NCBI GenBank assembly: GCA_902594865.1
Contig: CACJNV010000001.1
Span: 1 to 64,000 of the forward strand
From: an uncultured Pelagibacteraceae bacterium
GTDB lineage: Bacteria > Pseudomonadota > Alphaproteobacteria > Pelagibacterales > Pelagibacteraceae
Reading direction: 5' to 3'
DNA: 64,000 nucleotides
The notes under the pieces: generated by a model
The model's input: only the letters and a program-made list of their open reading frames with translations
Database searches by the model: none
What the model was told of the DNA's origin: nothing
Shown: positions 1-64,000 of the stretch, piece after piece
How the letters are laid out: each line of letters begins with the position of its first letter
How positions within the stretch are numbered: position 1 is the stretch's first letter
Position numbers and translations under genes: made by a program

Positions 1-502
1 AACAAACTCATCTTGTGGTGTTTGTGGCAAAAGTTCTTTAGATGCTTTAGAAATTATTAAAAAAGACAAAATTTTAAAATCTAATCCAAAAATATCAAAA
101 GAGGTTTTAATGAGCTCACCAAAAAAGCTTCGTCAAAATCAATCAGAATTTTCAAAAACTGGAGGTATTCACGCAAGTGGATTATTTACTGCTCAAGGAG
201 ATATAGTTGCCATTAAGGAGGATGTTGGTCGTCATAATGCTTTAGATAAACTTATTGGTTATTCTCTAAAAGAAAATTTACTTGATAACACTTCACAATT
301 TTTAGCTTGTTCCGGTAGACTTAATTTTGACCTAGTACAAAAAGCACTTATGGCAAATATTGGGATTTTAATAGGTGTTGGTGCGCCAACTAGTCTTGCT
401 ATTGATTTAGCAAATAAGTTTGACATGACATTGGTTGGTTTTGTAAAAGAGGATAGCTTTAATATTTATAGCAATAAAGATAGGATTATAATAAATACTT
501 GA
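1..502 (+). CDS. fdhD: Formate dehydrogenase accessory sulfurtransferase FdhD, 5'-truncated by the window edge
   Basis: Frame is open from base 2 (TNSSCGVCGKSSLDALEI...), with CxxC motif, then GGIHASGLF and EDVGRHNALDKLIG typical of FdhD; stop TGA at 500-502. The ORF-track start at 110 is internal. Confidence 0.9.
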   Translation, partial: TNSSCGVCGKSSLDALEIIKKDKILKSNPKISKEVLMSSPKKLRQNQSEFSKTGGIHASGLFTAQGDIVAIKEDVGRHNALDKLIGYSLKENLLDNTSQFLACSGRLNFDLVQKALMANIGILIGVGAPTSLAIDLANKFDMTLVGFVKEDSFNIYSNKDRIIINT

Positions 503-528
503 GCTATTAAAAAAGGGTAAAGGGTAAA

Positions 529-2184
529 TTGTCAAAAAATATAAGTAATCTATCAGGTAGAATTGGACTTAAAGAAAATCTGTTTAAGCAAATATCTGAA
601 AATACATTGAGCGATAAACCGCAAGATATCAAAGAAATTGCTAAAAAACATAACCTTGGGGTTTCAACACTTCATGGAGCTGAATCATTTTATGAATTTT
701 TAAGACCATCTCATAGAGAAAAGAAAGCTTTTGTTTGCAATGGTAGTGCATGCATGTGCGCTGGCACACAAGAGAAGTTAAAAGATACTTTAAAAGAAAA
801 ACTTGGTGACGATAAAGTTGGAGAAATGTTTTGCCTGGGACATTGTTATGAAAACCATGCATTCCATTATGACGGAGAAAATTATGCTGGGAAGGATATA
901 GAAAAAATTGACCAAATAATTAAAGGTGAAGAAATTAAACAAGAGAAATTTTTCTCAAAAAGTTTTGCTACAACAAGTTTTTTAATGGATGATAAACTTT
1001 CATCAACTAACCAATTTAAAGATCAATTAAATAAATTTTTAAAAACTGATAAAAAAGAAATTGTTAAATCACTTTTAGATTCTAATTTAACTGGTAGAGG
1101 TGGTGCAGGGTTTCCAACAGGAATGAAATGGGATTTTTGCAGTAAAGCAAAAGGAGAAAAAAAGTACGTTATCTGTAATGCAGACGAAGGTGACTCTGGT
1201 GCTTTTTCAGATAGATATTTATTAGAAGACCAGCCTCTAAAAGTCATTTTTGGAATGGTAATGTGTGGATTTGTAATTGGAAGCGATGAGGGAGTTTTAT
1301 ATATTCGTGGAGAATATCCAAAATCTATTGAAGCCATCAATGGAAGTATCAATGAACTTAAAAAGTTAGGTCTTTTGGGTGAAAATATTTTAGGAACCGA
1401 TTTTTCTTTTGATCTTGGAATTTGTATTGGTCAAGGTGCTTATATTTGTGGAGAAGAAACAGCTTTGATTGCATCTATTGAAGGAAGAAGAGCAGAAGTT
1501 GATGTTAGACCACCTTTTCCTGTTACAGAAGGATTATATAAAAAACCAACTGTTGTTAACAATGTTGAAACTTTAGCAGCTGCTACAGGAATTTTAATAA
1601 ATGGTTCTGAAAAATTTTCATCTGTAGGAAATAAAAAATCTGCAGGTACTAAATTGGTTTGTTTGGATAGTTTCTTTAACAACCCAGGTGTTTATGAAAT
1701 TGATATGGGTACTCCAATGAAAAAAATATTTAATGAAATTGGTGGAGGATACAAAGAACCATTAAAAGCTTTTCAAATTGGTGGGCCACTTGGTGGTGTG
1801 GTTCCATTAAGTGAAATAGAAAATCTTAATTTAGATTTTCAGGAGTTTACTGCAAAAGGTTTCATGTTGGGTCATGCTAGTGTGGTAAGTATTCCTAAAG
1901 ATTTTTCTATGGCAGAATACATTCATCATCTATTTGAATTTTCTGCTGAAGAATCATGTGGAAAATGTTTCCCTGGAAGACTTGGATCTTACAGAGGTAA
2001 AGAAATGTTTGACCAAGCTAAAAAGAAAACTGCAAAAATACCTTTGAAATTGCTTGAAGAATTGCTTGTTACAATGAAAAAAGGTTGTTTATGCGCTTTA
2101 TGCGGAGCTATTCCCACTCCTATCCAAAACATCCTAAAATACTTTGGGGATGAAATGAAAAATGATATGGTTAAAGATAATTAA
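529..2184 (+). CDS. fdsB: NAD-dependent formate dehydrogenase beta subunit (fused NuoE-like [2Fe-2S] thioredoxin domain plus NuoF-like FMN/NADH domain)
   Basis: N-terminal CNGSACMC...CLGHCYEN ferredoxin-like domain, then GRGGAGFPTGMKW, CNADEGDSGAFSDR, ESCGKCFPGR. TTG start; overlaps the next gene as TAATG. Confidence 0.88.
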   Translation: MSKNISNLSGRIGLKENLFKQISENTLSDKPQDIKEIAKKHNLGVSTLHGAESFYEFLRPSHREKKAFVCNGSACMCAGTQEKLKDTLKEKLGDDKVGEMFCLGHCYENHAFHYDGENYAGKDIEKIDQIIKGEEIKQEKFFSKSFATTSFLMDDKLSSTNQFKDQLNKFLKTDKKEIVKSLLDSNLTGRGGAGFPTGMKWDFCSKAKGEKKYVICNADEGDSGAFSDRYLLEDQPLKVIFGMVMCGFVIGSDEGVLYIRGEYPKSIEAINGSINELKKLGLLGENILGTDFSFDLGICIGQGAYICGEETALIASIEGRRAEVDVRPPFPVTEGLYKKPTVVNNVETLAAATGILINGSEKFSSVGNKKSAGTKLVCLDSFFNNPGVYEIDMGTPMKKIFNEIGGGYKEPLKAFQIGGPLGGVVPLSEIENLNLDFQEFTAKGFMLGHASVVSIPKDFSMAEYIHHLFEFSAEESCGKCFPGRLGSYRGKEMFDQAKKKTAKIPLKLLEELLVTMKKGCLCALCGAIPTPIQNILKYFGDEMKNDMVKDN

Positions 2185-4952
2185 TGAGTTCAGAGAAAAG
2201 AAAAATTGCTTATATTGACGGAAAACCGTATGAAATCGGTCCAAATCACTCGTCTATTTTAAAATTTGTAAAAAGTTATGTAGGTGAAAAAAAAGTTCCT
2301 ACCTTATGTGATGATCCAAATTTAGCACCTTATGGAGCTTGTAGAGTGTGTTCGGTCGAAGTTGCTTTAGAAAAAGATGGTCCTACAAGAGTAGTAGCTT
2401 CTTGCCATACTCCAGTTGCTGAAAATCAACACATATTTACATCAAATGAATCTTTGAAAGATCTTAGAAAAAATATTGTTGAATTAGTATTAACAGATCA
2501 CCCAATGGAATGTGATACTTGTGAGGTAAATAATAATTGTGAATTACAAACAGTAGCAAACGATTTAGGGGTATCTGATCACAGATATAATAGTCCAAAA
2601 CAACATAAAGGAATTCCAAGAGATACATCTCATGATTACATGAGAATGAATTTAGACAATTGCATCAATTGTGGAAGATGTGTCAGAGCTTGTGATGAAA
2701 TTCAAGGTTCGTTCGTTTTAACAATGAGTGGAAGAGGATTTGAGTCAAGAATAACAACTGATAACGACATGATGTTTGGAGATAGTTCATGTGTTTCTTG
2801 TGGTGCTTGCGCTCACACTTGTCCAACAGATGCTATCTCAGATGTTTTTCAATCAAAGTCTGCTGCAGTAGATAAAAAAGTTAGAACAACATGTTCGTAC
2901 TGTGGTGTTGGTTGTAATTTAGAGGCTTCAATTAAAGATGATAAGGTTGTGGCTATTGATACTCCAAAACAAACAGAAGTTAACGCTGGACATACGTGTA
3001 TTAAAGGAAGATATGCGTTTAGCTTTTATGATCATCCAGACAGATTAAAAACACCTTTAATTAAAAGAAATGGAAAATTTGAAGAAGCTTCTTGGGATGA
3101 AGCTTATGATTTTATTAAAAAGGAAATGAACAGAATTACAAAAGATAATGGTCCAGATGCTTTTGCTGGAATTTCCTCTGCGAGATGCACGAATGAAGAA
3201 AATTATGTTTTCCAAAAAATGATTAGAGCTGCTGTCGGAACTAACAGTGTAGATTGTTGTGCAAGAATTTGTCATTCACCAACAGCTTGGGGAATGCAAC
3301 AAACTTTTGGAACAGGAGCAGCGACTAATTCAACAGAAGATATTTATCATGCAGATTTATTTTTAGTTATTGGAGCTAATCCAACTAACGCTCATCCTGT
3401 AACAGGTGCAAAAATAAAACAACAAGTCATGAAAGGTAAAAAATTAATTGTGCTTGATCCAGTTACAACCGAACTAGCGAAACTTGCTGATTATCATATT
3501 AAACTAAGACCAGGAACTAACGTTGCAGTTCTAAATATGATGTTACACTTTATTGTTAAATCAAAACTTTACAATGCAGATTTTGTTAGAGATAGAACTG
3601 AAGGTTTTGATAATTTCTTAAAAGAAATTGGAAGACAAGATGTTGATCATTTAGCAAAAGTAGCTGGTGTGGATAAACAATTAGTTAAAGAAGCAGCAAT
3701 TGCATATGCGACTGCAAGAAATTCAATGGAGTTCCATGGTTTAGGAGTCACTGAACACGAACAAGGATCTAAAACTGTAATGTTAATTGCAGATCTAGCA
3801 ATGATTACTGGAAACATTGGACGAAAAGGTGTCGGGGTTAATCCTTTGAGAGGTCAAAACAATGTTCAAGGTGCAGCAGATATGGGATGTCAACCACACC
3901 AAGGTGCTGGATATTTTCCTGTGGCTGATGAAAAGCATCAAGAATTCTATACAGAAAAATATGGAGTAACTCACCCAACTAAACCAGGATTAAAAATTCC
4001 TCAAATGTTTGAAGCTGCAATAGATAAAGAGCTTAAAGGTTTATGGATTATTGGTGAAGATATAGTTCAAACTGACCCTAATAGTGCTCATGTTATAGAG
4101 GCTATGAACTCATTAGAGCTTCTAGTTGTTCAAGAAATATTTATGAGTGAAACAGCAAAATTAGCGACTGTTGTTCTACCAGGAACAACTTTCTTAGAAA
4201 AGGATGGAACGTTTACAAATACTGAGAGAAGAATTCAAAGAGTGAACAGAGCTGTGCCTCCTTTACCAGGCACTAAACCTGATGGATTAATTGTAACTGA
4301 AATGATGCAAAAATTGGGTTTTGACCAACCAACTTATGACGCTGATCAAGTTCTAGAAGAGATTGCTGATATCGTTCCTTTCTTTAAGGGAGTTACTAGA
4401 GAGAGACTTGGCAAATTTGGATTACAATGGCCAGTTCAAGAAGATGGAACTGATACTAAAATTTTACATACTGAAACTTTTAAATTAGGCAAAGGTAGAC
4501 TTAAAAACTTTGATTGGAAAGAGTCGTCAGAAATTGAAGCAAATAAAAAAGATTATCCTTTAATTTTAACAACAAGTAGAGTTTTACAACATTACAACGC
4601 AGCAACAATGACTAGAAGAACAAAGAATATAAATATTGTTGATGAAGATGTTTTATTAATTCATCCTAAAGATGCAGCTCATAGAGATCTAAATACTGGT
4701 GATATCGGAAGACTTTATTCAGGTAGAGGTGAGGTTGCGCTTAAAGTAGAGGTTACAGATAAAGTTAAAGAAGGAATTGTGTTTACTACGTTCCATTTCC
4801 CAGAGCATATGGTTAATATGGTTACAGGTCACGGTAAAGATGAAGAAACAATGTGTGCAGAATACAAAGTATCTTCTGTTGAAGTACAAAAAATCTCTAA
4901 TCAATTTAAAACAGAAGTTAAACCAAAAGAAAATCAAGCTGAAGTCAGTTAA
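2184..4952 (+). CDS. fdsA: Formate dehydrogenase alpha subunit (NuoG-like N-terminus plus molybdopterin catalytic domain, Cys type)
   Basis: [2Fe-2S] and [4Fe-4S] Cys motifs (CDTCEVNNNCELQ, CINCGRCVRACDE, CVSCGACAHTCPT), CSYCGVGCNLEAS, VDCCARICHSPTAWG. Confidence 0.92.
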   Translation: MSSEKRKIAYIDGKPYEIGPNHSSILKFVKSYVGEKKVPTLCDDPNLAPYGACRVCSVEVALEKDGPTRVVASCHTPVAENQHIFTSNESLKDLRKNIVELVLTDHPMECDTCEVNNNCELQTVANDLGVSDHRYNSPKQHKGIPRDTSHDYMRMNLDNCINCGRCVRACDEIQGSFVLTMSGRGFESRITTDNDMMFGDSSCVSCGACAHTCPTDAISDVFQSKSAAVDKKVRTTCSYCGVGCNLEASIKDDKVVAIDTPKQTEVNAGHTCIKGRYAFSFYDHPDRLKTPLIKRNGKFEEASWDEAYDFIKKEMNRITKDNGPDAFAGISSARCTNEENYVFQKMIRAAVGTNSVDCCARICHSPTAWGMQQTFGTGAATNSTEDIYHADLFLVIGANPTNAHPVTGAKIKQQVMKGKKLIVLDPVTTELAKLADYHIKLRPGTNVAVLNMMLHFIVKSKLYNADFVRDRTEGFDNFLKEIGRQDVDHLAKVAGVDKQLVKEAAIAYATARNSMEFHGLGVTEHEQGSKTVMLIADLAMITGNIGRKGVGVNPLRGQNNVQGAADMGCQPHQGAGYFPVADEKHQEFYTEKYGVTHPTKPGLKIPQMFEAAIDKELKGLWIIGEDIVQTDPNSAHVIEAMNSLELLVVQEIFMSETAKLATVVLPGTTFLEKDGTFTNTERRIQRVNRAVPPLPGTKPDGLIVTEMMQKLGFDQPTYDADQVLEEIADIVPFFKGVTRERLGKFGLQWPVQEDGTDTKILHTETFKLGKGRLKNFDWKESSEIEANKKDYPLILTTSRVLQHYNAATMTRRTKNINIVDEDVLLIHPKDAAHRDLNTGDIGRLYSGRGEVALKVEVTDKVKEGIVFTTFHFPEHMVNMVTGHGKDEETMCAEYKVSSVEVQKISNQFKTEVKPKENQAEVS

Positions 4953-4957
4953 TTAAA

Positions 4958-6403
4958 ATGACCATTGGTTGGCATTTTGATAATACATATTCAAAGTTAT
5001 CAAATACTTTTAAAGAAAATATTAAACCAACTCCTGTTCATGATCCTGAATTAGTAATTTTAAATGAGGAACTAGCCTCTACTTTAAATTTAGATTTTTC
5101 AAAAACAGACAAAAAAAAATTAGCAGAAATATTTTCTGGAAACTTCATACCAGAAGAAACTAATACCATTGCGCAAGCATATGCAGGTCATCAATTTGGA
5201 CACTTTACTATGTTAGGAGATGGTAGAGCAGTTTTATTAGGAGAGCATTTAGTTAATAATGATAATCGTTTTGACATTCAGTTTAAAGGTTCAGGAAGAA
5301 CTTCTTTCTCGAGAGGTGGTGATGGAAGAGCAGCACTTGGGCCTATGCTTAGAGAATATATTATTAGTGAAGCGATACATTCATTAAATATTCCAACTAC
5401 TAGGAGTCTTGCTGTAGCAAAAACAGGAGAAAAAGTTGTGAGAGAAAATCTTTTACAGGGCGCTATATTAACAAGAGTTGCATCAAGTCATCTTCGGGTT
5501 GGAACATTCCAATATATTGCAGCAACTCAAAACATTGAAAATTTAAATATTTTAATCGACTACACAATTAACAGACATTATCCAGAAATTAAAAAATCAA
5601 ATTCAAAAGCATTAGACTTGTTAAATCTTGTAATGGAAAAGCAATGCCAGCTAGTAATCAATTGGATGAGAGTTGGATTTATTCATGGGGTTATGAATAC
5701 TGATAACATGGCAATTTCAGGTGAAACAATAGATTACGGTCCTTGTGCATTTATGGATCATTATGATCCAAAAACTGTATTTAGCTCAATCGATAAATTT
5801 GGAAGATATGCCTTTTCTAATCAACCACCAATTACAAAGTGGAATTTAGCAAGATTTGCAGAATGTTTAATCCCTCTAATTGACAAAAATGAAGATACTG
5901 CAATTAAATTAGCAACAGATTTAATAGATAATTTCCAAAATATTTATGAAGATAAATGGTTAAATATGATGAGAGATAAACTTGGTCTATTTGGTGAGGA
6001 TAAAAATGATAAAAAATTAATTAATGATTTATTTAATTGGATGGAAAAAAATAAAGCAGATTACACAAATACATTTTGTAATTTAATGGATATCAATTCT
6101 GATGAAGTTTACAAAAGTAATGATTTTATCGATTGGAAAAATAAATGGAAAAAAAGATCTGAGTTAAATAATTCAACTAAGGAAAAACAAAACAAACTTA
6201 TGAAAACAAATAATCCAATTGTAATACCTAGAAATCATAAAGTAGAGGAAGCTTTAGCTGAAGCAGACAAAGGAAATTTAGATAAAATGAAAAAGTTATT
6301 AGCTATTTTAAAAAATCCTTATTATAATCAAAATAATATTGAAGAATATCAAGCAGCTGCTCCATCGAACAACGAAAAATATCAAACTTTTTGTGGAACT
6401 TAA
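4958..6403 (+). CDS. selO: SelO/YdiU family protein adenylyltransferase (UPF0061)
   Basis: AQAYAGHQFGHFTMLGDGRAVLLGE, GSGRTSFSRGGDGRAALGPMLREYIISEA, C-terminal YQTFCGT. Confidence 0.9.
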   Translation: MTIGWHFDNTYSKLSNTFKENIKPTPVHDPELVILNEELASTLNLDFSKTDKKKLAEIFSGNFIPEETNTIAQAYAGHQFGHFTMLGDGRAVLLGEHLVNNDNRFDIQFKGSGRTSFSRGGDGRAALGPMLREYIISEAIHSLNIPTTRSLAVAKTGEKVVRENLLQGAILTRVASSHLRVGTFQYIAATQNIENLNILIDYTINRHYPEIKKSNSKALDLLNLVMEKQCQLVINWMRVGFIHGVMNTDNMAISGETIDYGPCAFMDHYDPKTVFSSIDKFGRYAFSNQPPITKWNLARFAECLIPLIDKNEDTAIKLATDLIDNFQNIYEDKWLNMMRDKLGLFGEDKNDKKLINDLFNWMEKNKADYTNTFCNLMDINSDEVYKSNDFIDWKNKWKKRSELNNSTKEKQNKLMKTNNPIVIPRNHKVEEALAEADKGNLDKMKKLLAILKNPYYNQNNIEEYQAAAPSNNEKYQTFCGT

Positions 6404-6404
6404 T

Positions 6405-7508
6405 TTATAGAACGTAGGGCTCTGGCCTAGCGGTTTTGCCCAAAACTCTCTCAACTGCAAAATCACTTATATCAATTGTTTGGTATGATCCTGTTGTGAT
6501 TAATTCGGTTAAGGCTCTACCGATACCTGGTGCCTGCATTAATCCCCGCCCTGTAAATCCAGAAGCCATGTAAACATTATCATATTTTGGATGCTTACCA
6601 ACAACTGCATTATTATCTAATCTATTACAATCATAGTAACCTGCCCATCCACCAGTTAACTTTAATTCTTCAAAAGCTGGTATTCTTTTAGCAAGAGCTG
6701 GCCAAACTAATTCCTCAAAATCATTCCAAGCTGGTTCCAAATCATCTGCATCAAATACAGAAATAGGTGATCCTGCTAAATATTCCCCTCCCTCTGGTCT
6801 CCAATAAACACCTGTTGTTAAGTCTCCACTGAGTGGCATCTCTTTTATATATGTTGGGCATTTTACTCTAAAGACGGTATGCTTTTGAGGAACAACAGGG
6901 ATATCTTCTAACAATTCTTTTGTCCAACAACCAGCAGCAGAAACAATTGTTTTAGCATTTATTTCTGAAATACTTTTTACATCACCTTTAATAAATTCTG
7001 CTCCAAGCTCTATTGCTTTACTTTTAAGAGCGCTATGAAACATAAATGGATCAATCCATCCTTCACTTTGATTATCCGTATAAGTTGCTGTCTCTATTCC
7101 TTCACTATTCACATAAGGGAAAACCTTAGATAATTCTGACCCTTTAATATTTTTTGTTCCTGCATCACATTCTTTATGATTTTCTAATGCTCTATATTGT
7201 TCTTCAGCATGTTCAGAACCAAACATTAAAAGATATCCATTGGTTACCATACTAGCTGTTGGATTAGGATTTTTTTCTGTTTTTAATAATTCTGGTATTT
7301 GGAAAATAAATTCTCTTGCAAATTTTCCTAATAAAATATTTTCTTTTTGGAAAAATTGTCTTCTAAAACCACCTAAAGATAATGGGAATGAAGCTGTTTT
7401 ATAAGTAGGATCTCTTTCAATAACTTTTACTTTTCTACCTTCTTTGGATAAAAAATAAGCAGTCGCCGCCCCTATAATTCCACCACCAATTACTACAACA
7501 TCATCCAT
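6405..7508 (-). CDS. FAD-dependent oxidoreductase (DadA/sarcosine oxidase-like)
   Basis: N-terminal VVVIGGGIIGAATAYFLSKEGRKVKVIER dinucleotide fold; C-terminal ASGFTGRGLMQAPGIGRALTELI. Confidence 0.8.
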   Translation of the reverse strand: MDDVVVIGGGIIGAATAYFLSKEGRKVKVIERDPTYKTASFPLSLGGFRRQFFQKENILLGKFAREFIFQIPELLKTEKNPNPTASMVTNGYLLMFGSEHAEEQYRALENHKECDAGTKNIKGSELSKVFPYVNSEGIETATYTDNQSEGWIDPFMFHSALKSKAIELGAEFIKGDVKSISEINAKTIVSAAGCWTKELLEDIPVVPQKHTVFRVKCPTYIKEMPLSGDLTTGVYWRPEGGEYLAGSPISVFDADDLEPAWNDFEELVWPALAKRIPAFEELKLTGGWAGYYDCNRLDNNAVVGKHPKYDNVYMASGFTGRGLMQAPGIGRALTELITTGSYQTIDISDFAVERVLGKTARPEPYVL

Positions 7509-7510
7509 AT

Positions 7511-7993
7511 CTAATTTAACAAAATTAAGCTTGTATTCAGAATTAGTGCAAAGCTACACCAAAGTAAATATGGAATCATTAGGTAGGCGCTCAACATCTT
7601 GACGCGTTTAAACCTTAAAATAAGATTGATTATCAATGCTATTAGTATGATTAATACCAAAAGTGCTAGAACCATATTGTGAAAAACAAAAAAAACTACA
7701 CTCCAAGTTGTATTGAATACTAAGTGGATAAAATAAATATAAACAGTACTCATATCTCTATTTTTTGTATGCCAGTAAAGCCATATTGCAACTGTCATCA
7801 ATGTATACAAGATCGTCCAAACAGGTCCAAATATCCAATCCGGTGGATTAAATGATGGTTTATTTAGTAATGAGTACCATGGCTCTTTGAAAGTAACAGT
7901 AGCTAAACCACCAATCAATGAAGCAGAGAATGTAATAGCAAGAAATAATATAAATGTTAAAAATTTATTTTTAAACATGTTAGATATATACAT
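7511..7993 (-). CDS. tspO: TspO/MBR family membrane protein
   Basis: SLLNKPSFNPPDWIFGPVWTILYTLMTVAIWLYW is the TspO/MBR signature; multiple TM segments. Confidence 0.9.
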   Translation of the reverse strand: MYISNMFKNKFLTFILFLAITFSASLIGGLATVTFKEPWYSLLNKPSFNPPDWIFGPVWTILYTLMTVAIWLYWHTKNRDMSTVYIYFIHLVFNTTWSVVFFVFHNMVLALLVLIILIALIINLILRFKRVKMLSAYLMIPYLLWCSFALILNTSLILLN

Positions 7994-8001
7994 AACAAAA
8001 A

Positions 8002-8760
8002 ATGAGTAAAAAAACTATTTGGATTACTGGCGGTAGTACTGGTATTGGAAAAGCTTTAGCAATTAAATTTGCAAGTAAGGGATGGAACGTTGCTATATCT
8101 GCAAGAAGAGCTGAATTATTAAATGAGCTTTCAAATTCTTATGAAAATATTTCAAGTTTTCCTTTAGACGTAACAGATAAAGAAAAGTGCAAAGAAGTAT
8201 TCAACGAAATTAAAAACAAATATGAAAATATAGATATTTGTTTTTTTTCAACAGGAACATGGGATCCCAAAAAAGAAAAAGATATAGATGTCGAACAAAT
8301 GGAAGATGTTTTTAAAGTAAATTTTTTTGGAACTGTAAATAGCATCAAAGCAGTTGAACAATACTTTAGAGATAAAAAAAATGGTATAATTACTATTGTT
8401 TCGTCAATTGCAGGATATAGAGGGTTACCTAATTCAACTGGATATGGGCCATCTAAATCTGCATTAAATAACTTAGCTGAAAGTTTATATTTTGATTTTA
8501 AAAGATACAATGTACGTATTTGTTTAGTGTCTCCTGGGTTTATTAAAACACCAATGACAGATAAAAATGATTTTAAAATGCCTTTTTTAAAAACTCCTGA
8601 GTATGCTGCAGATCAAATTTATAAAGGTTTAGTTAACAAAAATATATTTGAAATACATTTTCCAAAATCACTTACAATCACATTAAAACTATTGAGTTTT
8701 TTACCGAGTAAAATTTATTTTGGTTTAGTTGGAAAACTAACAAAATATCAAAAAAAATAG
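8002..8760 (+). CDS. Short-chain dehydrogenase/reductase (SDR)
   Basis: TGGSTGIGKALA, SSIAGYRGLPNSTGYGPSKSAL (S-Y-K catalytic set). Confidence 0.88.
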   Translation: MSKKTIWITGGSTGIGKALAIKFASKGWNVAISARRAELLNELSNSYENISSFPLDVTDKEKCKEVFNEIKNKYENIDICFFSTGTWDPKKEKDIDVEQMEDVFKVNFFGTVNSIKAVEQYFRDKKNGIITIVSSIAGYRGLPNSTGYGPSKSALNNLAESLYFDFKRYNVRICLVSPGFIKTPMTDKNDFKMPFLKTPEYAADQIYKGLVNKNIFEIHFPKSLTITLKLLSFLPSKIYFGLVGKLTKYQKK

Positions 8761-9321
8761 TTAATCTTTTACAAATACAACTGTCAATTCAGCTACTTTA
8801 AAACCAAATTTAGTCATTGTTGCTCTATTAATTGCAACTCTATCATCTTGTTTAAAAATCCAATCATCGAAAGTTATTTTTAATTCTTTGCCTTTAACTG
8901 GAACTAATAAAACATATTCAAATTTAAAAGCTGGTCCGTAAGAATATCCTATTGCTTTACCTACAACATCTCCTGCAGTTCCTTCATAATTATGCTCATC
9001 AATTTTATTTATTGTCCATTCACGGTCTTGAACTTCACCGTCGTCCCAATTAAATTTTTCTTTAAGAATTAATTGCTTTCCATCCCAAGTTCCATTTAAA
9101 TCTGCAGAAAACTGTCTTGTAACTTTTCCTGATCTATTTTGTAGAACACCCCAAGCCTTAACATTTCCAGATAAGTATTCCTCAATAATTAATCTTGGTT
9201 CTTTGTTTTTAAAGTCTTCTGGTTTCATAGCGCCATTATTTGAACAACTTGTAATTAAGAATAATGAAATTATCAATGAAATTGACTTAATTATTTTTAT
9301 ATGTCGCATAAATATCTCCAT
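8761..9321 (-). CDS. DUF3833-like lipoprotein
   Basis: Lipobox-like LFLITSCSN; clustered with cfa/DUF1365/amine oxidase genes; WDDGEVQDREWTI region typical of the family. Confidence 0.65.
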   Translation of the reverse strand: MEIFMRHIKIIKSISLIISLFLITSCSNNGAMKPEDFKNKEPRLIIEEYLSGNVKAWGVLQNRSGKVTRQFSADLNGTWDGKQLILKEKFNWDDGEVQDREWTINKIDEHNYEGTAGDVVGKAIGYSYGPAFKFEYVLLVPVKGKELKITFDDWIFKQDDRVAINRATMTKFGFKVAELTVVFVKD

Positions 9322-9326
9322 TATTT

Positions 9327-10505
9327 TTATTTGTTTTGCATTGAAAATTGTATCAGATCAATATTTTTTGATTTAAATCCAGCTTCACAATAAGAAAGGT
9401 AAAACTCCCACATTCTTTTAAATGTTAGGTCAAAACCTTGATTTTTTATTAAATCCCATTTTTTTAAAAAATCATTTCTCCATATAGCTAATGTATTTGC
9501 ATAATGATCAGCATAAGAAATATATGAATTTATAGTTAAACCGTTATCAGAAACATAACGATTAATACTATTTTTATTTGGTAAAAAACCGCCGGGAAAA
9601 ATATATTTTTGAATAAAATCTTGTTTGTTTTTGTATCTATCAAACAACCTATCATCAATAGTAATTGCTTGAATAGCTGCTTTACCACCATCAGATAAGT
9701 TAGCTTTAATAGTTTTAAAATAACCCTCTAAATAATTTTGACCAACTGCCTCAATCATCTCTATAGAGGCAATTGAATTGTATTTGCCTTTAAGATCTCT
9801 GTAATCTTTTATTTCAATATTTACTTTTTCGTTTAAACCACAATTAAAAATTCTTTCTTTTGCGTATTCAAATTGTTTTTTTGATATTGTTATACAGTCT
9901 AGTTTAACATCGTATTTTTTACCTAAGTACTCAGCAAAACCTCCCCAACCACATCCTATTTCTAAAACTTTGTCACCATTATTTGGTTTAATTAGATCAA
10001 TTAATTTTTGATATTTGTTATTTTGAGCGTCAGAGAGATTATTGGATTTGTCATCAAAAATAGCACTAGAGTAAGTAAGTGTGTCATCTAACCAAAGAGA
10101 AAAAAAATCATTTCCAAGATCATAATGTTTAGCAATATTTTCTTTGCTTCTACTTTTTGTATTTTTGATTATTTTATTTTTTACAAAATTAATTATTGGA
10201 AAATCAAGAAGACCTGAAAATTTATATATGACCTTTATATTTCTTGCAGTTAATTCAATTAAATTTGACAAGTTATCAGTTTCAAATTCACCTCTCATGT
10301 AGCTCTCAGCAAATCCAATGCTACCACCTCTAATTAAATTATAATTAAAATCTGGTTTTTTGATTGAAATATTTGCATGCAATTTTTCATTTGGATTTCC
10401 AAACTTTAAAACTTTTTCATCATGTGTAGTGAGCTCAAGATAACCATGATTTATTTTATTAAGAAATTTAAAAACTAATTTATCTGCAGTATTATTTAAA
10501 AACAT
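9327..10505 (-). CDS. cfa: Cyclopropane-fatty-acyl-phospholipid synthase family methyltransferase
   Basis: AKHYDLGNDFFSLWLDDTLTYSSAIF, VLEIGCGWGGFAEYL, SIEMIEAVGQNYLEGYF. Confidence 0.9.
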   Translation of the reverse strand: MFLNNTADKLVFKFLNKINHGYLELTTHDEKVLKFGNPNEKLHANISIKKPDFNYNLIRGGSIGFAESYMRGEFETDNLSNLIELTARNIKVIYKFSGLLDFPIINFVKNKIIKNTKSRSKENIAKHYDLGNDFFSLWLDDTLTYSSAIFDDKSNNLSDAQNNKYQKLIDLIKPNNGDKVLEIGCGWGGFAEYLGKKYDVKLDCITISKKQFEYAKERIFNCGLNEKVNIEIKDYRDLKGKYNSIASIEMIEAVGQNYLEGYFKTIKANLSDGGKAAIQAITIDDRLFDRYKNKQDFIQKYIFPGGFLPNKNSINRYVSDNGLTINSYISYADHYANTLAIWRNDFLKKWDLIKNQGFDLTFKRMWEFYLSYCEAGFKSKNIDLIQFSMQNK

Positions 10506-11269
10506 TAATTTTCTACTGTTATATTATTTTTAATTTTAAATTTTTTCTTAATAAATTTAATTCCTTTAATCCACAATTTAAACGCTTCAAAATGTATCGC
10601 AGAGATAATTTTAAATGTCATTAAAGGGTGTTTAAGATAAGAATTCATTAAGTTTTTACTTGTCAATTCAGATCTTTCACCATCTTGAGATGCAAAAAGA
10701 ATTTTTCCTTCTTGGTCATATTGATCAATTACAACTGATAACTTCTGCTCTGGATTTAATATTCTAAAAAAATAGTTACAATCCATTTCAATAAATGGTG
10801 AGACATGAAATTTCTTCGAGCAATTATTTTGAATTAATTTATTTTGTCCCTCCACTTTAAAAACATATGTGTGTTGCTCACCAAATGTATTCTTAACTTC
10901 ATATAAAATAGAAATTAAATTATCATTTCTATCATATACAAAAAAAATACTTAGTGGATTAAAAACATAACCAAATATTCTTGGATAGCATAAAAGTTTA
11001 ACTTTTATATTATCTGTACTGATTTCGTTATTAATTAGATTTTTTTTTACCCATTCAAAAAGAGATGACCCATCACGATCACCATGATCTTTCTCATAAA
11101 AACTAATAAGATTAAATTTATTTAATGAAAAAAATTTTAATTTATCATTGAGCTCATTTAGCTCTGATAGATCTATAAATAATGAAAATACTTTATATTT
11201 AAAAAAATGTTCTTTCGGTTTAAATCTCTTATGGATTACATTTCCATTATATATACAAGAACTAATCAT
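10505..11269 (-). CDS. DUF1365 family protein
   Basis: IYNGNVIHKRFKPKEHFFKYKVF start, CYPRIFGYVFNPLSIFFVYD motif; clustered with cfa and the flavin oxidoreductase. Confidence 0.8.
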   Translation of the reverse strand: MISSCIYNGNVIHKRFKPKEHFFKYKVFSLFIDLSELNELNDKLKFFSLNKFNLISFYEKDHGDRDGSSLFEWVKKNLINNEISTDNIKVKLLCYPRIFGYVFNPLSIFFVYDRNDNLISILYEVKNTFGEQHTYVFKVEGQNKLIQNNCSKKFHVSPFIEMDCNYFFRILNPEQKLSVVIDQYDQEGKILFASQDGERSELTSKNLMNSYLKHPLMTFKIISAIHFEAFKLWIKGIKFIKKKFKIKNNITVEN

Positions 11270-12500
11270 TAAGGTTTTTCAGCATTTCAATAGATGATTT
11301 TATTCCATCTTCATGAAATCCGTAACCAAAATAACTGCCACAAAAAAGTAAATCTTTTTGATTTTGTATTTTAATAAGCTCTGATTGAGCATCTAATGCT
11401 TTTTGATCGTAATATGGATGTGTAAATTTTACTTTTCTCAATATTTTTTTCTCATCAATATTGAAGTAAGGATTTAGTGTTAAGAAAATATTTTCATCAC
11501 ACTTTAAATTTTGTAATAAATTTAACCAGTACGTTATTGAATTTTTCTCTAAATTCTTATCATCTATTGATGAATTCCAAGAAGACCAAGCTTTTTTATT
11601 TTTTGGCATGGCTCGCTGATCTGTATGTATGTAAGCTATATTTTCTTTGTAGCTAAAATTCGAAAGAATATTTCTCTCATTCTCAGTTGGATTTTCAATT
11701 AACTTTAAGGCTTCATCAGCATGTGTTGCCAAAACTACTTTATCATAATCAAAAAATTCGCTTTCTCCACCATAGTACAGGTCTAATCCTAATGATTTTC
11801 GTTTAACTCTTGTAACTTTGTAATTTTTGTAGTGTTCACCACTTATTTGGGAAAGTATTTTACTAACATAAGTTCTACTTCTATTTGTTACTGTGTACCA
11901 CTGCGGTCTATTTTTCAATTTAAACAAACCATGATTTTGAAAAAATCTAAGAAAGAAACTAATTGGCATCTTGCTCGCTTCATAAGGAGGCATAGACCAG
12001 ATTGCAGATACCATTGGTATTATATGATAATCAACAAATGTTTTAGATAATTTGTTTATTTTTAAATACTCACCTAAAGTAATTTTATCATTGGTTATGG
12101 TTACTTGATTACTTTTTTTATAAAATTTAATGATATCAAAAAACATTTTTAAGAACTCTATGTTAAACAAATTTGATTTATTAGAGAAAATTCCACTCAA
12201 CCCTTTTCCACAATATTCAAAGTTTGTATTATCTACTGAAACTGAAAAAGACATATTGCTTTTTTCAATTTGAATATCATTTTCCTTAAAAAAATTGATT
12301 AAATTTGGATAAGTTTGAAAATTAAAAACAATGAAACCAATATCTACTGAAACTTTTTTTTCATCAAAAATCAAATCTATTGTATGAGAGTGTCCGCCAA
12401 AATGATCTTCTCGCTCAAAAAGATCTACATGATGTTTTTTAGATAAATAATAAGCGGCACTTAATCCGGAAATACCTGAGCCAACAACAGCAATTTTCAT
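11262..12500 (-). CDS. FAD-dependent amine-oxidase-like oxidoreductase
   Basis: KIAVVGSGISGLSAAYYLSKKHHVDLFEREDHFGGHSHT; C-terminal FCGSYFGYGFHEDGIKSSIEM. Confidence 0.85.
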   Translation of the reverse strand: MKIAVVGSGISGLSAAYYLSKKHHVDLFEREDHFGGHSHTIDLIFDEKKVSVDIGFIVFNFQTYPNLINFFKENDIQIEKSNMSFSVSVDNTNFEYCGKGLSGIFSNKSNLFNIEFLKMFFDIIKFYKKSNQVTITNDKITLGEYLKINKLSKTFVDYHIIPMVSAIWSMPPYEASKMPISFFLRFFQNHGLFKLKNRPQWYTVTNRSRTYVSKILSQISGEHYKNYKVTRVKRKSLGLDLYYGGESEFFDYDKVVLATHADEALKLIENPTENERNILSNFSYKENIAYIHTDQRAMPKNKKAWSSWNSSIDDKNLEKNSITYWLNLLQNLKCDENIFLTLNPYFNIDEKKILRKVKFTHPYYDQKALDAQSELIKIQNQKDLLFCGSYFGYGFHEDGIKSSIEMLKNLND

Positions 12501-12506
12501 TAATTA

Positions 12507-15377
12507 TTATGCTGCATCTTCTTTAAAATCATCCATGCTTGGACAAGTACAAAAAATATTTTTATCTCCGTATACGTTATCAACTCTCGCAACTGGAGGC
12601 CAAAATTTATTTGCTTTTAAGAATTTTGCAGGATAAGCGGCTTGCTCTCTTGAATATTTATGATTCCATTCATCTGAAGCTAATTCAATATCTGTATGAG
12701 GTGCATTTTTGATTGGATTATCAACTTTATCAAATTTCCCTGATTTGATCATATCTATTTCAGATTTAATGCTAATCAAAGTATTACAAAATCTATCCAG
12801 TTCAGACAAACTTTCACTTTCAGTTGGTTCAATCATCATTGTGCCTGCTACTGGCCATGACATTGTTGGTGCATGAAAACCATAATCGATCAATCTTTTA
12901 GCTATATCTTCTTCAGTAATCCCTGTTTCAGTTTTAATAGATCGAATATCAATAATACATTCATGGGCTACATTACCGTTTGAACCTTTATAAAGAATTG
13001 GGTAATGATCTTTAAGTCTATGAGCTATATAGTTTGCATTTAGTATTGCAATTTGAGTAGCTAATTTTAAACCTTCAGAACCCATCATTTTAATATACAT
13101 CCAGGAAATTGATAAAATACTTGAACTTCCCCATGGAGCTGCTGAAACGGCGCCTATTCCACTTGCAGGTCCACAATCTTTTACGACTGGATGATTAGGC
13201 AAATAAACTTGTAAATGTCTTTTACATGCAATTGGTCCCATTCCTGGTCCTCCACCACCATGCGGAATACAAAATGTTTTGTGTAAGTTTATGTGACAAA
13301 CATCTGGACCAAAATTTCCAGGTCTTGCTATACCAACAAGGGCATTTAAATTTGCACCATCCATATAAACTTGGCCACCGTGTTTATGAATTAACTCACA
13401 TATATCTGTAATTTTTTCCTCAAATACTCCGTGAGTAGACGGATAAGTGACCATTAATGCTCCAAGATTTTCAGAATGCATTTCTGCTTTTTTCTTTAAA
13501 TCCTCAAAATCAACATTTCCTTCTTTGTCACAATCAACAACGACAACTTTCATTCCTACCATTTGTGCACTAGCAGGATTGGTTCCATGTGCTGAACTTG
13601 GTATTAAACATATATTCCTATTTTTTTCGCCTCTATCTAAATGATACTTTCTAATCACCATTAATCCTGCATATTCCCCTTGAGCGCCTGCATTTGGTTG
13701 AAGCGAAACACCAGAAAAACCAGTAATTGATCTAAGCCAATTTTTAAGATCAGTGAATAAATCTCTATATCCTTCCATCTGCTCAATAGGCACGAACGGA
13801 TGAGGCTCTGCTAATTCTCTCCATGAAATAGGTATCATTTCCGCAGTAGCATTTAGTTTCATAGTACATGAACCGAGTGCAATCATAGTTCTATTAAGAG
13901 CTATATCTTTGTCTTCTAATTTTTTTAAATATCTAAGCATCTCAGTTTCTGAATGATATGAATTAAAAACAGGATGTTCTAAATATTTTGAAGTTCTTAA
14001 TAAACTTTTTGGTAAATTAGGTAAACTTACTGTTGGGTCTTCTTTTTTAATCGATTCAGCTGCATTAAAAATTTTCAACAATTGATTTACTCTATAAACA
14101 TTTTTCTTTTCATCGAAAGAAACTGCCAACATTTCAGAATTTACTCTTCTAATGTTTACCTTTTGATCCAAGGCATTTTTATAAATTTGATCAGTTTTAT
14201 CTTTAGTAACAATTGTAACCGTATCAAAGAAATGATCTGAATAAATTTCATATCCTGATTGTTTTAATTTGTCTGCAAAGTTTTTAGCTAATTGAGAAAC
14301 TCTCTCAGAAATAGTTCGAATACCCTCTGGACCATGATAAATAGCATATGCTGCAGACACAATTGCTAACAAAGCTTGGGCAGTACAAATATTACTTGTA
14401 GCTTTATCTCTTCTTATATGTTGTTCCCTAGTTTGTAATGATAATCTGTATGCTTTGTTTCCATGTCTATCAACAGAGACTCCTACAATTCTTCCTGGCA
14501 TAGATCTTTTATATTCGTCTTTAGTTGCAAAGAAGGCTGCATGAGGTCCACCGTAACCCATTGGAATTCCAAATCTTTGGGAGCTTCCTACAGCAATATC
14601 TGCTCCTAGTTCTCTTGGTGTTTTTAACTTAGCAAGTGCTAATAAATCACAAGCTAGTATTGCTTTACCATTTTTTTTATGAATTTTACTAATTGCTTCA
14701 CTTGGATCTTTTATATCCCCTAATGTTCCTGGATATTGTAATATACCACAAACCAAATCTTCTTTTAATTGTTCTAATACTTTATCTTCATCTCCAACAA
14801 GTACTTTTAATCCCATTGGTTCTGCTCTTGTTTGAATTACATCGATTGTTTGTGGGTGACAATTTTCTGATACAAAAACTAAATTGTTGTCCTTTTTATT
14901 TAATCTATGACTTAATCCCATCGCTTCTGCAGCTGCTGTTCCTTCATCTAGTAAAGATGCATTTGCGATATCCATACCTGTGAAATCCACTATCATTTGT
15001 TGGAAATTCAGCAGCATTTCTAATCTTCCTTGAGCTACCTCAGGCTGATAGGGTGTGTATGAAGTGTACCAACCCGGATTTTCTAAAATATTTCTTAGAA
15101 TTACATATGGCGTATAAGTGCCGTAGTAACCCATTCCTATGAAGTTAGAGTAAATTTGATTTTTTTTTGAAATCGCTTTTAATTTTCTTAATGCTTCATA
15201 TTCTGAATTAGATTCACCAATATTTAATTCATCTTTCAATTGGATTTTTTCTGGAACTGTGCTTTTGATTAAATCATCAAGTGATTTATAATTAAGTTCC
15301 TTAAGCATTTTATTTTGATCTTCATCTGAAGGTCCAATGTGCCTTTTTAAAAAATCTTTTTGAGAATTATGTAACAT
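12507..15377 (-). CDS. gcvP: Glycine dehydrogenase (decarboxylating), glycine cleavage P protein
   Basis: 956 aa; INLHKTFCIPHGGGGPGMGPI PLP-lysine region, N-terminal RHIGPSDEDQNKML. Confidence 0.97.
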   Translation of the reverse strand: MLHNSQKDFLKRHIGPSDEDQNKMLKELNYKSLDDLIKSTVPEKIQLKDELNIGESNSEYEALRKLKAISKKNQIYSNFIGMGYYGTYTPYVILRNILENPGWYTSYTPYQPEVAQGRLEMLLNFQQMIVDFTGMDIANASLLDEGTAAAEAMGLSHRLNKKDNNLVFVSENCHPQTIDVIQTRAEPMGLKVLVGDEDKVLEQLKEDLVCGILQYPGTLGDIKDPSEAISKIHKKNGKAILACDLLALAKLKTPRELGADIAVGSSQRFGIPMGYGGPHAAFFATKDEYKRSMPGRIVGVSVDRHGNKAYRLSLQTREQHIRRDKATSNICTAQALLAIVSAAYAIYHGPEGIRTISERVSQLAKNFADKLKQSGYEIYSDHFFDTVTIVTKDKTDQIYKNALDQKVNIRRVNSEMLAVSFDEKKNVYRVNQLLKIFNAAESIKKEDPTVSLPNLPKSLLRTSKYLEHPVFNSYHSETEMLRYLKKLEDKDIALNRTMIALGSCTMKLNATAEMIPISWRELAEPHPFVPIEQMEGYRDLFTDLKNWLRSITGFSGVSLQPNAGAQGEYAGLMVIRKYHLDRGEKNRNICLIPSSAHGTNPASAQMVGMKVVVVDCDKEGNVDFEDLKKKAEMHSENLGALMVTYPSTHGVFEEKITDICELIHKHGGQVYMDGANLNALVGIARPGNFGPDVCHINLHKTFCIPHGGGGPGMGPIACKRHLQVYLPNHPVVKDCGPASGIGAVSAAPWGSSSILSISWMYIKMMGSEGLKLATQIAILNANYIAHRLKDHYPILYKGSNGNVAHECIIDIRSIKTETGITEEDIAKRLIDYGFHAPTMSWPVAGTMMIEPTESESLSELDRFCNTLISIKSEIDMIKSGKFDKVDNPIKNAPHTDIELASDEWNHKYSREQAAYPAKFLKANKFWPPVARVDNVYGDKNIFCTCPSMDDFKEDAA

Positions 15378-15757
15378 TAGCTAGCACTCTCCTTTGCAAA
15401 TTTATCGTATTCTTCTTTGTTCATGAGACTATCCATTTCAGATTGATCTTTCATTTTAAGTTTAAAAAACCATGCTGAACCCTCTGGATCTTCATTAATT
15501 TTAGACGGATCATCTACAATAGCTTGATTAGTATCTAATACTTCACCACTAACTGGAGTATAAACATCACTAGCAGCCTTCGTAGATTCCACTACTCCTG
15601 CAGTACCATCTTTTTCAACATTAGATCCTTTTTCAGGAAGTTCTGCAAAAACTATGTCGCCAAGCATTTCTGTTGCATGTTTTGTAATTCCTATTGTGGC
15701 CACATCCCCCTCTAAAGTAATCCACTCATGTTCTTTTGAAAATTTTACTTCACTCAT
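15377..15757 (-). CDS. gcvH: Glycine cleavage system H protein
   Basis: [22 protein letters not shown], lipoyl-lysine region [20 protein letters not shown]. Confidence 0.96.
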
Positions 15758-16860
15758 TAATTTACTCCTTTCACATAATTTTTTTTATAAAATGGTAATG
15801 CGCAAACATTTGCTGGATGTTTTTTCCCTCTTACCTCAAGCAAAATTTTAGTATCAACTTTTGAAAACTTTTTATTAACATAACCCATCGCTATAGGACC
15901 ATTTACACTTGGTCCAAACGTTCCACTGGTTATTTCACCAATTTGTTTATCTGTATCATCAAATATTTTAGTTTTTTCTCTAGCGATCAATCTGCCTTCG
16001 GGTTTAATCCCTACTCTTATTTGGCTTGCTCCATTTTGCATTTGGTTCATAATTTTTTTTGATCCAATAAAACCTCCATTTGATAATCTAGATTTTGAGA
16101 TTGCCCATCTTAGGTTTGCCTCAACTGGTGTTTTATTTAAATCTAATTCGTGACCATATAAACATAATCCAGCTTCTAATCTCAAGGTATCTCTTGCCCC
16201 AAGTCCTATAAGTTGTGCTCCCTTTTTTATTAAATTTTCAACAAATATTTCAGCTTTATCGTTAGAAATTGAAATTTCAAATCCATCTTCCCCTGTATAA
16301 CCTGATCTTGTGACAAATAATTTTTGATTATCAGAATCGAACCAATTTCCTGTCATAAAATTTAGTTGATCAACCCCATTTATAATTGAGTTTAAAATTT
16401 CAACAGACTTGGGTCCTTGAATTGCTATCAAAGATCTATTGTTATCTAAATTCATTTTAAATTTCGAACCTAGTAAATTAGATAAAATCTCAAAATCTTT
16501 ATCTTTACATGCAGCATTTAAGATAATTAAATACCCTTCCTCTATTTTAGTGATGATTAAATCATCATAAATTCCCGCATCCTCATTCATTAAAAAGCTA
16601 TACTTAGAGCAGTTTTGTTTTAAATTTTTTAAATCTAATGGAAAAATTTTTTCTAATTCTTCAGTTAAACTTTCATCACCATATATAAATAACTGGCCCA
16701 TATGAGATACATCAAATATTCCAGAATGCGATCTTGTGAATTTATGCTCTTCTATAATACCTTTGCTATACTGAATAGGCATTTCATAGCCAGCAAATTC
16801 AACAAACTTAGCGTTGTTACTTTGATGAAGTTTATTTAGCGATGTTTTTTTTATTTCCAT
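15757..16860 (-). CDS. gcvT: Glycine cleavage system T protein (aminomethyltransferase)
   Basis: [47 protein letters not shown]. Confidence 0.96.
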
Positions 16861-16872
16861 ATTAACTCTTCT

Positions 16873-17013
16873 TTGCCCCCTCTGTCTTGGTGCCTGAGAG
16901 ATTTGCTCCTTCGGCGAGAATAATTCTCTTTCCAGAGTTAATATGTACGGTCCTTTTGCCTGAGAGTTTCCGGGGTGGTTGCTCCTTCGGCGCTACAAAA
17001 GTAGTCTCTCCCG
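16873..17013 (-). ncRNA. Tandem (two-aptamer) glycine riboswitch in the gcvT leader
   Basis: Minus strand carries two aptamer cores: GCGCCGAAGGAGCAACCACCCCGGAAACTCTCAGGCAAAAGGACCGT and CTCGCCGAAGGAGCAAATCTCTCAGGCACCAAGACAGAG, directly upstream of gcvT. Confidence 0.93.
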
Positions 17014-17053
17014 TAAATAAATTTATAGCACATTTAAAATGTTTGTGTGAAAT

Positions 17054-17926
17054 TTATTTAGCTACCTTTTTGACAAGTAATGGAGACAAAAACTGTATAA
17101 CTACTGCTGTTATAACTACGGCTCCCCCAAAAAGTACAGTAAGTGGTGGGTTTTCGTTTGCAAACATCCATGCCCACAAAGGTCCTAGAACAGCTTCTGT
17201 TAACATAATAATTCCAACAAATGCTGAAGGGGTTGATCTAGCTCCAATTGTTATAAGTATAAATCCAAGTCCAACTTGAAAAAATCCCGCAACAAAACCT
17301 AAAAAAATATCATTCGTTGAAACAATAATACTTGGTGACATAAATAAACCTATTAACGTTGCAAAAATTCCAGCAACCAATTGTAAAGGTATCATGTCGA
17401 CTTTTGGATATTTTCTGACAATTAAAATTAAGATCGCAAACGATATCGGCATAATAAATGCAACTAAGTTTCCAGTCATTTGACCTGGTGTTAGTGAGCT
17501 TCCTAACATTAAAATGATACCAACTACTGCTGTAATAATACAAGTTAATGTAATTTTTGAAATTTTTTCTTTTAAAAACACATAACCAAAAATTGCTAAA
17601 AACAAAGCTTGAGTTTGTATTATAAAGTTTGCGTTAGCTACTGTTGTTTCGTACATAGCAAATACATAGCTAGCAAATCCAATGGATAAAATTATACCTC
17701 CAAATAAACCTGGAATTCCAGATTTATAAAGAGCACTGAAAATTTTTCCTTTGTAAGCAAAGATTAAAAAAATTGTAATTACTCCAATAAAGAAAAGTGA
17801 TCTCCAAAATAATATTTGCCAAAGTGTAGATCCGTCAAAAGACTTAACAATTAAACCTCCAAAACTTAATGCACAAGCTCCTAAAAAAACTAAAAAAGGA
17901 CCTGGTACTTTTGATAAAAAATTCAT
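17054..17926 (-). CDS. EamA/DMT family transporter
   Basis: About ten hydrophobic segments in two repeats; C-terminal LTEAVLGPLWAWMFANENP typical of EamA. Confidence 0.85.
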   Translation of the reverse strand: MNFLSKVPGPFLVFLGACALSFGGLIVKSFDGSTLWQILFWRSLFFIGVITIFLIFAYKGKIFSALYKSGIPGLFGGIILSIGFASYVFAMYETTVANANFIIQTQALFLAIFGYVFLKEKISKITLTCIITAVVGIILMLGSSLTPGQMTGNLVAFIMPISFAILILIVRKYPKVDMIPLQLVAGIFATLIGLFMSPSIIVSTNDIFLGFVAGFFQVGLGFILITIGARSTPSAFVGIIMLTEAVLGPLWAWMFANENPPLTVLFGGAVVITAVVIQFLSPLLVKKVAK

Positions 17927-18870
17927 TAAATTTGTGATAGTAAATTTTGGGTTTCCATTTCATATAACTTAAATAAAGTCTCTGCATCAGATAAATTAAT
18001 CTCTTTAAATTTTATTTTTGAACCTGGAGACATCTGTACTAATCGGTCATAATCGACACTAGCCACAACTCCAATTTTTGGATAACCACCGATAGTACCA
18101 TGATCTGAAAGCATTATAATTGGATTTCCGTCTGCAGGCACTTGGATTACACCTTTAATCAAACCCTCTGATTTTATGTTGGTATTAACAATATTGTTAA
18201 TTTTAGGTCCCTCTAGTCTCATGCCCATTCTATCTGAAAGTTTCGATACGGTGAATTCTTTTTCATAAAATATTTTTTTACCTTCTTCAGAAAAGTACTC
18301 AAAATTAGTACCTTTAATCACTCTTATGTTTTCTATTTTAGTATTAATATAATTAGTTTTTTTAATGTCCTTATTTGAATTTATTTTTTTTAAATTAACT
18401 CTTTGTCCTGCATCTAATTTTTTTCCATCATTAGATCCAATATTTGCTTTCGTATTTATAGAACAACTATTCCATTGAAATTCTAAATCAAGCTCTCCAC
18501 CTAATGCTAAATATCCATAAACTGATTTATTTGTAGATATGATATTTATTTCATCTCCATTTTCAATTTGATAACTTTCGTAACATTTGCCCTCTATTTC
18601 AGCATCTTTTTTTTTAATTGAAAAAATTACATCACCGGCAACAGCAAAATTAATTTTTTCTCCTGAATATTTTATATGAGGACCTTGATATGCAAACTCT
18701 ATCACTGCAGAGTCTAAATTATTGTTAACAAGTTTATTAGCTATAAGATAATTTCTATTATCCATAGCGCCACTAAATGGAATGCCAATATGATAAAGGT
18801 GATCCCTACCTTTATCTTGAAAGGTAGTATTAATTCCAGGTCTGATTATATCTAGATAATTACTACTCAT
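17926..18870 (-). CDS. pxpC: 5-oxoprolinase subunit C (biotin-dependent carboxyltransferase/KipA-like)
   Basis: RPGINTTFQDKGRDHLYHIGIPFSGAMDNRNYLIAN, SDRMGMRLEGPKI, SDHGTIGGYPKIGVV. Confidence 0.88.
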   Translation of the reverse strand: MSSNYLDIIRPGINTTFQDKGRDHLYHIGIPFSGAMDNRNYLIANKLVNNNLDSAVIEFAYQGPHIKYSGEKINFAVAGDVIFSIKKKDAEIEGKCYESYQIENGDEINIISTNKSVYGYLALGGELDLEFQWNSCSINTKANIGSNDGKKLDAGQRVNLKKINSNKDIKKTNYINTKIENIRVIKGTNFEYFSEEGKKIFYEKEFTVSKLSDRMGMRLEGPKINNIVNTNIKSEGLIKGVIQVPADGNPIIMLSDHGTIGGYPKIGVVASVDYDRLVQMSPGSKIKFKEINLSDAETLFKLYEMETQNLLSQI

Positions 18871-19537
18871 TATAATTTTTATACTGATCTAAAGTAATTT
18901 CCTTGAAAATTACTGTATCTCCTGGGTTAATTAGATTTGGTTTATCTTCTTTTGAACTATCAAAAACATCCAAAGGGGTATTCCCTAAAATATTCCATCC
19001 ACCTGGGCTTTCAAATGTATAAATGTTTGCAAATTGCTCAGTTAATGCAACAGATCCTTTAGGTACTTTTACCCTTGGAGTTTCCAAACGTTGAGCTCTC
19101 ATATTCTCATCTAAGTCACCAAGAAAAGGCATACCAGCAATAAACCCTGTCATGTAACAAAAATATTCCTTATTTAAAAAATTTTCTAAAATTTTTTCTC
19201 TACTTAATTTTAATATTTCTTCCAATCTTTTAATGTCCATTGAGAAATTTTCATGACAACAAACTGGTATTTCTAATTTTTTTGAATTTATATTTATTGA
19301 GTCTTTAGCATTTATATTCTCAACATAATTTTTTACTTCTTTGAAATTTGTTTTTTTTAGATCATAAGAAATAATTAGTTTATTATAAGAAGGTGTTAAA
19401 TTATTTATCCCTTCAAACTTTTTTTCTTTAATAGTATTAAAATATTTTATAACTTGTGAATTAATTGATTTATTTACTTCATTACCAAAATCACAGTACA
19501 AAGCTGCGTCACCAAGATTTGATATATTTTTTATCAT
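18863..19537 (-). CDS. pxpB: 5-oxoprolinase subunit B (KipI-like)
   Basis: CYMTGFIAGMPFLGDLDENMRAQRLETPRVKVPKGSVALTEQFANIYTFESPGGWNILGNTPL. Confidence 0.88.
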   Translation of the reverse strand: MIKNISNLGDAALYCDFGNEVNKSINSQVIKYFNTIKEKKFEGINNLTPSYNKLIISYDLKKTNFKEVKNYVENINAKDSININSKKLEIPVCCHENFSMDIKRLEEILKLSREKILENFLNKEYFCYMTGFIAGMPFLGDLDENMRAQRLETPRVKVPKGSVALTEQFANIYTFESPGGWNILGNTPLDVFDSSKEDKPNLINPGDTVIFKEITLDQYKNYNE

Positions 19538-19564
19538 GTCATGTTATACTTAACATTATAGACT

Positions 19565-20338
19565 ATGGAAATTAATATAAATTGCGATTTAGGTGAAAAA
19601 TCAAAACATCATTCAAATAAGTATGATCCAGATTTACTAGAAATAGTTAATTCTGCAAATGTCGCATGTGGTTATCATGCGGGTGATGATGAGTCGATGA
19701 ATCAAGTAGTTCAAATTTCAAAAAAAAATGGTGTTAGTATTGGAGCACATCCGTCATTTAATGACCCAGAAAATTTTGGTAGGCAAAGAATGAATCTTGC
19801 ACCTAATGAGGTAAGGCAATTGATTATTTATCAATATGAAATTCTTCAAAAAATTGCTCAAGATCATGGAGAGAATGTTACTCACATAAAACCGCACGGT
19901 GCCTTAAATAATATGGCTTGTGAAGATATAGATTTAGCTACTACTTTGGCAAAAGCTATAAACGAGATTAGTAAAGATTTAATTTATTTGGTTCCTACAG
20001 GATCCAAAATGGAAGTAGCAGCCAAAAAACTAAATATGCGTATAGCTTGTGAAATATTTGCTGACAGAAATTACGAAGATGATGGGAATTTAGTTTCTAG
20101 AAAAAAACCACATGCTCTTATTACTGACCCAGAAAAAGCTAAAAAACACGTATTAAATATGGTTAAAAATCAGTCACTTAATTGTCACAGTGGAAAGCAG
20201 ATACCTTGTGAAATAGACTCTGTGTGCATACATGGGGATAACGCTAGTTCGCTTGCTACTGCAAGATCTATTAAAAAAAATTTAATAGATAACGGACTAA
20301 CTTTAAAACCTTTAACTAAAATGGAGAAATTTAGATAA
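19565..20338 (+). CDS. pxpA: 5-oxoprolinase subunit A (LamB/YcsF family)
   Basis: INCDLGE, NVACGYHAGDDESM, GAHPSFNDPENFGRQRM, HIKPHGALNNMA, CIHGDN. Confidence 0.92.
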   Translation: MEININCDLGEKSKHHSNKYDPDLLEIVNSANVACGYHAGDDESMNQVVQISKKNGVSIGAHPSFNDPENFGRQRMNLAPNEVRQLIIYQYEILQKIAQDHGENVTHIKPHGALNNMACEDIDLATTLAKAINEISKDLIYLVPTGSKMEVAAKKLNMRIACEIFADRNYEDDGNLVSRKKPHALITDPEKAKKHVLNMVKNQSLNCHSGKQIPCEIDSVCIHGDNASSLATARSIKKNLIDNGLTLKPLTKMEKFR

Positions 20339-20829
20339 TGATAAAAAATACATTAATTACTTTTTTTTTATTAATTCTTTTATCTACTAATTCATATTCT
20401 GCAGGTACTAGCTCTGGTACAGATTCCAATAGTGCTAACAACTACAATAAAGCTGTAAAATTAGTAAAAGCAGCAAAAAAATATGAAAATGACGGTAAAG
20501 TAGAAAAAGCAAATAAGAGATATATGAAAGCTTTGAAGCTTTTAATTAAATCAAACAAAAGCAAACCAAATAAAGCAGATACATTAAACTACTTAGGTTT
20601 TACAACAAGAAAACTTGGGGATTTTGAAACTGGAGAAAAATATTACCTTCAAGGTCTAGCAATTGAACCAAATCATATAGGTATTAATGAATATTTAGGT
20701 GAGCTTTATGTTGCAACAGACAGAATTGATTTAGCTAATGAAAGATTAAAGATTCTGGAAAGTTGTAACTGTAAAGAATATGATAGTTTGAAACAAATAA
20801 TTGCAGGTACAAAAAAATCTAAATATTAA
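20338..20829 (+). CDS. Secreted TPR-repeat protein
   Basis: Signal-peptide-like N-terminus; TLNYLGFTTRKLGDFETGEKYYLQGLAIEPNHIGINEYLGELYV TPR units. Confidence 0.75.
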   Translation: MIKNTLITFFLLILLSTNSYSAGTSSGTDSNSANNYNKAVKLVKAAKKYENDGKVEKANKRYMKALKLLIKSNKSKPNKADTLNYLGFTTRKLGDFETGEKYYLQGLAIEPNHIGINEYLGELYVATDRIDLANERLKILESCNCKEYDSLKQIIAGTKKSKY

Positions 20830-20849
20830 TACATTTTATTCAATAATAA

Positions 20850-20880
20850 GGCGGTCATAAACTTGATCGCCTTTTTTTTT
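20850..20880 (+). terminator. Rho-independent terminator after the pxpA/TPR pair
   Basis: GGCGGTC-ATAAACTT-GATCGCC stem-loop (one G-U/T pair) followed by a T9 tract. Confidence 0.88.
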
Positions 20881-20930
20881 ACATGGTATTTATTGAAATA
20901 CTAATAAACTTGAAATACTATTAATTTATC

Positions 20931-21542
20931 TTGATTGAAGAACTCATTATTTTAACAAATATTATATTTATCACCATTATATTAACTGCTGATAATGCTG
21001 TGATTGTTGGATCTATCGCTTCAAATTTTGTTCCAAAAAATAGAAAACAAATAATTCTTTGGGGTGTAATTGGAGCCTTTGTTTTTAAAATTTTTTTTGC
21101 AGTTTTTGCAACTTTTTTGTTTGAATTTTATTTTATCAAAATTTTGGGTGGCTTGTTATTAATTTGGATTGTTAATGATTTAAGGAAAGATTTACTAGAC
21201 ATTAAAAAAGTAAAACCCACTACTAAAAAAGGTAAAGAACCTTCATATATTAGTAGTATTGGAAAAGTATTATTTGCAGATATCATGATTAGTTTTGATA
21301 ATGTCATTGGTGTAGTTGCGGCAGCAAAAGGATATTTTGGATTTATGATATTTGGACTGATGTTATCAGTTGTTCTAACTGGTGCTTTAGCAACATATAT
21401 GGCTAATTACATACAAAGACATATTTGGATAGCATATATCGGCTTAGTATTTATCTTAATCGTTGGTCTACAATTAGTAATTGGCGGATTAGTTGACCTT
21501 GAAATATTAAATATTAATGAAGAATTTAAAAAATACTTTTAA
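20931..21542 (+). CDS. TerC/YjbE family integral membrane protein
   Basis: TADNAVIVGSIASNFVPKNRKQIILWG and ADIMISFDNVIGVVAAAKG TerC motifs; TTG start. Confidence 0.85.
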   Translation: MIEELIILTNIIFITIILTADNAVIVGSIASNFVPKNRKQIILWGVIGAFVFKIFFAVFATFLFEFYFIKILGGLLLIWIVNDLRKDLLDIKKVKPTTKKGKEPSYISSIGKVLFADIMISFDNVIGVVAAAKGYFGFMIFGLMLSVVLTGALATYMANYIQRHIWIAYIGLVFILIVGLQLVIGGLVDLEILNINEEFKKYF

Positions 21543-22316
21543 TTAAAAAGAATTTTTTTTATTAGGAAATTTAATTTTTCTAACTTCTTTTGAGTAATTT
21601 GAAACAGCTTTAGAAATATCTTTTCTAATATTTGCATATTTTTTCACAAACTTATAATTCATCGGATTTAAGCCAATTAGATCATCAAAAACTAATATTT
21701 GACCATCACAATATTTAGAAGCTCCAATCCCTATTGTTGGAACTGTAATAGTTTGACTAACAAGTTTTGCTAAAGAGGTCTCAACACATTCTAAAACAAT
21801 AGAAAATACTCCAGCTTTTTCTAACAATTGCGAGTCTCTTAGAATGTGATCTCTCTCTAGCTTTTTTTTGCCTTTAAATTTAAAAGTTTTATCTGACTGA
21901 GGAAGTAGCCCTAAATGGCCCATAACTGGAATTTTATTTTTAACTAAAGTTTTAATTGTTTCGTAAATTTTTTTTCCACCTTCCAATTTTACTCCATCAC
22001 ATCTAGTTTTTTTCATTATTTGTTTTGCATTTTTTAAAGCATCTTTAGAAGTTCGATAGGTGTTATGTGGCATATCAACAATCATTAAACTTTTTTTTAT
22101 ACCCATTCTGACACTTTTAGAATGTTCAATCATAGTATTCAAAGTTACTTCTCTTGTAGATTTATAATTGTACAAAACTGAACCAAGAGAATCTCCAACA
22201 AGTATAATATCGCAATGATTATCTAAAATTGATGCAACATTTTTTGAGTAAGCAGTTAAACTTACAATTTTTTGTTTATTTTTTTTTTTAATTAAATCTG
22301 AAATTTTTTTTTTCAT
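21543..22316 (-). CDS. panB: 3-methyl-2-oxobutanoate hydroxymethyltransferase
   Basis: IILVGDSLGSVLY, DGVKLEGGKKIYETI, GHLGLLPQS, TIGIGASKYCDGQILVFDDLIGL. Confidence 0.92.
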   Translation of the reverse strand: MKKKISDLIKKKNKQKIVSLTAYSKNVASILDNHCDIILVGDSLGSVLYNYKSTREVTLNTMIEHSKSVRMGIKKSLMIVDMPHNTYRTSKDALKNAKQIMKKTRCDGVKLEGGKKIYETIKTLVKNKIPVMGHLGLLPQSDKTFKFKGKKKLERDHILRDSQLLEKAGVFSIVLECVETSLAKLVSQTITVPTIGIGASKYCDGQILVFDDLIGLNPMNYKFVKKYANIRKDISKAVSNYSKEVRKIKFPNKKNSF

Positions 22317-22320
22317 CGAC

Positions 22321-22740
22321 TTACCAAGAGCCGGTATTTTCCATTGAAGCCCAAGGTTCTTTAGGTTCTAAATTTCCTTCTTGAAGAATTTCAATTGAAA
22401 TTTTATCTGGTGATCTAACAAAAGCCATATGGCCATCTCTTGGAGGTCTATTAATAGTATAACCCATATCCATTAATCTTTGGCAAGTTTCATAAATATT
22501 ATCTACTCTATATGCAAGATGACCAAAATTTCTTGAACCTTCTCCAAGCTCATCACCATCCCAATTATACGTTAATTCTATTTCTGCTTTTTCATCATTT
22601 GGTGCTGCAAGAAAAATTAATGTAAATCTTCCTTTTTCATTTTCCATTCTTCTTGTTTCTTTTAAACCAAGCCCTTCGCAGAAAAATCTTAGAGACTCAT
22701 CCACGTCTTTTACTCTAATCATTGTGTGTAAATATTTCAT
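22321..22740 (-). CDS. gloA: VOC family lactoylglutathione lyase-like protein
   Basis: MKYLHTMIRVKDVDESLRFFCEGLGLKETRRMENEKGRFTLIFLAA... typical of glyoxalase I. Confidence 0.85.
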   Translation of the reverse strand: MKYLHTMIRVKDVDESLRFFCEGLGLKETRRMENEKGRFTLIFLAAPNDEKAEIELTYNWDGDELGEGSRNFGHLAYRVDNIYETCQRLMDMGYTINRPPRDGHMAFVRSPDKISIEILQEGNLEPKEPWASMENTGSW

Positions 22741-22762
22741 AATATTAATTTATAATTAAAAA

Positions 22763-24325
22763 CTACTCTAATTCAATAGTGCTAGGTGGTTTTGAAGTAA
22801 CGTCATACACTACCCTATTTATTCCTCTTATACTGTTAACTATTTTATTTGAAATAGTTTGCATAAAGGATTTTTTAAATTCATAATAATCAGCTGTCAT
22901 ACCATCTTCAGATGTAATTGCTCTTAATAAACATAAATATTCATAGGTTCGATTATCTCCCATAACACCTACAGTTTTAACTGGCAGCAATGCTGCATAT
23001 GCTTGCCAAATCTTATGATAAAGACCATGATCTTTTAAAGCTTGAATAAAATAATAATCAGCTTCTTTTAAAATTTTAATTTTTTCATTAGTTATAATAC
23101 CTGGCATTCGAATTGCTAAGCCAGGTCCAGGAAAAGGATGTCTTGATATAATTTCTTTACTTAAATTTAACTCTAATCCTAATTTTCTTACCTCATCCTT
23201 AAATAAGAATTTTAGTGGTTCTACTAACTTTAAATTCATTTTTTTTGGTAAGCCGCCAACATTATGATGTGATTTAATTTTAGAAGTTTGACTACCAGTA
23301 ACTGATTTACTTTCAATCAAATCCGGATAAAGAGTGCCCTGAGCTAAAAATTTAACATTTTTAATTTTCTTAGCGTATCGCTCAAATATTTTGATAAATA
23401 AATTACCAATTATTTTTCTTTTTTTTTCTGGATCAGAAACATTTTTTAATTTTTTTAAGAATTCCTTTTCAGCATTTACATAAATTAAATTCATTTTTAA
23501 ACGCTTCTTAAAAGTCTGCACTACCTGTACTTCTTCATTTTTTCTTAAAAGGCCTGTGTTTACAAAAATACAATAAAGTTTTTTACCAATAGCTTTATTC
23601 AGTAATTGAGCAACTACACTACTATCTACACCTCCTGATAAAGCACAAATAACTTTATTATTTCCAACTTGTTTTCTAACATCTTTAATAAGCTGATTTT
23701 TTTGATCCCTAGATGACCAATTTCTTTTAATTTTACAAATTAAAAAAATGAAATTACTTATTAATTTCTTTCCATTCTCTGTATGAGTTACCTCTGGGTG
23801 GAATTGTACCCCATAATATTTTTTTATTTTATTTTCAACAATTGCAAATTTTGAATTGGTGCTTGATGCTACAACTTTAAAATTTTTAGGAAGTTTTGAA
23901 ACTTGATCAGCATGGCTCATCCAAACTTGTTTAGATTTTTTTTTTCCAAAAAAATTAGTTGTTAAAAGACTGTTATTTTTTTTATAAACATTAGCTAGAC
24001 CAAATTCTCTGTGTTTTGATTGTTTTACCCTTCCACCGTTAAGTTTTGATAAAATTTGATGCCCAAAACATATTCCAAGAACTGGTACATCAAGTTGTAA
24101 AATTTTTTTATCAAATGCGTATTTATTTATTTGATAAACATTTAATGGACCACCAGATAATACTATTCCCTTTATGCTGTTATTTATGTCTTTTAGTTTT
24201 ATTTTTTTGTGACTAACTATTTCAGAAAACACACCTAATTCTCTTACTCTTCTTGCAATTAATTGAGTAAATTGAGAACCAAAATCTATTATTAAGATTT
24301 TGTTGAGATTTTGATCAAGACTCAT
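22763..24325 (-). CDS. guaA: GMP synthase (glutamine-hydrolysing)
   Basis: GICFGHQIL amidotransferase Cys, [30 protein letters not shown]-terminal [17 protein letters not shown]. Confidence 0.96.
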
Positions 24326-24755
24326 TATTTTCAGGTTCTATATTTTTCAATGACTCTTGAATATCTTTGTTTTCATTACATAAATTTTTACAAACTTTTA
24401 CAAACTTGTTTGAAAGATCTTTAACTTTTTCATAATTAGATTTTTCTAATGCAATTTTCATTAACATTAATAAAGCTTCCTCGTTATCAGGCTCAATTAA
24501 AAGTGTTGTTTCTAAATTGTATTCTTCTTTTCTTTGATTTTCTTCTTGGTTATAAATTTTTGCTAAATATAAATATGAGTTTGCATCTTTTGGATTAAAA
24601 ACAATATTTCTCTCAAATAAAAAACGTGCATCTTCATATTTTTCTTTTTTAAACAATTCTAAAGCTTCATTAAAAAAATTTTCTTTACTAAAAGACGTGC
24701 TGTTAAAAGAAGCTGTTAAAAGTATTATTCCTGTTAATTTGAAAAATTTACTCAT
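24315..24755 (-). CDS. TPR-like repeat protein
   Basis: Signal-like N-terminus; [30 protein letters not shown]-type repeats; overlaps guaA by 11 nt. Confidence 0.65.
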
Positions 24756-25831
24756 TAATATTTACTATCGTTTTTTACCACATCTACATTATGAACCATA
24801 CTTTCGTAAAATCCAGCTTTTGTAATTTTCACGAATTGTGGTTTATTTCTTAATTTAATGATTGTTTTTGATCCAAGATAGCCCATAGAAGATTTTAATC
24901 CACCAATTAATTTATAAATAATACTCCCCACATCTCCTTTATATTTTACAAAACCTTCAACACCTTCTGGTACATATTTTGAGGAGTCTTTTTGTTTTTT
25001 TTGAAAGTATCTATCAGCTGACCCTTTGTTCATAGCTCCAACAGAACCCATGCCTCTAAAACTTTTGAAAAGCTGTCCATTTTTTTTAATTAATTTCCCT
25101 GGAGTTTCGTTTGTACCTGCAAATAACGAACCGATCATTACTGCATCAGCTCCTGCAGCAAAAGCTTTTGCTAAATCACCAGAATATTTTATTCCACCAT
25201 CTGAAATTATTTTAACATTTTTATTTTTTAAACCACTTCTTACAGATAAAATTGCGCTTAATTGAGGAACTCCTATTCCAGCAACCAGTCTTGTTGTACA
25301 AATAGAACCTGGCCCTATACCAATTTTAATTATATCTACTCCTAATTTTATTAGGAATTTTGCAGCTTCAGGTGTCGCAATATTTCCCGCACATAAAGCA
25401 ATTTTGTTAGTTTTTATTTTTTTAATATATTTGATTATTTCGGCAACTTTCTTTGTATGGCCATGTGCTGTGTCTACTACGATTAAATCTACACCTTCTT
25501 TAATTATTTCTTTAGCTCTAATAAATTCATTGGGTGCTGCACCTACTGCTGCTCCAACAATTAATTTTTTCTTTTTTACTTTTTTTATCTCTGATAATTG
25601 TTTTTTTATATCAAGGTTTCTGTGAATTACTCCAATACCACCGGCCTTAGCTATAGCTATTGCCATTCTGCTCTCTGAGACAGTATCCATTGCAGATGAC
25701 AAAAGTGGAATTTTAAGTTTCAAATGTTTTGTTAAAGAGACACTAGTGTCTGCATCAGAAGGTAATATTTCTGAATACTTTGGAGCTAATGTAACATCAT
25801 CAAAGGTAAGTGCTTCTTTTATGGGAACCAT
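24755..25831 (-). CDS. guaB: IMP dehydrogenase lacking the CBS (Bateman) insertion
   Basis: [21 protein letters not shown], catalytic [31 protein letters not shown]; 358 aa with [27 protein letters not shown] joined directly. Confidence 0.93.
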
Positions 25832-25868
25832 AATCTTTTATATACGATTCCTTTTAAATTAAAAGTCT

Positions 25869-26480
25869 CTATCGGACTTTTCTACAAATGATAAAACTTT
25901 CTTTTGAATCTTTTCTGCTAGATTTTGGTTTAAAAACCTTAACTTCTTTAAAATATTTTTTTCCCTCTGCGACGATTTCGTTAAATGTTCCTCCCATGAA
26001 AATTTTTGAAATAAAATATCCATTTTCTTTCATCAAATCTTTTGCAAAAAACATTGCTTCTTTACATAGTTCTCCAGTTTGAATTGAGTCTATATTTTTA
26101 ATACCAGTTGTATCTACGGCCATATCAGACATTACGACATCAACTTTACCATTTATATGTTTTTTAATTTCTTCTTGAGTTTTTTCTTCTGTAAAATCTC
26201 CTTGGATTTGAACACTATTACCTATGGGTTCCATTTTTTTTAAATCTATAGATACCAATTTCCCACTTTTTGCTGCTTTGAGAGCATATTGTGACCAGCT
26301 ACCTGGAGCTGCACCAATATCAATTACTGATAATCCACCTTTAAAAATTTTAAATTTTTCATCAATTTCAATTAATTTGTAAGCTGATCTAGCGCGATAC
26401 CCATCTACTTTAGATTGTCTTACATAGATATCCCTACGCTGCTTATTAACCCAGTTCTTAGATATTTTATTTTTTTTCAA
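25869..26480 (-). CDS. rlmE: 23S rRNA (uridine-2'-O-)-methyltransferase RlmE/FtsJ
   Basis: RSAYKLIEIDEKFKIF, VIDIGAAPGSWSQYAL, DVVMSDMAVDTTG. Confidence 0.92.
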   Translation of the reverse strand: MKKNKISKNWVNKQRRDIYVRQSKVDGYRARSAYKLIEIDEKFKIFKGGLSVIDIGAAPGSWSQYALKAAKSGKLVSIDLKKMEPIGNSVQIQGDFTEEKTQEEIKKHINGKVDVVMSDMAVDTTGIKNIDSIQTGELCKEAMFFAKDLMKENGYFISKIFMGGTFNEIVAEGKKYFKEVKVFKPKSSRKDSKESFIICRKVR

Positions 26481-27392
26481 TTAATTATTAAATCTTAAAC
26501 TTTTATTTAAAATTTTACCTGTAAGAGTTTGAATATCTATCTTAATACTCTTGTTAAGTCTCATATCTTCTTTATCTTTCCAGATACCAGCAGCTAAATG
26601 CATAATTCCAATTTTATAATTAGGTAAATAAGGCTCTACCCATGTATCTTTATCCTCATCAAACTTTGGCAAAAGATTACTAGTGATCCAATTACAGTTT
26701 AATGGAAGGAATTCAGTTTCGACATTATCAACATACACAGATATATTCATTGCTAATTGTTCAGAGCCAAATATTTCTCCACCTTTAAGTGTTTGTTTTA
26801 AATTTTCCTGCCATGAATTCCAGCAGGTTGAATTTTTTTCCAAAGAAAAAACACCAATATTGATATGAGGAGCAAAGGCTAACTTTCTAGCTTTTTCTAA
26901 ACTAATATTGGATTTTATTGCGTGTTTAAAATTTTGAGATTTAATAATTGCTAGTTTTCCAAAAACCCAATTTACTCTCGAAGTAATCTTGTAACCTGGT
27001 CCAATAGTTTGTGTAATTCCTAACTTACCGTTTTCACACGCTTTAAAATAAAGCTCAACTGATTGCCAATCATTGACCCAAGCATCACAATCAATCCATA
27101 AATATTTTTCATAGCTTGGAAAATATTTGGGTAAAAAAGCCCTAGATACTTGGCTCTTTAACCATTCACGCCCTTTGATTTTATTATCTGGAACTTTTAT
27201 ATCCCATTCTGCTGATTTTATTTCATCTACTTTTGATGATAATTCTGTCTTTTGATCCTCTGATAGACCAGCATCCAAAATACATATTGCAACTTCAGAG
27301 CTCTCTTTAAATCTTTTTATAGAATCTATTAACTCATTTAATAAAGGGAAATAATTTGAATCAGCTAATGATACAATAACATTTTTTTTCAT
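26481..27392 (-). CDS. Putative glycosyltransferase (GT8-like, DxD present)
   Basis: KYLWIDCDAWVNDWQSVE acceptor-like DCD motif, HINIGVFSLEK, HLAAGIWK; weak family assignment. Confidence 0.55.
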   Translation of the reverse strand: MKKNVIVSLADSNYFPLLNELIDSIKRFKESSEVAICILDAGLSEDQKTELSSKVDEIKSAEWDIKVPDNKIKGREWLKSQVSRAFLPKYFPSYEKYLWIDCDAWVNDWQSVELYFKACENGKLGITQTIGPGYKITSRVNWVFGKLAIIKSQNFKHAIKSNISLEKARKLAFAPHINIGVFSLEKNSTCWNSWQENLKQTLKGGEIFGSEQLAMNISVYVDNVETEFLPLNCNWITSNLLPKFDEDKDTWVEPYLPNYKIGIMHLAAGIWKDKEDMRLNKSIKIDIQTLTGKILNKSLRFNN

Positions 27393-28201
27393 TACAAAAT
27401 ATCTTCGAGATCATCATCTTCATCTTTGTAATTCTGATCTTCGTTTTGTTTTTTTAATTTTTGATAATGAAAAAAACTGATTGGAAGCATACTTAGATAT
27501 ATGATTGCACTGATAGATATAACGTTAAATGGGTATATTAGAAGCAATCCAAAAAATAAAACTATTCCAAATAATAGAAAAATAGTTGCTTTTCTTTGAA
27601 TTACGATTTTTTTAAATGAATAGCTTGGAAATTTACTGATTAGTAGGAGAGATGTTACAATAAAAAAAACTGGAACAACAATATCATAATTTATATTTAT
27701 AAAATCGAAGCTTGTAAAACTAAAAATTAATGGAGTTAGAACTAAGATACCACCTGCTGGAGATGGAACCCCTTCAAAAAAATTATCTCTCCAAGAAGGT
27801 GCTTGACCTGTATTTACATTGAAACGAGCTAAACGTAATGCAACACAAATTACATATATTAAACATAACAACCATCCAAACCTTCCAAGTGTATTTAGTT
27901 TCCAGAAATACATAATAAATGCTGGGGCTACTCCAAAACTTATCATATCCGTAAGAGAGTCTAGTTCTTTACCAACTTTTGATGTCCCTTTAATTAGTCT
28001 AGCTATTCTTCCATCTAACCCATCAATAAGAGCAGCAAATATAATTGCAATAATTGCAAATTCAAATTTTCAATCCAATGCAAATCTGATTGATGATAAA
28101 CCTATACAAACTCCAATAAGAGTTAGCATGTTAGGTAAAATCACTCTTGCGTTAGTTTTTTTATCTGTAACAATTTTTAAATTGTTTTTTGGCTGTTCCA
28201 T
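27392..28201 (-). pseudogene. pssA: CDP-diacylglycerol--serine O-phosphatidyltransferase reading frame with an internal in-frame TGA
   Basis: Minus-strand frame from ATG at 28201: MEQPKNNLKIVTDKKTNARVILPNMLTLIGVCIGLSSIRFALD*KFEFAIIAIIFAALIDGLDGRIARLIKGTSKVGKELDSLTDMISFG..., continuing into the 184-aa ORF at 27392..27946. CDP-alcohol phosphotransferase motif D-G-L-D-G-R-I-A-R lies after the TGA (28070-28072). Could be pseudogene, readthrough or sequencing error. Confidence 0.8.
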
Positions 28202-28204
28202 AAA

Positions 28205-28852
28205 TTAATTTTTAGCTAGCAGTGTTTCTCCTGAAATTGCTGTTTGACCAACTTTTACTAGTGGTTCATAATTTTCATAATAAACGTCTGCTCTACTCCC
28301 AAATCTAATCATCCCAATTCTATCACCTTGATTTAATTCCTGACTTTTATTTGTTTCACAAACTATTCTTCTTGCAACTAATCCTGCAATTTGAACAACT
28401 ACAATATCATTCCCATGCTTATCTTTAATTTTATAATAATTTCTCTCGTTGTCTTCGCTTGCTTTATCTAAAGATGCATTTAAAAACTTTCCTGGTTTAT
28501 ATAAAATATCTTCAACAATACCTGAGCATGGTGTTCTGTTTACATGACAATCAAAGACATTCATAAAAATACTTATTTTTTTAAATTTTTTATTTTCTAG
28601 TCCAAGTTCTTTTGGACCATCTACCTCTTCAACTTTAATCACTTCTCCATCAGCAGGACTTACCAAGTAGCTATCATCTCCTATAATTGTTCTCTCTGGA
28701 TCTCTAAAAAAATAATAGACCCAGACACTTAGTAAAATTCCTAGTAATCCTAAAAAATTATTAATAATTAGAAAAATGATAGTTACGAATACAGCTATGA
28801 CTATAAACTTGTATCCTTCAGTGTGAATCTTTGGAAATATCTTACTAAACAT
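28205..28852 (-). CDS. psd: Phosphatidylserine decarboxylase
   Basis: VYYFFRDPERTI, SPADGEVIKVEE, FMNVFDCHVNRTPCSG, MIRFGSRADVY. Confidence 0.94.
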   Translation of the reverse strand: MFSKIFPKIHTEGYKFIVIAVFVTIIFLIINNFLGLLGILLSVWVYYFFRDPERTIIGDDSYLVSPADGEVIKVEEVDGPKELGLENKKFKKISIFMNVFDCHVNRTPCSGIVEDILYKPGKFLNASLDKASEDNERNYYKIKDKHGNDIVVVQIAGLVARRIVCETNKSQELNQGDRIGMIRFGSRADVYYENYEPLVKVGQTAISGETLLAKN

Positions 28853-28928
28853 ATTCTTCTATTTGCTAATTTTCGATTAATATGTATATAAAACGATCAA
28901 ATTCAATTAATAAGATAATTTTTATTTA

Positions 28929-30143
28929 ATGAGCAAAATCAAGGTAAATAACCCGGTAGTAGAGCTGGATGGCGATGAAATGACACGAATTATATGGGAG
29001 TTCATCAAAAACAAATTAATCCTTCCATATTTAGATCTTGGAATTGAATACTACGATTTAGGGATGAAAAGCAGAGATAATACGGACGATCAGATCACAA
29101 TAGACTCTGCGAATGCTATTAAAAAAATTGGTGTTGGCATAAAGTGTGCAACGATTACCCCTGATGAAGCAAGAGTAGAAGAATTTGATTTAAAAAAAAT
29201 GTGGAGGTCTCCAAACGGAACCATAAGAAATATAATTGGAGGAACAGTATTTAGAGAACCAATTATTTGTAAAAATATTCCAAAACTTGTTCCTTCTTGG
29301 ACAGATCCAGTAATTATTGGAAGACATGCATTTGGTGATCAATACAGAGCAACAGATTTTAAAGTTCCTGGAAAAGGAAAAATGGAAGTAAAGTGGACAT
29401 CAGAGAATGGAAAAAAAGAAATTAAATATGAAGTATTTAATTTTACAGGTCCTGGTGTGGCTTTATCAATGTATAATTTAGATAAGTCTATTGAAGACTT
29501 TGCAAGATCTTGTTTCAGTTATGGGTTAATTAAAAAATGGCCTGTTTACATGTCTACCAAAAATACAATTCTAAAGCAATACGATGGAAGATTTAAAGAT
29601 ATTTTCCAAGAAATTTTTGACAAAGAATACAAAAGTGAATTTGAAAAAAATAATTTGACTTACGAACATAGATTAATTGATGATATGGTTGCATGTGCAA
29701 TGAAGTGGAGCGGTAAATATATTTGGGCTTGTAAAAATTACGATGGTGACGTTCAGTCAGATACTATGGCTCAAGGTTATGGGTCTTTAGGATTAATGAC
29801 AAGTACATTGTTAACGCCAGATGGAAAAATAATGGAGGCAGAGGCTGCGCACGGAACAGTAACTAGACATTATAGAATGCATCAACAAGGAAAAGAAACT
29901 TCAACCAACCCTATCGCATCAATTTTTGCTTGGACAAGAGGATTAGGTCACAGAGGTAAGTTAGATAATAATGATGTACTAATTAAATTTGCACAAACTT
30001 TAGAAAAAGTTTGTATTGAATGTGTAGAAAGTGGATCAATGACAAAAGATTTAGCAATTCTTATTGGTCCTGATAGCAAGTATTTAACTACCAATCAGTT
30101 TTTAGATGAAATTGACGGTAATTTAAAAAAGAAATTAAATTAA
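28929..30143 (+). CDS. icd: NADP-dependent isocitrate dehydrogenase
   Basis: [74 protein letters not shown]. Confidence 0.96.
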
Positions 30144-32801
30144 ACTCTTAAGCTTTTCAAAAGCTTCTTCAATTTTTGATTGATCCTGTCCACCAGCTTG
30201 AGCAAAGTCTTTTCTTCCTCCGCCGCCTTTGCCACCAATTATTTCAGATCCAACTTTAACAAATTTTACTGCATCAAACTTGCTGGTTAAATTATCTGTT
30301 ACTCCAACTGCTAACCCAACCTTGTCATCTTTATTAGCAAATACAACAACAATACCTTCGCCTAAATCTTTTTTACCTTTATCTACAAGTTTTCTTAATT
30401 CTTTTGTAGGTAATCCATCTATTTTTTGAAGTCTTAACTTAACTCCATTAATTTCTTCATCTTTAATAATATTTTTAGATTTATCCTCTAAAATTGCATT
30501 TACTGAAATAGTTTCTAATTGTTTAGTTAAATTTTTAATTAAAGTTTTTTGATCATCTTCATCTAAACTTGGTTTTCCACCCAATTTAATAATTTGCTGA
30601 CTTAAATCTTTAATTGTCTCTTCATCTTTTTCTGCAGATAGATTTGATAATTTCTCTTTATTTTTTAAATATTCCTCCAATTGTTTATCTCTTAATGCCT
30701 CAATTCTTCTAATCCCTGCAGCAATTGAGGACTGGCTGATAATCTTAAATTTACCAATATCACCAGTGTTTTTAACGTGTGTTCCGCCACATAATTCAGT
30801 AGAAAAATACTTACCATCCTCATCTCCCATTGAGAGAACTCTTACTTCATCCCCGTATTTTTCCCCAAATAATGCTAAAGCACCATTTTCAACTGCCTCA
30901 TCAGGTGTCATTAATCTAGTTTTTACATCAGATTTTTTAGAGACCATTTTGTTTACAAAGTCTTCTATTTTATCGATTTCTTCACTCAAAATTGGCTTCA
31001 TATGACTGAAATCAAATCTTAATCTACTTGGCTCTACTAAAGATCCTTTTTGAGTTACATGAGTGCCCAGAACTCTTCGTAAAGACTCGTGCAATAAATG
31101 GGTTGCTGAATGATACGCACGAGTATTATCTCTTCTTTCAACATCAATTTTTAACTCTACACTTTCCTGAAGTTTAATAGATCCACTCTTTACCTTTCCG
31201 TAATGAACAAACAAATCACCTAATTTTTTTTGAACATCAGTTACTTCAAATTTAAAATCATTTGAAACTATTTCACCAGTATCACCAACCTGACCTCCAG
31301 ACTCACCATAGAAAGGAGTTTGATTTACTATAATCATTCCCTCATCATTTTCTTTTAACTGATCTACTTCTTTGTTATTTTTTAAAAGAGAAAACACGAC
31401 ACCTTCAGCTTGATTAGTTTCGTATCCTAAAAATTCAGTTGGCTCAATTTTATCTTTTATCCCAAACCAAATATCTTCAACTGCTGCATCACCAGAACCT
31501 TTCCAGTTTTTCTTAGCAAGTTCTCTACTTTCTTTCATCAAAGATTTAAATTTTTCAGTATCAATTGACATTGATTTGTTCCTTAAAATATCTTCAGTAA
31601 GATCTAATGGAAAACCATAGGTATCATATAATTTAAAAGCTACATCACCTGGCAATACTTTATCTATTTTAGATATTTCATCATTTAAAATTTTTATTCC
31701 TCTATCTAATAGCACTAAGAATTTTTCTTCTTCCATTTTTAAAGTTTCTTTAATTAAAGATTCAGCTCTAACTAATTCTGGATAGTTTCCAGACATTTCA
31801 TTTTTAAGAGTATCAAACAAATTAAAAAAAACTGGTTCCTTTGATCCAAGTAAATGAGAGTGTCTCATCCCTCTTCTCATAATTCTTCGAAGAACATATC
31901 CTCTTCCTTCATTAGAAGGTAAAACTCCCTCAGCAATTAAAAATGAACTTGCTCTTAAGTGATCAGCAATAACTCTAAAACTTGAAAGATTAGATTTATC
32001 TGATTTAACTTTTGTAATTTCAGATGCAGAGCTAATTATTTTTTTGAAATGATCTGTTTCATAGTTATCATGAGTTCCTTGTAGTAAAGCTGCGATTCTC
32101 TCTAATCCCATTCCAGTATCAACTGACGGTTTTGGAAGATTAATTCTTTTATCTTTAGTAACTTGTTCAAACTGCATAAAGACCAAGTTCCAAATTTCTA
32201 TAAACCTATCTCCATCTTCATCTTTAGACCCTGGTAAACCTCCTGGTAAATGATCTCCGTGATCAAAAAAGATTTCTGAGCAAGGGCCACATGGACCTGT
32301 CTCACCCATTGACCAAAAATTATCAGAAGTTGCTATTCTTATAATCCTATCATCGCTAAAACCCGCTATTTTCTTCCAAAAATTAAAGGCTTCATCATCT
32401 TCATGAAATACAGTTACATAAAGTCTGTCTTTATCTATTCCAAAATCTTTGGTTATTAAATCCCATGCATAATGAATTGCTTGCTCTTTAAAATAATCAC
32501 CAAAAGAAAAATTTCCTAGCATTTCAAAAAATGTGTGATGACGAGGCGTGTATCCAACATTCTCTAAATCGTTATGTTTACCACCTGCCCTTACACATTT
32601 TTGTGATGTGGTTGCTCTTACATAATCTCTTTTTTCTAATCCTGTGAAAACATTCTTAAACTGGACCATTCCAGAATTGGCAAACATTAATGTAGGATCA
32701 TTATTTGGAACTAAATTACTAGATTCCACAATCTTATGATCGTTCTTTTCAAAATACTTTAAGAAAGTATTTCTTATTTCATTGAGTGTTTTGTCTGCCA
32801 T
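30135..32801 (-). CDS. alaS: Alanyl-tRNA synthetase
   Basis: [78 protein letters not shown]. Confidence 0.97.
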
Positions 32802-32848
32802 ATTTTTAAAATACAGCTTTTTTATTCTATGTCTAGATATCGAAGGGA

Positions 32849-32877
32849 AAAAAGGCGCTTAAATTAAGCGCCTTTTA
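32849..32877 (-). terminator. Hairpin between recA and alaS (likely recA terminator)
   Basis: AAAAGGCGCTTA-AAT-TAAGCGCCTTTT perfect stem with A/T tracts on both sides. Confidence 0.85.
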
Positions 32878-32894
32878 TTAATAAAGATGACCTA

Positions 32895-34049
32895 TTAATT
32901 CTTTTTAGATGGAGGGGTAGCTTCTGCTTTTTCAGCTTCTTCTTTTTCAGCTACTTTCTTTTCTTTCTCCAATTTTTCAGGATCGATTGGATTTCCCTCT
33001 ATTTTCTTCGAAATCACACCTGCTTTTTCTCTAATTGCCATTTCAATTTCTGCAGCAACTTTAGGATTTTGAGCTAGATAAGTCTTAGCATTCTCTCTAC
33101 CTTGACCAATCTTCTCACCTTTATAAGCATACCATGCACCTGATTTTTCAATTATATCTGCTTTAGAACCAAGATCGACTAGTTCGCCCATCTTGCTAAT
33201 TCCTCTTCCATACATCAAGTCAAACTCAACTACTTTAAATGGAGGTGCTACTTTATTCTTAACTACCTTCACTCTTGTAGAGTTACCAATAATTTCGTCT
33301 TTATCTTTGATTGCACCAATTCTTCTAATATCCATTCTTACAGATGAGTAAAACTTAAGTGCATTACCGCCTGATGTTGTCTCTGGACTTCCAAACATAA
33401 CTCCAATTTTCATTCTGATTTGGTTGATGAAAATCATCATTGTATTTGTATTTGATATTGAACCAGTTAATTTTCTTAAAGCCTGACTCATTAATCTTGA
33501 TTGAAGACCAACATGATGGTCTCCCATCTCTCCTTCGATTTCAGCTTTTGGAGTTAAAGCTGCAACTGAGTCAATAACTATTACTGAAATAGAGCCTGAT
33601 TTTACTAGTGTATCAGCGATTTCTAATGCTTGCTCACCAGTATCTGGCTGCGAAATTAAAAGTTCTTCAGTGTTTACACCTAATTTTTTTGCGTAAACCG
33701 GATCTAATGCGTGTTCTGCATCAACGAATGCACAAATTCCACCTGATTTTTGAGCTTCAGCAACAACTTGTAATGCTAATGTTGTTTTTCCAGATGACTC
33801 TGGTCCGTAAACTTCAATAATTCTTCCTTTTGGTAATCCACCGATACCTAAAGCTAAATCAAGACTTAAAGAACCTGTTGAAACAGACTCGATATCCATC
33901 GCTCTCTTTTCACCAAGCTTCATTACAGAGCCTTTCCCAAAATTATCTGTAATTTGAGCTATCGCAGCGTCTAACGCTTTGTTCTTTTCTTTAACATCCA
34001 TTTCTTGATCTTTAGTAGATTTAACTACTTTTAGGTTATTTTTCGTCAT
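32895..34049 (-). CDS. recA: Recombinase RecA
   Basis: [78 protein letters not shown]. Confidence 0.98.
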
Positions 34050-34156
34050 TTTTTGCCTCTTTTTTTAAATTTTTTAACACTCGAATCATGAAATAAATGT
34101 ACACATTTTGTTCTCATTAGCAATATATTTATTTTTTGGCCTTAAAAATCAAATAA

Positions 34157-35449
34157 TTACTTAAGTTTTAGATATTGGCTGTTTAACAAACCTACTGCCT
34201 TAAGCAGATTGTATTGGGCCATAAGATAATTTTTCTCAGAACTTGCTAAAGAAATTTGAGCAGAAAGCAATAAAGCATTTGATTGAATAACATCTAAAGT
34301 AGTTCTCGAACCTCTTTCATATTCTGCAGCAATTCCTTCGTTAGCTATTTCAGCTGCATTTACTTGAGCTCTAACTGAATTTAAAAAACTTTTGGAAGAA
34401 TCTAGACTAGACCATGCACTTGCAACATTTGTTTCATTTGTTCTTACAGCATCATCTAACAATAGTCTTTTTCGAGTAGTTAAATTTGAATTTTTAGAAA
34501 TTTTTGATCTTTTTTTTCCACCTGAATAAAAAGGCCAATTAACTGTTGCCTTTAATACATCTTTTTCTCTTTCGTCATAAGTAGAACTTAGATCATCAGT
34601 ATAAGATCTTTCTAAAGATAAAGATGCTGTTGGTTTCAAGTCTGCCTCTGAAATTGCTAATTCTTTTTCAGCCTTAGCTAAATCAAATTTTGCTATTTGG
34701 ATATCAGGGTTATTTTGTTTTGAAAGATTAATTGCCTCATTTAAAGTTTTTGGAATACTAACAATCGCATTTGAATTTTTTTGTAATTGATTTGGATCAC
34801 TGATTTTTCCAATAATATTTTCGTAATTTAGTTTACTGATTAACAAGTCACTTTTAGCTTTAGCAAATTGCGCTTGAGCACCTGCAAGTGATGACTCTGA
34901 TTGTGCTAAATCAGTATTTGTAATTTGACCTCTGTCTCTTCTAATTTTATCATTTTCAACTTGTCTAATTAAAAGATTTAAATTTTTAGCGTTAATATCT
35001 AGTGTCTCTCTAGCTAGAATTAAATTTGTAAATGCATCAATTGCTTTATGTAAAATTTCTTGTTCTTTTTTTATTAATTGTGCTTTTGCTAAATCTAAAG
35101 CAGTAATATTTTTTTCAAGAGTTAATTCTCTACCAAAATCTAATAATGTTTGTTCTAATTTAATTGAGGTAGTAAATGGATCTACATCGTTTATACTTGC
35201 ATTTCCTCCACTTTGATTAGTTAGTTTATTTGTATCTTCAATACTTTTTGTTCCACTTAAAGTTAATGAAGGTTTATAATCAGCTTTTGCAATATTAACA
35301 TCTTCTTCCGAAGCTTTAATATTTTTTCTTTCTGCATTTAATTGAATATTATTTTTATATGTTAGATTTAATGCATCAAGAAGCGTAACTGCGAAAGCAT
35401 TACAAAAATAAAATATTGATGCGATTATTATTATAAATATTTTTTTCAT
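34157..35449 (-). CDS. TolC family outer-membrane efflux protein
   Basis: Signal peptide, coiled-coil repeats, ALLLSAQISLASSEKNYLMAQYNLLKAVGLL near the C-terminus. Confidence 0.87.
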   Translation of the reverse strand: MKKIFIIIIASIFYFCNAFAVTLLDALNLTYKNNIQLNAERKNIKASEEDVNIAKADYKPSLTLSGTKSIEDTNKLTNQSGGNASINDVDPFTTSIKLEQTLLDFGRELTLEKNITALDLAKAQLIKKEQEILHKAIDAFTNLILARETLDINAKNLNLLIRQVENDKIRRDRGQITNTDLAQSESSLAGAQAQFAKAKSDLLISKLNYENIIGKISDPNQLQKNSNAIVSIPKTLNEAINLSKQNNPDIQIAKFDLAKAEKELAISEADLKPTASLSLERSYTDDLSSTYDEREKDVLKATVNWPFYSGGKKRSKISKNSNLTTRKRLLLDDAVRTNETNVASAWSSLDSSKSFLNSVRAQVNAAEIANEGIAAEYERGSRTTLDVIQSNALLLSAQISLASSEKNYLMAQYNLLKAVGLLNSQYLKLK

Positions 35450-36375
35450 TTCGATTTATATACAGCAGTTTTAATTTGATGGTTACTGTTTAAATTTAAA
35501 ATTATAGAGGCGTATTTGGGCATATTTTTGAACATGTTTTGAGTTATTCTTTGGTAAGTTTGCATAAAATTTATTACGTCCCCTTTGGTCATTATTTTAT
35601 GACCACCTTTTTTCTTTGTTTTTAACCATAGTTTGTGTTCCTGCTTTAATCTCCACTTTTGTAGTAAATTAAAGTTTTTTGCTTTTAAGTAAATCATACA
35701 ATTTAACTGAGAATATAGCTTTTTATATTTAGTTTTTAATTGTTGATTAACATATTTTCTCCAAACCAGTTTATTATCATTTGCCTTTTCCATAGAGTTT
35801 ATAGATTTTTTTAATGTCTTGTTAGTTTCTGCTTTCGCCCCAACACACCATCCTTCAAAAATAATAACATCAGGTCTTTTATTAATTGTATTCCATTTGT
35901 TTTTAGGAAATCTGTCATCAATTGCTTTATTAAAATTTGGTAACTTCATATTTTTAAATTTTTTTGCTTTAGATTTTTTAAAGAAATTTAACATCATACT
36001 GATATCATGAGTTCCAGGAACTCCTCTAGTAAGCAACATAGGGTGTACTTTTTTTGATAAAGCAATTCTTTCTTTTCTAGTTTTATAAAAATCATCAATA
36101 GAAATTTTGAATACTTTTAATTTAAAATACTTTTCTAATATTATCTTTATTATTGAACTTATTGTTGTTTTGCCTGTTCCTTGTCCTCCAGCTAACCCAA
36201 CAAAATAAGGTTTTTTGTTATCAGCTTTTTTTGCAATCCAAAAACATATAGGAATTAAAAAATTCTTAATCATCCCTTCTTTATTACCAAACTTTTCAGT
36301 TGATGTTTCTTGTGATTTAATAAATTTAAAACAATCTTTTTTAACTTTCTTAAAACACTCTTCAGATAATTTCAT
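35446..36375 (-). CDS. P-loop kinase (D-glycerate 3-kinase/YGR205-like)
   Basis: FVGLAGGQGTGKTTISSIIKIIL, ISIDDFYKTRKER, LLTRGVPGTHDISMM, FEGWCVGAKAE. Start moved to the internal Met (MKLSEECF) because the annotated start overlaps the next gene. Confidence 0.8.
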   Translation of the reverse strand: MKLSEECFKKVKKDCFKFIKSQETSTEKFGNKEGMIKNFLIPICFWIAKKADNKKPYFVGLAGGQGTGKTTISSIIKIILEKYFKLKVFKISIDDFYKTRKERIALSKKVHPMLLTRGVPGTHDISMMLNFFKKSKAKKFKNMKLPNFNKAIDDRFPKNKWNTINKRPDVIIFEGWCVGAKAETNKTLKKSINSMEKANDNKLVWRKYVNQQLKTKYKKLYSQLNCMIYLKAKNFNLLQKWRLKQEHKLWLKTKKKGGHKIMTKGDVINFMQTYQRITQNMFKNMPKYASIILNLNSNHQIKTAVYKSK

Positions 36376-36382
36376 TGAACTT

Positions 36383-36748
36383 TTACTTTTCTTGATCCAT
36401 TGGATGGTTAAGACCATCAAAGAAAGCTACTTCCTTTAAATCCTCTACTTTAACCTCGTCTACGCATCCCATATTAAATCCAGTCATAGCAGGTGCACTT
36501 CTTGGATTGTGATGAGTATAAATTCCACATTCAGTACAAAAGTAATGATTAGCAACTTTAGTATGGTACTGATAAAGTTTTAATTTATCTTCTCCTTTAG
36601 TAACTCTAAAATCTTCATTTTTAACCATTCCCATTGTTGCATTTTTTCTTTTACAAATAGAACAATTGCATCTTACAATTTTTGCTAATTCATTAACTGT
36701 AGCATTAATTTCTGCTTCAACAGCTCCACAATGACAATTTAATTTCAT
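36383..36748 (-). CDS. GFA family (glutathione-dependent formaldehyde-activating-like) zinc protein
   Basis: CHCGAVEAEI, CNCSICKRKN, FCTECGIYTHHNPRSAP Cys motifs. Confidence 0.88.
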   Translation of the reverse strand: MKLNCHCGAVEAEINATVNELAKIVRCNCSICKRKNATMGMVKNEDFRVTKGEDKLKLYQYHTKVANHYFCTECGIYTHHNPRSAPAMTGFNMGCVDEVKVEDLKEVAFFDGLNHPMDQEK

Positions 36749-36760
36749 ATATCTCCTTTT

Positions 36761-37144
36761 TTATTTTAAAATACTTTTAGCTGCAATCTTATTTCCATCT
36801 AAATCACGAATATATCCATAATAATTTCCATCTTTTCTAACTCCTGGAGCCCCCTCATCTGTTGCTCCTTTAGAGATTGCAATCTCGTAAAACTTTTCTA
36901 CTGCTTCTTTATTATCTGCTAATAAAGTTATTTGAGTTCCGTTGCCAAATGTTGCATCTTTTCCATTTACAGGGTGTGTTACATAAAATTGAACTTTCTC
37001 TGTATCACTTGAATGAGCGTAACCAAGATATTTTTGTGTTTTCAAAACTCTTTTTAATTTCAAAGGTTCAAAGACAGCATCATAAAAATCACCTGATTTT
37101 TCATGATCATCAGAACCAACCATCACAAAGTCTAAAATATTCAT
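36761..37144 (-). CDS. VOC family protein
   Basis: DFVMVGSDDHEKSGDFYDAVFEPLKLKRV, YYGYIRDLDGNKI. Confidence 0.82.
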   Translation of the reverse strand: MNILDFVMVGSDDHEKSGDFYDAVFEPLKLKRVLKTQKYLGYAHSSDTEKVQFYVTHPVNGKDATFGNGTQITLLADNKEAVEKFYEIAISKGATDEGAPGVRKDGNYYGYIRDLDGNKIAAKSILK

Positions 37145-37157
37145 AATTTATTTTTAC

Positions 37158-37352
37158 TTATTTGTTATATGTCTCGTAAACTTTTTCTCTTTCACTTTTG
37201 TTCATTCCCTTGGTTTCTTCTATAAACTTATTTCTTAATTCTCTTGTTTTTAATATGAAAAAACAAACAGTGTCTTTGCTATGGTAAACTGCTTTTAATT
37301 CATCATCTATTTCGTTTAACTCTTCTGGAATATCAGCTTTAATACAAATCAT
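37158..37352 (-). CDS. Small hypothetical protein (64 aa)
   Basis: Complete ORF in an intergenic slot, co-directional with neighbours; no recognised motif. Confidence 0.45.
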   Translation of the reverse strand: MICIKADIPEELNEIDDELKAVYHSKDTVCFFILKTRELRNKFIEETKGMNKSEREKVYETYNK

Positions 37353-37497
37353 AATTTTTCTTTTTAAATTACTTTAAGACTACTTATTGTAAAAGTTATC
37401 CACATGTCCACCAAATGTTGTTTTCGATGTTCACGTTTTGATTCACTTTTGATTCAATTACGGACTCAAAATACAACCTCTTGAGTGTATTGTATAA

Positions 37498-37923
37498 ATG
37501 GTTTATAAAGTAGAACAAAACAAGAACATGAAACTAACAATCCCTTATTATCTACATAAAGCAGGCGCTGGTTTTCCTTCTCCTGCTACTGATTACATCG
37601 AAGAAGATATTGATCTGAACATGCATTTAATAAGAAATGTTCCAGCAACTTTCATCATCAGAGTTCAAGGAAAATCCATGGTCGATGTTGGGATTAATGA
37701 TGGTGACTTATTGGTGGTTGATAAAAGTTTAAAACCAAAAAACTTTTCAACAGTGATTGCTAATGTTCATGACGAACTTGTAGTTAAAACTTTGGTTCAA
37801 GAAAGAGATAAAAAATTTTTAACTTCTGGATCTAAAGAATTTGCTGACAGAATTTTAATTAACGAAGAACAAGATATTTTTATTTGGGGGGTTGTTACTT
37901 ATGTCATCCATTCAACGTACTAA
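37498..37923 (+). CDS. umuD: UmuD-like S24 family peptidase
   Basis: [17 protein letters not shown] cleavage-region context, [29 protein letters not shown] (Ser), ELVVKTL (Lys). Confidence 0.92.
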
Positions 37924-39178
37924 AAAAATAGCATTAATTGATTGTAATTCTTTTTACGTTTCCTGTGAGCGATTATTTAATCCAAAAATAAGAAGAAAGC
38001 CTGTTGTTGTTTTATCGAATAATGATGGCTGTATTATTTCAAGATCAAATGAAGCAAAAGCTTTAGGTATTAAAATGGGAGAACCTTACTTTAAAGCAAA
38101 AGATATTATTCTTAAAAACAAAGTTGAAGTTTTCTCATCAAACTATTCTTTATATGGAGATTTATCAAGAAGAGTGATGCGAACTCTTAAAAGATTTAAT
38201 TCAGAAATAGAAGTTTATTCTATTGATGAAGCATTTTTAGATCTATCAAACTTTCCTGATAGTGAAGTAGAGGAAGTTGGAAAAGAAATTAGGGAAACAG
38301 TTTTACAATGGACAGGTATTCCAACCAGCATTGGAATAGCAAATACAAAAACTTTAAGTAAAGTTGCAAATCATATTGCAAAGAAAAAACAATCTGGGGT
38401 GACAAGTTTAATTGGCATTGAAACCTTAGATCCTATTTTAGAAAAAGTTGAAATTAATGATGTCTGGGGTGTTGGAAGACAATTAACTAAGTTTTATCAA
38501 AAGCATGGAATTTACAATGCTAAACAATTAAAAAATAAATCTAATACCTGGATCAAGAAAAGTTCAAATGTTCTAAGTTCAAGAACTGCAATGGAGCTTA
38601 GAGGAGTTTCTTGTATTGGATTAGAGACAACTACTACTAAAAGAAAGAGCTGTGTAGTTTCAAGATCATTTGGAAAAAGAATTGAAACGTTCCAAGAATT
38701 AAAAGAAGCTGTTGCAAATTATTGTTTAAACGCATCTGAAAAAATTAGATCAGAATCTTTAGTTGCAAAAGCAATTACTGTATTTGTTAGAACAAGTCCT
38801 TTCCAGAGAAACTTTGGTTACTATTCAAATGCAAAGACAGTTGATTTTCCAATTGCAACAAACAATAGTATTGAAATAGTTAAGACAGCAGTTTCAATAC
38901 TTGAAAATATATTTAAAAATGGTTACCGTTATCAAAAAGCAGGTGTGATGCTAACAGGATTATCGAATGCTAGTGATAAAACAAATTTATTTACTTCTGA
39001 AAAGGATGAAAAAATAAATAGCTTAATGAGATCAATTGATAATACTAATCACCGATATGGAAGATCTACTTTAAGTGTTGCTAGTGCTGGAGTTCATAAA
39101 AAATGGAACATGAGAAGGCAATATTCCTCTAAAATTGATACTGCTGACTTCTATAGTTTGCCAACTATTAGAGGTTGA
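37892..39178 (+). CDS. umuC: DNA polymerase V catalytic subunit UmuC (Y-family)
   Basis: [55 protein letters not shown]. Actual start is probably within the overlap with umuD ([16 protein letters not shown]). Confidence 0.94.
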
Positions 39179-39208
39179 TTTATCTAGTTTTTTTAATAAA
39201 AAAGAAGC

Positions 39209-39430
39209 ATGCAAAACCAAGAAATAGTCAAAATAATAGAAAACCTTAAAGGGCGAAGAGATTATGAGGAAAAAAGAGCCTCTAAATTAGGTTTTGCTTC
39301 TCTTTATGATTACTTTGAAGACAAAATTTCAAAGAAACAAAAAGCTATTGAAGACGAACAAAAAGAATTAGAAGCTGCAAAAGCTGAGGATCAACCAAAA
39401 GCTGCTAAAAAAAGCTGTAGTTGTTGTTAA
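39209..39430 (+). CDS. Small charged protein with Cys-rich C-terminal tail (KKSCSCC)
   Basis: 73-aa ORF just after umuC on the same strand; KGRRDYEEKRASKLGFASLYDYFEDKISKKQKAIEDEQKELE... CSCC. Confidence 0.6.
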   Translation: MQNQEIVKIIENLKGRRDYEEKRASKLGFASLYDYFEDKISKKQKAIEDEQKELEAAKAEDQPKAAKKSCSCC

Positions 39431-39443
39431 AAATTTTTTTGAT

Positions 39444-39530
39444 TTATTTTTTTATTAGTGAGCGAGCTATTTTCATCCAATTGAAATCTTTATAGATAGC
39501 CGTTGTTGTTACAATTCTTCCTGAACTAGA
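39444..39530 (-). pseudogene. 3'-terminal remnant of a serine-hydrolase (beta-lactamase family) gene
   Basis: Minus strand translates SGRIVTTTAIYKDFNWMKIARSLIKK*, 20/26 identical by eye to TGRIVTTMAIHRDFNWMKIAHSVIKK at the C-terminus of the intact gene at 51674..53044; no upstream gene body remains. Confidence 0.75.
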
Positions 39531-39571
39531 AATCTTTTTACAATATAGTCAAGTTAAACTAATATAAATTT

Positions 39572-40357
39572 ATGGGTTTTTATCAGCCAGAACAATTACC
39601 TAAAATTATGATAGCTCCTAATGGAGCGAGACCTAAAAAAAAGGATCATATTGAGGTTCCTGTAACCATAGATGAGGTGGTAGAAACAGCAAAATTATGT
39701 TTTGATGAAGGGGCAGAAGGAATACATTTTCATCTAAGGGATGAAAAAGGTGATCATATACTAAGTTCAGAAATGTGTTTGAAAGCTTTAAATGATTTAC
39801 AATTAAGTGTCCCTAAAATGCATCTACAAGTAACTACAGAAGCTGTTGGTAGGTACTCACCAAGTGAAATGAGAAAACTTGCATATGAGGTAACACCTCC
39901 AGGCATTTCTATAGGAATAAGAGAGATGATACCTTCAAGAAATCCAACTGAAGAAGATATAAAATTATATCAATCTCTAACCGACAATGGGACAAAAATT
40001 CAACACATATGTTATGAACCAGAAGATTTAGATTTACTTTCCGATGTACTAAATAAAGGAAAAATATCTAAAGTAGGAATATGGTGTTTATTTGTTATTG
40101 GTCACTACTCTGGAAAAATAAGTGATCCAAATAAAATTCCATTATTTTTAGATAAATTAAACAATAACAATTTAAATGCAGATTGGGCCGTTTGTGCTTT
40201 TGGCAAAGAAGAGATTGATTGTTTAAAAAAAGCCATAAGTTTAAATGGAAAAATTAGAATTGGGTTTGAAAATTCAATGCTAATGCCAAATGGTGAAATA
40301 GCTCCAAATAATCACACAAAAGTTAAGGCTGTTAAAGAGCTTTTAAATTTAAATTAA
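39572..40357 (+). CDS. BKACE family (DUF849; 3-keto-5-aminohexanoate cleavage enzyme-like)
   Basis: KIMIAPNGARPKKKDHIEVPVTIDEVVETAKLCFDEGAEGIHFHLRDEKGDHILS, RIGFENSMLMPNGEIAPNN. Confidence 0.85.
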   Translation: MGFYQPEQLPKIMIAPNGARPKKKDHIEVPVTIDEVVETAKLCFDEGAEGIHFHLRDEKGDHILSSEMCLKALNDLQLSVPKMHLQVTTEAVGRYSPSEMRKLAYEVTPPGISIGIREMIPSRNPTEEDIKLYQSLTDNGTKIQHICYEPEDLDLLSDVLNKGKISKVGIWCLFVIGHYSGKISDPNKIPLFLDKLNNNNLNADWAVCAFGKEEIDCLKKAISLNGKIRIGFENSMLMPNGEIAPNNHTKVKAVKELLNLN

Positions 40358-41806
40358 TAATTTTAAATTTCTTTTTGTTATTAATTTAACATCTTTCAAG
40401 TTTTTAATTGATGCAAGAATAAATCTATCAGGTCTAATAATTAAACCTTCACAATTTGCATTTTCTAAATATCTTGAAAGCTTGGTATTACTTTTATTTC
40501 TATAAAAGTTAATTTTTTTTGACAATGATCGTTTGAATTTATTTGAAAGAACTAAAATTGGTTTTTTAGAAAATTTTATATCTAAATTTTTTCCATTATT
40601 TTTAAATTGTGGAAAAATGTTTCCTCTAAATTTATCTTTTGGCTTACCTAAACCACGTCCAAGCTTAGGTTTTATTGATTTCATACTTTTTGTACCTTTG
40701 CTATCTGCTGAAATATTATTAGTTATTGGTGATTTTCCTACTGCATTTACAAACTCTCCCATACGCATTGTAGTTTCAATATATTCTTTAACATTTGAAA
40801 ATCTCTCTGTTTGGTAGGTTTTTAAAAGCTTTTCGTCATGTTTATTATTTAAACAATGTGAAATCTTCCATGCAAGATTTGAAACATCTCTGATACCAGC
40901 ACACATTCCTTGACCCATAAATGGTGGCATCAAGTGGGCCGCATCTCCAGCTAAAAAAATTCTCCCTTTTTTCCAACTTTTAGCTAGTGCTGATTGAAAT
41001 GTATATATTGTTTTTCTCTCCATTCGAGCTTCTTGCTTTTTAAGCCAAGGCTTTAAAAAATTCCAAATATACTTATCAGAAAGAATGGTTTCTATTTTTT
41101 CAGTTTTTTTAATTGCAAACTCCCATCTTCTTCTTTTACCTACATTTCTACAATAAGTAGCGGGTCTTGCAGGATTTGAATATTGAATAGTCCTGTCAGG
41201 TAAACTTTTCTTATTTTTATTTAATATTAAATCTATTACTGCCCATTTTTGAGTAAAACCAAGATTTTTCATTTTTGTTTTCATTTGTGATCTTGTTATT
41301 GAATTAGCTCCATCACAACCAATTAAATATTTTGATTTTATATTAAATAATTTTTTTGAATTAATGTCTTCAAATGTGATATCTACATCATTTTTATTAT
41401 TCATAATTTTTTTGACATTAGAACTTTGTTTAATTTCAACCTTTTTGTAAGATTTTAGTTTCTTTCTCAGTTCTCTTTCTAAATCGGGTTGGTTAAATCT
41501 ATAACTAGGATACCATCCATTTTCTGTAATTTCTCTTGGTCTTGGCCAATCTAAAATTACTCTATTTTTTTTATCAACAAACTTTGTTCCCTTATTAATT
41601 ATTGTGTATTTTAAAAAAGTATTAGTTATACCAATTGTTTCAAACACCCTCATTACTTCATCATCAAAATGAACAGCTCTAGGTAATGGATAAAAACTTT
41701 TTTCCTTTTCCAAAACTAAAATTGAAAAACCATGTAGAGCTAATAAATTTGCTAAAGTGCCTCCTGTTGGACCAAAACCTACAATTACAACATCATACTT
41801 TTTCAT
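40349..41806 (-). CDS. FAD-dependent aromatic hydroxylase (MhpA/PheA-TfdB type)
   Basis: YDVVIVGFGPTGGTLANLLALHGFSILVLEKE, CDGANSITR, RIFLAGDAAHLMPPFMGQGMCAGIRDVSNLAWKI. Confidence 0.87.
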   Translation of the reverse strand: MKKYDVVIVGFGPTGGTLANLLALHGFSILVLEKEKSFYPLPRAVHFDDEVMRVFETIGITNTFLKYTIINKGTKFVDKKNRVILDWPRPREITENGWYPSYRFNQPDLERELRKKLKSYKKVEIKQSSNVKKIMNNKNDVDITFEDINSKKLFNIKSKYLIGCDGANSITRSQMKTKMKNLGFTQKWAVIDLILNKNKKSLPDRTIQYSNPARPATYCRNVGKRRRWEFAIKKTEKIETILSDKYIWNFLKPWLKKQEARMERKTIYTFQSALAKSWKKGRIFLAGDAAHLMPPFMGQGMCAGIRDVSNLAWKISHCLNNKHDEKLLKTYQTERFSNVKEYIETTMRMGEFVNAVGKSPITNNISADSKGTKSMKSIKPKLGRGLGKPKDKFRGNIFPQFKNNGKNLDIKFSKKPILVLSNKFKRSLSKKINFYRNKSNTKLSRYLENANCEGLIIRPDRFILASIKNLKDVKLITKRNLKLLI

Positions 41807-41825
41807 TTACAAAATAATAATCCTG

Positions 41826-42800
41826 TTATTTTTTGTTTATAGTATTTGAATATAACCAAGGGCAATCAATAAAAAGTGGTGCTTGTTTTCCTTCTGAAGC
41901 GGTTTCTAATCTTTTGTTTCTAAATTTCATTCTTTCTTCATCTGGCAAATATAGTCTTTCATGACCCCAAAAACTTGGTCCCTCAAAAGTTTCAATAGGT
42001 TTCCATGTTTTTGGATCAATAATTCTTCCACCCCATCCATTTTCAATAAAAAAGCCTGATGGTGTTATTGAATAAAATGAAGTCATATAATCATTTGTGT
42101 GTCTGCCTAAAGTGTAAGCAATTTTATTATCTTCATATTGTAACAAATCATATCCTTGGCCAACATCATCAAGACTATTGTATTCTACCATAAAATGATG
42201 GAAGCCTGTTCTTCCTGATCCAAATAACGCTAAACTATGATGTCTCCCGTTAACATGAAAAAAACATAAAGATATAGGTGTGTGACTATAGTCACTTATT
42301 TTAAAACCTAAAACCTCTGTATAAAATGGTATCAAGTCATCAACTTTTTTTACATGTATGACAGCATGACCCATACCTAATGCGCCAGTTTTAAATCCAG
42401 AGATAGGACGACCTGGTTTAAATGGATCACTGTCATTCATTGGATTATAAACTAATTCAATTCTATTTCCTTGTGGATCATTAAAATAAATTAAATCTTC
42501 TACAAATCTCTGATCAGCAAATGAATTTTTTCCTTGGGTTACCTCAATTTTATTTTTTTCTAGCTTTGAGGCAAAAGATTGTAAATCGTCTTTATTTTCA
42601 ACCTCCCAACCTAAAAACCCAAGATTATCTCCTTTATCACCAGTTATAGTTAAACGTTGTTTTTGATCGTCCATTCGAAAAGATAAAATACCTTTTCCTC
42701 TATCAACTAGTTGCATTCCTAAATTTTTTTGACTGTAATAAGACCAGTCTTCAAATTTATCTGAGTTTACTCCAATATAACTTAGAGCTTTTATAGCCAT
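41826..42800 (-). CDS. Type I extradiol ring-cleavage dioxygenase (two-domain VOC, BphC-like)
   Basis: Two VOC modules; candidate metal/catalytic residues in LGMGHAVIHV, GRHHSLALF, GFHHFMVEY, GFFIENGWGG. Confidence 0.83.
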   Translation of the reverse strand: MAIKALSYIGVNSDKFEDWSYYSQKNLGMQLVDRGKGILSFRMDDQKQRLTITGDKGDNLGFLGWEVENKDDLQSFASKLEKNKIEVTQGKNSFADQRFVEDLIYFNDPQGNRIELVYNPMNDSDPFKPGRPISGFKTGALGMGHAVIHVKKVDDLIPFYTEVLGFKISDYSHTPISLCFFHVNGRHHSLALFGSGRTGFHHFMVEYNSLDDVGQGYDLLQYEDNKIAYTLGRHTNDYMTSFYSITPSGFFIENGWGGRIIDPKTWKPIETFEGPSFWGHERLYLPDEERMKFRNKRLETASEGKQAPLFIDCPWLYSNTINKK

Positions 42801-42819
42801 TTAAAATTCCTAAAATTAA

Positions 42820-42846
42820 ATGAGCCCACATAAAGTGTGGGCTCAT
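42820..42846 (-). terminator. Strong hairpin between the TRAP solute-binding protein and dioxygenase genes
   Basis: ATGAGCCCACA-TAAAG-TGTGGGCTCAT, 11-bp perfect stem, followed on the minus strand by ATTTAATTTT. Confidence 0.7.
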
Positions 42847-42863
42847 AAATAGTGTGCGTTATT

Positions 42864-43874
42864 TTAGCCTTCTACAGCTGTGATAATTTCTCTTGCTCTA
42901 TTTAGAACAGCGTCACCATCAAGACCTTTTCCACTCATTTCTTTTAACCAATTTGACTCAATTGGTGCTAAGATTTTTTTGTATTCGGCAATAACATCAT
43001 CTGATGCAATTATAATTTCATGGCCATCTCTTTTTGAGATTTCATTTTTCATAATCGCATTTTGATTATCAATTAAACCTGACGCCCAATCACCAAAAGC
43101 ATGGCCACTATATTTATTTATGCAAGCCTGATCTCCTGCTGGTAAACTATTGAATTTATCTTCATTCATAATTAAACCAAATGTAGCGTTAGTGATATTA
43201 ACTTCAGTATGATACTTGGTTACATCAAACAATCTGAATGAACCCACAGCAGTGTATGGAAATGGAGTTCCATCTACAACACCTTTGCTTAAAGCTTCAG
43301 AAGTTCCTGGAGCAGGTACTTTCACTCCCGTTGCACCCAAAGTTTTTAAAATTGTTCCAGCAATTTTACTTGGTACTCTCATCTTTTTACCTTTAAAATC
43401 TGCAGGTTTAACAACTTTAGTATCCTTCATATGAATTTGATATCCAGGATTAGAGTGAAGACCGATTACTTTAATTCCTGCCATTTCTTTGTCTAAATAT
43501 CCCTCATTAAAAAGAGTGTTTAGAGCTGTAGTTCCAGCTTTAGACGTTCTTGTAAGAAACGGTAATTCAATTACTGAACTTAAAGGAAATTGACCTCCAA
43601 TGTATCCTAAAACTGTCCATGAAATATCAGCAACACCTGATGTTACGATATCATATTGTTTAGGAGGACTTCCTAGTACTCCACCAGCATACATTTTTAC
43701 ATTTAATGTTCCCGAACATTGATTAACTTTTGTTGCCCAAGCTGCAAGAATTTTACTTGCAATAAATGCTTTTGGTGGTTCAAAAGTTGCCAACTTAAGC
43801 TCGGTTGCAGAAGATGCATTAACTATACTGAAAGAAAAAATTCCAATAATTAATCCAATTAATTTCTTTTTCAT
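42864..43874 (-). CDS. dctP: TRAP transporter substrate-binding protein (DctP family)
   Basis: Signal peptide; KMYAGGVLGSPPKQYDIVTSGVADI, FKGKKMRVPSKIAGTILKTLGA. Confidence 0.88.
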   Translation of the reverse strand: MKKKLIGLIIGIFSFSIVNASSATELKLATFEPPKAFIASKILAAWATKVNQCSGTLNVKMYAGGVLGSPPKQYDIVTSGVADISWTVLGYIGGQFPLSSVIELPFLTRTSKAGTTALNTLFNEGYLDKEMAGIKVIGLHSNPGYQIHMKDTKVVKPADFKGKKMRVPSKIAGTILKTLGATGVKVPAPGTSEALSKGVVDGTPFPYTAVGSFRLFDVTKYHTEVNITNATFGLIMNEDKFNSLPAGDQACINKYSGHAFGDWASGLIDNQNAIMKNEISKRDGHEIIIASDDVIAEYKKILAPIESNWLKEMSGKGLDGDAVLNRAREIITAVEG

Positions 43875-43924
43875 AAAATTATCCCCTTATTGTTTAAAAT
43901 TATTCTAAAATAGTAACTTGAAAT

Positions 43925-44776
43925 TTAGATTATTTCATCTTTTATTGTGTTAGATAAAACACCAATTTGGGTCACTTCTACCTCTACTTTATCGCCAGGT
44001 TTCATGAAAACTGGTGGGTTTCTTTTAAATCCAACACCTCCTGGTGTCCCTGTAACCAATACATCTCCAGCTCTCCATGCCATTGCTTTTGAAACATAAG
44101 AAATCAATATTGGTATATCAAAAATTAATTGGCTTAATTTAGCATTTTGCATCACTTCACCATTTAATCTAGTTTCAAGAGTAAGTTCTTTATAATCTTT
44201 GATATCTTCAGCAAGAACCATGTGTGGGCCAAAGCTTCCTGTCTTTTCAAAATTTTTTCCCATTCCAAATTGTCTTGTGTGTCTTTGCCAGTCTCTAATA
44301 GTACTTTCGTTATAACAAGAATAACCAACTATGTGTTTTAAGGCATCTTCTGGCTTTATATGTTTGCCACCTTCTCCCATTATTACAGCCATCTCACCCT
44401 CAAAATCTAAATTGTCAGAAGCAATCGGTCTTTGTATTGCTTGTAAATGTGCAGTTTGACTTTCTGGGAAACGATGAAAAATTACAGGATTTTCCTCAAC
44501 AGTTCTATTTGTTTCCTTAACATGTTCACTATAATTCAAGCCTACACAAATGATTTTTCCAGGATTTGGTATTAATGGTAAATATTCAATATCATTAACG
44601 CTTAAATTACCAGGGTTTGCAGAAGCATATTTTTTTGCTTCTGAGATACCTTTTTTGAAAATTAGATCTTTTAAAGAAGTTGCTCCTAAAATTTTTCCTG
44701 TGAGATCTGTTATAAGATCATTATCTAAAATACCAAATTTATGTTCATTGTTATGCGAATAAGAAATAAACTTCAT
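43925..44776 (-). CDS. Fumarylacetoacetate hydrolase family protein
   Basis: KIICVGLNYSEHVKE, DFEGEMAVIMGEGG, GDVLVTGTPGGVGFKRNPPVFMKPGDKVEVEVTQIGVLSN. Confidence 0.92.
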   Translation of the reverse strand: MKFISYSHNNEHKFGILDNDLITDLTGKILGATSLKDLIFKKGISEAKKYASANPGNLSVNDIEYLPLIPNPGKIICVGLNYSEHVKETNRTVEENPVIFHRFPESQTAHLQAIQRPIASDNLDFEGEMAVIMGEGGKHIKPEDALKHIVGYSCYNESTIRDWQRHTRQFGMGKNFEKTGSFGPHMVLAEDIKDYKELTLETRLNGEVMQNAKLSQLIFDIPILISYVSKAMAWRAGDVLVTGTPGGVGFKRNPPVFMKPGDKVEVEVTQIGVLSNTIKDEII

Positions 44777-44848
44777 AAATAATACTTTCTGTTTTAAAAC
44801 AACCTTATATGCTAATGTTTCATATATTTGAAGATAGTTTTTTAAAAT

Positions 44849-45328
44849 ATGAATAAAATATTTGATTACTCAGCAATTGCCTCTGGATTGATACTTTTAC
44901 TTTTATCTGTATTAACTTTTTGTGACGTATTTGGTCGAAGATTTTTAAACTCTCCTGTTACAGGAACAATCGAATTAGTTGAAATTGGTATGGCTTTAGT
45001 TGCTTTCTTAGCAATGCCCAGAGCTTTTTTTTTAAATGCAAATGTATCTGCAGATTTTATTAATAATTTAAATTTAGGAATATTTAAAACTTGGCTCATA
45101 ATTTTTAAATTTTTTTTAATGATAATCATTATGTCTTTAATGGCATATGCAACGACAAAAACATCACTGAAATTTATGACAAATGAAAGAGTTACGATTG
45201 ATTTAGAATTATATTTTTATCCTTTTTATTTTATTTGTGCTTTTGGTATGTGGCTAAGTGTATTAGCTATTATTTTTTGGTTTATTAAAGAATTATCTCA
45301 AACAAAGACTACAAAGGAAAATATTTAA
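44849..45328 (+). CDS. dctQ: TRAP transporter small permease (DctQ)
   Basis: Four hydrophobic segments; FCDVFGRRFLNSPVTGTIELVEIGMALVAFLAMPRAFFLNANVSAD. Confidence 0.88.
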   Translation: MNKIFDYSAIASGLILLLLSVLTFCDVFGRRFLNSPVTGTIELVEIGMALVAFLAMPRAFFLNANVSADFINNLNLGIFKTWLIIFKFFLMIIIMSLMAYATTKTSLKFMTNERVTIDLELYFYPFYFICAFGMWLSVLAIIFWFIKELSQTKTTKENI

Positions 45329-46641
45329 TGGAAATGGGTCCAATCATTAATGGAGGTATAGCTTTTGCTGCAGTCTTAATACTTATGGTTTTAAATATCC
45401 CAATTGGGATTGCAATGTTACTTGTTGGATTCACTGGATTTGCATTAATATCAGGTTTTGATCCTGCTATTTTTGTTTTAGGAACTGCACCTTTTGATGC
45501 AGTATCAAAATATACTTTATCAGTACTTCCGCTTTTTGTTTTGATGGGAAATCTTGCAAACAGTGCAAACTTATCTAGAAATTTATATGATGCTGCTTAT
45601 GCGGTTGTTGGTCACTACAAAGGTGGTTTGGCAATGTCAACTGTTGGAGCTTGTGCAGGTTTTGGAATGATTTGTGGATCTTCTATTGCAACCGCAGCAA
45701 CAATGTCTCAAATGGCAGGACCAGAAATGAAAAGACATGGTTATAGTGATGCTTTAATAAGCGGATCAATCGCATCCGGAGGAACTCTTGGAATTATAAT
45801 CCCTCCAAGTGTTATTTTAGTCATTTATGCATATTTAACAGAGCAATCAGTTCAAGAACTATTCTTTGCAGCATTAATTCCAGGACTTATAGCTGTAATT
45901 TTATACATGATAGCGATAAGGGTTTATCTCATAGTCTATCCATCACAAGGAGGTTATGGAAAAAAAATGCCTCTTAACGAGAGAATTTCTGCAATTTCAA
46001 AAGTATTTCCAATTTTTTTGATCTTTACAATTATAATGGGTGGTCTTTACTTGGGTTTCTTCACCGCCACAGAAAGTGCTGCCGTTGGAGTAATTTTAGT
46101 TTTAATTTTTATTTTTGCTAGAGGGCAACTAACTTTAAATTTATTAAAAGATGCATTATGGACAACAATTAAAACTGTTGGTTCTTTATATTTAATTGTA
46201 ATTGGCGCAAGTATATTCAATTATTTAATTACAGTAACACAACTTCCTTTTGCAGTTGTTGATTTTATAAATTATTTAGAACTAACACCATTGGGAATTA
46301 TTTTAGTCATATGTGTAATCTATCTTGTGCTTGGAACTGTAATGGACTCTTTAGCAATGTTATTTTTGACAATTCCAGTTTTTTTTCCAGTTATTGTTGA
46401 TGCAGGTATAGATCCTGTTTGGTTTGGTATTTTTGCTGTAATAGTAGTTGAGTTTGGATTGGTCTCACCACCTGTTGGAATGAATTTGTTTGTAATTAAA
46501 GGAGTGATGCAAAACACACCTCTTCAAACTATTTGGTTTGGAACAATTCCTTTTTTACTAACCGATGTAATTAGAGTTGCGCTTATTATTGCTTTTCCAG
46601 CGATATGTTTGTATTTACCAAGTTTAATGGCATCTTCCTGA
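45328..46641 (+). CDS. dctM: TRAP transporter large permease (DctM)
   Basis: VLPLFVLMGNLANSANLSRNLYDA, CGSSIATAATMSQMAGPEMKRHGYSDALISGSIASGGTLGIIIPPSVILVIY. Confidence 0.93.
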   Translation: MEMGPIINGGIAFAAVLILMVLNIPIGIAMLLVGFTGFALISGFDPAIFVLGTAPFDAVSKYTLSVLPLFVLMGNLANSANLSRNLYDAAYAVVGHYKGGLAMSTVGACAGFGMICGSSIATAATMSQMAGPEMKRHGYSDALISGSIASGGTLGIIIPPSVILVIYAYLTEQSVQELFFAALIPGLIAVILYMIAIRVYLIVYPSQGGYGKKMPLNERISAISKVFPIFLIFTIIMGGLYLGFFTATESAAVGVILVLIFIFARGQLTLNLLKDALWTTIKTVGSLYLIVIGASIFNYLITVTQLPFAVVDFINYLELTPLGIILVICVIYLVLGTVMDSLAMLFLTIPVFFPVIVDAGIDPVWFGIFAVIVVEFGLVSPPVGMNLFVIKGVMQNTPLQTIWFGTIPFLLTDVIRVALIIAFPAICLYLPSLMASS

Positions 46642-48225
46642 TTACCAAACACCAATCATAATACCATCATCTTTGGTATAGTCTCTTTCTTTAGTTACAA
46701 ACTCATCAGTAGCTGCAACTCTATTTTTTCTATCTATAATTCTTTTTAAAAGTAATTCTTTCATTTCTTCTCTTATCTTTGAATGTTTTTCAGATTTTCC
46801 CAAATCATTAAATTCGTCAGGATCATTTTTCAAATCAAACAGTTGCGGCTCAAATCCTTTGTAATAAATATACTTCCAATCATTATTCCTTATCATAAAA
46901 GCTCTAGCGTCTGATGCTCCTATGTTCAGAATTTTTCTAGCTTCATTAAATGCATAGTCTATTTCACTAAATACAAATTTCTTCCAATTCTTAGTGCTTT
47001 CCCCTTTTAATAATGGAATTAATGAATTTCCTTCTAATCTATGTTTGCTTACTGGACTTTCTACTGCATCCAAAAAAGTTGGTAACAAATCTATTGCCTC
47101 AATAAATCTTTTTTCCTTTATCCCTCTAGTTTTATTTGCATAATCACTTGGATCATAAATAATCATTGGAACTCTAACTGACTGCTCATGGAATAATTCT
47201 TTTTCTCCTAACCAATGGTCACCTTGGTAATCTCCATGATCTGAAGTAAATATGATCATAGTGTCATCCATATGACCAGCTTCCTCTATAAATTTAAATA
47301 ACCTTCCTAAGTTATCATCAATTTGCTTAATCAATCCCATATATCCAGAAAGAACTGTGTTTCTCACTTCATCTTTTGAAAAAGTTTTAGAAATACTATT
47401 TTCCATAAACGCTTTGTAAACTGGGTGATCATTATTTCGTTCAGCATCATTTCTATGAACAGGATAAAATTCATTAGCAGAATACATATTATGATAAGGA
47501 GCTGGTGCCATATAAGGCCAATGAGGTTTGATATAAGATAAATGTAAAAACCATGGTTTATCTTTACTTTCCTCTATAAATTCCATTGCTCTATTAGTCA
47601 TGAAAGCTGTTTCTGAATGTTCCTCTGGAATTCTTGCAGGTTTATTAGAATTTCTTAACCTCCAACCACTTAGTATTTCACCATTTTCTCCTTCAGCAGA
47701 ATTTGCCCAGTCATTCCATGGATTAGGTCCATCATATCCAAGTTTATTTAACCACTCATTATAAGATAAAGTATTTTTTGAATTTTTAATTTGATTATTT
47801 GGATGAAGTCCATCATCTCTTTCATAAGGTTCAAATCCTGGTTCACTAACTATCAATCCAATTTCAGTATCTTTAGTAATACCAAGTCTACTCATGCCTT
47901 CTAAATCTGGTCTCATGTGTGTTTTACCAACTACTCCTGTTCTAATCCCAGATTGTCGTAGATAATCTCCAATAGTTAATTCTCCAATTGGAAGTGGCAC
48001 CTGATTCCAAGTTGAGCCATGACTAAAAACTGTTCTACCAGTATAATAGGACGCTCTTGAAGGACCACACACTGGTGATTGAACAAATGCAGATTCAAAC
48101 TGAACTCCTTTTTTTGCTAAACCATCAATATTTGGAGTTTTTAAATGAGGATGTCCATAACAGGATAAATAATCCCATCTTAACTGGTCAGCCATTATAA
48201 AAAGAATATTTCGAATTTTTTTCAT
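46642..48225 (-). CDS. Type I sulfatase
   Basis: NILFIMADQLRWDYLSCYGHPHLKTPNIDGLAKKGVQFESAFVQSPVCGPSRASYYTGRTVFSHG (C-x-P-S-R-A formylglycine site), FTSDHGDYQGDHWLGEKELFHEQSVRVPMIIYDP. Start moved to MKKIRNILFIMADQ. Confidence 0.9.
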   Translation of the reverse strand: MKKIRNILFIMADQLRWDYLSCYGHPHLKTPNIDGLAKKGVQFESAFVQSPVCGPSRASYYTGRTVFSHGSTWNQVPLPIGELTIGDYLRQSGIRTGVVGKTHMRPDLEGMSRLGITKDTEIGLIVSEPGFEPYERDDGLHPNNQIKNSKNTLSYNEWLNKLGYDGPNPWNDWANSAEGENGEILSGWRLRNSNKPARIPEEHSETAFMTNRAMEFIEESKDKPWFLHLSYIKPHWPYMAPAPYHNMYSANEFYPVHRNDAERNNDHPVYKAFMENSISKTFSKDEVRNTVLSGYMGLIKQIDDNLGRLFKFIEEAGHMDDTMIIFTSDHGDYQGDHWLGEKELFHEQSVRVPMIIYDPSDYANKTRGIKEKRFIEAIDLLPTFLDAVESPVSKHRLEGNSLIPLLKGESTKNWKKFVFSEIDYAFNEARKILNIGASDARAFMIRNNDWKYIYYKGFEPQLFDLKNDPDEFNDLGKSEKHSKIREEMKELLLKRIIDRKNRVAATDEFVTKERDYTKDDGIMIGVW

Positions 48226-48229
48226 AGTA

Positions 48230-49750
48230 TTAATATTTTTCAATTCCAAGATATGCAAACTTTGAGTCTGTAGAAGGTATTGTGACAAACAATCTGTAAA
48301 AATTGTTATTTTTTTTAAAAAAACTAGAAGCTCGTTCACAACCATATAACCCAAAATTTTCTTGGTTAAATGATTTAGATGCTTGTTCAAAAGATTTGTT
48401 GTCTTGATTAAAATACATTGCACTTACTTGTTTTTTACAATCAATCCATGGATTAAACCAATCCTCTTTAAATCCATAAATATCATCTGTTCCATCTTTA
48501 TTTATATCTGCAGTTTCAATTCTAAATGAACCATTGAGAGAAACTGGCATTACCTGATATTTTTCAAATGACTTGTCATTATTGTTTTTAAAAACATATA
48601 AAAACTCTTCAGTCTTACAATCTTTTCCACGATCAAATGGTTTTGAATTATCTCTTCGCTTACAAACTACATCTTTAGCAACACCAATACTATCTGTATT
48701 ACCATCTTTGTTAAAATCTATAGCGGTAGAAATCCATGCTCGATCAGCCATTTTAAAAACTTTTTTATCTGATCCCTCTTCCCAATATCCAGGTTTGTCG
48801 TTTATATCTCCTGTCCATATTAGAAAGTTTGCTTTATCAGTTGGTTTTTCTTTAAATTGATAGCTATCAAGTTTTTCAAATTTTAATTTATTTTTTTTAC
48901 TAGTTACGTTAGACCAACAAAAAGTTGTATTTCCCAAACCTGGGCAACTACCAAAAATAATTGCTCCCTTTTTTGATGGCAGAATATGATTAAATCCAAT
49001 GTCTATAAAATTATTTGCTTTTTTAGCTTTTCGACATTTATTGGTTTTCATATCACAAATTTCAATAGCACCAGGTTTTTGGTCGCCATAGAAGTAATCA
49101 ATAATTTCATAATATCCATCTTGATTAAAATCAAAATACATTAAATCATGAGAGAAGTGAGGTGATCCAAAACTTTTTAATTTATTTGAATTTAAATCAA
49201 AAATATAATTAACATCTTTCCAGCTGCTATTTCTGTTTCTCCCATCTTCACGATTTCCTAGATAAACTATTTCTTCATTTCCATCGCTATCAATATCCAA
49301 AACATTCATTCTTCTAGCGGTCAAAGGTAATGTTAAGTGATTAGATTTTAATTCTAAATTATCTGTTTTAAATAAATTATCTAAATTTTCTAAACTTATA
49401 CTGACAAGATGCGAAAATGGTTGTTTGTCAGATTGTTTTCCCCACTCAACTATATTATTCCAAGTATGAGCAATAATTTTATTTCCATCTTTATTATTAA
49501 TATATTCTAATAATTGAGGAGAGTTCCAAGTATTAATTGAATAATCGTGTGATTTTACCTCATAATGATTTTCTAGCTTCTGAATAATTAAACAACTGTT
49601 TTCAGATTTAGTTCTTATAAATTCTGATTTAATTTGCTCACATCTAAAAGGCTTAAATGTAACATTTTCATTAATAACTTTTTCATCAGAATAAGCATTA
49701 AAATTCAACAACAATAGACATAAAAATAAAATTAATAAATTTTTTTTCAT
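48230..49750 (-). CDS. Secreted FG-GAP/VCBS-like protein with Ca-binding-type Dx[DN]xDG motifs
   Basis: Signal peptide; DIDSDGNEEIVYLG, DFNQDGYYEIIDYF, DFNKDGNTDSIGV, DINKDGTDDIYGF. Confidence 0.72.
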   Translation of the reverse strand: MKKNLLILFLCLLLLNFNAYSDEKVINENVTFKPFRCEQIKSEFIRTKSENSCLIIQKLENHYEVKSHDYSINTWNSPQLLEYINNKDGNKIIAHTWNNIVEWGKQSDKQPFSHLVSISLENLDNLFKTDNLELKSNHLTLPLTARRMNVLDIDSDGNEEIVYLGNREDGRNRNSSWKDVNYIFDLNSNKLKSFGSPHFSHDLMYFDFNQDGYYEIIDYFYGDQKPGAIEICDMKTNKCRKAKKANNFIDIGFNHILPSKKGAIIFGSCPGLGNTTFCWSNVTSKKNKLKFEKLDSYQFKEKPTDKANFLIWTGDINDKPGYWEEGSDKKVFKMADRAWISTAIDFNKDGNTDSIGVAKDVVCKRRDNSKPFDRGKDCKTEEFLYVFKNNNDKSFEKYQVMPVSLNGSFRIETADINKDGTDDIYGFKEDWFNPWIDCKKQVSAMYFNQDNKSFEQASKSFNQENFGLYGCERASSFFKKNNNFYRLFVTIPSTDSKFAYLGIEKY

Positions 49751-50616
49751 TTTTGACTTTCAATTTCTTTACAAGAATATCCTAGCTCTTGAAGTTTAAG
49801 TTTTTTGCATGACTTAGCATGTCGAATTTCATCATAATAAGCTATTTGAGTTAGATCTGGCCCAGGTGTTCTAGACATATATGATCTATATATACCAAAA
49901 TGAAATTCTATTCTTTCACCCTTTTCTTGCGTTCTGCCTTTGTGGTGAAAAGTAAGTTTACCATTAATCCAAATTTTAAAAAAACCGTCTTTTTTGTGTG
50001 TCCATTTTGCATTAACTAAAATATCATGCCATTTTCCATACATTTCTGACTCGTCTATTAATTTTAATTGCTCGTTGTATCCAAGAATATAACTATCACG
50101 ATCAATCCAATAACCTCCTCCATTAAAGTGAGATTGATTTTCGAAAGCAAAAGCGGGGGGATTATCAGCATCATTATGAAATTGAGCTAACATTGTTTTA
50201 GCAGGATAAATTATTTTATAATCTTCTGGTAGATATAATGACCAAGCTGTCCATGTAGTTTTTTTATTAACGCAACATATTTTCAGCTCAACTCTTTCTC
50301 TGTCATTTCTGGAATCCCAACCCCATCCATTGCCATCTCTAACTTCAAATCTTAATGACTGATTTCCAAATCTAACAGGATGATTATCAGATTTACTAAC
50401 AATTTTAACTATATGCTCTCTTTTTGATTTATCTGATTTAAGTATTGCTTTATTGTCAATATGCCATTCGTTCCATGAATCATATTCTTTAACTTTATTA
50501 AAACCCTGGGCTATATCTTTATTTTTTTTAATTTCTTTAAGGACTTCTTCTACACTTGCAAAACTACTTCCACCTAACAACAAGCCAAGAAACAGAATCG
50601 ATAGAAGTTTTTTCAT
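49747..50616 (-). CDS. Secreted polysaccharide-lyase-like protein (heparin lyase I-like fold)
   Basis: Signal peptide; NQSLRFEVRDGNGWGWDSRNDRERVELK, WTAWSLYLPEDYKIIYPAKTMLAQFHND, GKWHDILVNAKWTHKKDGFFKIWINGKL, HFGIYRSYM. Confidence 0.75.
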   Translation of the reverse strand: MKKLLSILFLGLLLGGSSFASVEEVLKEIKKNKDIAQGFNKVKEYDSWNEWHIDNKAILKSDKSKREHIVKIVSKSDNHPVRFGNQSLRFEVRDGNGWGWDSRNDRERVELKICCVNKKTTWTAWSLYLPEDYKIIYPAKTMLAQFHNDADNPPAFAFENQSHFNGGGYWIDRDSYILGYNEQLKLIDESEMYGKWHDILVNAKWTHKKDGFFKIWINGKLTFHHKGRTQEKGERIEFHFGIYRSYMSRTPGPDLTQIAYYDEIRHAKSCKKLKLQELGYSCKEIESQK

Positions 50617-50669
50617 AGTCCTTAATTAGCAAATCCTGTTCAAAGTGTCTAATGACTACTCTATATTAT

Positions 50670-51677
50670 TTAAAACTCTAAAGTTTTTGAAGAACCATCG
50701 CTATAAGTGAACTCTACTTTTTTTTCTGAAATACTTTTTATTGATGTAAAACCATCATATTCAGCAATAAATTCATTTAACTTTTTTCTACTTTTTTTGC
50801 TCATTTTTGCGCCTGGTGCATTCACGCCAACATCAATAATTACTTCTGCCCCATTTAAAAAAGCATTTACCCAAGCTTTCACGGGAGGACCACAAGTCAT
50901 TGCTTCTGTTAACCAAATAGGTTTATCAACATCCACACTTTTTAATAATTCAGCAAATTCATCTACCCAAAGCTCTTTATCACATTGTCCATCTGGACCA
51001 CTTATGTGATGAATATTTGCTATATCAAAATAATCTTTTATTTCTGGTAATACTGATTTCCAATATTTTTTATTTTTAGGAAACATTCCTGCAGCACCAG
51101 CCATAACAATAACGGCATCTGGTTGCTTTTCTTTAATTACTTTTGATGAAAAATTAAAGATTTCAATAAAATCTTCCTTACTTCCTTTAAAGAACATTTT
51201 AAATTCTGGTTCATTCATTACATCCCAATATTTTATTGGTTTAGTTAATCCGGGCATATCATTGGAGCCATCACCATCATAACGATCCACTAATTTTACA
51301 AGAAAATTTTTATAATCATCCATAGAGCATGGTTTGCTTAAATATTTTGTAAAACGTTTGCCAAAAGCACTTTTTGCTTTTTTTCTTTTACAAGATTTTT
51401 GCTCCCAGTCTGCGTGAGGCCAGATAGTTGCGAGAATTGTTTGATTGTGCTCTTGAGCATAAACAACATATTGATCTACATCATCCCAAGTAAAATTTCC
51501 TTTATCTCTTTCAATATGATTCCAAATAAAAGGCCCTGGATGAGGTCTGACCCACTGACCATCTTTACCTCTCATTTTTTCATCACGCATTTCAGTTAAC
51601 TCACCAAATCTAGATTCAGAATTTGCGATGTTTGTTAAAAATAAAAATGATAAAAAAATTGTTAATAATTTTTTCAT
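50670..51677 (-). CDS. Secreted glycoside-hydrolase-like TIM-barrel protein (clan GH-A type)
   Basis: GNFTWDDVDQYVVYAQEHNQTILATIWPHADWEQ, WDVMNEPEF (acid/base-type NEP), IWLTEAMTCG (nucleophile-type Glu). Confidence 0.75.
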   Translation of the reverse strand: MKKLLTIFLSFLFLTNIANSESRFGELTEMRDEKMRGKDGQWVRPHPGPFIWNHIERDKGNFTWDDVDQYVVYAQEHNQTILATIWPHADWEQKSCKRKKAKSAFGKRFTKYLSKPCSMDDYKNFLVKLVDRYDGDGSNDMPGLTKPIKYWDVMNEPEFKMFFKGSKEDFIEIFNFSSKVIKEKQPDAVIVMAGAAGMFPKNKKYWKSVLPEIKDYFDIANIHHISGPDGQCDKELWVDEFAELLKSVDVDKPIWLTEAMTCGPPVKAWVNAFLNGAEVIIDVGVNAPGAKMSKKSRKKLNEFIAEYDGFTSIKSISEKKVEFTYSDGSSKTLEF

Positions 51678-53044
51678 TTACCTTTTTTGATTACTGAGTG
51701 CGCTATTTTCATCCAATTAAAATCTCTGTGAATAGCCATTGTTGTAACAATTCTTCCTGTATCAAAATCAATCATTAATGTTTGACCACCATAACCATCC
51801 ATAACAAATATGTGTCTTTTCTTCATTCCAGATGGTTCTAAATGAAAAAAACCACCATACGATTTGGTATTTGTAAATGCATGTTTTTTATTACTGTAGT
51901 CATATTTTTTTTTAACTTTTCTCTCAAAAATAGATTTTAAATACTTTCCTTCACAAGTATCATTTTGCCAATCTTGCAACATGGCTCTTGCAACCCTCAA
52001 ATAGTCATATCTGGTTGTTAAAAAGGTACTAGTTGTTGATTTATTATTATTAGATGATTCTTCACTCATTACTAAAATGGTTTCATGCTCAATACCAACT
52101 TTTTTTCTAAAAACATCATCTAATAAATTTTGAAAGTCATCCTCTCCAGCTTTGAAAATTAAATAATTCAAAATTAAATGTGGTAGTAAATTATTATAAG
52201 CCCATTTTTTTTTGGATTTTTTTGAGTCTTTTAATTCTTTATTCATTGCACTTGAAATTGTTCGGTTTGTTACAGAATATCTTGAGGATGAATTAGCAAA
52301 TATATTACTTTTATCTTCTGAAGAAAAATACTTTTCATCTCCAGCTTGCATATTTATCAAATCTATAATTTTTTGATTATGATAAAGAGTATTTTTTAAT
52401 ATAGGCCAATCATTCAATTGTGCATCAATACTATCAACGTATCCTTTGCAAATAGCATGCCCTAAAATGTAAGAAGCAAAACTTTTTCCAACTGATTGAG
52501 AGTGGTATTTAGTTTCATTTGTAAATACTTTACCAAACTTGTCTTTGGGACTTATTTCATCTACAACAATTTTTCCATCTTCATAAAGTAAATAACTTAA
52601 CAAAGCAGTTTTCTGCATTTGTTTTTTGATTATTTCATCATCTCTTAAATCAAATTTAAATTTGTATGGTTTGTCTGATGACTTAATTTCACTATACTTT
52701 GGATTATTGTTCCAATTACCATTAGTGTACTCCCAAAAATAATAAAGTAATGTTTCGTAGTTTGGCTTTTTAACTTTTTCAGGAATTTCAGATCTACCAT
52801 TGTAGGTATTAATTTTATAATTAGGTATATATTTTTTGAATTGATCACAATTATTGTAATACCAATGCTGACTGAATTTTTTTAGGGATTTACATTTTCC
52901 TTCCCCTTGACCAATCTCAAATTTAACAAATTCAGTAAATTCATGTTTTACTAACCATTTATCAAATTGTTTTAAATGGTTTTCATTTGCTTGAGCTGAA
53001 AAACTTAAAAGTAGAGATAGAAAAATAATTAATATTTTTTTCAT
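51674..53044 (-). CDS. Secreted serine hydrolase (beta-lactamase/penicillin-binding family)
   Basis: Signal peptide; ETKYHSQSVGKSFASYILGHAI (SxxK), DLINMQAGDEKYF, DYLRVARAMLQDW. Confidence 0.8.
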   Translation of the reverse strand: MKKILIIFLSLLLSFSAQANENHLKQFDKWLVKHEFTEFVKFEIGQGEGKCKSLKKFSQHWYYNNCDQFKKYIPNYKINTYNGRSEIPEKVKKPNYETLLYYFWEYTNGNWNNNPKYSEIKSSDKPYKFKFDLRDDEIIKKQMQKTALLSYLLYEDGKIVVDEISPKDKFGKVFTNETKYHSQSVGKSFASYILGHAICKGYVDSIDAQLNDWPILKNTLYHNQKIIDLINMQAGDEKYFSSEDKSNIFANSSSRYSVTNRTISSAMNKELKDSKKSKKKWAYNNLLPHLILNYLIFKAGEDDFQNLLDDVFRKKVGIEHETILVMSEESSNNNKSTTSTFLTTRYDYLRVARAMLQDWQNDTCEGKYLKSIFERKVKKKYDYSNKKHAFTNTKSYGGFFHLEPSGMKKRHIFVMDGYGGQTLMIDFDTGRIVTTMAIHRDFNWMKIAHSVIKKGK

Positions 53045-53047
53045 GAA

Positions 53048-54199
53048 TTAAGCTTTAAAGAGCTTATCAGATAAATTTTGTAAATTCTCTCCCCAAAATA
53101 CTTCTTTGGTAATTTTTTTAAAATCAACATCAAAGACAGTTGACATTGCTGAAGCATAAACTGCCCTTGAATCTATTGTAGAATTTAAGTCTCTTCCTTC
53201 AAATAATTCTTTTTTCTTTAATCCTGGCCAATCCGTATGAACTTGTGCTTTTTTAACAAGTCCTCCTGCCATTAAGATAGCTGAACCGTAACCATGCTCT
53301 GTTCCATTACTACTGTTCTGCTTAATTGTTCTTCCAAATTCTGTGAGTGTTAAAACCAAAGTATTATTGAATGCTTCTTCAGACATTGAAGATTTTAATG
53401 ATCTAACAATGTTGTCATAATCTGATAGGCAATCTGCATGAGCGCCATCTGTTGCTCCTTGCGCAGCATGCGTGTCAAAACCATCCACCTCAAAGACTGC
53501 AACTTTAGGTCCATCTGGTTTTGATAACTCTGTACCAGCACTTGAAGCTAAAATCCAAGCATCATCTCTTGATCTATTGTTAAAATCTCTTGTTAAAATT
53601 ATTTCAAGATTGTCACTTAATAATTTCTCATCGTGCTCTTTATAAGCTTGTTTTATCAATTCTAGAGTATCAGGATATGGCAAACTACGACCTACAGGAA
53701 AATAATTATTGTTCATTGGAACACCTCTAATTAATAGAGGCATAGGTAGAGCCAAAGCTAATCCTTGCCCTGTTAATCCAGCTGTTTTCATTCCTCTTCC
53801 AAGCCAACCTGTTTTTTCTTGGTAAGGTATTTTACCGCCCGACTCCATTAAATTTTGACCATCAAAATGTGATCTGCCTGTGTAAGGGATATTTGTTGCA
53901 TGCACAGCTGCACTTAAATTTTGATCCCAAAGACTTTTGAATGTCTTTAATGCTGGGTGTAAGTCAAAATCTGAGGTTAATTTTAAAGTTCTATCAAGAT
54001 TGATTTTACTTCTCAATTTCTCGAAATTTTTGTCACCCTTAACTGGAATAGCACATAAACCATCCATTCCACCACGTAACATGATTATTACTAAATTCTT
54101 TTTTGTTTTAGAATTTGCATAACTATGAGCACTGAAACCAGCAAAATATAATGAGGTTAAAGCTGTAGTTTTTAAAAAATCTCTTCTTGATATCTTCAT
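53048..54199 (-). CDS. DUF1501 family protein with Tat-like signal
   Basis: MKISRRDFLKTTALTSLYFAGFSAHSYA; NLVIIMLRGGMDGLCAIPV, TEFGRTIKQNSSNGTEHGYGSAILMAGG. Confidence 0.9.
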   Translation of the reverse strand: MKISRRDFLKTTALTSLYFAGFSAHSYANSKTKKNLVIIMLRGGMDGLCAIPVKGDKNFEKLRSKINLDRTLKLTSDFDLHPALKTFKSLWDQNLSAAVHATNIPYTGRSHFDGQNLMESGGKIPYQEKTGWLGRGMKTAGLTGQGLALALPMPLLIRGVPMNNNYFPVGRSLPYPDTLELIKQAYKEHDEKLLSDNLEIILTRDFNNRSRDDAWILASSAGTELSKPDGPKVAVFEVDGFDTHAAQGATDGAHADCLSDYDNIVRSLKSSMSEEAFNNTLVLTLTEFGRTIKQNSSNGTEHGYGSAILMAGGLVKKAQVHTDWPGLKKKELFEGRDLNSTIDSRAVYASAMSTVFDVDFKKITKEVFWGENLQNLSDKLFKA

Positions 54200-55632
54200 G
54201 CTTTTAAAAACTCCGGATGGTTAAAAAGTAAAGTATGTTTTTCGACAGATCTATTTTTTTGATTTAAGTATTTCATTATTTTACTTGGGTTGTCAAAATT
54301 ATTTTCAACCATATTCACATAATATTCTGCATTTTTATTGTTTTCCATTTTAGCAAAATTATAACTTGCTTTTGCATACACCAGCCTTCTAATTAATAAT
54401 TCCGGAGAAATCCAATCAGCAGAATGATCTGACCAACCGTTTGGTTGTTTTGCTCTGTAAGGATGATGACCAATATTTTGTAATAGCCACTCAGGTTCTC
54501 TTTGTGAGTCAAATGGTCTTTGACCTAACTCATATTTATCCATCAGATCTGGTGAAGGTGGCCAATTTAAATCTGCAATTTTAGCAACTTGAATGAGCCA
54601 GTTCTCAGGTGTCTGAAATTTTTTATATTTGTCATTGTATTCAAAAGCTACTTTAATTGCTGCCTTGTGAATTTCAGGAATAAATCCGTCAGATTTTTTA
54701 AAGGCATCAATAATCGGCTGCTTCATCTCTTTTGTAGGTTCATCTGTAATTAAAAATCTACATAGTCTTTCCGCAACAAAATCTCTACAATTAGGATGAT
54801 TAACTAAATCTTTAATTACAACGGCTAATGTTTTTTTGCCTTTTTTGTATTCTTTTCCTAAAACATTTTTTTTTCCAGGTTGATGAGTTTCAGAATTAAA
54901 CCAAACATTTCCTGTTTCTAAACTTTTTTTACCATATTTATGTTCCCATCCTGTCATAATATAAGCTAACTGAATTACATCTTCCTGTGTATACCCTGCT
55001 TTTGGAGATACAGTGTGAAGCTCTAAAAGTTCTCTTGCATGATTTTCATTAATAGTTGCAGGTTCTTTCTTTCTTCTTCGCCATTCCTCTTTGGCTGAAG
55101 TACTTTTTGGACCAACGCTTTCACTATTATCCAAATGATGTATCATTGCCCAAGATGTAGTTACATCGTATACCATTTTTTCAAATGATTGATTTAAATT
55201 TGGTCTAATAATTTCTCTTTGATATGCACCCGTTGAATAATTTGCTAAAAAATCTTTTTCGCTGATAGCAAAAAAATTTCCCCAAAACATCCATAGTTTG
55301 GCTAAAACTGGACTACTACTATTTATTCCTTCATTATGTCTGATCGAAATTTCTAAAGACTCCCAAAACTTTTGTCCTGTTTTGTGTCTAAGTATATCTT
55401 TATGAGTTTTGTATAGTGTTTTATTATCTTTATACTTTTTTCTTAATACTTTTCTGTCACCATAAACCCAATCTCTATAATGTTTTCTTAATTCTTTTTC
55501 AGAATATATTTTACCTTTCCAAGATAATTCTGGCACATCATTTACTTGATCAAGAGCCCACTTCAAAGGATCAGAGGGAGCTTGCTCATTGGGTCCAATA
55601 CCAAAAGCAACTTTTCTAAAAAAGTTTTTCAT
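54196..55632 (-). CDS. DUF1800 family protein
   Basis: KLWMFWGNFFAIS, ENHARELLELHTVSPKAGYTQEDVIQLAYIMTGWEH, NHPNCRDFVAERLCRFLITDEP. Confidence 0.9.
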   Translation of the reverse strand: MKNFFRKVAFGIGPNEQAPSDPLKWALDQVNDVPELSWKGKIYSEKELRKHYRDWVYGDRKVLRKKYKDNKTLYKTHKDILRHKTGQKFWESLEISIRHNEGINSSSPVLAKLWMFWGNFFAISEKDFLANYSTGAYQREIIRPNLNQSFEKMVYDVTTSWAMIHHLDNSESVGPKSTSAKEEWRRRKKEPATINENHARELLELHTVSPKAGYTQEDVIQLAYIMTGWEHKYGKKSLETGNVWFNSETHQPGKKNVLGKEYKKGKKTLAVVIKDLVNHPNCRDFVAERLCRFLITDEPTKEMKQPIIDAFKKSDGFIPEIHKAAIKVAFEYNDKYKKFQTPENWLIQVAKIADLNWPPSPDLMDKYELGQRPFDSQREPEWLLQNIGHHPYRAKQPNGWSDHSADWISPELLIRRLVYAKASYNFAKMENNKNAEYYVNMVENNFDNPSKIMKYLNQKNRSVEKHTLLFNHPEFLKA

Positions 55633-55635
55633 AAA

Positions 55636-56502
55636 TTACTTTATGCTATCAATGTCGTGAATGTTTGTTAAGGAATTATTAAATTCTTCAATATTTTCTC
55701 TTAAAGCTAAACTAGAAATTGAATAAATCATTATTAGTAACAAAACTAATGGTAATGAAGTTATTACTGAAGCATAGCTTTTGATCAGTAATATATAAAA
55801 AATAATAAATAAAGCTGACCGAATAAGAACAGTTTTTCTAAAAACGCTTATAATTGCAAGTGAATGTTTCAATAAATTAAAAAAACTCATCTGAGAAGGG
55901 CCGAAATATCTCTTGCCTCTTATAGAAGGAGTTGAAATTAATTCTTTTTCAATTTTTTTTAAAGATCCAGAAAAACTATTCCATGTTGCTTTTTCATCTA
56001 AAAGTTTCTTTACTGTTGATTTTGATAAACAAGTAAAATTCCCAAATTTGATTGATTTTCCAGTAAAAGCTAAAGTTAATAACTTATGAAATTGATAGCA
56101 TAATTGAAAAAATAAACCTTCAGATCTCTTAACTCTTTCACCTATAATAGACTTGCCTGATTGTTCTGAAAGTTGAATAAAATTTTTAATTTCTTCAGGT
56201 CTATCCTCTCCATCTCCATCCATTGGAATGACAAAATCAAACTCTTTTCTTTCAAAGATGTATTTTAAACCAGATGCAATACATCTTGCATGACCCCTAT
56301 TCTCTTTCATATTAACTATCTCAATTGAATTGATATTCTCAATATTTGGATAGGTATCAACTATCTGTTGAGAAGAAGCATCATTTATAACAACTATTGA
56401 TATTTCATGATTTAAATTCTTTATTTCATGGTTAATGTTTTCAATAAGTAATTTTAAAGACTCTCTGTCGTTATAAATTGGAATTAAAACTACGTATTTC
56501 AT
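55636..56502 (-). CDS. Family 2 glycosyltransferase
   Basis: VLIPIYNDRESLKLLIENI, ISIVVINDASS, DFVIPMDGDGEDRPEEI; C-terminal TM segments. Confidence 0.87.
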   Translation of the reverse strand: MKYVVLIPIYNDRESLKLLIENINHEIKNLNHEISIVVINDASSQQIVDTYPNIENINSIEIVNMKENRGHARCIASGLKYIFERKEFDFVIPMDGDGEDRPEEIKNFIQLSEQSGKSIIGERVKRSEGLFFQLCYQFHKLLTLAFTGKSIKFGNFTCLSKSTVKKLLDEKATWNSFSGSLKKIEKELISTPSIRGKRYFGPSQMSFFNLLKHSLAIISVFRKTVLIRSALFIIFYILLIKSYASVITSLPLVLLLIMIYSISSLALRENIEEFNNSLTNIHDIDSIK

Positions 56503-57825
56503 CTATCTTGAACCTACACAGACACTATCAAGACACATATAGTCTTTCAATTGATCAAGTTTTTCTCTTTCAACAAAACCTTCCCAAACTGGTCTTGATT
56601 TTAAATGATAAGATAAGTTTCCAGCATTCCACTCGTCACCTAAAACTACATTAATTGCTGAATTAAATTGTTGATCCCATGCATATTGAGTTTTCACTGC
56701 AATTTCTTTACCCATATAATCAGTTCTTTTATCGTCATTTGAGATTGAAACATAAGCGTAAAGCACTGGTGATAAAAAGAAAAAAAAAATAAATCCAATC
56801 ACAAATGCTTGTAGTTTTTTTAAGTTAATTTGTGCTTGGAATAAATAAACAAATAGCGAACCAAAAAATAGATAAAAGGGTGTCATCCACATGGTTCTAA
56901 TTTTTGAACCAGTAATTAACGATGTTAAAAGCATTAAAATAATTGGCAAAATATTAATGGCTATTAAAAAAAGTAAATTTTTATCTTTAAAGTTAATTTT
57001 AAAGCTAATTTTTTTTACTAATAACCAAATTAAAATAAAAAATGGAATTAATGTTCCTAGTTGTTTTAGCAAAAAGATTAATGGATATTTAATGTGATCT
57101 AATAAAATAGATTGTTCTAAGCCAGTTCTGGCTAATCCATATGTAATAGTAATAAAATCATTATTATATAGCCATATAAAATGTGGAACTAGAACTACCA
57201 AGAAAACTTCGATAGTGATGAGATATTTAAAATCAAACTTTCTCTTCTTTTTGAAAAAAATTAAATAAATAAATAAAAAATCGATGGATGCCAACAAATA
57301 AATAAATAAATATTTTGACAAGAATCCGAAAGCAGCAAACAAACCTACTAAAAAACAATCTAAAAACTTTATTTCTTTACCGTTATAAATTTTCCATGAA
57401 TAATAAACTGTCAAAGACCAGAAAGGTAATTGACACACATTTACATTAAATTCTGGTGTAGTGAAATTGTAAAAATAAATTGCCTCGATTAATAATACAG
57501 AAATCAAACCTAATAATTTATTGTTAAATATTTCATTTGAAAATTTAAAAACATAATAAAAAGATATAATTACGAAAATTTGACTTAATAAATAATAAAC
57601 CCAATCCTGAGGTCCAAAAATTTGATATAAAACTTCAGGAACAAAAGCACTCATCGGTGGATGTTTATTAAATCCCCAATCTAGATTACTTCCCCAAGCT
57701 AAAGCTTCGATTGTATCCAGTGGTAAATTGTGATTTGTAATTGATGGAATCAGAGTCCAAAAAATTAGATGAGCTGTAACAAAAATATAAAAAACATTAT
57801 TGATATTTTTGTTATTAATGGTCAT
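56503..57825 (-). CDS. GT39/ArnT-like membrane glycosyltransferase
   Basis: LPLDTIEALAWGSNLDWGFNKHPPMSAFVPEVLYQIFG; many TM segments; FGFLSKYLFIYLLA. Confidence 0.82.
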   Translation of the reverse strand: MTINNKNINNVFYIFVTAHLIFWTLIPSITNHNLPLDTIEALAWGSNLDWGFNKHPPMSAFVPEVLYQIFGPQDWVYYLLSQIFVIISFYYVFKFSNEIFNNKLLGLISVLLIEAIYFYNFTTPEFNVNVCQLPFWSLTVYYSWKIYNGKEIKFLDCFLVGLFAAFGFLSKYLFIYLLASIDFLFIYLIFFKKKRKFDFKYLITIEVFLVVLVPHFIWLYNNDFITITYGLARTGLEQSILLDHIKYPLIFLLKQLGTLIPFFILIWLLVKKISFKINFKDKNLLFLIAINILPIILMLLTSLITGSKIRTMWMTPFYLFFGSLFVYLFQAQINLKKLQAFVIGFIFFFFLSPVLYAYVSISNDDKRTDYMGKEIAVKTQYAWDQQFNSAINVVLGDEWNAGNLSYHLKSRPVWEGFVEREKLDQLKDYMCLDSVCVGSR

Positions 57826-57854
57826 TTATAAATATTTATATCAATTAAGCTTGC

Positions 57855-57882
57855 TTGACACCCCTAATTTGCTGAATATACT
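57855..57882 (+). promoter_or_regulatory. Near-consensus sigma70-type promoter for the dksA-like gene
   Basis: TTGACA (57855-57860), 16-bp spacer, TATACT (57877-57882), upstream of ATG at 57904. Confidence 0.75.
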
Positions 57883-57903
57883 GCGAGCGATTAAAATTAC
57901 GCT

Positions 57904-58419
57904 ATGCCAAAGACAGCTAAAGCAAAGAAAAAAGTATCAAAACCAAAAACTAAAGTTGTAAGTAAAGCAAAACCAACTACAGCTAAAGTTGCAACCAAGG
58001 GTCCTGTAAAAATTTCAAAAACTTATGTTCCAAAAGATACTGAAAAATATATGTGTGAAAAACATAAAGTTTATTTTAGAATTAGACTGACTGAATGGAA
58101 AAAAGAATTAATTAAAGCGAATAACGAGGCACTTTATAATGGTGGTATGGATGACAATAATATTTCTGCAGATATAGTTGATCAAGCAAACTCATATATT
58201 GATAGCAATGTAGAGATGAAAGCAATTAATAGACAAATTAAATTAATATCAGAAATTGACAAAGCGTTGAGAAGAATTAGAGAAGATACTTATGGTTATT
58301 GTTTGGATACAGCAGAGCCAATTGGATTAAAAAGATTAATGGCAAGACCTGTCGCTAAATATACTATTGCTGCACAAGAAAAGCATGAAAAAGAAGAAAA
58401 AGTTCATGCAGATGACTAA
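57904..58419 (+). CDS. dksA: DksA/TraR-family regulator with Lys/Ala-rich N-terminal extension
   Basis: IDKALRRIREDTYGYCLDTAEPIGLKRLMARPVAKYTIAAQEKHEKEEK. Confidence 0.88.
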   Translation: MPKTAKAKKKVSKPKTKVVSKAKPTTAKVATKGPVKISKTYVPKDTEKYMCEKHKVYFRIRLTEWKKELIKANNEALYNGGMDDNNISADIVDQANSYIDSNVEMKAINRQIKLISEIDKALRRIREDTYGYCLDTAEPIGLKRLMARPVAKYTIAAQEKHEKEEKVHADD

Positions 58420-58421
58420 AA

Positions 58422-58538
58422 ATGAAAAAGAAATCATCTAAGCAAAATTCAATCTCGTTCCTATTTGCTAAGAAATATATTTATTTTTACTATCCTTTTT
58501 TCTGGATTGTCTTGTTGATATATTTATTTTTGAAATGA
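58422..58538 (+). CDS. Micro-ORF, 38-aa putative membrane peptide
   Basis: Translation MKKKSSKQNSISFLFAKKYIYFYYPFFWIVLLIYLFLK; starts 3 nt after the dksA stop; not in the supplied ORF track. Confidence 0.45.
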   Translation: MKKKSSKQNSISFLFAKKYIYFYYPFFWIVLLIYLFLK

Positions 58539-58630
58539 ATAAAAAGTTAATTTTAATAATTATTGTTATTGTAGCTATTGAATTTTCAGGTTATGGGATT
58601 CTTAGCACTCTTTATAGGTTATTTGGATAA
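58535..58630 (+). CDS. Micro-ORF, 31-aa putative membrane peptide, ATGA-coupled to the previous one
   Basis: Translation MNKKLILIIIVIVAIEFSGYGILSTLYRLFG; start overlaps the upstream TGA. Confidence 0.45.
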   Translation: MNKKLILIIIVIVAIEFSGYGILSTLYRLFG

Positions 58631-58634
58631 ATCT

Positions 58635-59261
58635 TTAAGGTTTAGGAATTTTGGCTTCCTTATCCATAAATGCATAACCTTTAATAACAGCTTCTCTGTC
58701 AGCTATTTCTAGATACCATCTAGATAAATTTTTATAATTTTTCAAACCAATATCATGCCATTCATGTCTTGCCATCCATGGCCACGTTGCAATATCAGCG
58801 ATTGTGTAATCAGGTCCTGCAAGAAATTTTGACACCTTTAATCTTGCGTCTAATTCTCCATAAATTCTTTTAGTAATTTTAAAATATCTTTCCTCACCAA
58901 ACTCACTTTTACCTGGATTGTAGTGATGGAACTGATGATGTTGACCAATCATAGGTCCTACTGTTCCCATTTGAGCCATCAACCATTGATTAATAACCAG
59001 TCTATCTTTTTCATTATAAAGTTTTCCACTTTTTTCACCTAAATATATTAAGATTGCACCAGACTCGAAGAGGCTTTTATTGTTTTCATGATCAATGATG
59101 ACAGGAATTTTTCCAAAAGGACTTAGCTTTATGAATTCTGGTTTGAATTGTTCATCTTTACCAAGATCAACTTTGGTTACTTTATAGTTATAACCAATTT
59201 CTTCAAGCATGATGCTTATTTTCCATCCATTAGGAGTATTAGCAGAAAAAAGTTCTATCAT
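58635..59261 (-). CDS. Glutathione S-transferase family protein (YfcG/YghU-like)
   Basis: MIELFSANTPNGWKISIMLEEIGYNYKVTKVDL, FGKIPVIIDHE, ESGAILIYLGEKSG, IADIATWPWMARHEW. Confidence 0.9.
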   Translation of the reverse strand: MIELFSANTPNGWKISIMLEEIGYNYKVTKVDLGKDEQFKPEFIKLSPFGKIPVIIDHENNKSLFESGAILIYLGEKSGKLYNEKDRLVINQWLMAQMGTVGPMIGQHHQFHHYNPGKSEFGEERYFKITKRIYGELDARLKVSKFLAGPDYTIADIATWPWMARHEWHDIGLKNYKNLSRWYLEIADREAVIKGYAFMDKEAKIPKP

Positions 59262-60274
59262 TTTTTAATTCCAAGTCTTTCTTGTGCAGCCTTGGATGTT
59301 GTTGTGAATTCAAATCTTAATTTCTCATCTGGTTTTGCATATTTAAAACAACCTCTTGCAGCAAGTGCGCCTTCATGAAACCCAGAAAGAATTAATTTTA
59401 ATTTTCCTGGATAAGAACAAATATCTCCGATTGCAAATATTCCATTTACATTGGTTTCGAAATTTTCTGTATTTACCTGAACAGTTTTTTTATCAATATT
59501 TAAACCCCAATCTAAAATAGGACCAAGTTGCATGATTAAACCAAAGAAACCTAATACATAATCAGATTTAATTTCTTTAATTTCACCTTCATCATGTTTA
59601 ATTTTTACTGACTCAATGTTTTTATCTCCTAAGACTGAATCCAATTGAAATTTTGTGTATAAATTTAATTTCCCTTGATCATTAAGTTCTTTTACTTTTT
59701 GAACACTCGCTTCTACTCCGCTAAAACCATCTCTTCTATGAATTAAATTTACTTTAGAAGTATTGGATAGCTCAATAGCCCAATCTAATGCAGAGTCTCC
59801 TCCACCAAAAATTGAAATAGTTTTGTCTTTAAATATTGATTTATCTTTAATTGAATAAAATAAAGAATTACCCTCAAATTTTTCACACTCCTTAACTGGA
59901 AACTTTCTGGGTTCAAAAGAGCCAACACCACCAGCTATTACAATTGCTGCAACATCAAACTCTACTCCACCTGAAGTTTTAACATGCCATCGACTTTCAT
60001 TTTTTTTTAATTCTTCTACTCTTTCATTTAAATGAAATTTGATATTGAAAGGTTTAATTTGTTGTAAAAGATTATTAGTTAATTCCTCCCCAGTACACTC
60101 TGGTACTGCTGGGATATCATAAATTGGTTTATCAGGATAAAGTTCGATACATTGGCCTCCTACTTTATCCAAATTATCAACTATCTCACAACTCAATCCT
60201 ATAATTCCAAGTTGATGAGCGCAAAATAATCCTGTTGGCCCCGCTCCAATAATTAATACATCTGTTTTATTCAT
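59258..60274 (-). CDS. Ferredoxin--NADP reductase (thioredoxin-reductase-like type)
   Basis: VLIIGAGPTGLFCAHQLGIIGLSCEIVDNLDKVGGQC, FGGGDSALDWAIEL, GIFAIGDICSYPGKLKLILSGFHEGALAA; no CxxC redox pair seen. Confidence 0.88.
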   Translation of the reverse strand: MNKTDVLIIGAGPTGLFCAHQLGIIGLSCEIVDNLDKVGGQCIELYPDKPIYDIPAVPECTGEELTNNLLQQIKPFNIKFHLNERVEELKKNESRWHVKTSGGVEFDVAAIVIAGGVGSFEPRKFPVKECEKFEGNSLFYSIKDKSIFKDKTISIFGGGDSALDWAIELSNTSKVNLIHRRDGFSGVEASVQKVKELNDQGKLNLYTKFQLDSVLGDKNIESVKIKHDEGEIKEIKSDYVLGFFGLIMQLGPILDWGLNIDKKTVQVNTENFETNVNGIFAIGDICSYPGKLKLILSGFHEGALAARGCFKYAKPDEKLRFEFTTTSKAAQERLGIKK

Positions 60275-60595
60275 TTAACCTTGCTTTGACGGAATGTTTA
60301 CTTCTAATCCATCTAACTCGTCTGAGACAATTAACTGACAACTCAACCTGCTATTATTTTTCGGTTCAAACGCCATATCAAGCATATCTTCTTCACCATC
60401 CTCTTTTGCTGGAAGCTTATCTAACCATTCCTCTTTGACATAAACATGGCAGGTAGCACAAGCCATTCCACCTCCACAATCTGCATCAATTCCTGGAATA
60501 TCATTCTGCACAGCGCCTTCCATTACAGTTAAACCCTTTTGAACATCAACCGTATGAGTTTTGTTATCGTGTGTGTGGTAAGTTATTTTTGCCAT
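60275..60595 (-). CDS. [2Fe-2S] ferredoxin
   Basis: [17 protein letters not shown] ... SRLSCQLIV Cys ligand pattern. Confidence 0.92.
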
Positions 60596-60657
60596 GCGCT
60601 ATATATAGTTTCTTATCTAAATAGGACAAGTATGTAAAATCATACTTATTATATTTT

Positions 60658-61659
60658 TTAAATATTTTGAGGTTCAGGTAGCTCTTTTTTTATAAAATAG
60701 CTTTTATCTTCTTTTTGCTTCATTAAAGCTGGAATAATTTCTTTATAAGCGTCTATTAATCCATCATTTGGCTTTGGTAATTGGTCTTTTATATGATCAT
60801 GTAGCTTATCAAGATTATATGACGGAACTGTTGGAAACATATGATGACTTAAATGATATTCCATTTTCCAATATAAAAAACTCAGTATTGGATTTAAATA
60901 CATTTCACGCGATGTAACTCTATGATCTTTTATATTTCTAGCTAAGCCCGCATGCTGAGTAAATGCAACAAGTTTATGTAAAGATTTTCCATAAAATTGT
61001 GGTAACACAAAAAATAGTAGAGGCATCCAAGAAGAAACTAATATAGACCACAAAATAATTAAAAGCCAAATAGCAACATAAACTCTCGAAATAAAAACTG
61101 CTTTTGCTTGTGCATTTTCCGGAATACTGTCTTGCATTACTTTAGTTTTAATTCCTAAAGCATGTTGAATAATTTCAAATGAAATATGTTTTTTAAAAAA
61201 TATTAAATCTAAAAAAGGAATAATATTTATAATTAATCTTTTTGGTGTTTCTTTTAAATCATTTCCATATTCAATTTCATGATCGAATGGATTTTCGGTT
61301 GAATAAGTGTTTCCATGATGAACAAAGTGAGTGTATCTCCATCTTGTTGGCTCAAAATTAGCCATGTATGAAGAGATATAATAAAAAAGCTCGTTTAAAA
61401 ATTTTGATTGAAATGCAGTTTTGTGACCAGTCTCGTGCCATAATGGATTAGAGAAAGAATAAATATTTCCATAAACTAAAAACCAAAATACTGACCACCA
61501 TGTGCCCCAAGTTTGATAAGCTAAAATTCCAGTTACCAACAATAGTCCAAAAAAAACTGAAACATGCTGAAGTCCTTTTATATCTGATTTCTTAGAAAGC
61601 TCTTTAAGGACTTCTTTATCAATTTGGCATTTGTGCCATTTATCTAATTTAACATCCAT
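60658..61659 (-). CDS. Membrane fatty acid desaturase
   Basis: His boxes HETGHKTAF, HFVHHGNTYS, EYHLSHHMFP. Start moved to MDVKLDKWHKC. Confidence 0.87.
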   Translation of the reverse strand: MDVKLDKWHKCQIDKEVLKELSKKSDIKGLQHVSVFFGLLLVTGILAYQTWGTWWSVFWFLVYGNIYSFSNPLWHETGHKTAFQSKFLNELFYYISSYMANFEPTRWRYTHFVHHGNTYSTENPFDHEIEYGNDLKETPKRLIINIIPFLDLIFFKKHISFEIIQHALGIKTKVMQDSIPENAQAKAVFISRVYVAIWLLIILWSILVSSWMPLLFFVLPQFYGKSLHKLVAFTQHAGLARNIKDHRVTSREMYLNPILSFLYWKMEYHLSHHMFPTVPSYNLDKLHDHIKDQLPKPNDGLIDAYKEIIPALMKQKEDKSYFIKKELPEPQNI

Positions 61660-61704
61660 GAACAAAAAATTATGTATAGTTATTATACATAATTTTATTA
61701 AAGG

Positions 61705-61740
61705 TAAAAAAAAGGGCAAGTACATAATTGTACCTGCCCT
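61705..61740 (-). terminator. Rho-independent terminator of proteorhodopsin
   Basis: Minus strand GGGCAGGTACA-ATTA-TGTACTTGCCC stem followed by T8. Confidence 0.88.
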
Positions 61741-61758
61741 AATTTAAATTTTAGCTAA

Positions 61759-62532
61759 TTACTTAGCTCTTCTTCCCGCAGAACTAGTTGCAGCAGCCCA
61801 AATTACTAGACCGAATGCAATTTTGTTAATGAAGTCAGCTAAGTTATAAACGACGTTAAGTGAGTTAGCGTCTACTCCACCAGTTAAGTAACCAAATACA
61901 TAACCTAATGGGTAAATTGCCCAACCTACTGTAACGATCATTCTCATTGCTCCGAATGCAGTTACAAGAGCCTTGTTACCACTTTTCGCTGCAGCTTTAC
62001 CAGCTTCACCTGAGAATACTTCATAAAGAATGTATACCCAACCTGCCATTCCGATAATGAAACCTAGTGTAGCATTGATGTATCCTGCTTCACCCAAGTA
62101 ACCACCGATAAGCATCACTAATGAACCAATTAACAATCTCCAGAACATTCCAGAATTTGCTTTATTGATAGCTGCTAGAATTAAATAGAATTCTACCATT
62201 TGTAGTGGCACAGTGATTAACCAGTCAATGTATCTGTAAACAGTTGGTGAGTCTCCAGTAGCAACCCATACTTCTCTCATGTACATGTAGTGTATGAATG
62301 CAATACCAGTTACTAGACCAGCAACAATAACTGATGTTCTCCAGCCTGATGCGACATTGCCTGCTTCCATGAAAAAGAAAGCAGTAGCTGCTAACATTCC
62401 CATAGAGATAACCCAGAATGAAATTCCTACGAAGTCATCTTGCATCAACATCGTTGCGTCTGCTGCAATAGCTATACCTGAAAATCCAATCAGAGCCATA
62501 GCTGCTAAAGCAAACAGTTTAAGTTTTTTCAT
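61759..62532 (-). CDS. Proteorhodopsin (proton-pump type, blue-tuning Gln)
   Basis: Signal peptide; RYIDWLITVPLQMVEFYL (Asp acceptor, Gln tuning position, Glu donor), NLADFINKIAFGLVIW (retinal Lys). Confidence 0.97.
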   Translation of the reverse strand: MKKLKLFALAAMALIGFSGIAIAADATMLMQDDFVGISFWVISMGMLAATAFFFMEAGNVASGWRTSVIVAGLVTGIAFIHYMYMREVWVATGDSPTVYRYIDWLITVPLQMVEFYLILAAINKANSGMFWRLLIGSLVMLIGGYLGEAGYINATLGFIIGMAGWVYILYEVFSGEAGKAAAKSGNKALVTAFGAMRMIVTVGWAIYPLGYVFGYLTGGVDANSLNVVYNLADFINKIAFGLVIWAAATSSAGRRAK

Positions 62533-62562
62533 AAAAAACTCCCTCTTCGTTAGTTTTTATTT

Positions 62563-62596
62563 TAGTTTATATAAACTAGACTTAAGTTACCTTAAG
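62563..62596. promoter_or_regulatory. Palindrome cluster in the proteorhodopsin upstream region
   Basis: Perfect 16-bp palindrome TAGTTTATATAAACTA (62563-62578), then CTTAAG-TTAC-CTTAAG (62581-62596). Confidence 0.45.
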
Positions 62597-62741
62597 CCAA
62601 TTTGGTGGTTAGATAGCAAATTAAATTAGATAAATGAAGACTTAATTGCGACTAATTCTCATTGATTTTACTTAATTTTTAAAATTAAATACAATTTACA
62701 AGTTAAAAATCAAAAAAAACAAGGAAATCGAATCAAATTTT

Positions 62742-64000
62742 ATGCAAAAAAAGTTTCAAGATATTTACGAGAATTCTATAAAAAATCCTGAAAAATTTTG
62801 GCAAGAAGCCTCGGAAGATATCTTTTGGTTTAAGAAACCAACAAAAATTTTAAATAAATCTAACCCGCCTTTCTATAAATGGTTCGAAGATGGGGTGACA
62901 AACACTTGCTATAACGCTTTAGACATCCATATTGACCAAGGTAGAGGTAAAAAAATAGCTTTAATTTACGATAGTCCGATTACAGGCAATAAAAGCCAGT
63001 TCACTTATGAGGAATTGAGGTCAAAGGTCTCTAAGTTTGCAGATGCATTGAAATCTCAAGGAGCAAATAAAGGTGATAGGGTAATCATTTACATGCCAAT
63101 GATCCCTGAAGCTGTAGTTGCTATGCTTGCTTGTGCTAGAATTGGCGCAATTCACTCTGTTGTTTTTGGAGGATTTGCTTCTAATGAGCTTGCCAGCAGA
63201 ATAGATGACAGTAAAGCAAAGTTATTAGTTACTGCTTCATGTGGTTTTGAGCCAGGAAGAACTGTTGAGTACAAGCCACTAGTAGATGAAGCTATAAAAA
63301 TAGCTAATCATAAAATTGAAAAGATGATTTTGTTCCAAAGACCTGGTCATGAAGTTAAATTAAATACACCTAACGAGGTCAGTTGGGAAGAAGTTGTTTC
63401 TAATGCTAAAGATGCTGACTGTGTTGAGATGAACTCAAATGAGTTCGCTTATATTTTATATACATCAGGTACTACTGGAACTCCCAAAGGTATTGTAAGA
63501 GACATTGGGGGTCATATCGTTGCTCTCAAATGGACTATGAAAAATATCTACAACATAGATACAGATGATATTTGGTGGTCTGCAAGTGATATTGGCTGGA
63601 TTGTTGGACACTCTTATATTGTCTATGCTCCATTATTCAAAGGATGCACTACAGTCTTGTTTGAAGGTAAGCCTGTAGGAACTCCAGATGCAGGAGCTTT
63701 TTGGAAAATCATTTCAGATTATAAAGTAAAATCTCTTTTTACGGCTCCAACAGCTTTTAGAGCAATTAAAAAAGAAGATCCTGAAGGTAAATTTTTCTCA
63801 AAATATGATTTGAGTAGTTTTGAAAGCTTATTTCTTGCTGGAGAGAGAGCTGATCCAGATACTATAAAGTGGGCTGAAAATTTACTTAAAGTTCCTGTGA
63901 TAGATCATTGGTGGCAAACAGAGACTAGCTGGGCAATTAGCTCAAATTGTACTGGTATTGAAATGATGGAAACAAAATATGGCTCAGCCTGTAAAGCTGT
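62742..64000 (+). CDS. prpE: Propionyl-/acetyl-CoA synthetase (AMP-forming), 3'-truncated by the window edge
   Basis: Open frame from ATG 62742: MQKKFQDIYENSIKNPEKFWQEASEDIFW..., YILYTSGTTGTPKGIVRDIGGHIVALKWTMKNIY, WWSASDIGWIVGHSYIVYAPL, DHWWQTETSW. Confidence 0.9.
   Translation, partial: MQKKFQDIYENSIKNPEKFWQEASEDIFWFKKPTKILNKSNPPFYKWFEDGVTNTCYNALDIHIDQGRGKKIALIYDSPITGNKSQFTYEELRSKVSKFADALKSQGANKGDRVIIYMPMIPEAVVAMLACARIGAIHSVVFGGFASNELASRIDDSKAKLLVTASCGFEPGRTVEYKPLVDEAIKIANHKIEKMILFQRPGHEVKLNTPNEVSWEEVVSNAKDADCVEMNSNEFAYILYTSGTTGTPKGIVRDIGGHIVALKWTMKNIYNIDTDDIWWSASDIGWIVGHSYIVYAPLFKGCTTVLFEGKPVGTPDAGAFWKIISDYKVKSLFTAPTAFRAIKKEDPEGKFFSKYDLSSFESLFLAGERADPDTIKWAENLLKVPVIDHWWQTETSWAISSNCTGIEMMETKYGSACKA

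Follow-up and report, generated by a model that had tools for sequence, protein, structure and literature searches.

Sulfatase, glycosyltransferase and exported-enzyme genes at a SAR11 insertion hotspot: a probable composite of three modules

SAR11 bacteria are regarded as specialists on small, simple molecules. The described systems closest to the locus considered here are of several kinds. Meta-cleavage pathways of the Mhp and Bph type share with it an MhpA-type hydroxylase, which scores above the NCBIfam subfamily cutoff, and a BphC-like extradiol dioxygenase; the SAR11 genes differ in lacking the mhpC/D/E/F-type order and in having a TRAP importer, an HpaG-like FAA hydrolase, a BKACE and a terminal sulfatase. 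That sulfatase has its active-site region in common with the sulfatase-family proteins 4upi and 4upl, which we take to be arylsulfatases of Ruegeria/Silicibacter pomeroyi from the PehA/PMH branch of type I sulfatases, but its gene lies among those for a TRAP transporter and for aromatic ring cleavage, and its carriers have no recognised FGE or anSME. The PL20 glucuronan lyase of Trichoderma reesei (PDB 2zzj) resembles a SAR11 lyase in matching PF14099, in an alignable C-terminal half and in a conserved Tyr, whereas the SAR11 protein, a putative lyase, is bacterial, exported, of low identity and rich in paralogues. Similarly, NylB-type class C beta-lactamase-like serine hydrolases align with a SAR11 protein in the SxxK region; the latter is divergent, falls below the Pfam cutoff, has its own N-terminal region and is shared with pelagimyophage-like contigs. 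Finally, a DUF1800-DUF1501 pair adjoins bacterial chitin synthases (PMC5122149). The pair described here is like it in the adjacency of the two families, the Tat motif on DUF1501 and a glycosyltransferase neighbour, but it adjoins an ArnC-like GT2 and a GT39, not a chitin synthase.

The window, the whole 64,000-nucleotide stretch of SAR11 DNA that was analysed, contains nine ORFs in series on the minus strand at 46642-57825. ORF reading and Pfam profile matches bear out the original prediction of nine minus-strand genes of named families, and the sequence has the ATGA overlaps it listed (49747/49750, 51674/51677, 54196/54199). The five exported-looking N-termini also stand when judged by eye, Sec-like in the FG-GAP protein, the lyase, the GH-A-like protein and the serine hydrolase, and Tat-like in DUF1501. 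The family guesses were good, with the PF14099 lyase above cutoff and DUF1501, DUF1800, GT2 and PMT_2/GT39 matched. Co-transcription of the row is possible in this genome since the genes are on a single strand and tightly packed; a promoter and terminator scan gave signal at chance level. The genes and their neighbours are as follows.

37498..39178, plus strand: umuD-umuC, one border of the hotspot (named from relative L002:17990-19267, which matches Pfam IMS/IMS_C, and from shared neighbour order)
39572..40357, plus strand: BKACE beta-keto acid cleavage enzyme, where the aromatic module ends (PF05853, 2e-41)
40349..41806, minus strand: MhpA-like FAD aromatic hydroxylase (NF004829; PF01494)
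41826..42800, minus strand: BphC/HsaC-like extradiol dioxygenase (TIGR03213, 3.4e-78; BphC_D1)
42864..43874, minus strand: TRAP solute-binding protein DctP (PF03480, 8e-41; NF037995 over cutoff)
43925..44776, minus strand: FAA_hydrolase (HpaG-C-like) enzyme (PF01557, 3e-62; TIGR02303, 6e-47)
44849-45328 and 45328-46641, plus strand: TRAP permeases DctQ and DctM (PF04290, PF06808)
46642..48225, minus strand: predicted cytoplasmic sulfatase, convergent with DctM and assigned to the aromatic module (PF00884, 2.6e-52)
48230..49750, minus strand: exported FG-GAP beta-propeller-type protein (PF13517, 1.1e-8)
49747..50616, minus strand: exported PL20-like polysaccharide lyase (PF14099, 1.1e-24)
50670..51677, minus strand: exported clan GH-A-like glycosidase (PF00331, 6.7e-4, below cutoff)
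51674..53044, minus strand: exported class C beta-lactamase-like serine hydrolase (PF00144, 3.8e-5, below cutoff)
53048..54199, minus strand: Tat-signal DUF1501 protein (PF07394, 4.5e-23)
54196..55632, minus strand: DUF1800 protein beside DUF1501, no evident signal peptide (PF08811, 8e-72; synteny)
55636..56502, minus strand: GT2 in the constant flank of the hotspot, of the ArnC-like polyprenyl-phosphate sugar transferase type (PF00535, 1.6e-12)
56503..57825, minus strand: GT39/PMT_2 GT-C glycosyltransferase, constant hotspot flank (PF13231, 6.3e-27)
57904..58419, plus strand: DksA-like gene, bounding the constant flank on its outer side (named from sequence)

Comparison of about 90 SAR11 loci shows a hotspot of insertion, with DksA-GT39-GT2 on one side and umuDC on the other (family-wide presence counts given here refer to 397 sampled family genomes). 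The neighbour order at umuDC is the same in L003, L014, L023, L055 and L057-L061, and the DksA-like gene is syntenic in GT39-bearing loci that extend that far. In other genomes the same position is held by urease, IMPDH or PEP carboxylase genes. The row had been proposed as a single system and the conservation check named with it was run here: the genes are not co-conserved as a unit across SAR11 loci, and synteny leads us to reject a single-operon reading. The nine genes thus appear to be three gene sets in one hotspot, not one system. We put the probability of this composite, made up of a sulfatase/aromatic module (A), a glycosyltransferase-DUF module (B) and exported cargo (C), at about two in three. 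It rests on gene content, families, synteny, linkage and homologues on phage contigs; we further infer substrates, reaction order, surface location and any phage-interaction role.

The sulfatase adjoins DctM in 37 of 37 loci, with varied 5' neighbours, and the six other module genes (39572-46641) are all present in 32 of these, several of the remainder being cut by contig or region ends. In every locus examined it stands with the TRAP/aromatic module, also where the lyase, the GH-A-like gene and DUF1501 are missing. For example, loci of genus g2 have it beside DctM without glycan genes, and the g2 carriers have neither lyase nor DUF1501. In an independent test via the dioxygenase, which is found in 26/201 genus genomes, 20 loci were newly fetched and the sulfatase was in place in all 19 where its position was visible. 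BKACE adjoins the FAD hydroxylase in 29/33 loci. The hydroxylase belongs to the NF004829 MhpA-type subfamily (496.6 bits vs a cutoff of 390), and the dioxygenase, at 263 vs 366 bits for the TIGR03213 equivalog, is BphC-like and outside it. Judging by these neighbours, the substrate would be an aryl sulfate. In this reading the sulfatase gene closes an aromatic catabolism module: DctPQM would import the anionic compound, the cytoplasmic sulfatase would strip the sulfate, the hydroxylase would yield a catechol, and meta-position ring opening would fall to the dioxygenase, after which the FAA hydrolase and BKACE would break the product down to central metabolites. If true, this would add sulfated aromatics to the SAR11 diet and provide a testable consumer for the ocean organosulfate pool. 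The TRAP transporter as sugar importer for the lyase is rejected because the TRAP genes follow the aromatic ones (dioxygenase and hydroxylase). A ROK-family kinase adjoins the TRAP genes in L005, L006 and L015.

The most likely start of the sulfatase is ATG 48225, rather than GTG 48423; read from there, the gene neither overlaps the FG-GAP gene nor encodes a signal peptide. Carried by about 9% of the family genomes, it matches the type I sulfatase profile and has the C-x-P-x-R motif, as VCGPSR in 37/37 relatives. The closest solved structures in a PDB search, 4upi (3e-179) and 4upl (8e-172), match over nearly the full length. Its scores are under the NCBIfam equivalog cutoffs for PehA (342/900 bits) and the PRK13759 arylsulfatase (265/481 bits). 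A search for a formylglycine-generating enzyme had been proposed, and its own genome has no match to the FGE profile PF03781. Among 34 carriers, whose draft assemblies limit the search, none has a single-span FGE match; the only carrier matches to PF03781 (G069, G224, G234, G378) are split, in frames of ~410 aa with an EgtB-like look. Likewise, no anSME (TIGR03942) scores above cutoff in 18 carriers, again within the limits of draft assemblies. Given that no recognised maturase turned up among carriers, the sulfatase may lack activity or mature via some unrecognised route. Such carriers make it possible to test whether formylglycine can also form in other ways, a question of long standing.

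The second gene set is a recurrent unit, GT39-GT2-DUF1800-DUF1501, that also occurs without the exported enzymes. DUF1800 is followed by DUF1501 wherever this is visible, most often straight after GT39-GT2, and in G078, G143 and G216 the four genes and umuC stand alone with no further genes between. The adjacent PF08811 and PF07394 genes make this a DUF1501-DUF1800 pair. DUF1501, present in 39/397 family genomes, carries RRDFLK in its Tat-like N-terminus (E 0.0015 against Pfam TAT_signal, under the cutoff), and its profile had no meaningful match in the PDB. GT2 scores below cutoff against NF007986 (2.3e-17), and the AlphaFold model of DUF1800 (pLDDT 49.1) is too poor for use. The unit's probable role is the glycosylation and processing of a glycan that is either exported or on the surface.

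The four exported proteins between these modules are variable, dispensable, swappable cargo, and the lyase, GH-A-like protein and serine hydrolase could act on an external polysaccharide. The lyase passes the PF14099 gathering score (87.9 vs 29.9 bits); its profile aligns with glucuronan lyase 2zzj over the C-terminal half (1.8e-8), with Tyr243, invariant in 58/58, opposite chain Tyr200. The GH-A-like protein is GH10-like with clan-GH-A-type acids but under the Pfam GH10 cutoff (19.4 vs 22.1 bits); N155-E156-P157 and E258 are invariant in 7/7 sequences that are themselves 83-89% alike, and its AlphaFold model (pLDDT 48.6) is too poor for a fold check. The serine hydrolase has the motif S184-x-x-K187, invariant across A3, but scores 23.5 bits against a PF00144 cutoff of 27; its profile matches NylB-type hydrolases at 4.6e-5. 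For the FG-GAP protein, only L062 and L063 showed close homologues.

Relatives of the serine hydrolase occur on 21 viral contigs in IMG/VR, many of the phage contigs being pelagimyophage-like. On T4-like contigs they adjoin baseplate genes, and one is 60% identical to Pelagibacter phage Mosig. SAR11 and phage sequences are interleaved in the tree, which calls for three or more changes between the two. Phage contigs also carry lyase relatives, 46% identical to a SAR11 paralogue. Phage matches to the lyase and serine hydrolase come from IMG/VR contigs only, with none in 50,697 records of phage isolates.

How these sets should be understood together can be weighed against other readings. A polysaccharide-utilisation island, in which the lyase, GH-A-like protein, serine hydrolase and sulfatase digest a sulfated, uronate-rich algal glycan and TRAP imports the products, would account for the single row of lyase, GH-A-like and sulfatase genes, the adjoining transporter, the ROK kinase beside it and the build-up of lyase paralogues and an alginate-lyase-like gene in certain genomes. 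We consider it unlikely, because the sulfatase is cytoplasmic and tied to aromatic enzymes even in lyase-free genomes and TRAP goes with the dioxygenase and hydroxylase. KDPG aldolase and GH88, canonical for uronate catabolism, are absent from all 20 genomes searched (15 of them lyase carriers), and the enzymes are not co-conserved as in a polysaccharide utilisation locus. The original prediction was right that no SusCD or sugar ABC transporter is seen nearby, but did not mention the TRAP transporter and aromatic-degradation gene set directly adjoining the sulfatase. Its suggestion that a sulfated glycan is degraded is unsupported because co-conservation is lacking and the sulfatase is bound to the aromatic module. 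The shared strand, the ATGA overlaps and the GT39-GT2-DUF1800-DUF1501 unit would fit one operon that makes and trims one surface glycan, the sulfatase taking part in a sulfation cycle; a sulfatase without signal peptide, constantly linked to another module, the dispensable enzymes in between and the other genes found at this position elsewhere make such an operon very improbable.

Within the three-module reading, the interchangeable exported proteins most likely modify an acidic glycan, by trimming or editing, on the cell surface or close to it. Surface-glycan editing is favoured over feeding because canonical uronate catabolism was not found and relatives are on phage contigs; this preference of the original prediction holds for the secreted genes but not for the sulfatase or a single operon. 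A sharper form of the reading of module C is a phage-interaction kit, in which exported hydrolases of cells and pelagimyophages alter a receptor glycan, leading to resistance or superinfection exclusion. The interleaved hydrolases beside baseplate genes, the lyase homologues and strong presence/absence variation point that way, yet the phage copies might instead serve as auxiliary metabolic genes and isolate records lack a match, and we regard it as less likely than not. More doubtful is a broader version, a transferable SAR11 aryl-sulfate pathway whose Cys-type sulfatase is matured by an undescribed third route, together with exported lyases and hydrolases traded with pelagimyophages over a surface glycan. 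A hydrolase family common to SAR11 and pelagimyophage-like contigs points to the surface glycan as contested ground.

Neither the aromatic/sulfatase module nor the exported enzymes were found described in the SAR11 literature searched, a search with subscription papers mostly outside its scope. The lyase is present in 156/397 family genomes (60/140 near-complete ones). A single locus can hold several copies, several different loci are occupied, and the gene is sometimes solitary, such as within a his operon. In certain genomes its paralogues pile up together with an alginate-lyase-like gene.

The minus-strand row of nine genes at 46642-57825 is present, and its three start/stop overlaps are exact. 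The locus is real and interesting, but it is three things, not one. The original prediction named the gene families well: a Pfam search of the nine proteins returned sulfatase, FG-GAP, PF14099 lyase, DUF1501 (with a Tat start), DUF1800, GT2 and PMT_2, with a GH10-like and a beta-lactamase-like protein below cutoff. The GT2 is ArnC-like by NCBIfam, also below cutoff. Reading all nine as one unit was wrong, and the sulfatase belongs with the neighboring module.

39572-46641: BKACE, MhpA-type FAD hydroxylase, BphC-like extradiol dioxygenase, DctP, FAA hydrolase, DctQ, DctM
46642-48225, minus: sulfatase
48230-49750, minus: FG-GAP protein
49747-50616, minus: lyase
50670-51677, minus: GH protein
51674-53044, minus: serine hydrolase
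53048-54199, minus: DUF1501
54196-55632, minus: DUF1800
55636-56502, minus: GT2
56503-57825, minus: GT39

The sulfatase has no signal peptide; its start is most likely the ATG at 48225, with 4 bases between it and the end of the FG-GAP gene. Of 397 family genomes, 35 carry the sulfatase (34 at ≥78% identity). Its linkage was followed in 18 of the carrier loci and in 20 loci, from further genomes of the same genus, that were reached only by searching with the dioxygenase. Among the 37 sulfatase genes seen over both sets, DctM always lies at most three genes from the 3' end, and the 5' neighbor is of about a dozen kinds. The sulfatase is visible in all but one of the dioxygenase loci, the exception being cut by a contig end; BKACE and the hydroxylase are neighbors in 29 of 33 loci, and four loci of a second genus carry the aromatic module without lyase, GH or DUF genes. 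The hydroxylase exceeds its NCBIfam cutoff, and among solved structures the sulfatase is closest to 4upi and 4upl, two proteins of the sulfatase family and presumably S. pomeroyi arylsulfatases. From gene content and linkage, we infer that 39572-46641 and the sulfatase form a putative aryl-sulfate catabolic module.

All 37 sulfatases carry the VCGPSR motif. The proposed check for a formylglycine-generating enzyme (FGE) was run and gave no single-span match in any sulfatase carrier, and anSME exceeded its cutoff in 0 of 18 carriers. Carriers of the Cys-type enzyme without either recognized maturase include this genome, G088, G152, G001 and others, near-complete genomes among them (17 carriers are near-complete). 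Incomplete drafts may explain some absences.

A genome scan with the lyase as query gave 31 SAR11 loci, whose predicted genes were clustered and mapped. Loci at this site are bordered by GST-DksA-GT39-GT2 and, at the opposite end, by umuDC-r9-r15-r17-r18-r19, and gene content between these borders differs from locus to locus, so a fixed operon was rejected; the region is a variable genomic island. The hotspot runs from 39179 to 55635 and therefore extends past the interval first proposed. Genes for urease, PEP carboxylase, IMP dehydrogenase and adenosine deaminase are among the alternative occupants. The urease operon, complete or partial, occupies nine loci (L002, L004, L020, L032, L055, L060, L061, L066, L068), with lyases on its flanks in some. 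At L006:8750-11233 and L015:12719-15241, an 800-residue protein with no Pfam match adjoins a small partner and a GH gene.

DUF1501 occurs in 39 of 397 family genomes. DUF1800 precedes it wherever the neighbor is visible, and GT2 and GT39 lie ahead in most loci. In G078 (one contig), G143 and G216, this four-gene unit abuts umuC with no exported enzymes. The published association of the DUF pair with bacterial chitin synthases (PMC5122149) makes it likely that the pair acts with an exported glycan. DUF1800 has no evident signal peptide and may be exported alongside its Tat partner, DUF1501.

Two of the exported enzymes have relatives on viral contigs. For the serine hydrolase, which resembles NylB-type enzymes and conserves SxxK, these lie at 21 viral-contig loci, and for the lyase at 3. 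On the pelagimyophage-like contigs L108, L110, L112, L114, L121 and L124, an exported hydrolase of the SAR11 island type stands beside T4-like baseplate genes; this type is absent from the isolate phage records searched. The baseplate proteins of L124 and L108 are 60% and 54% identical to those of Pelagibacter phage Mosig and HTVC008M, respectively, and the likeness of viral contig L106 is to other phages. A maximum-likelihood tree of the hydrolase places phage sequences at three places among SAR11 ones, requiring at least three changes, which may alternatively be one gain and two losses. Pelagimyophages also carry LPS-related glycosyltransferases thought to modify the host surface (PMC7029224). 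KDPG aldolase and GH88 were found in none of 20 genomes, 15 of them with lyases, so the pathway by which lyase products are normally metabolized is lacking. The viral relatives of both enzymes support a surface or extracellular glycan, important to cell and phage alike, as the probable target of the exported enzymes.

Of the 397 family genomes, 156 carry the lyase; among the 140 near-complete ones the figure is 60. A single locus holds one or several paralogues. The lyase matches glucuronan lyase 2zzj at 1.8e-8 by profile comparison, and all 58 aligned paralogues share Tyr243. In the GH protein, NEP and E258 are conserved across seven closely related sequences. The lyases at L007 and L009 (both at 10001) have near-identical N-terminal halves and diverged middles, which suggests that paralogues recombine as mosaics. 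The viral lyase of L102 is 46% identical to an L032 paralogue, and L103:4818-5918, on a 328-kb viral contig, encodes a lipoprotein-like relative whose adjacent gene resembles jumbo phages. The lyase also occurs far from the island: in L025-L029, for example, it interrupts the histidine operon between hisH and hisA (L028:10001-10885).
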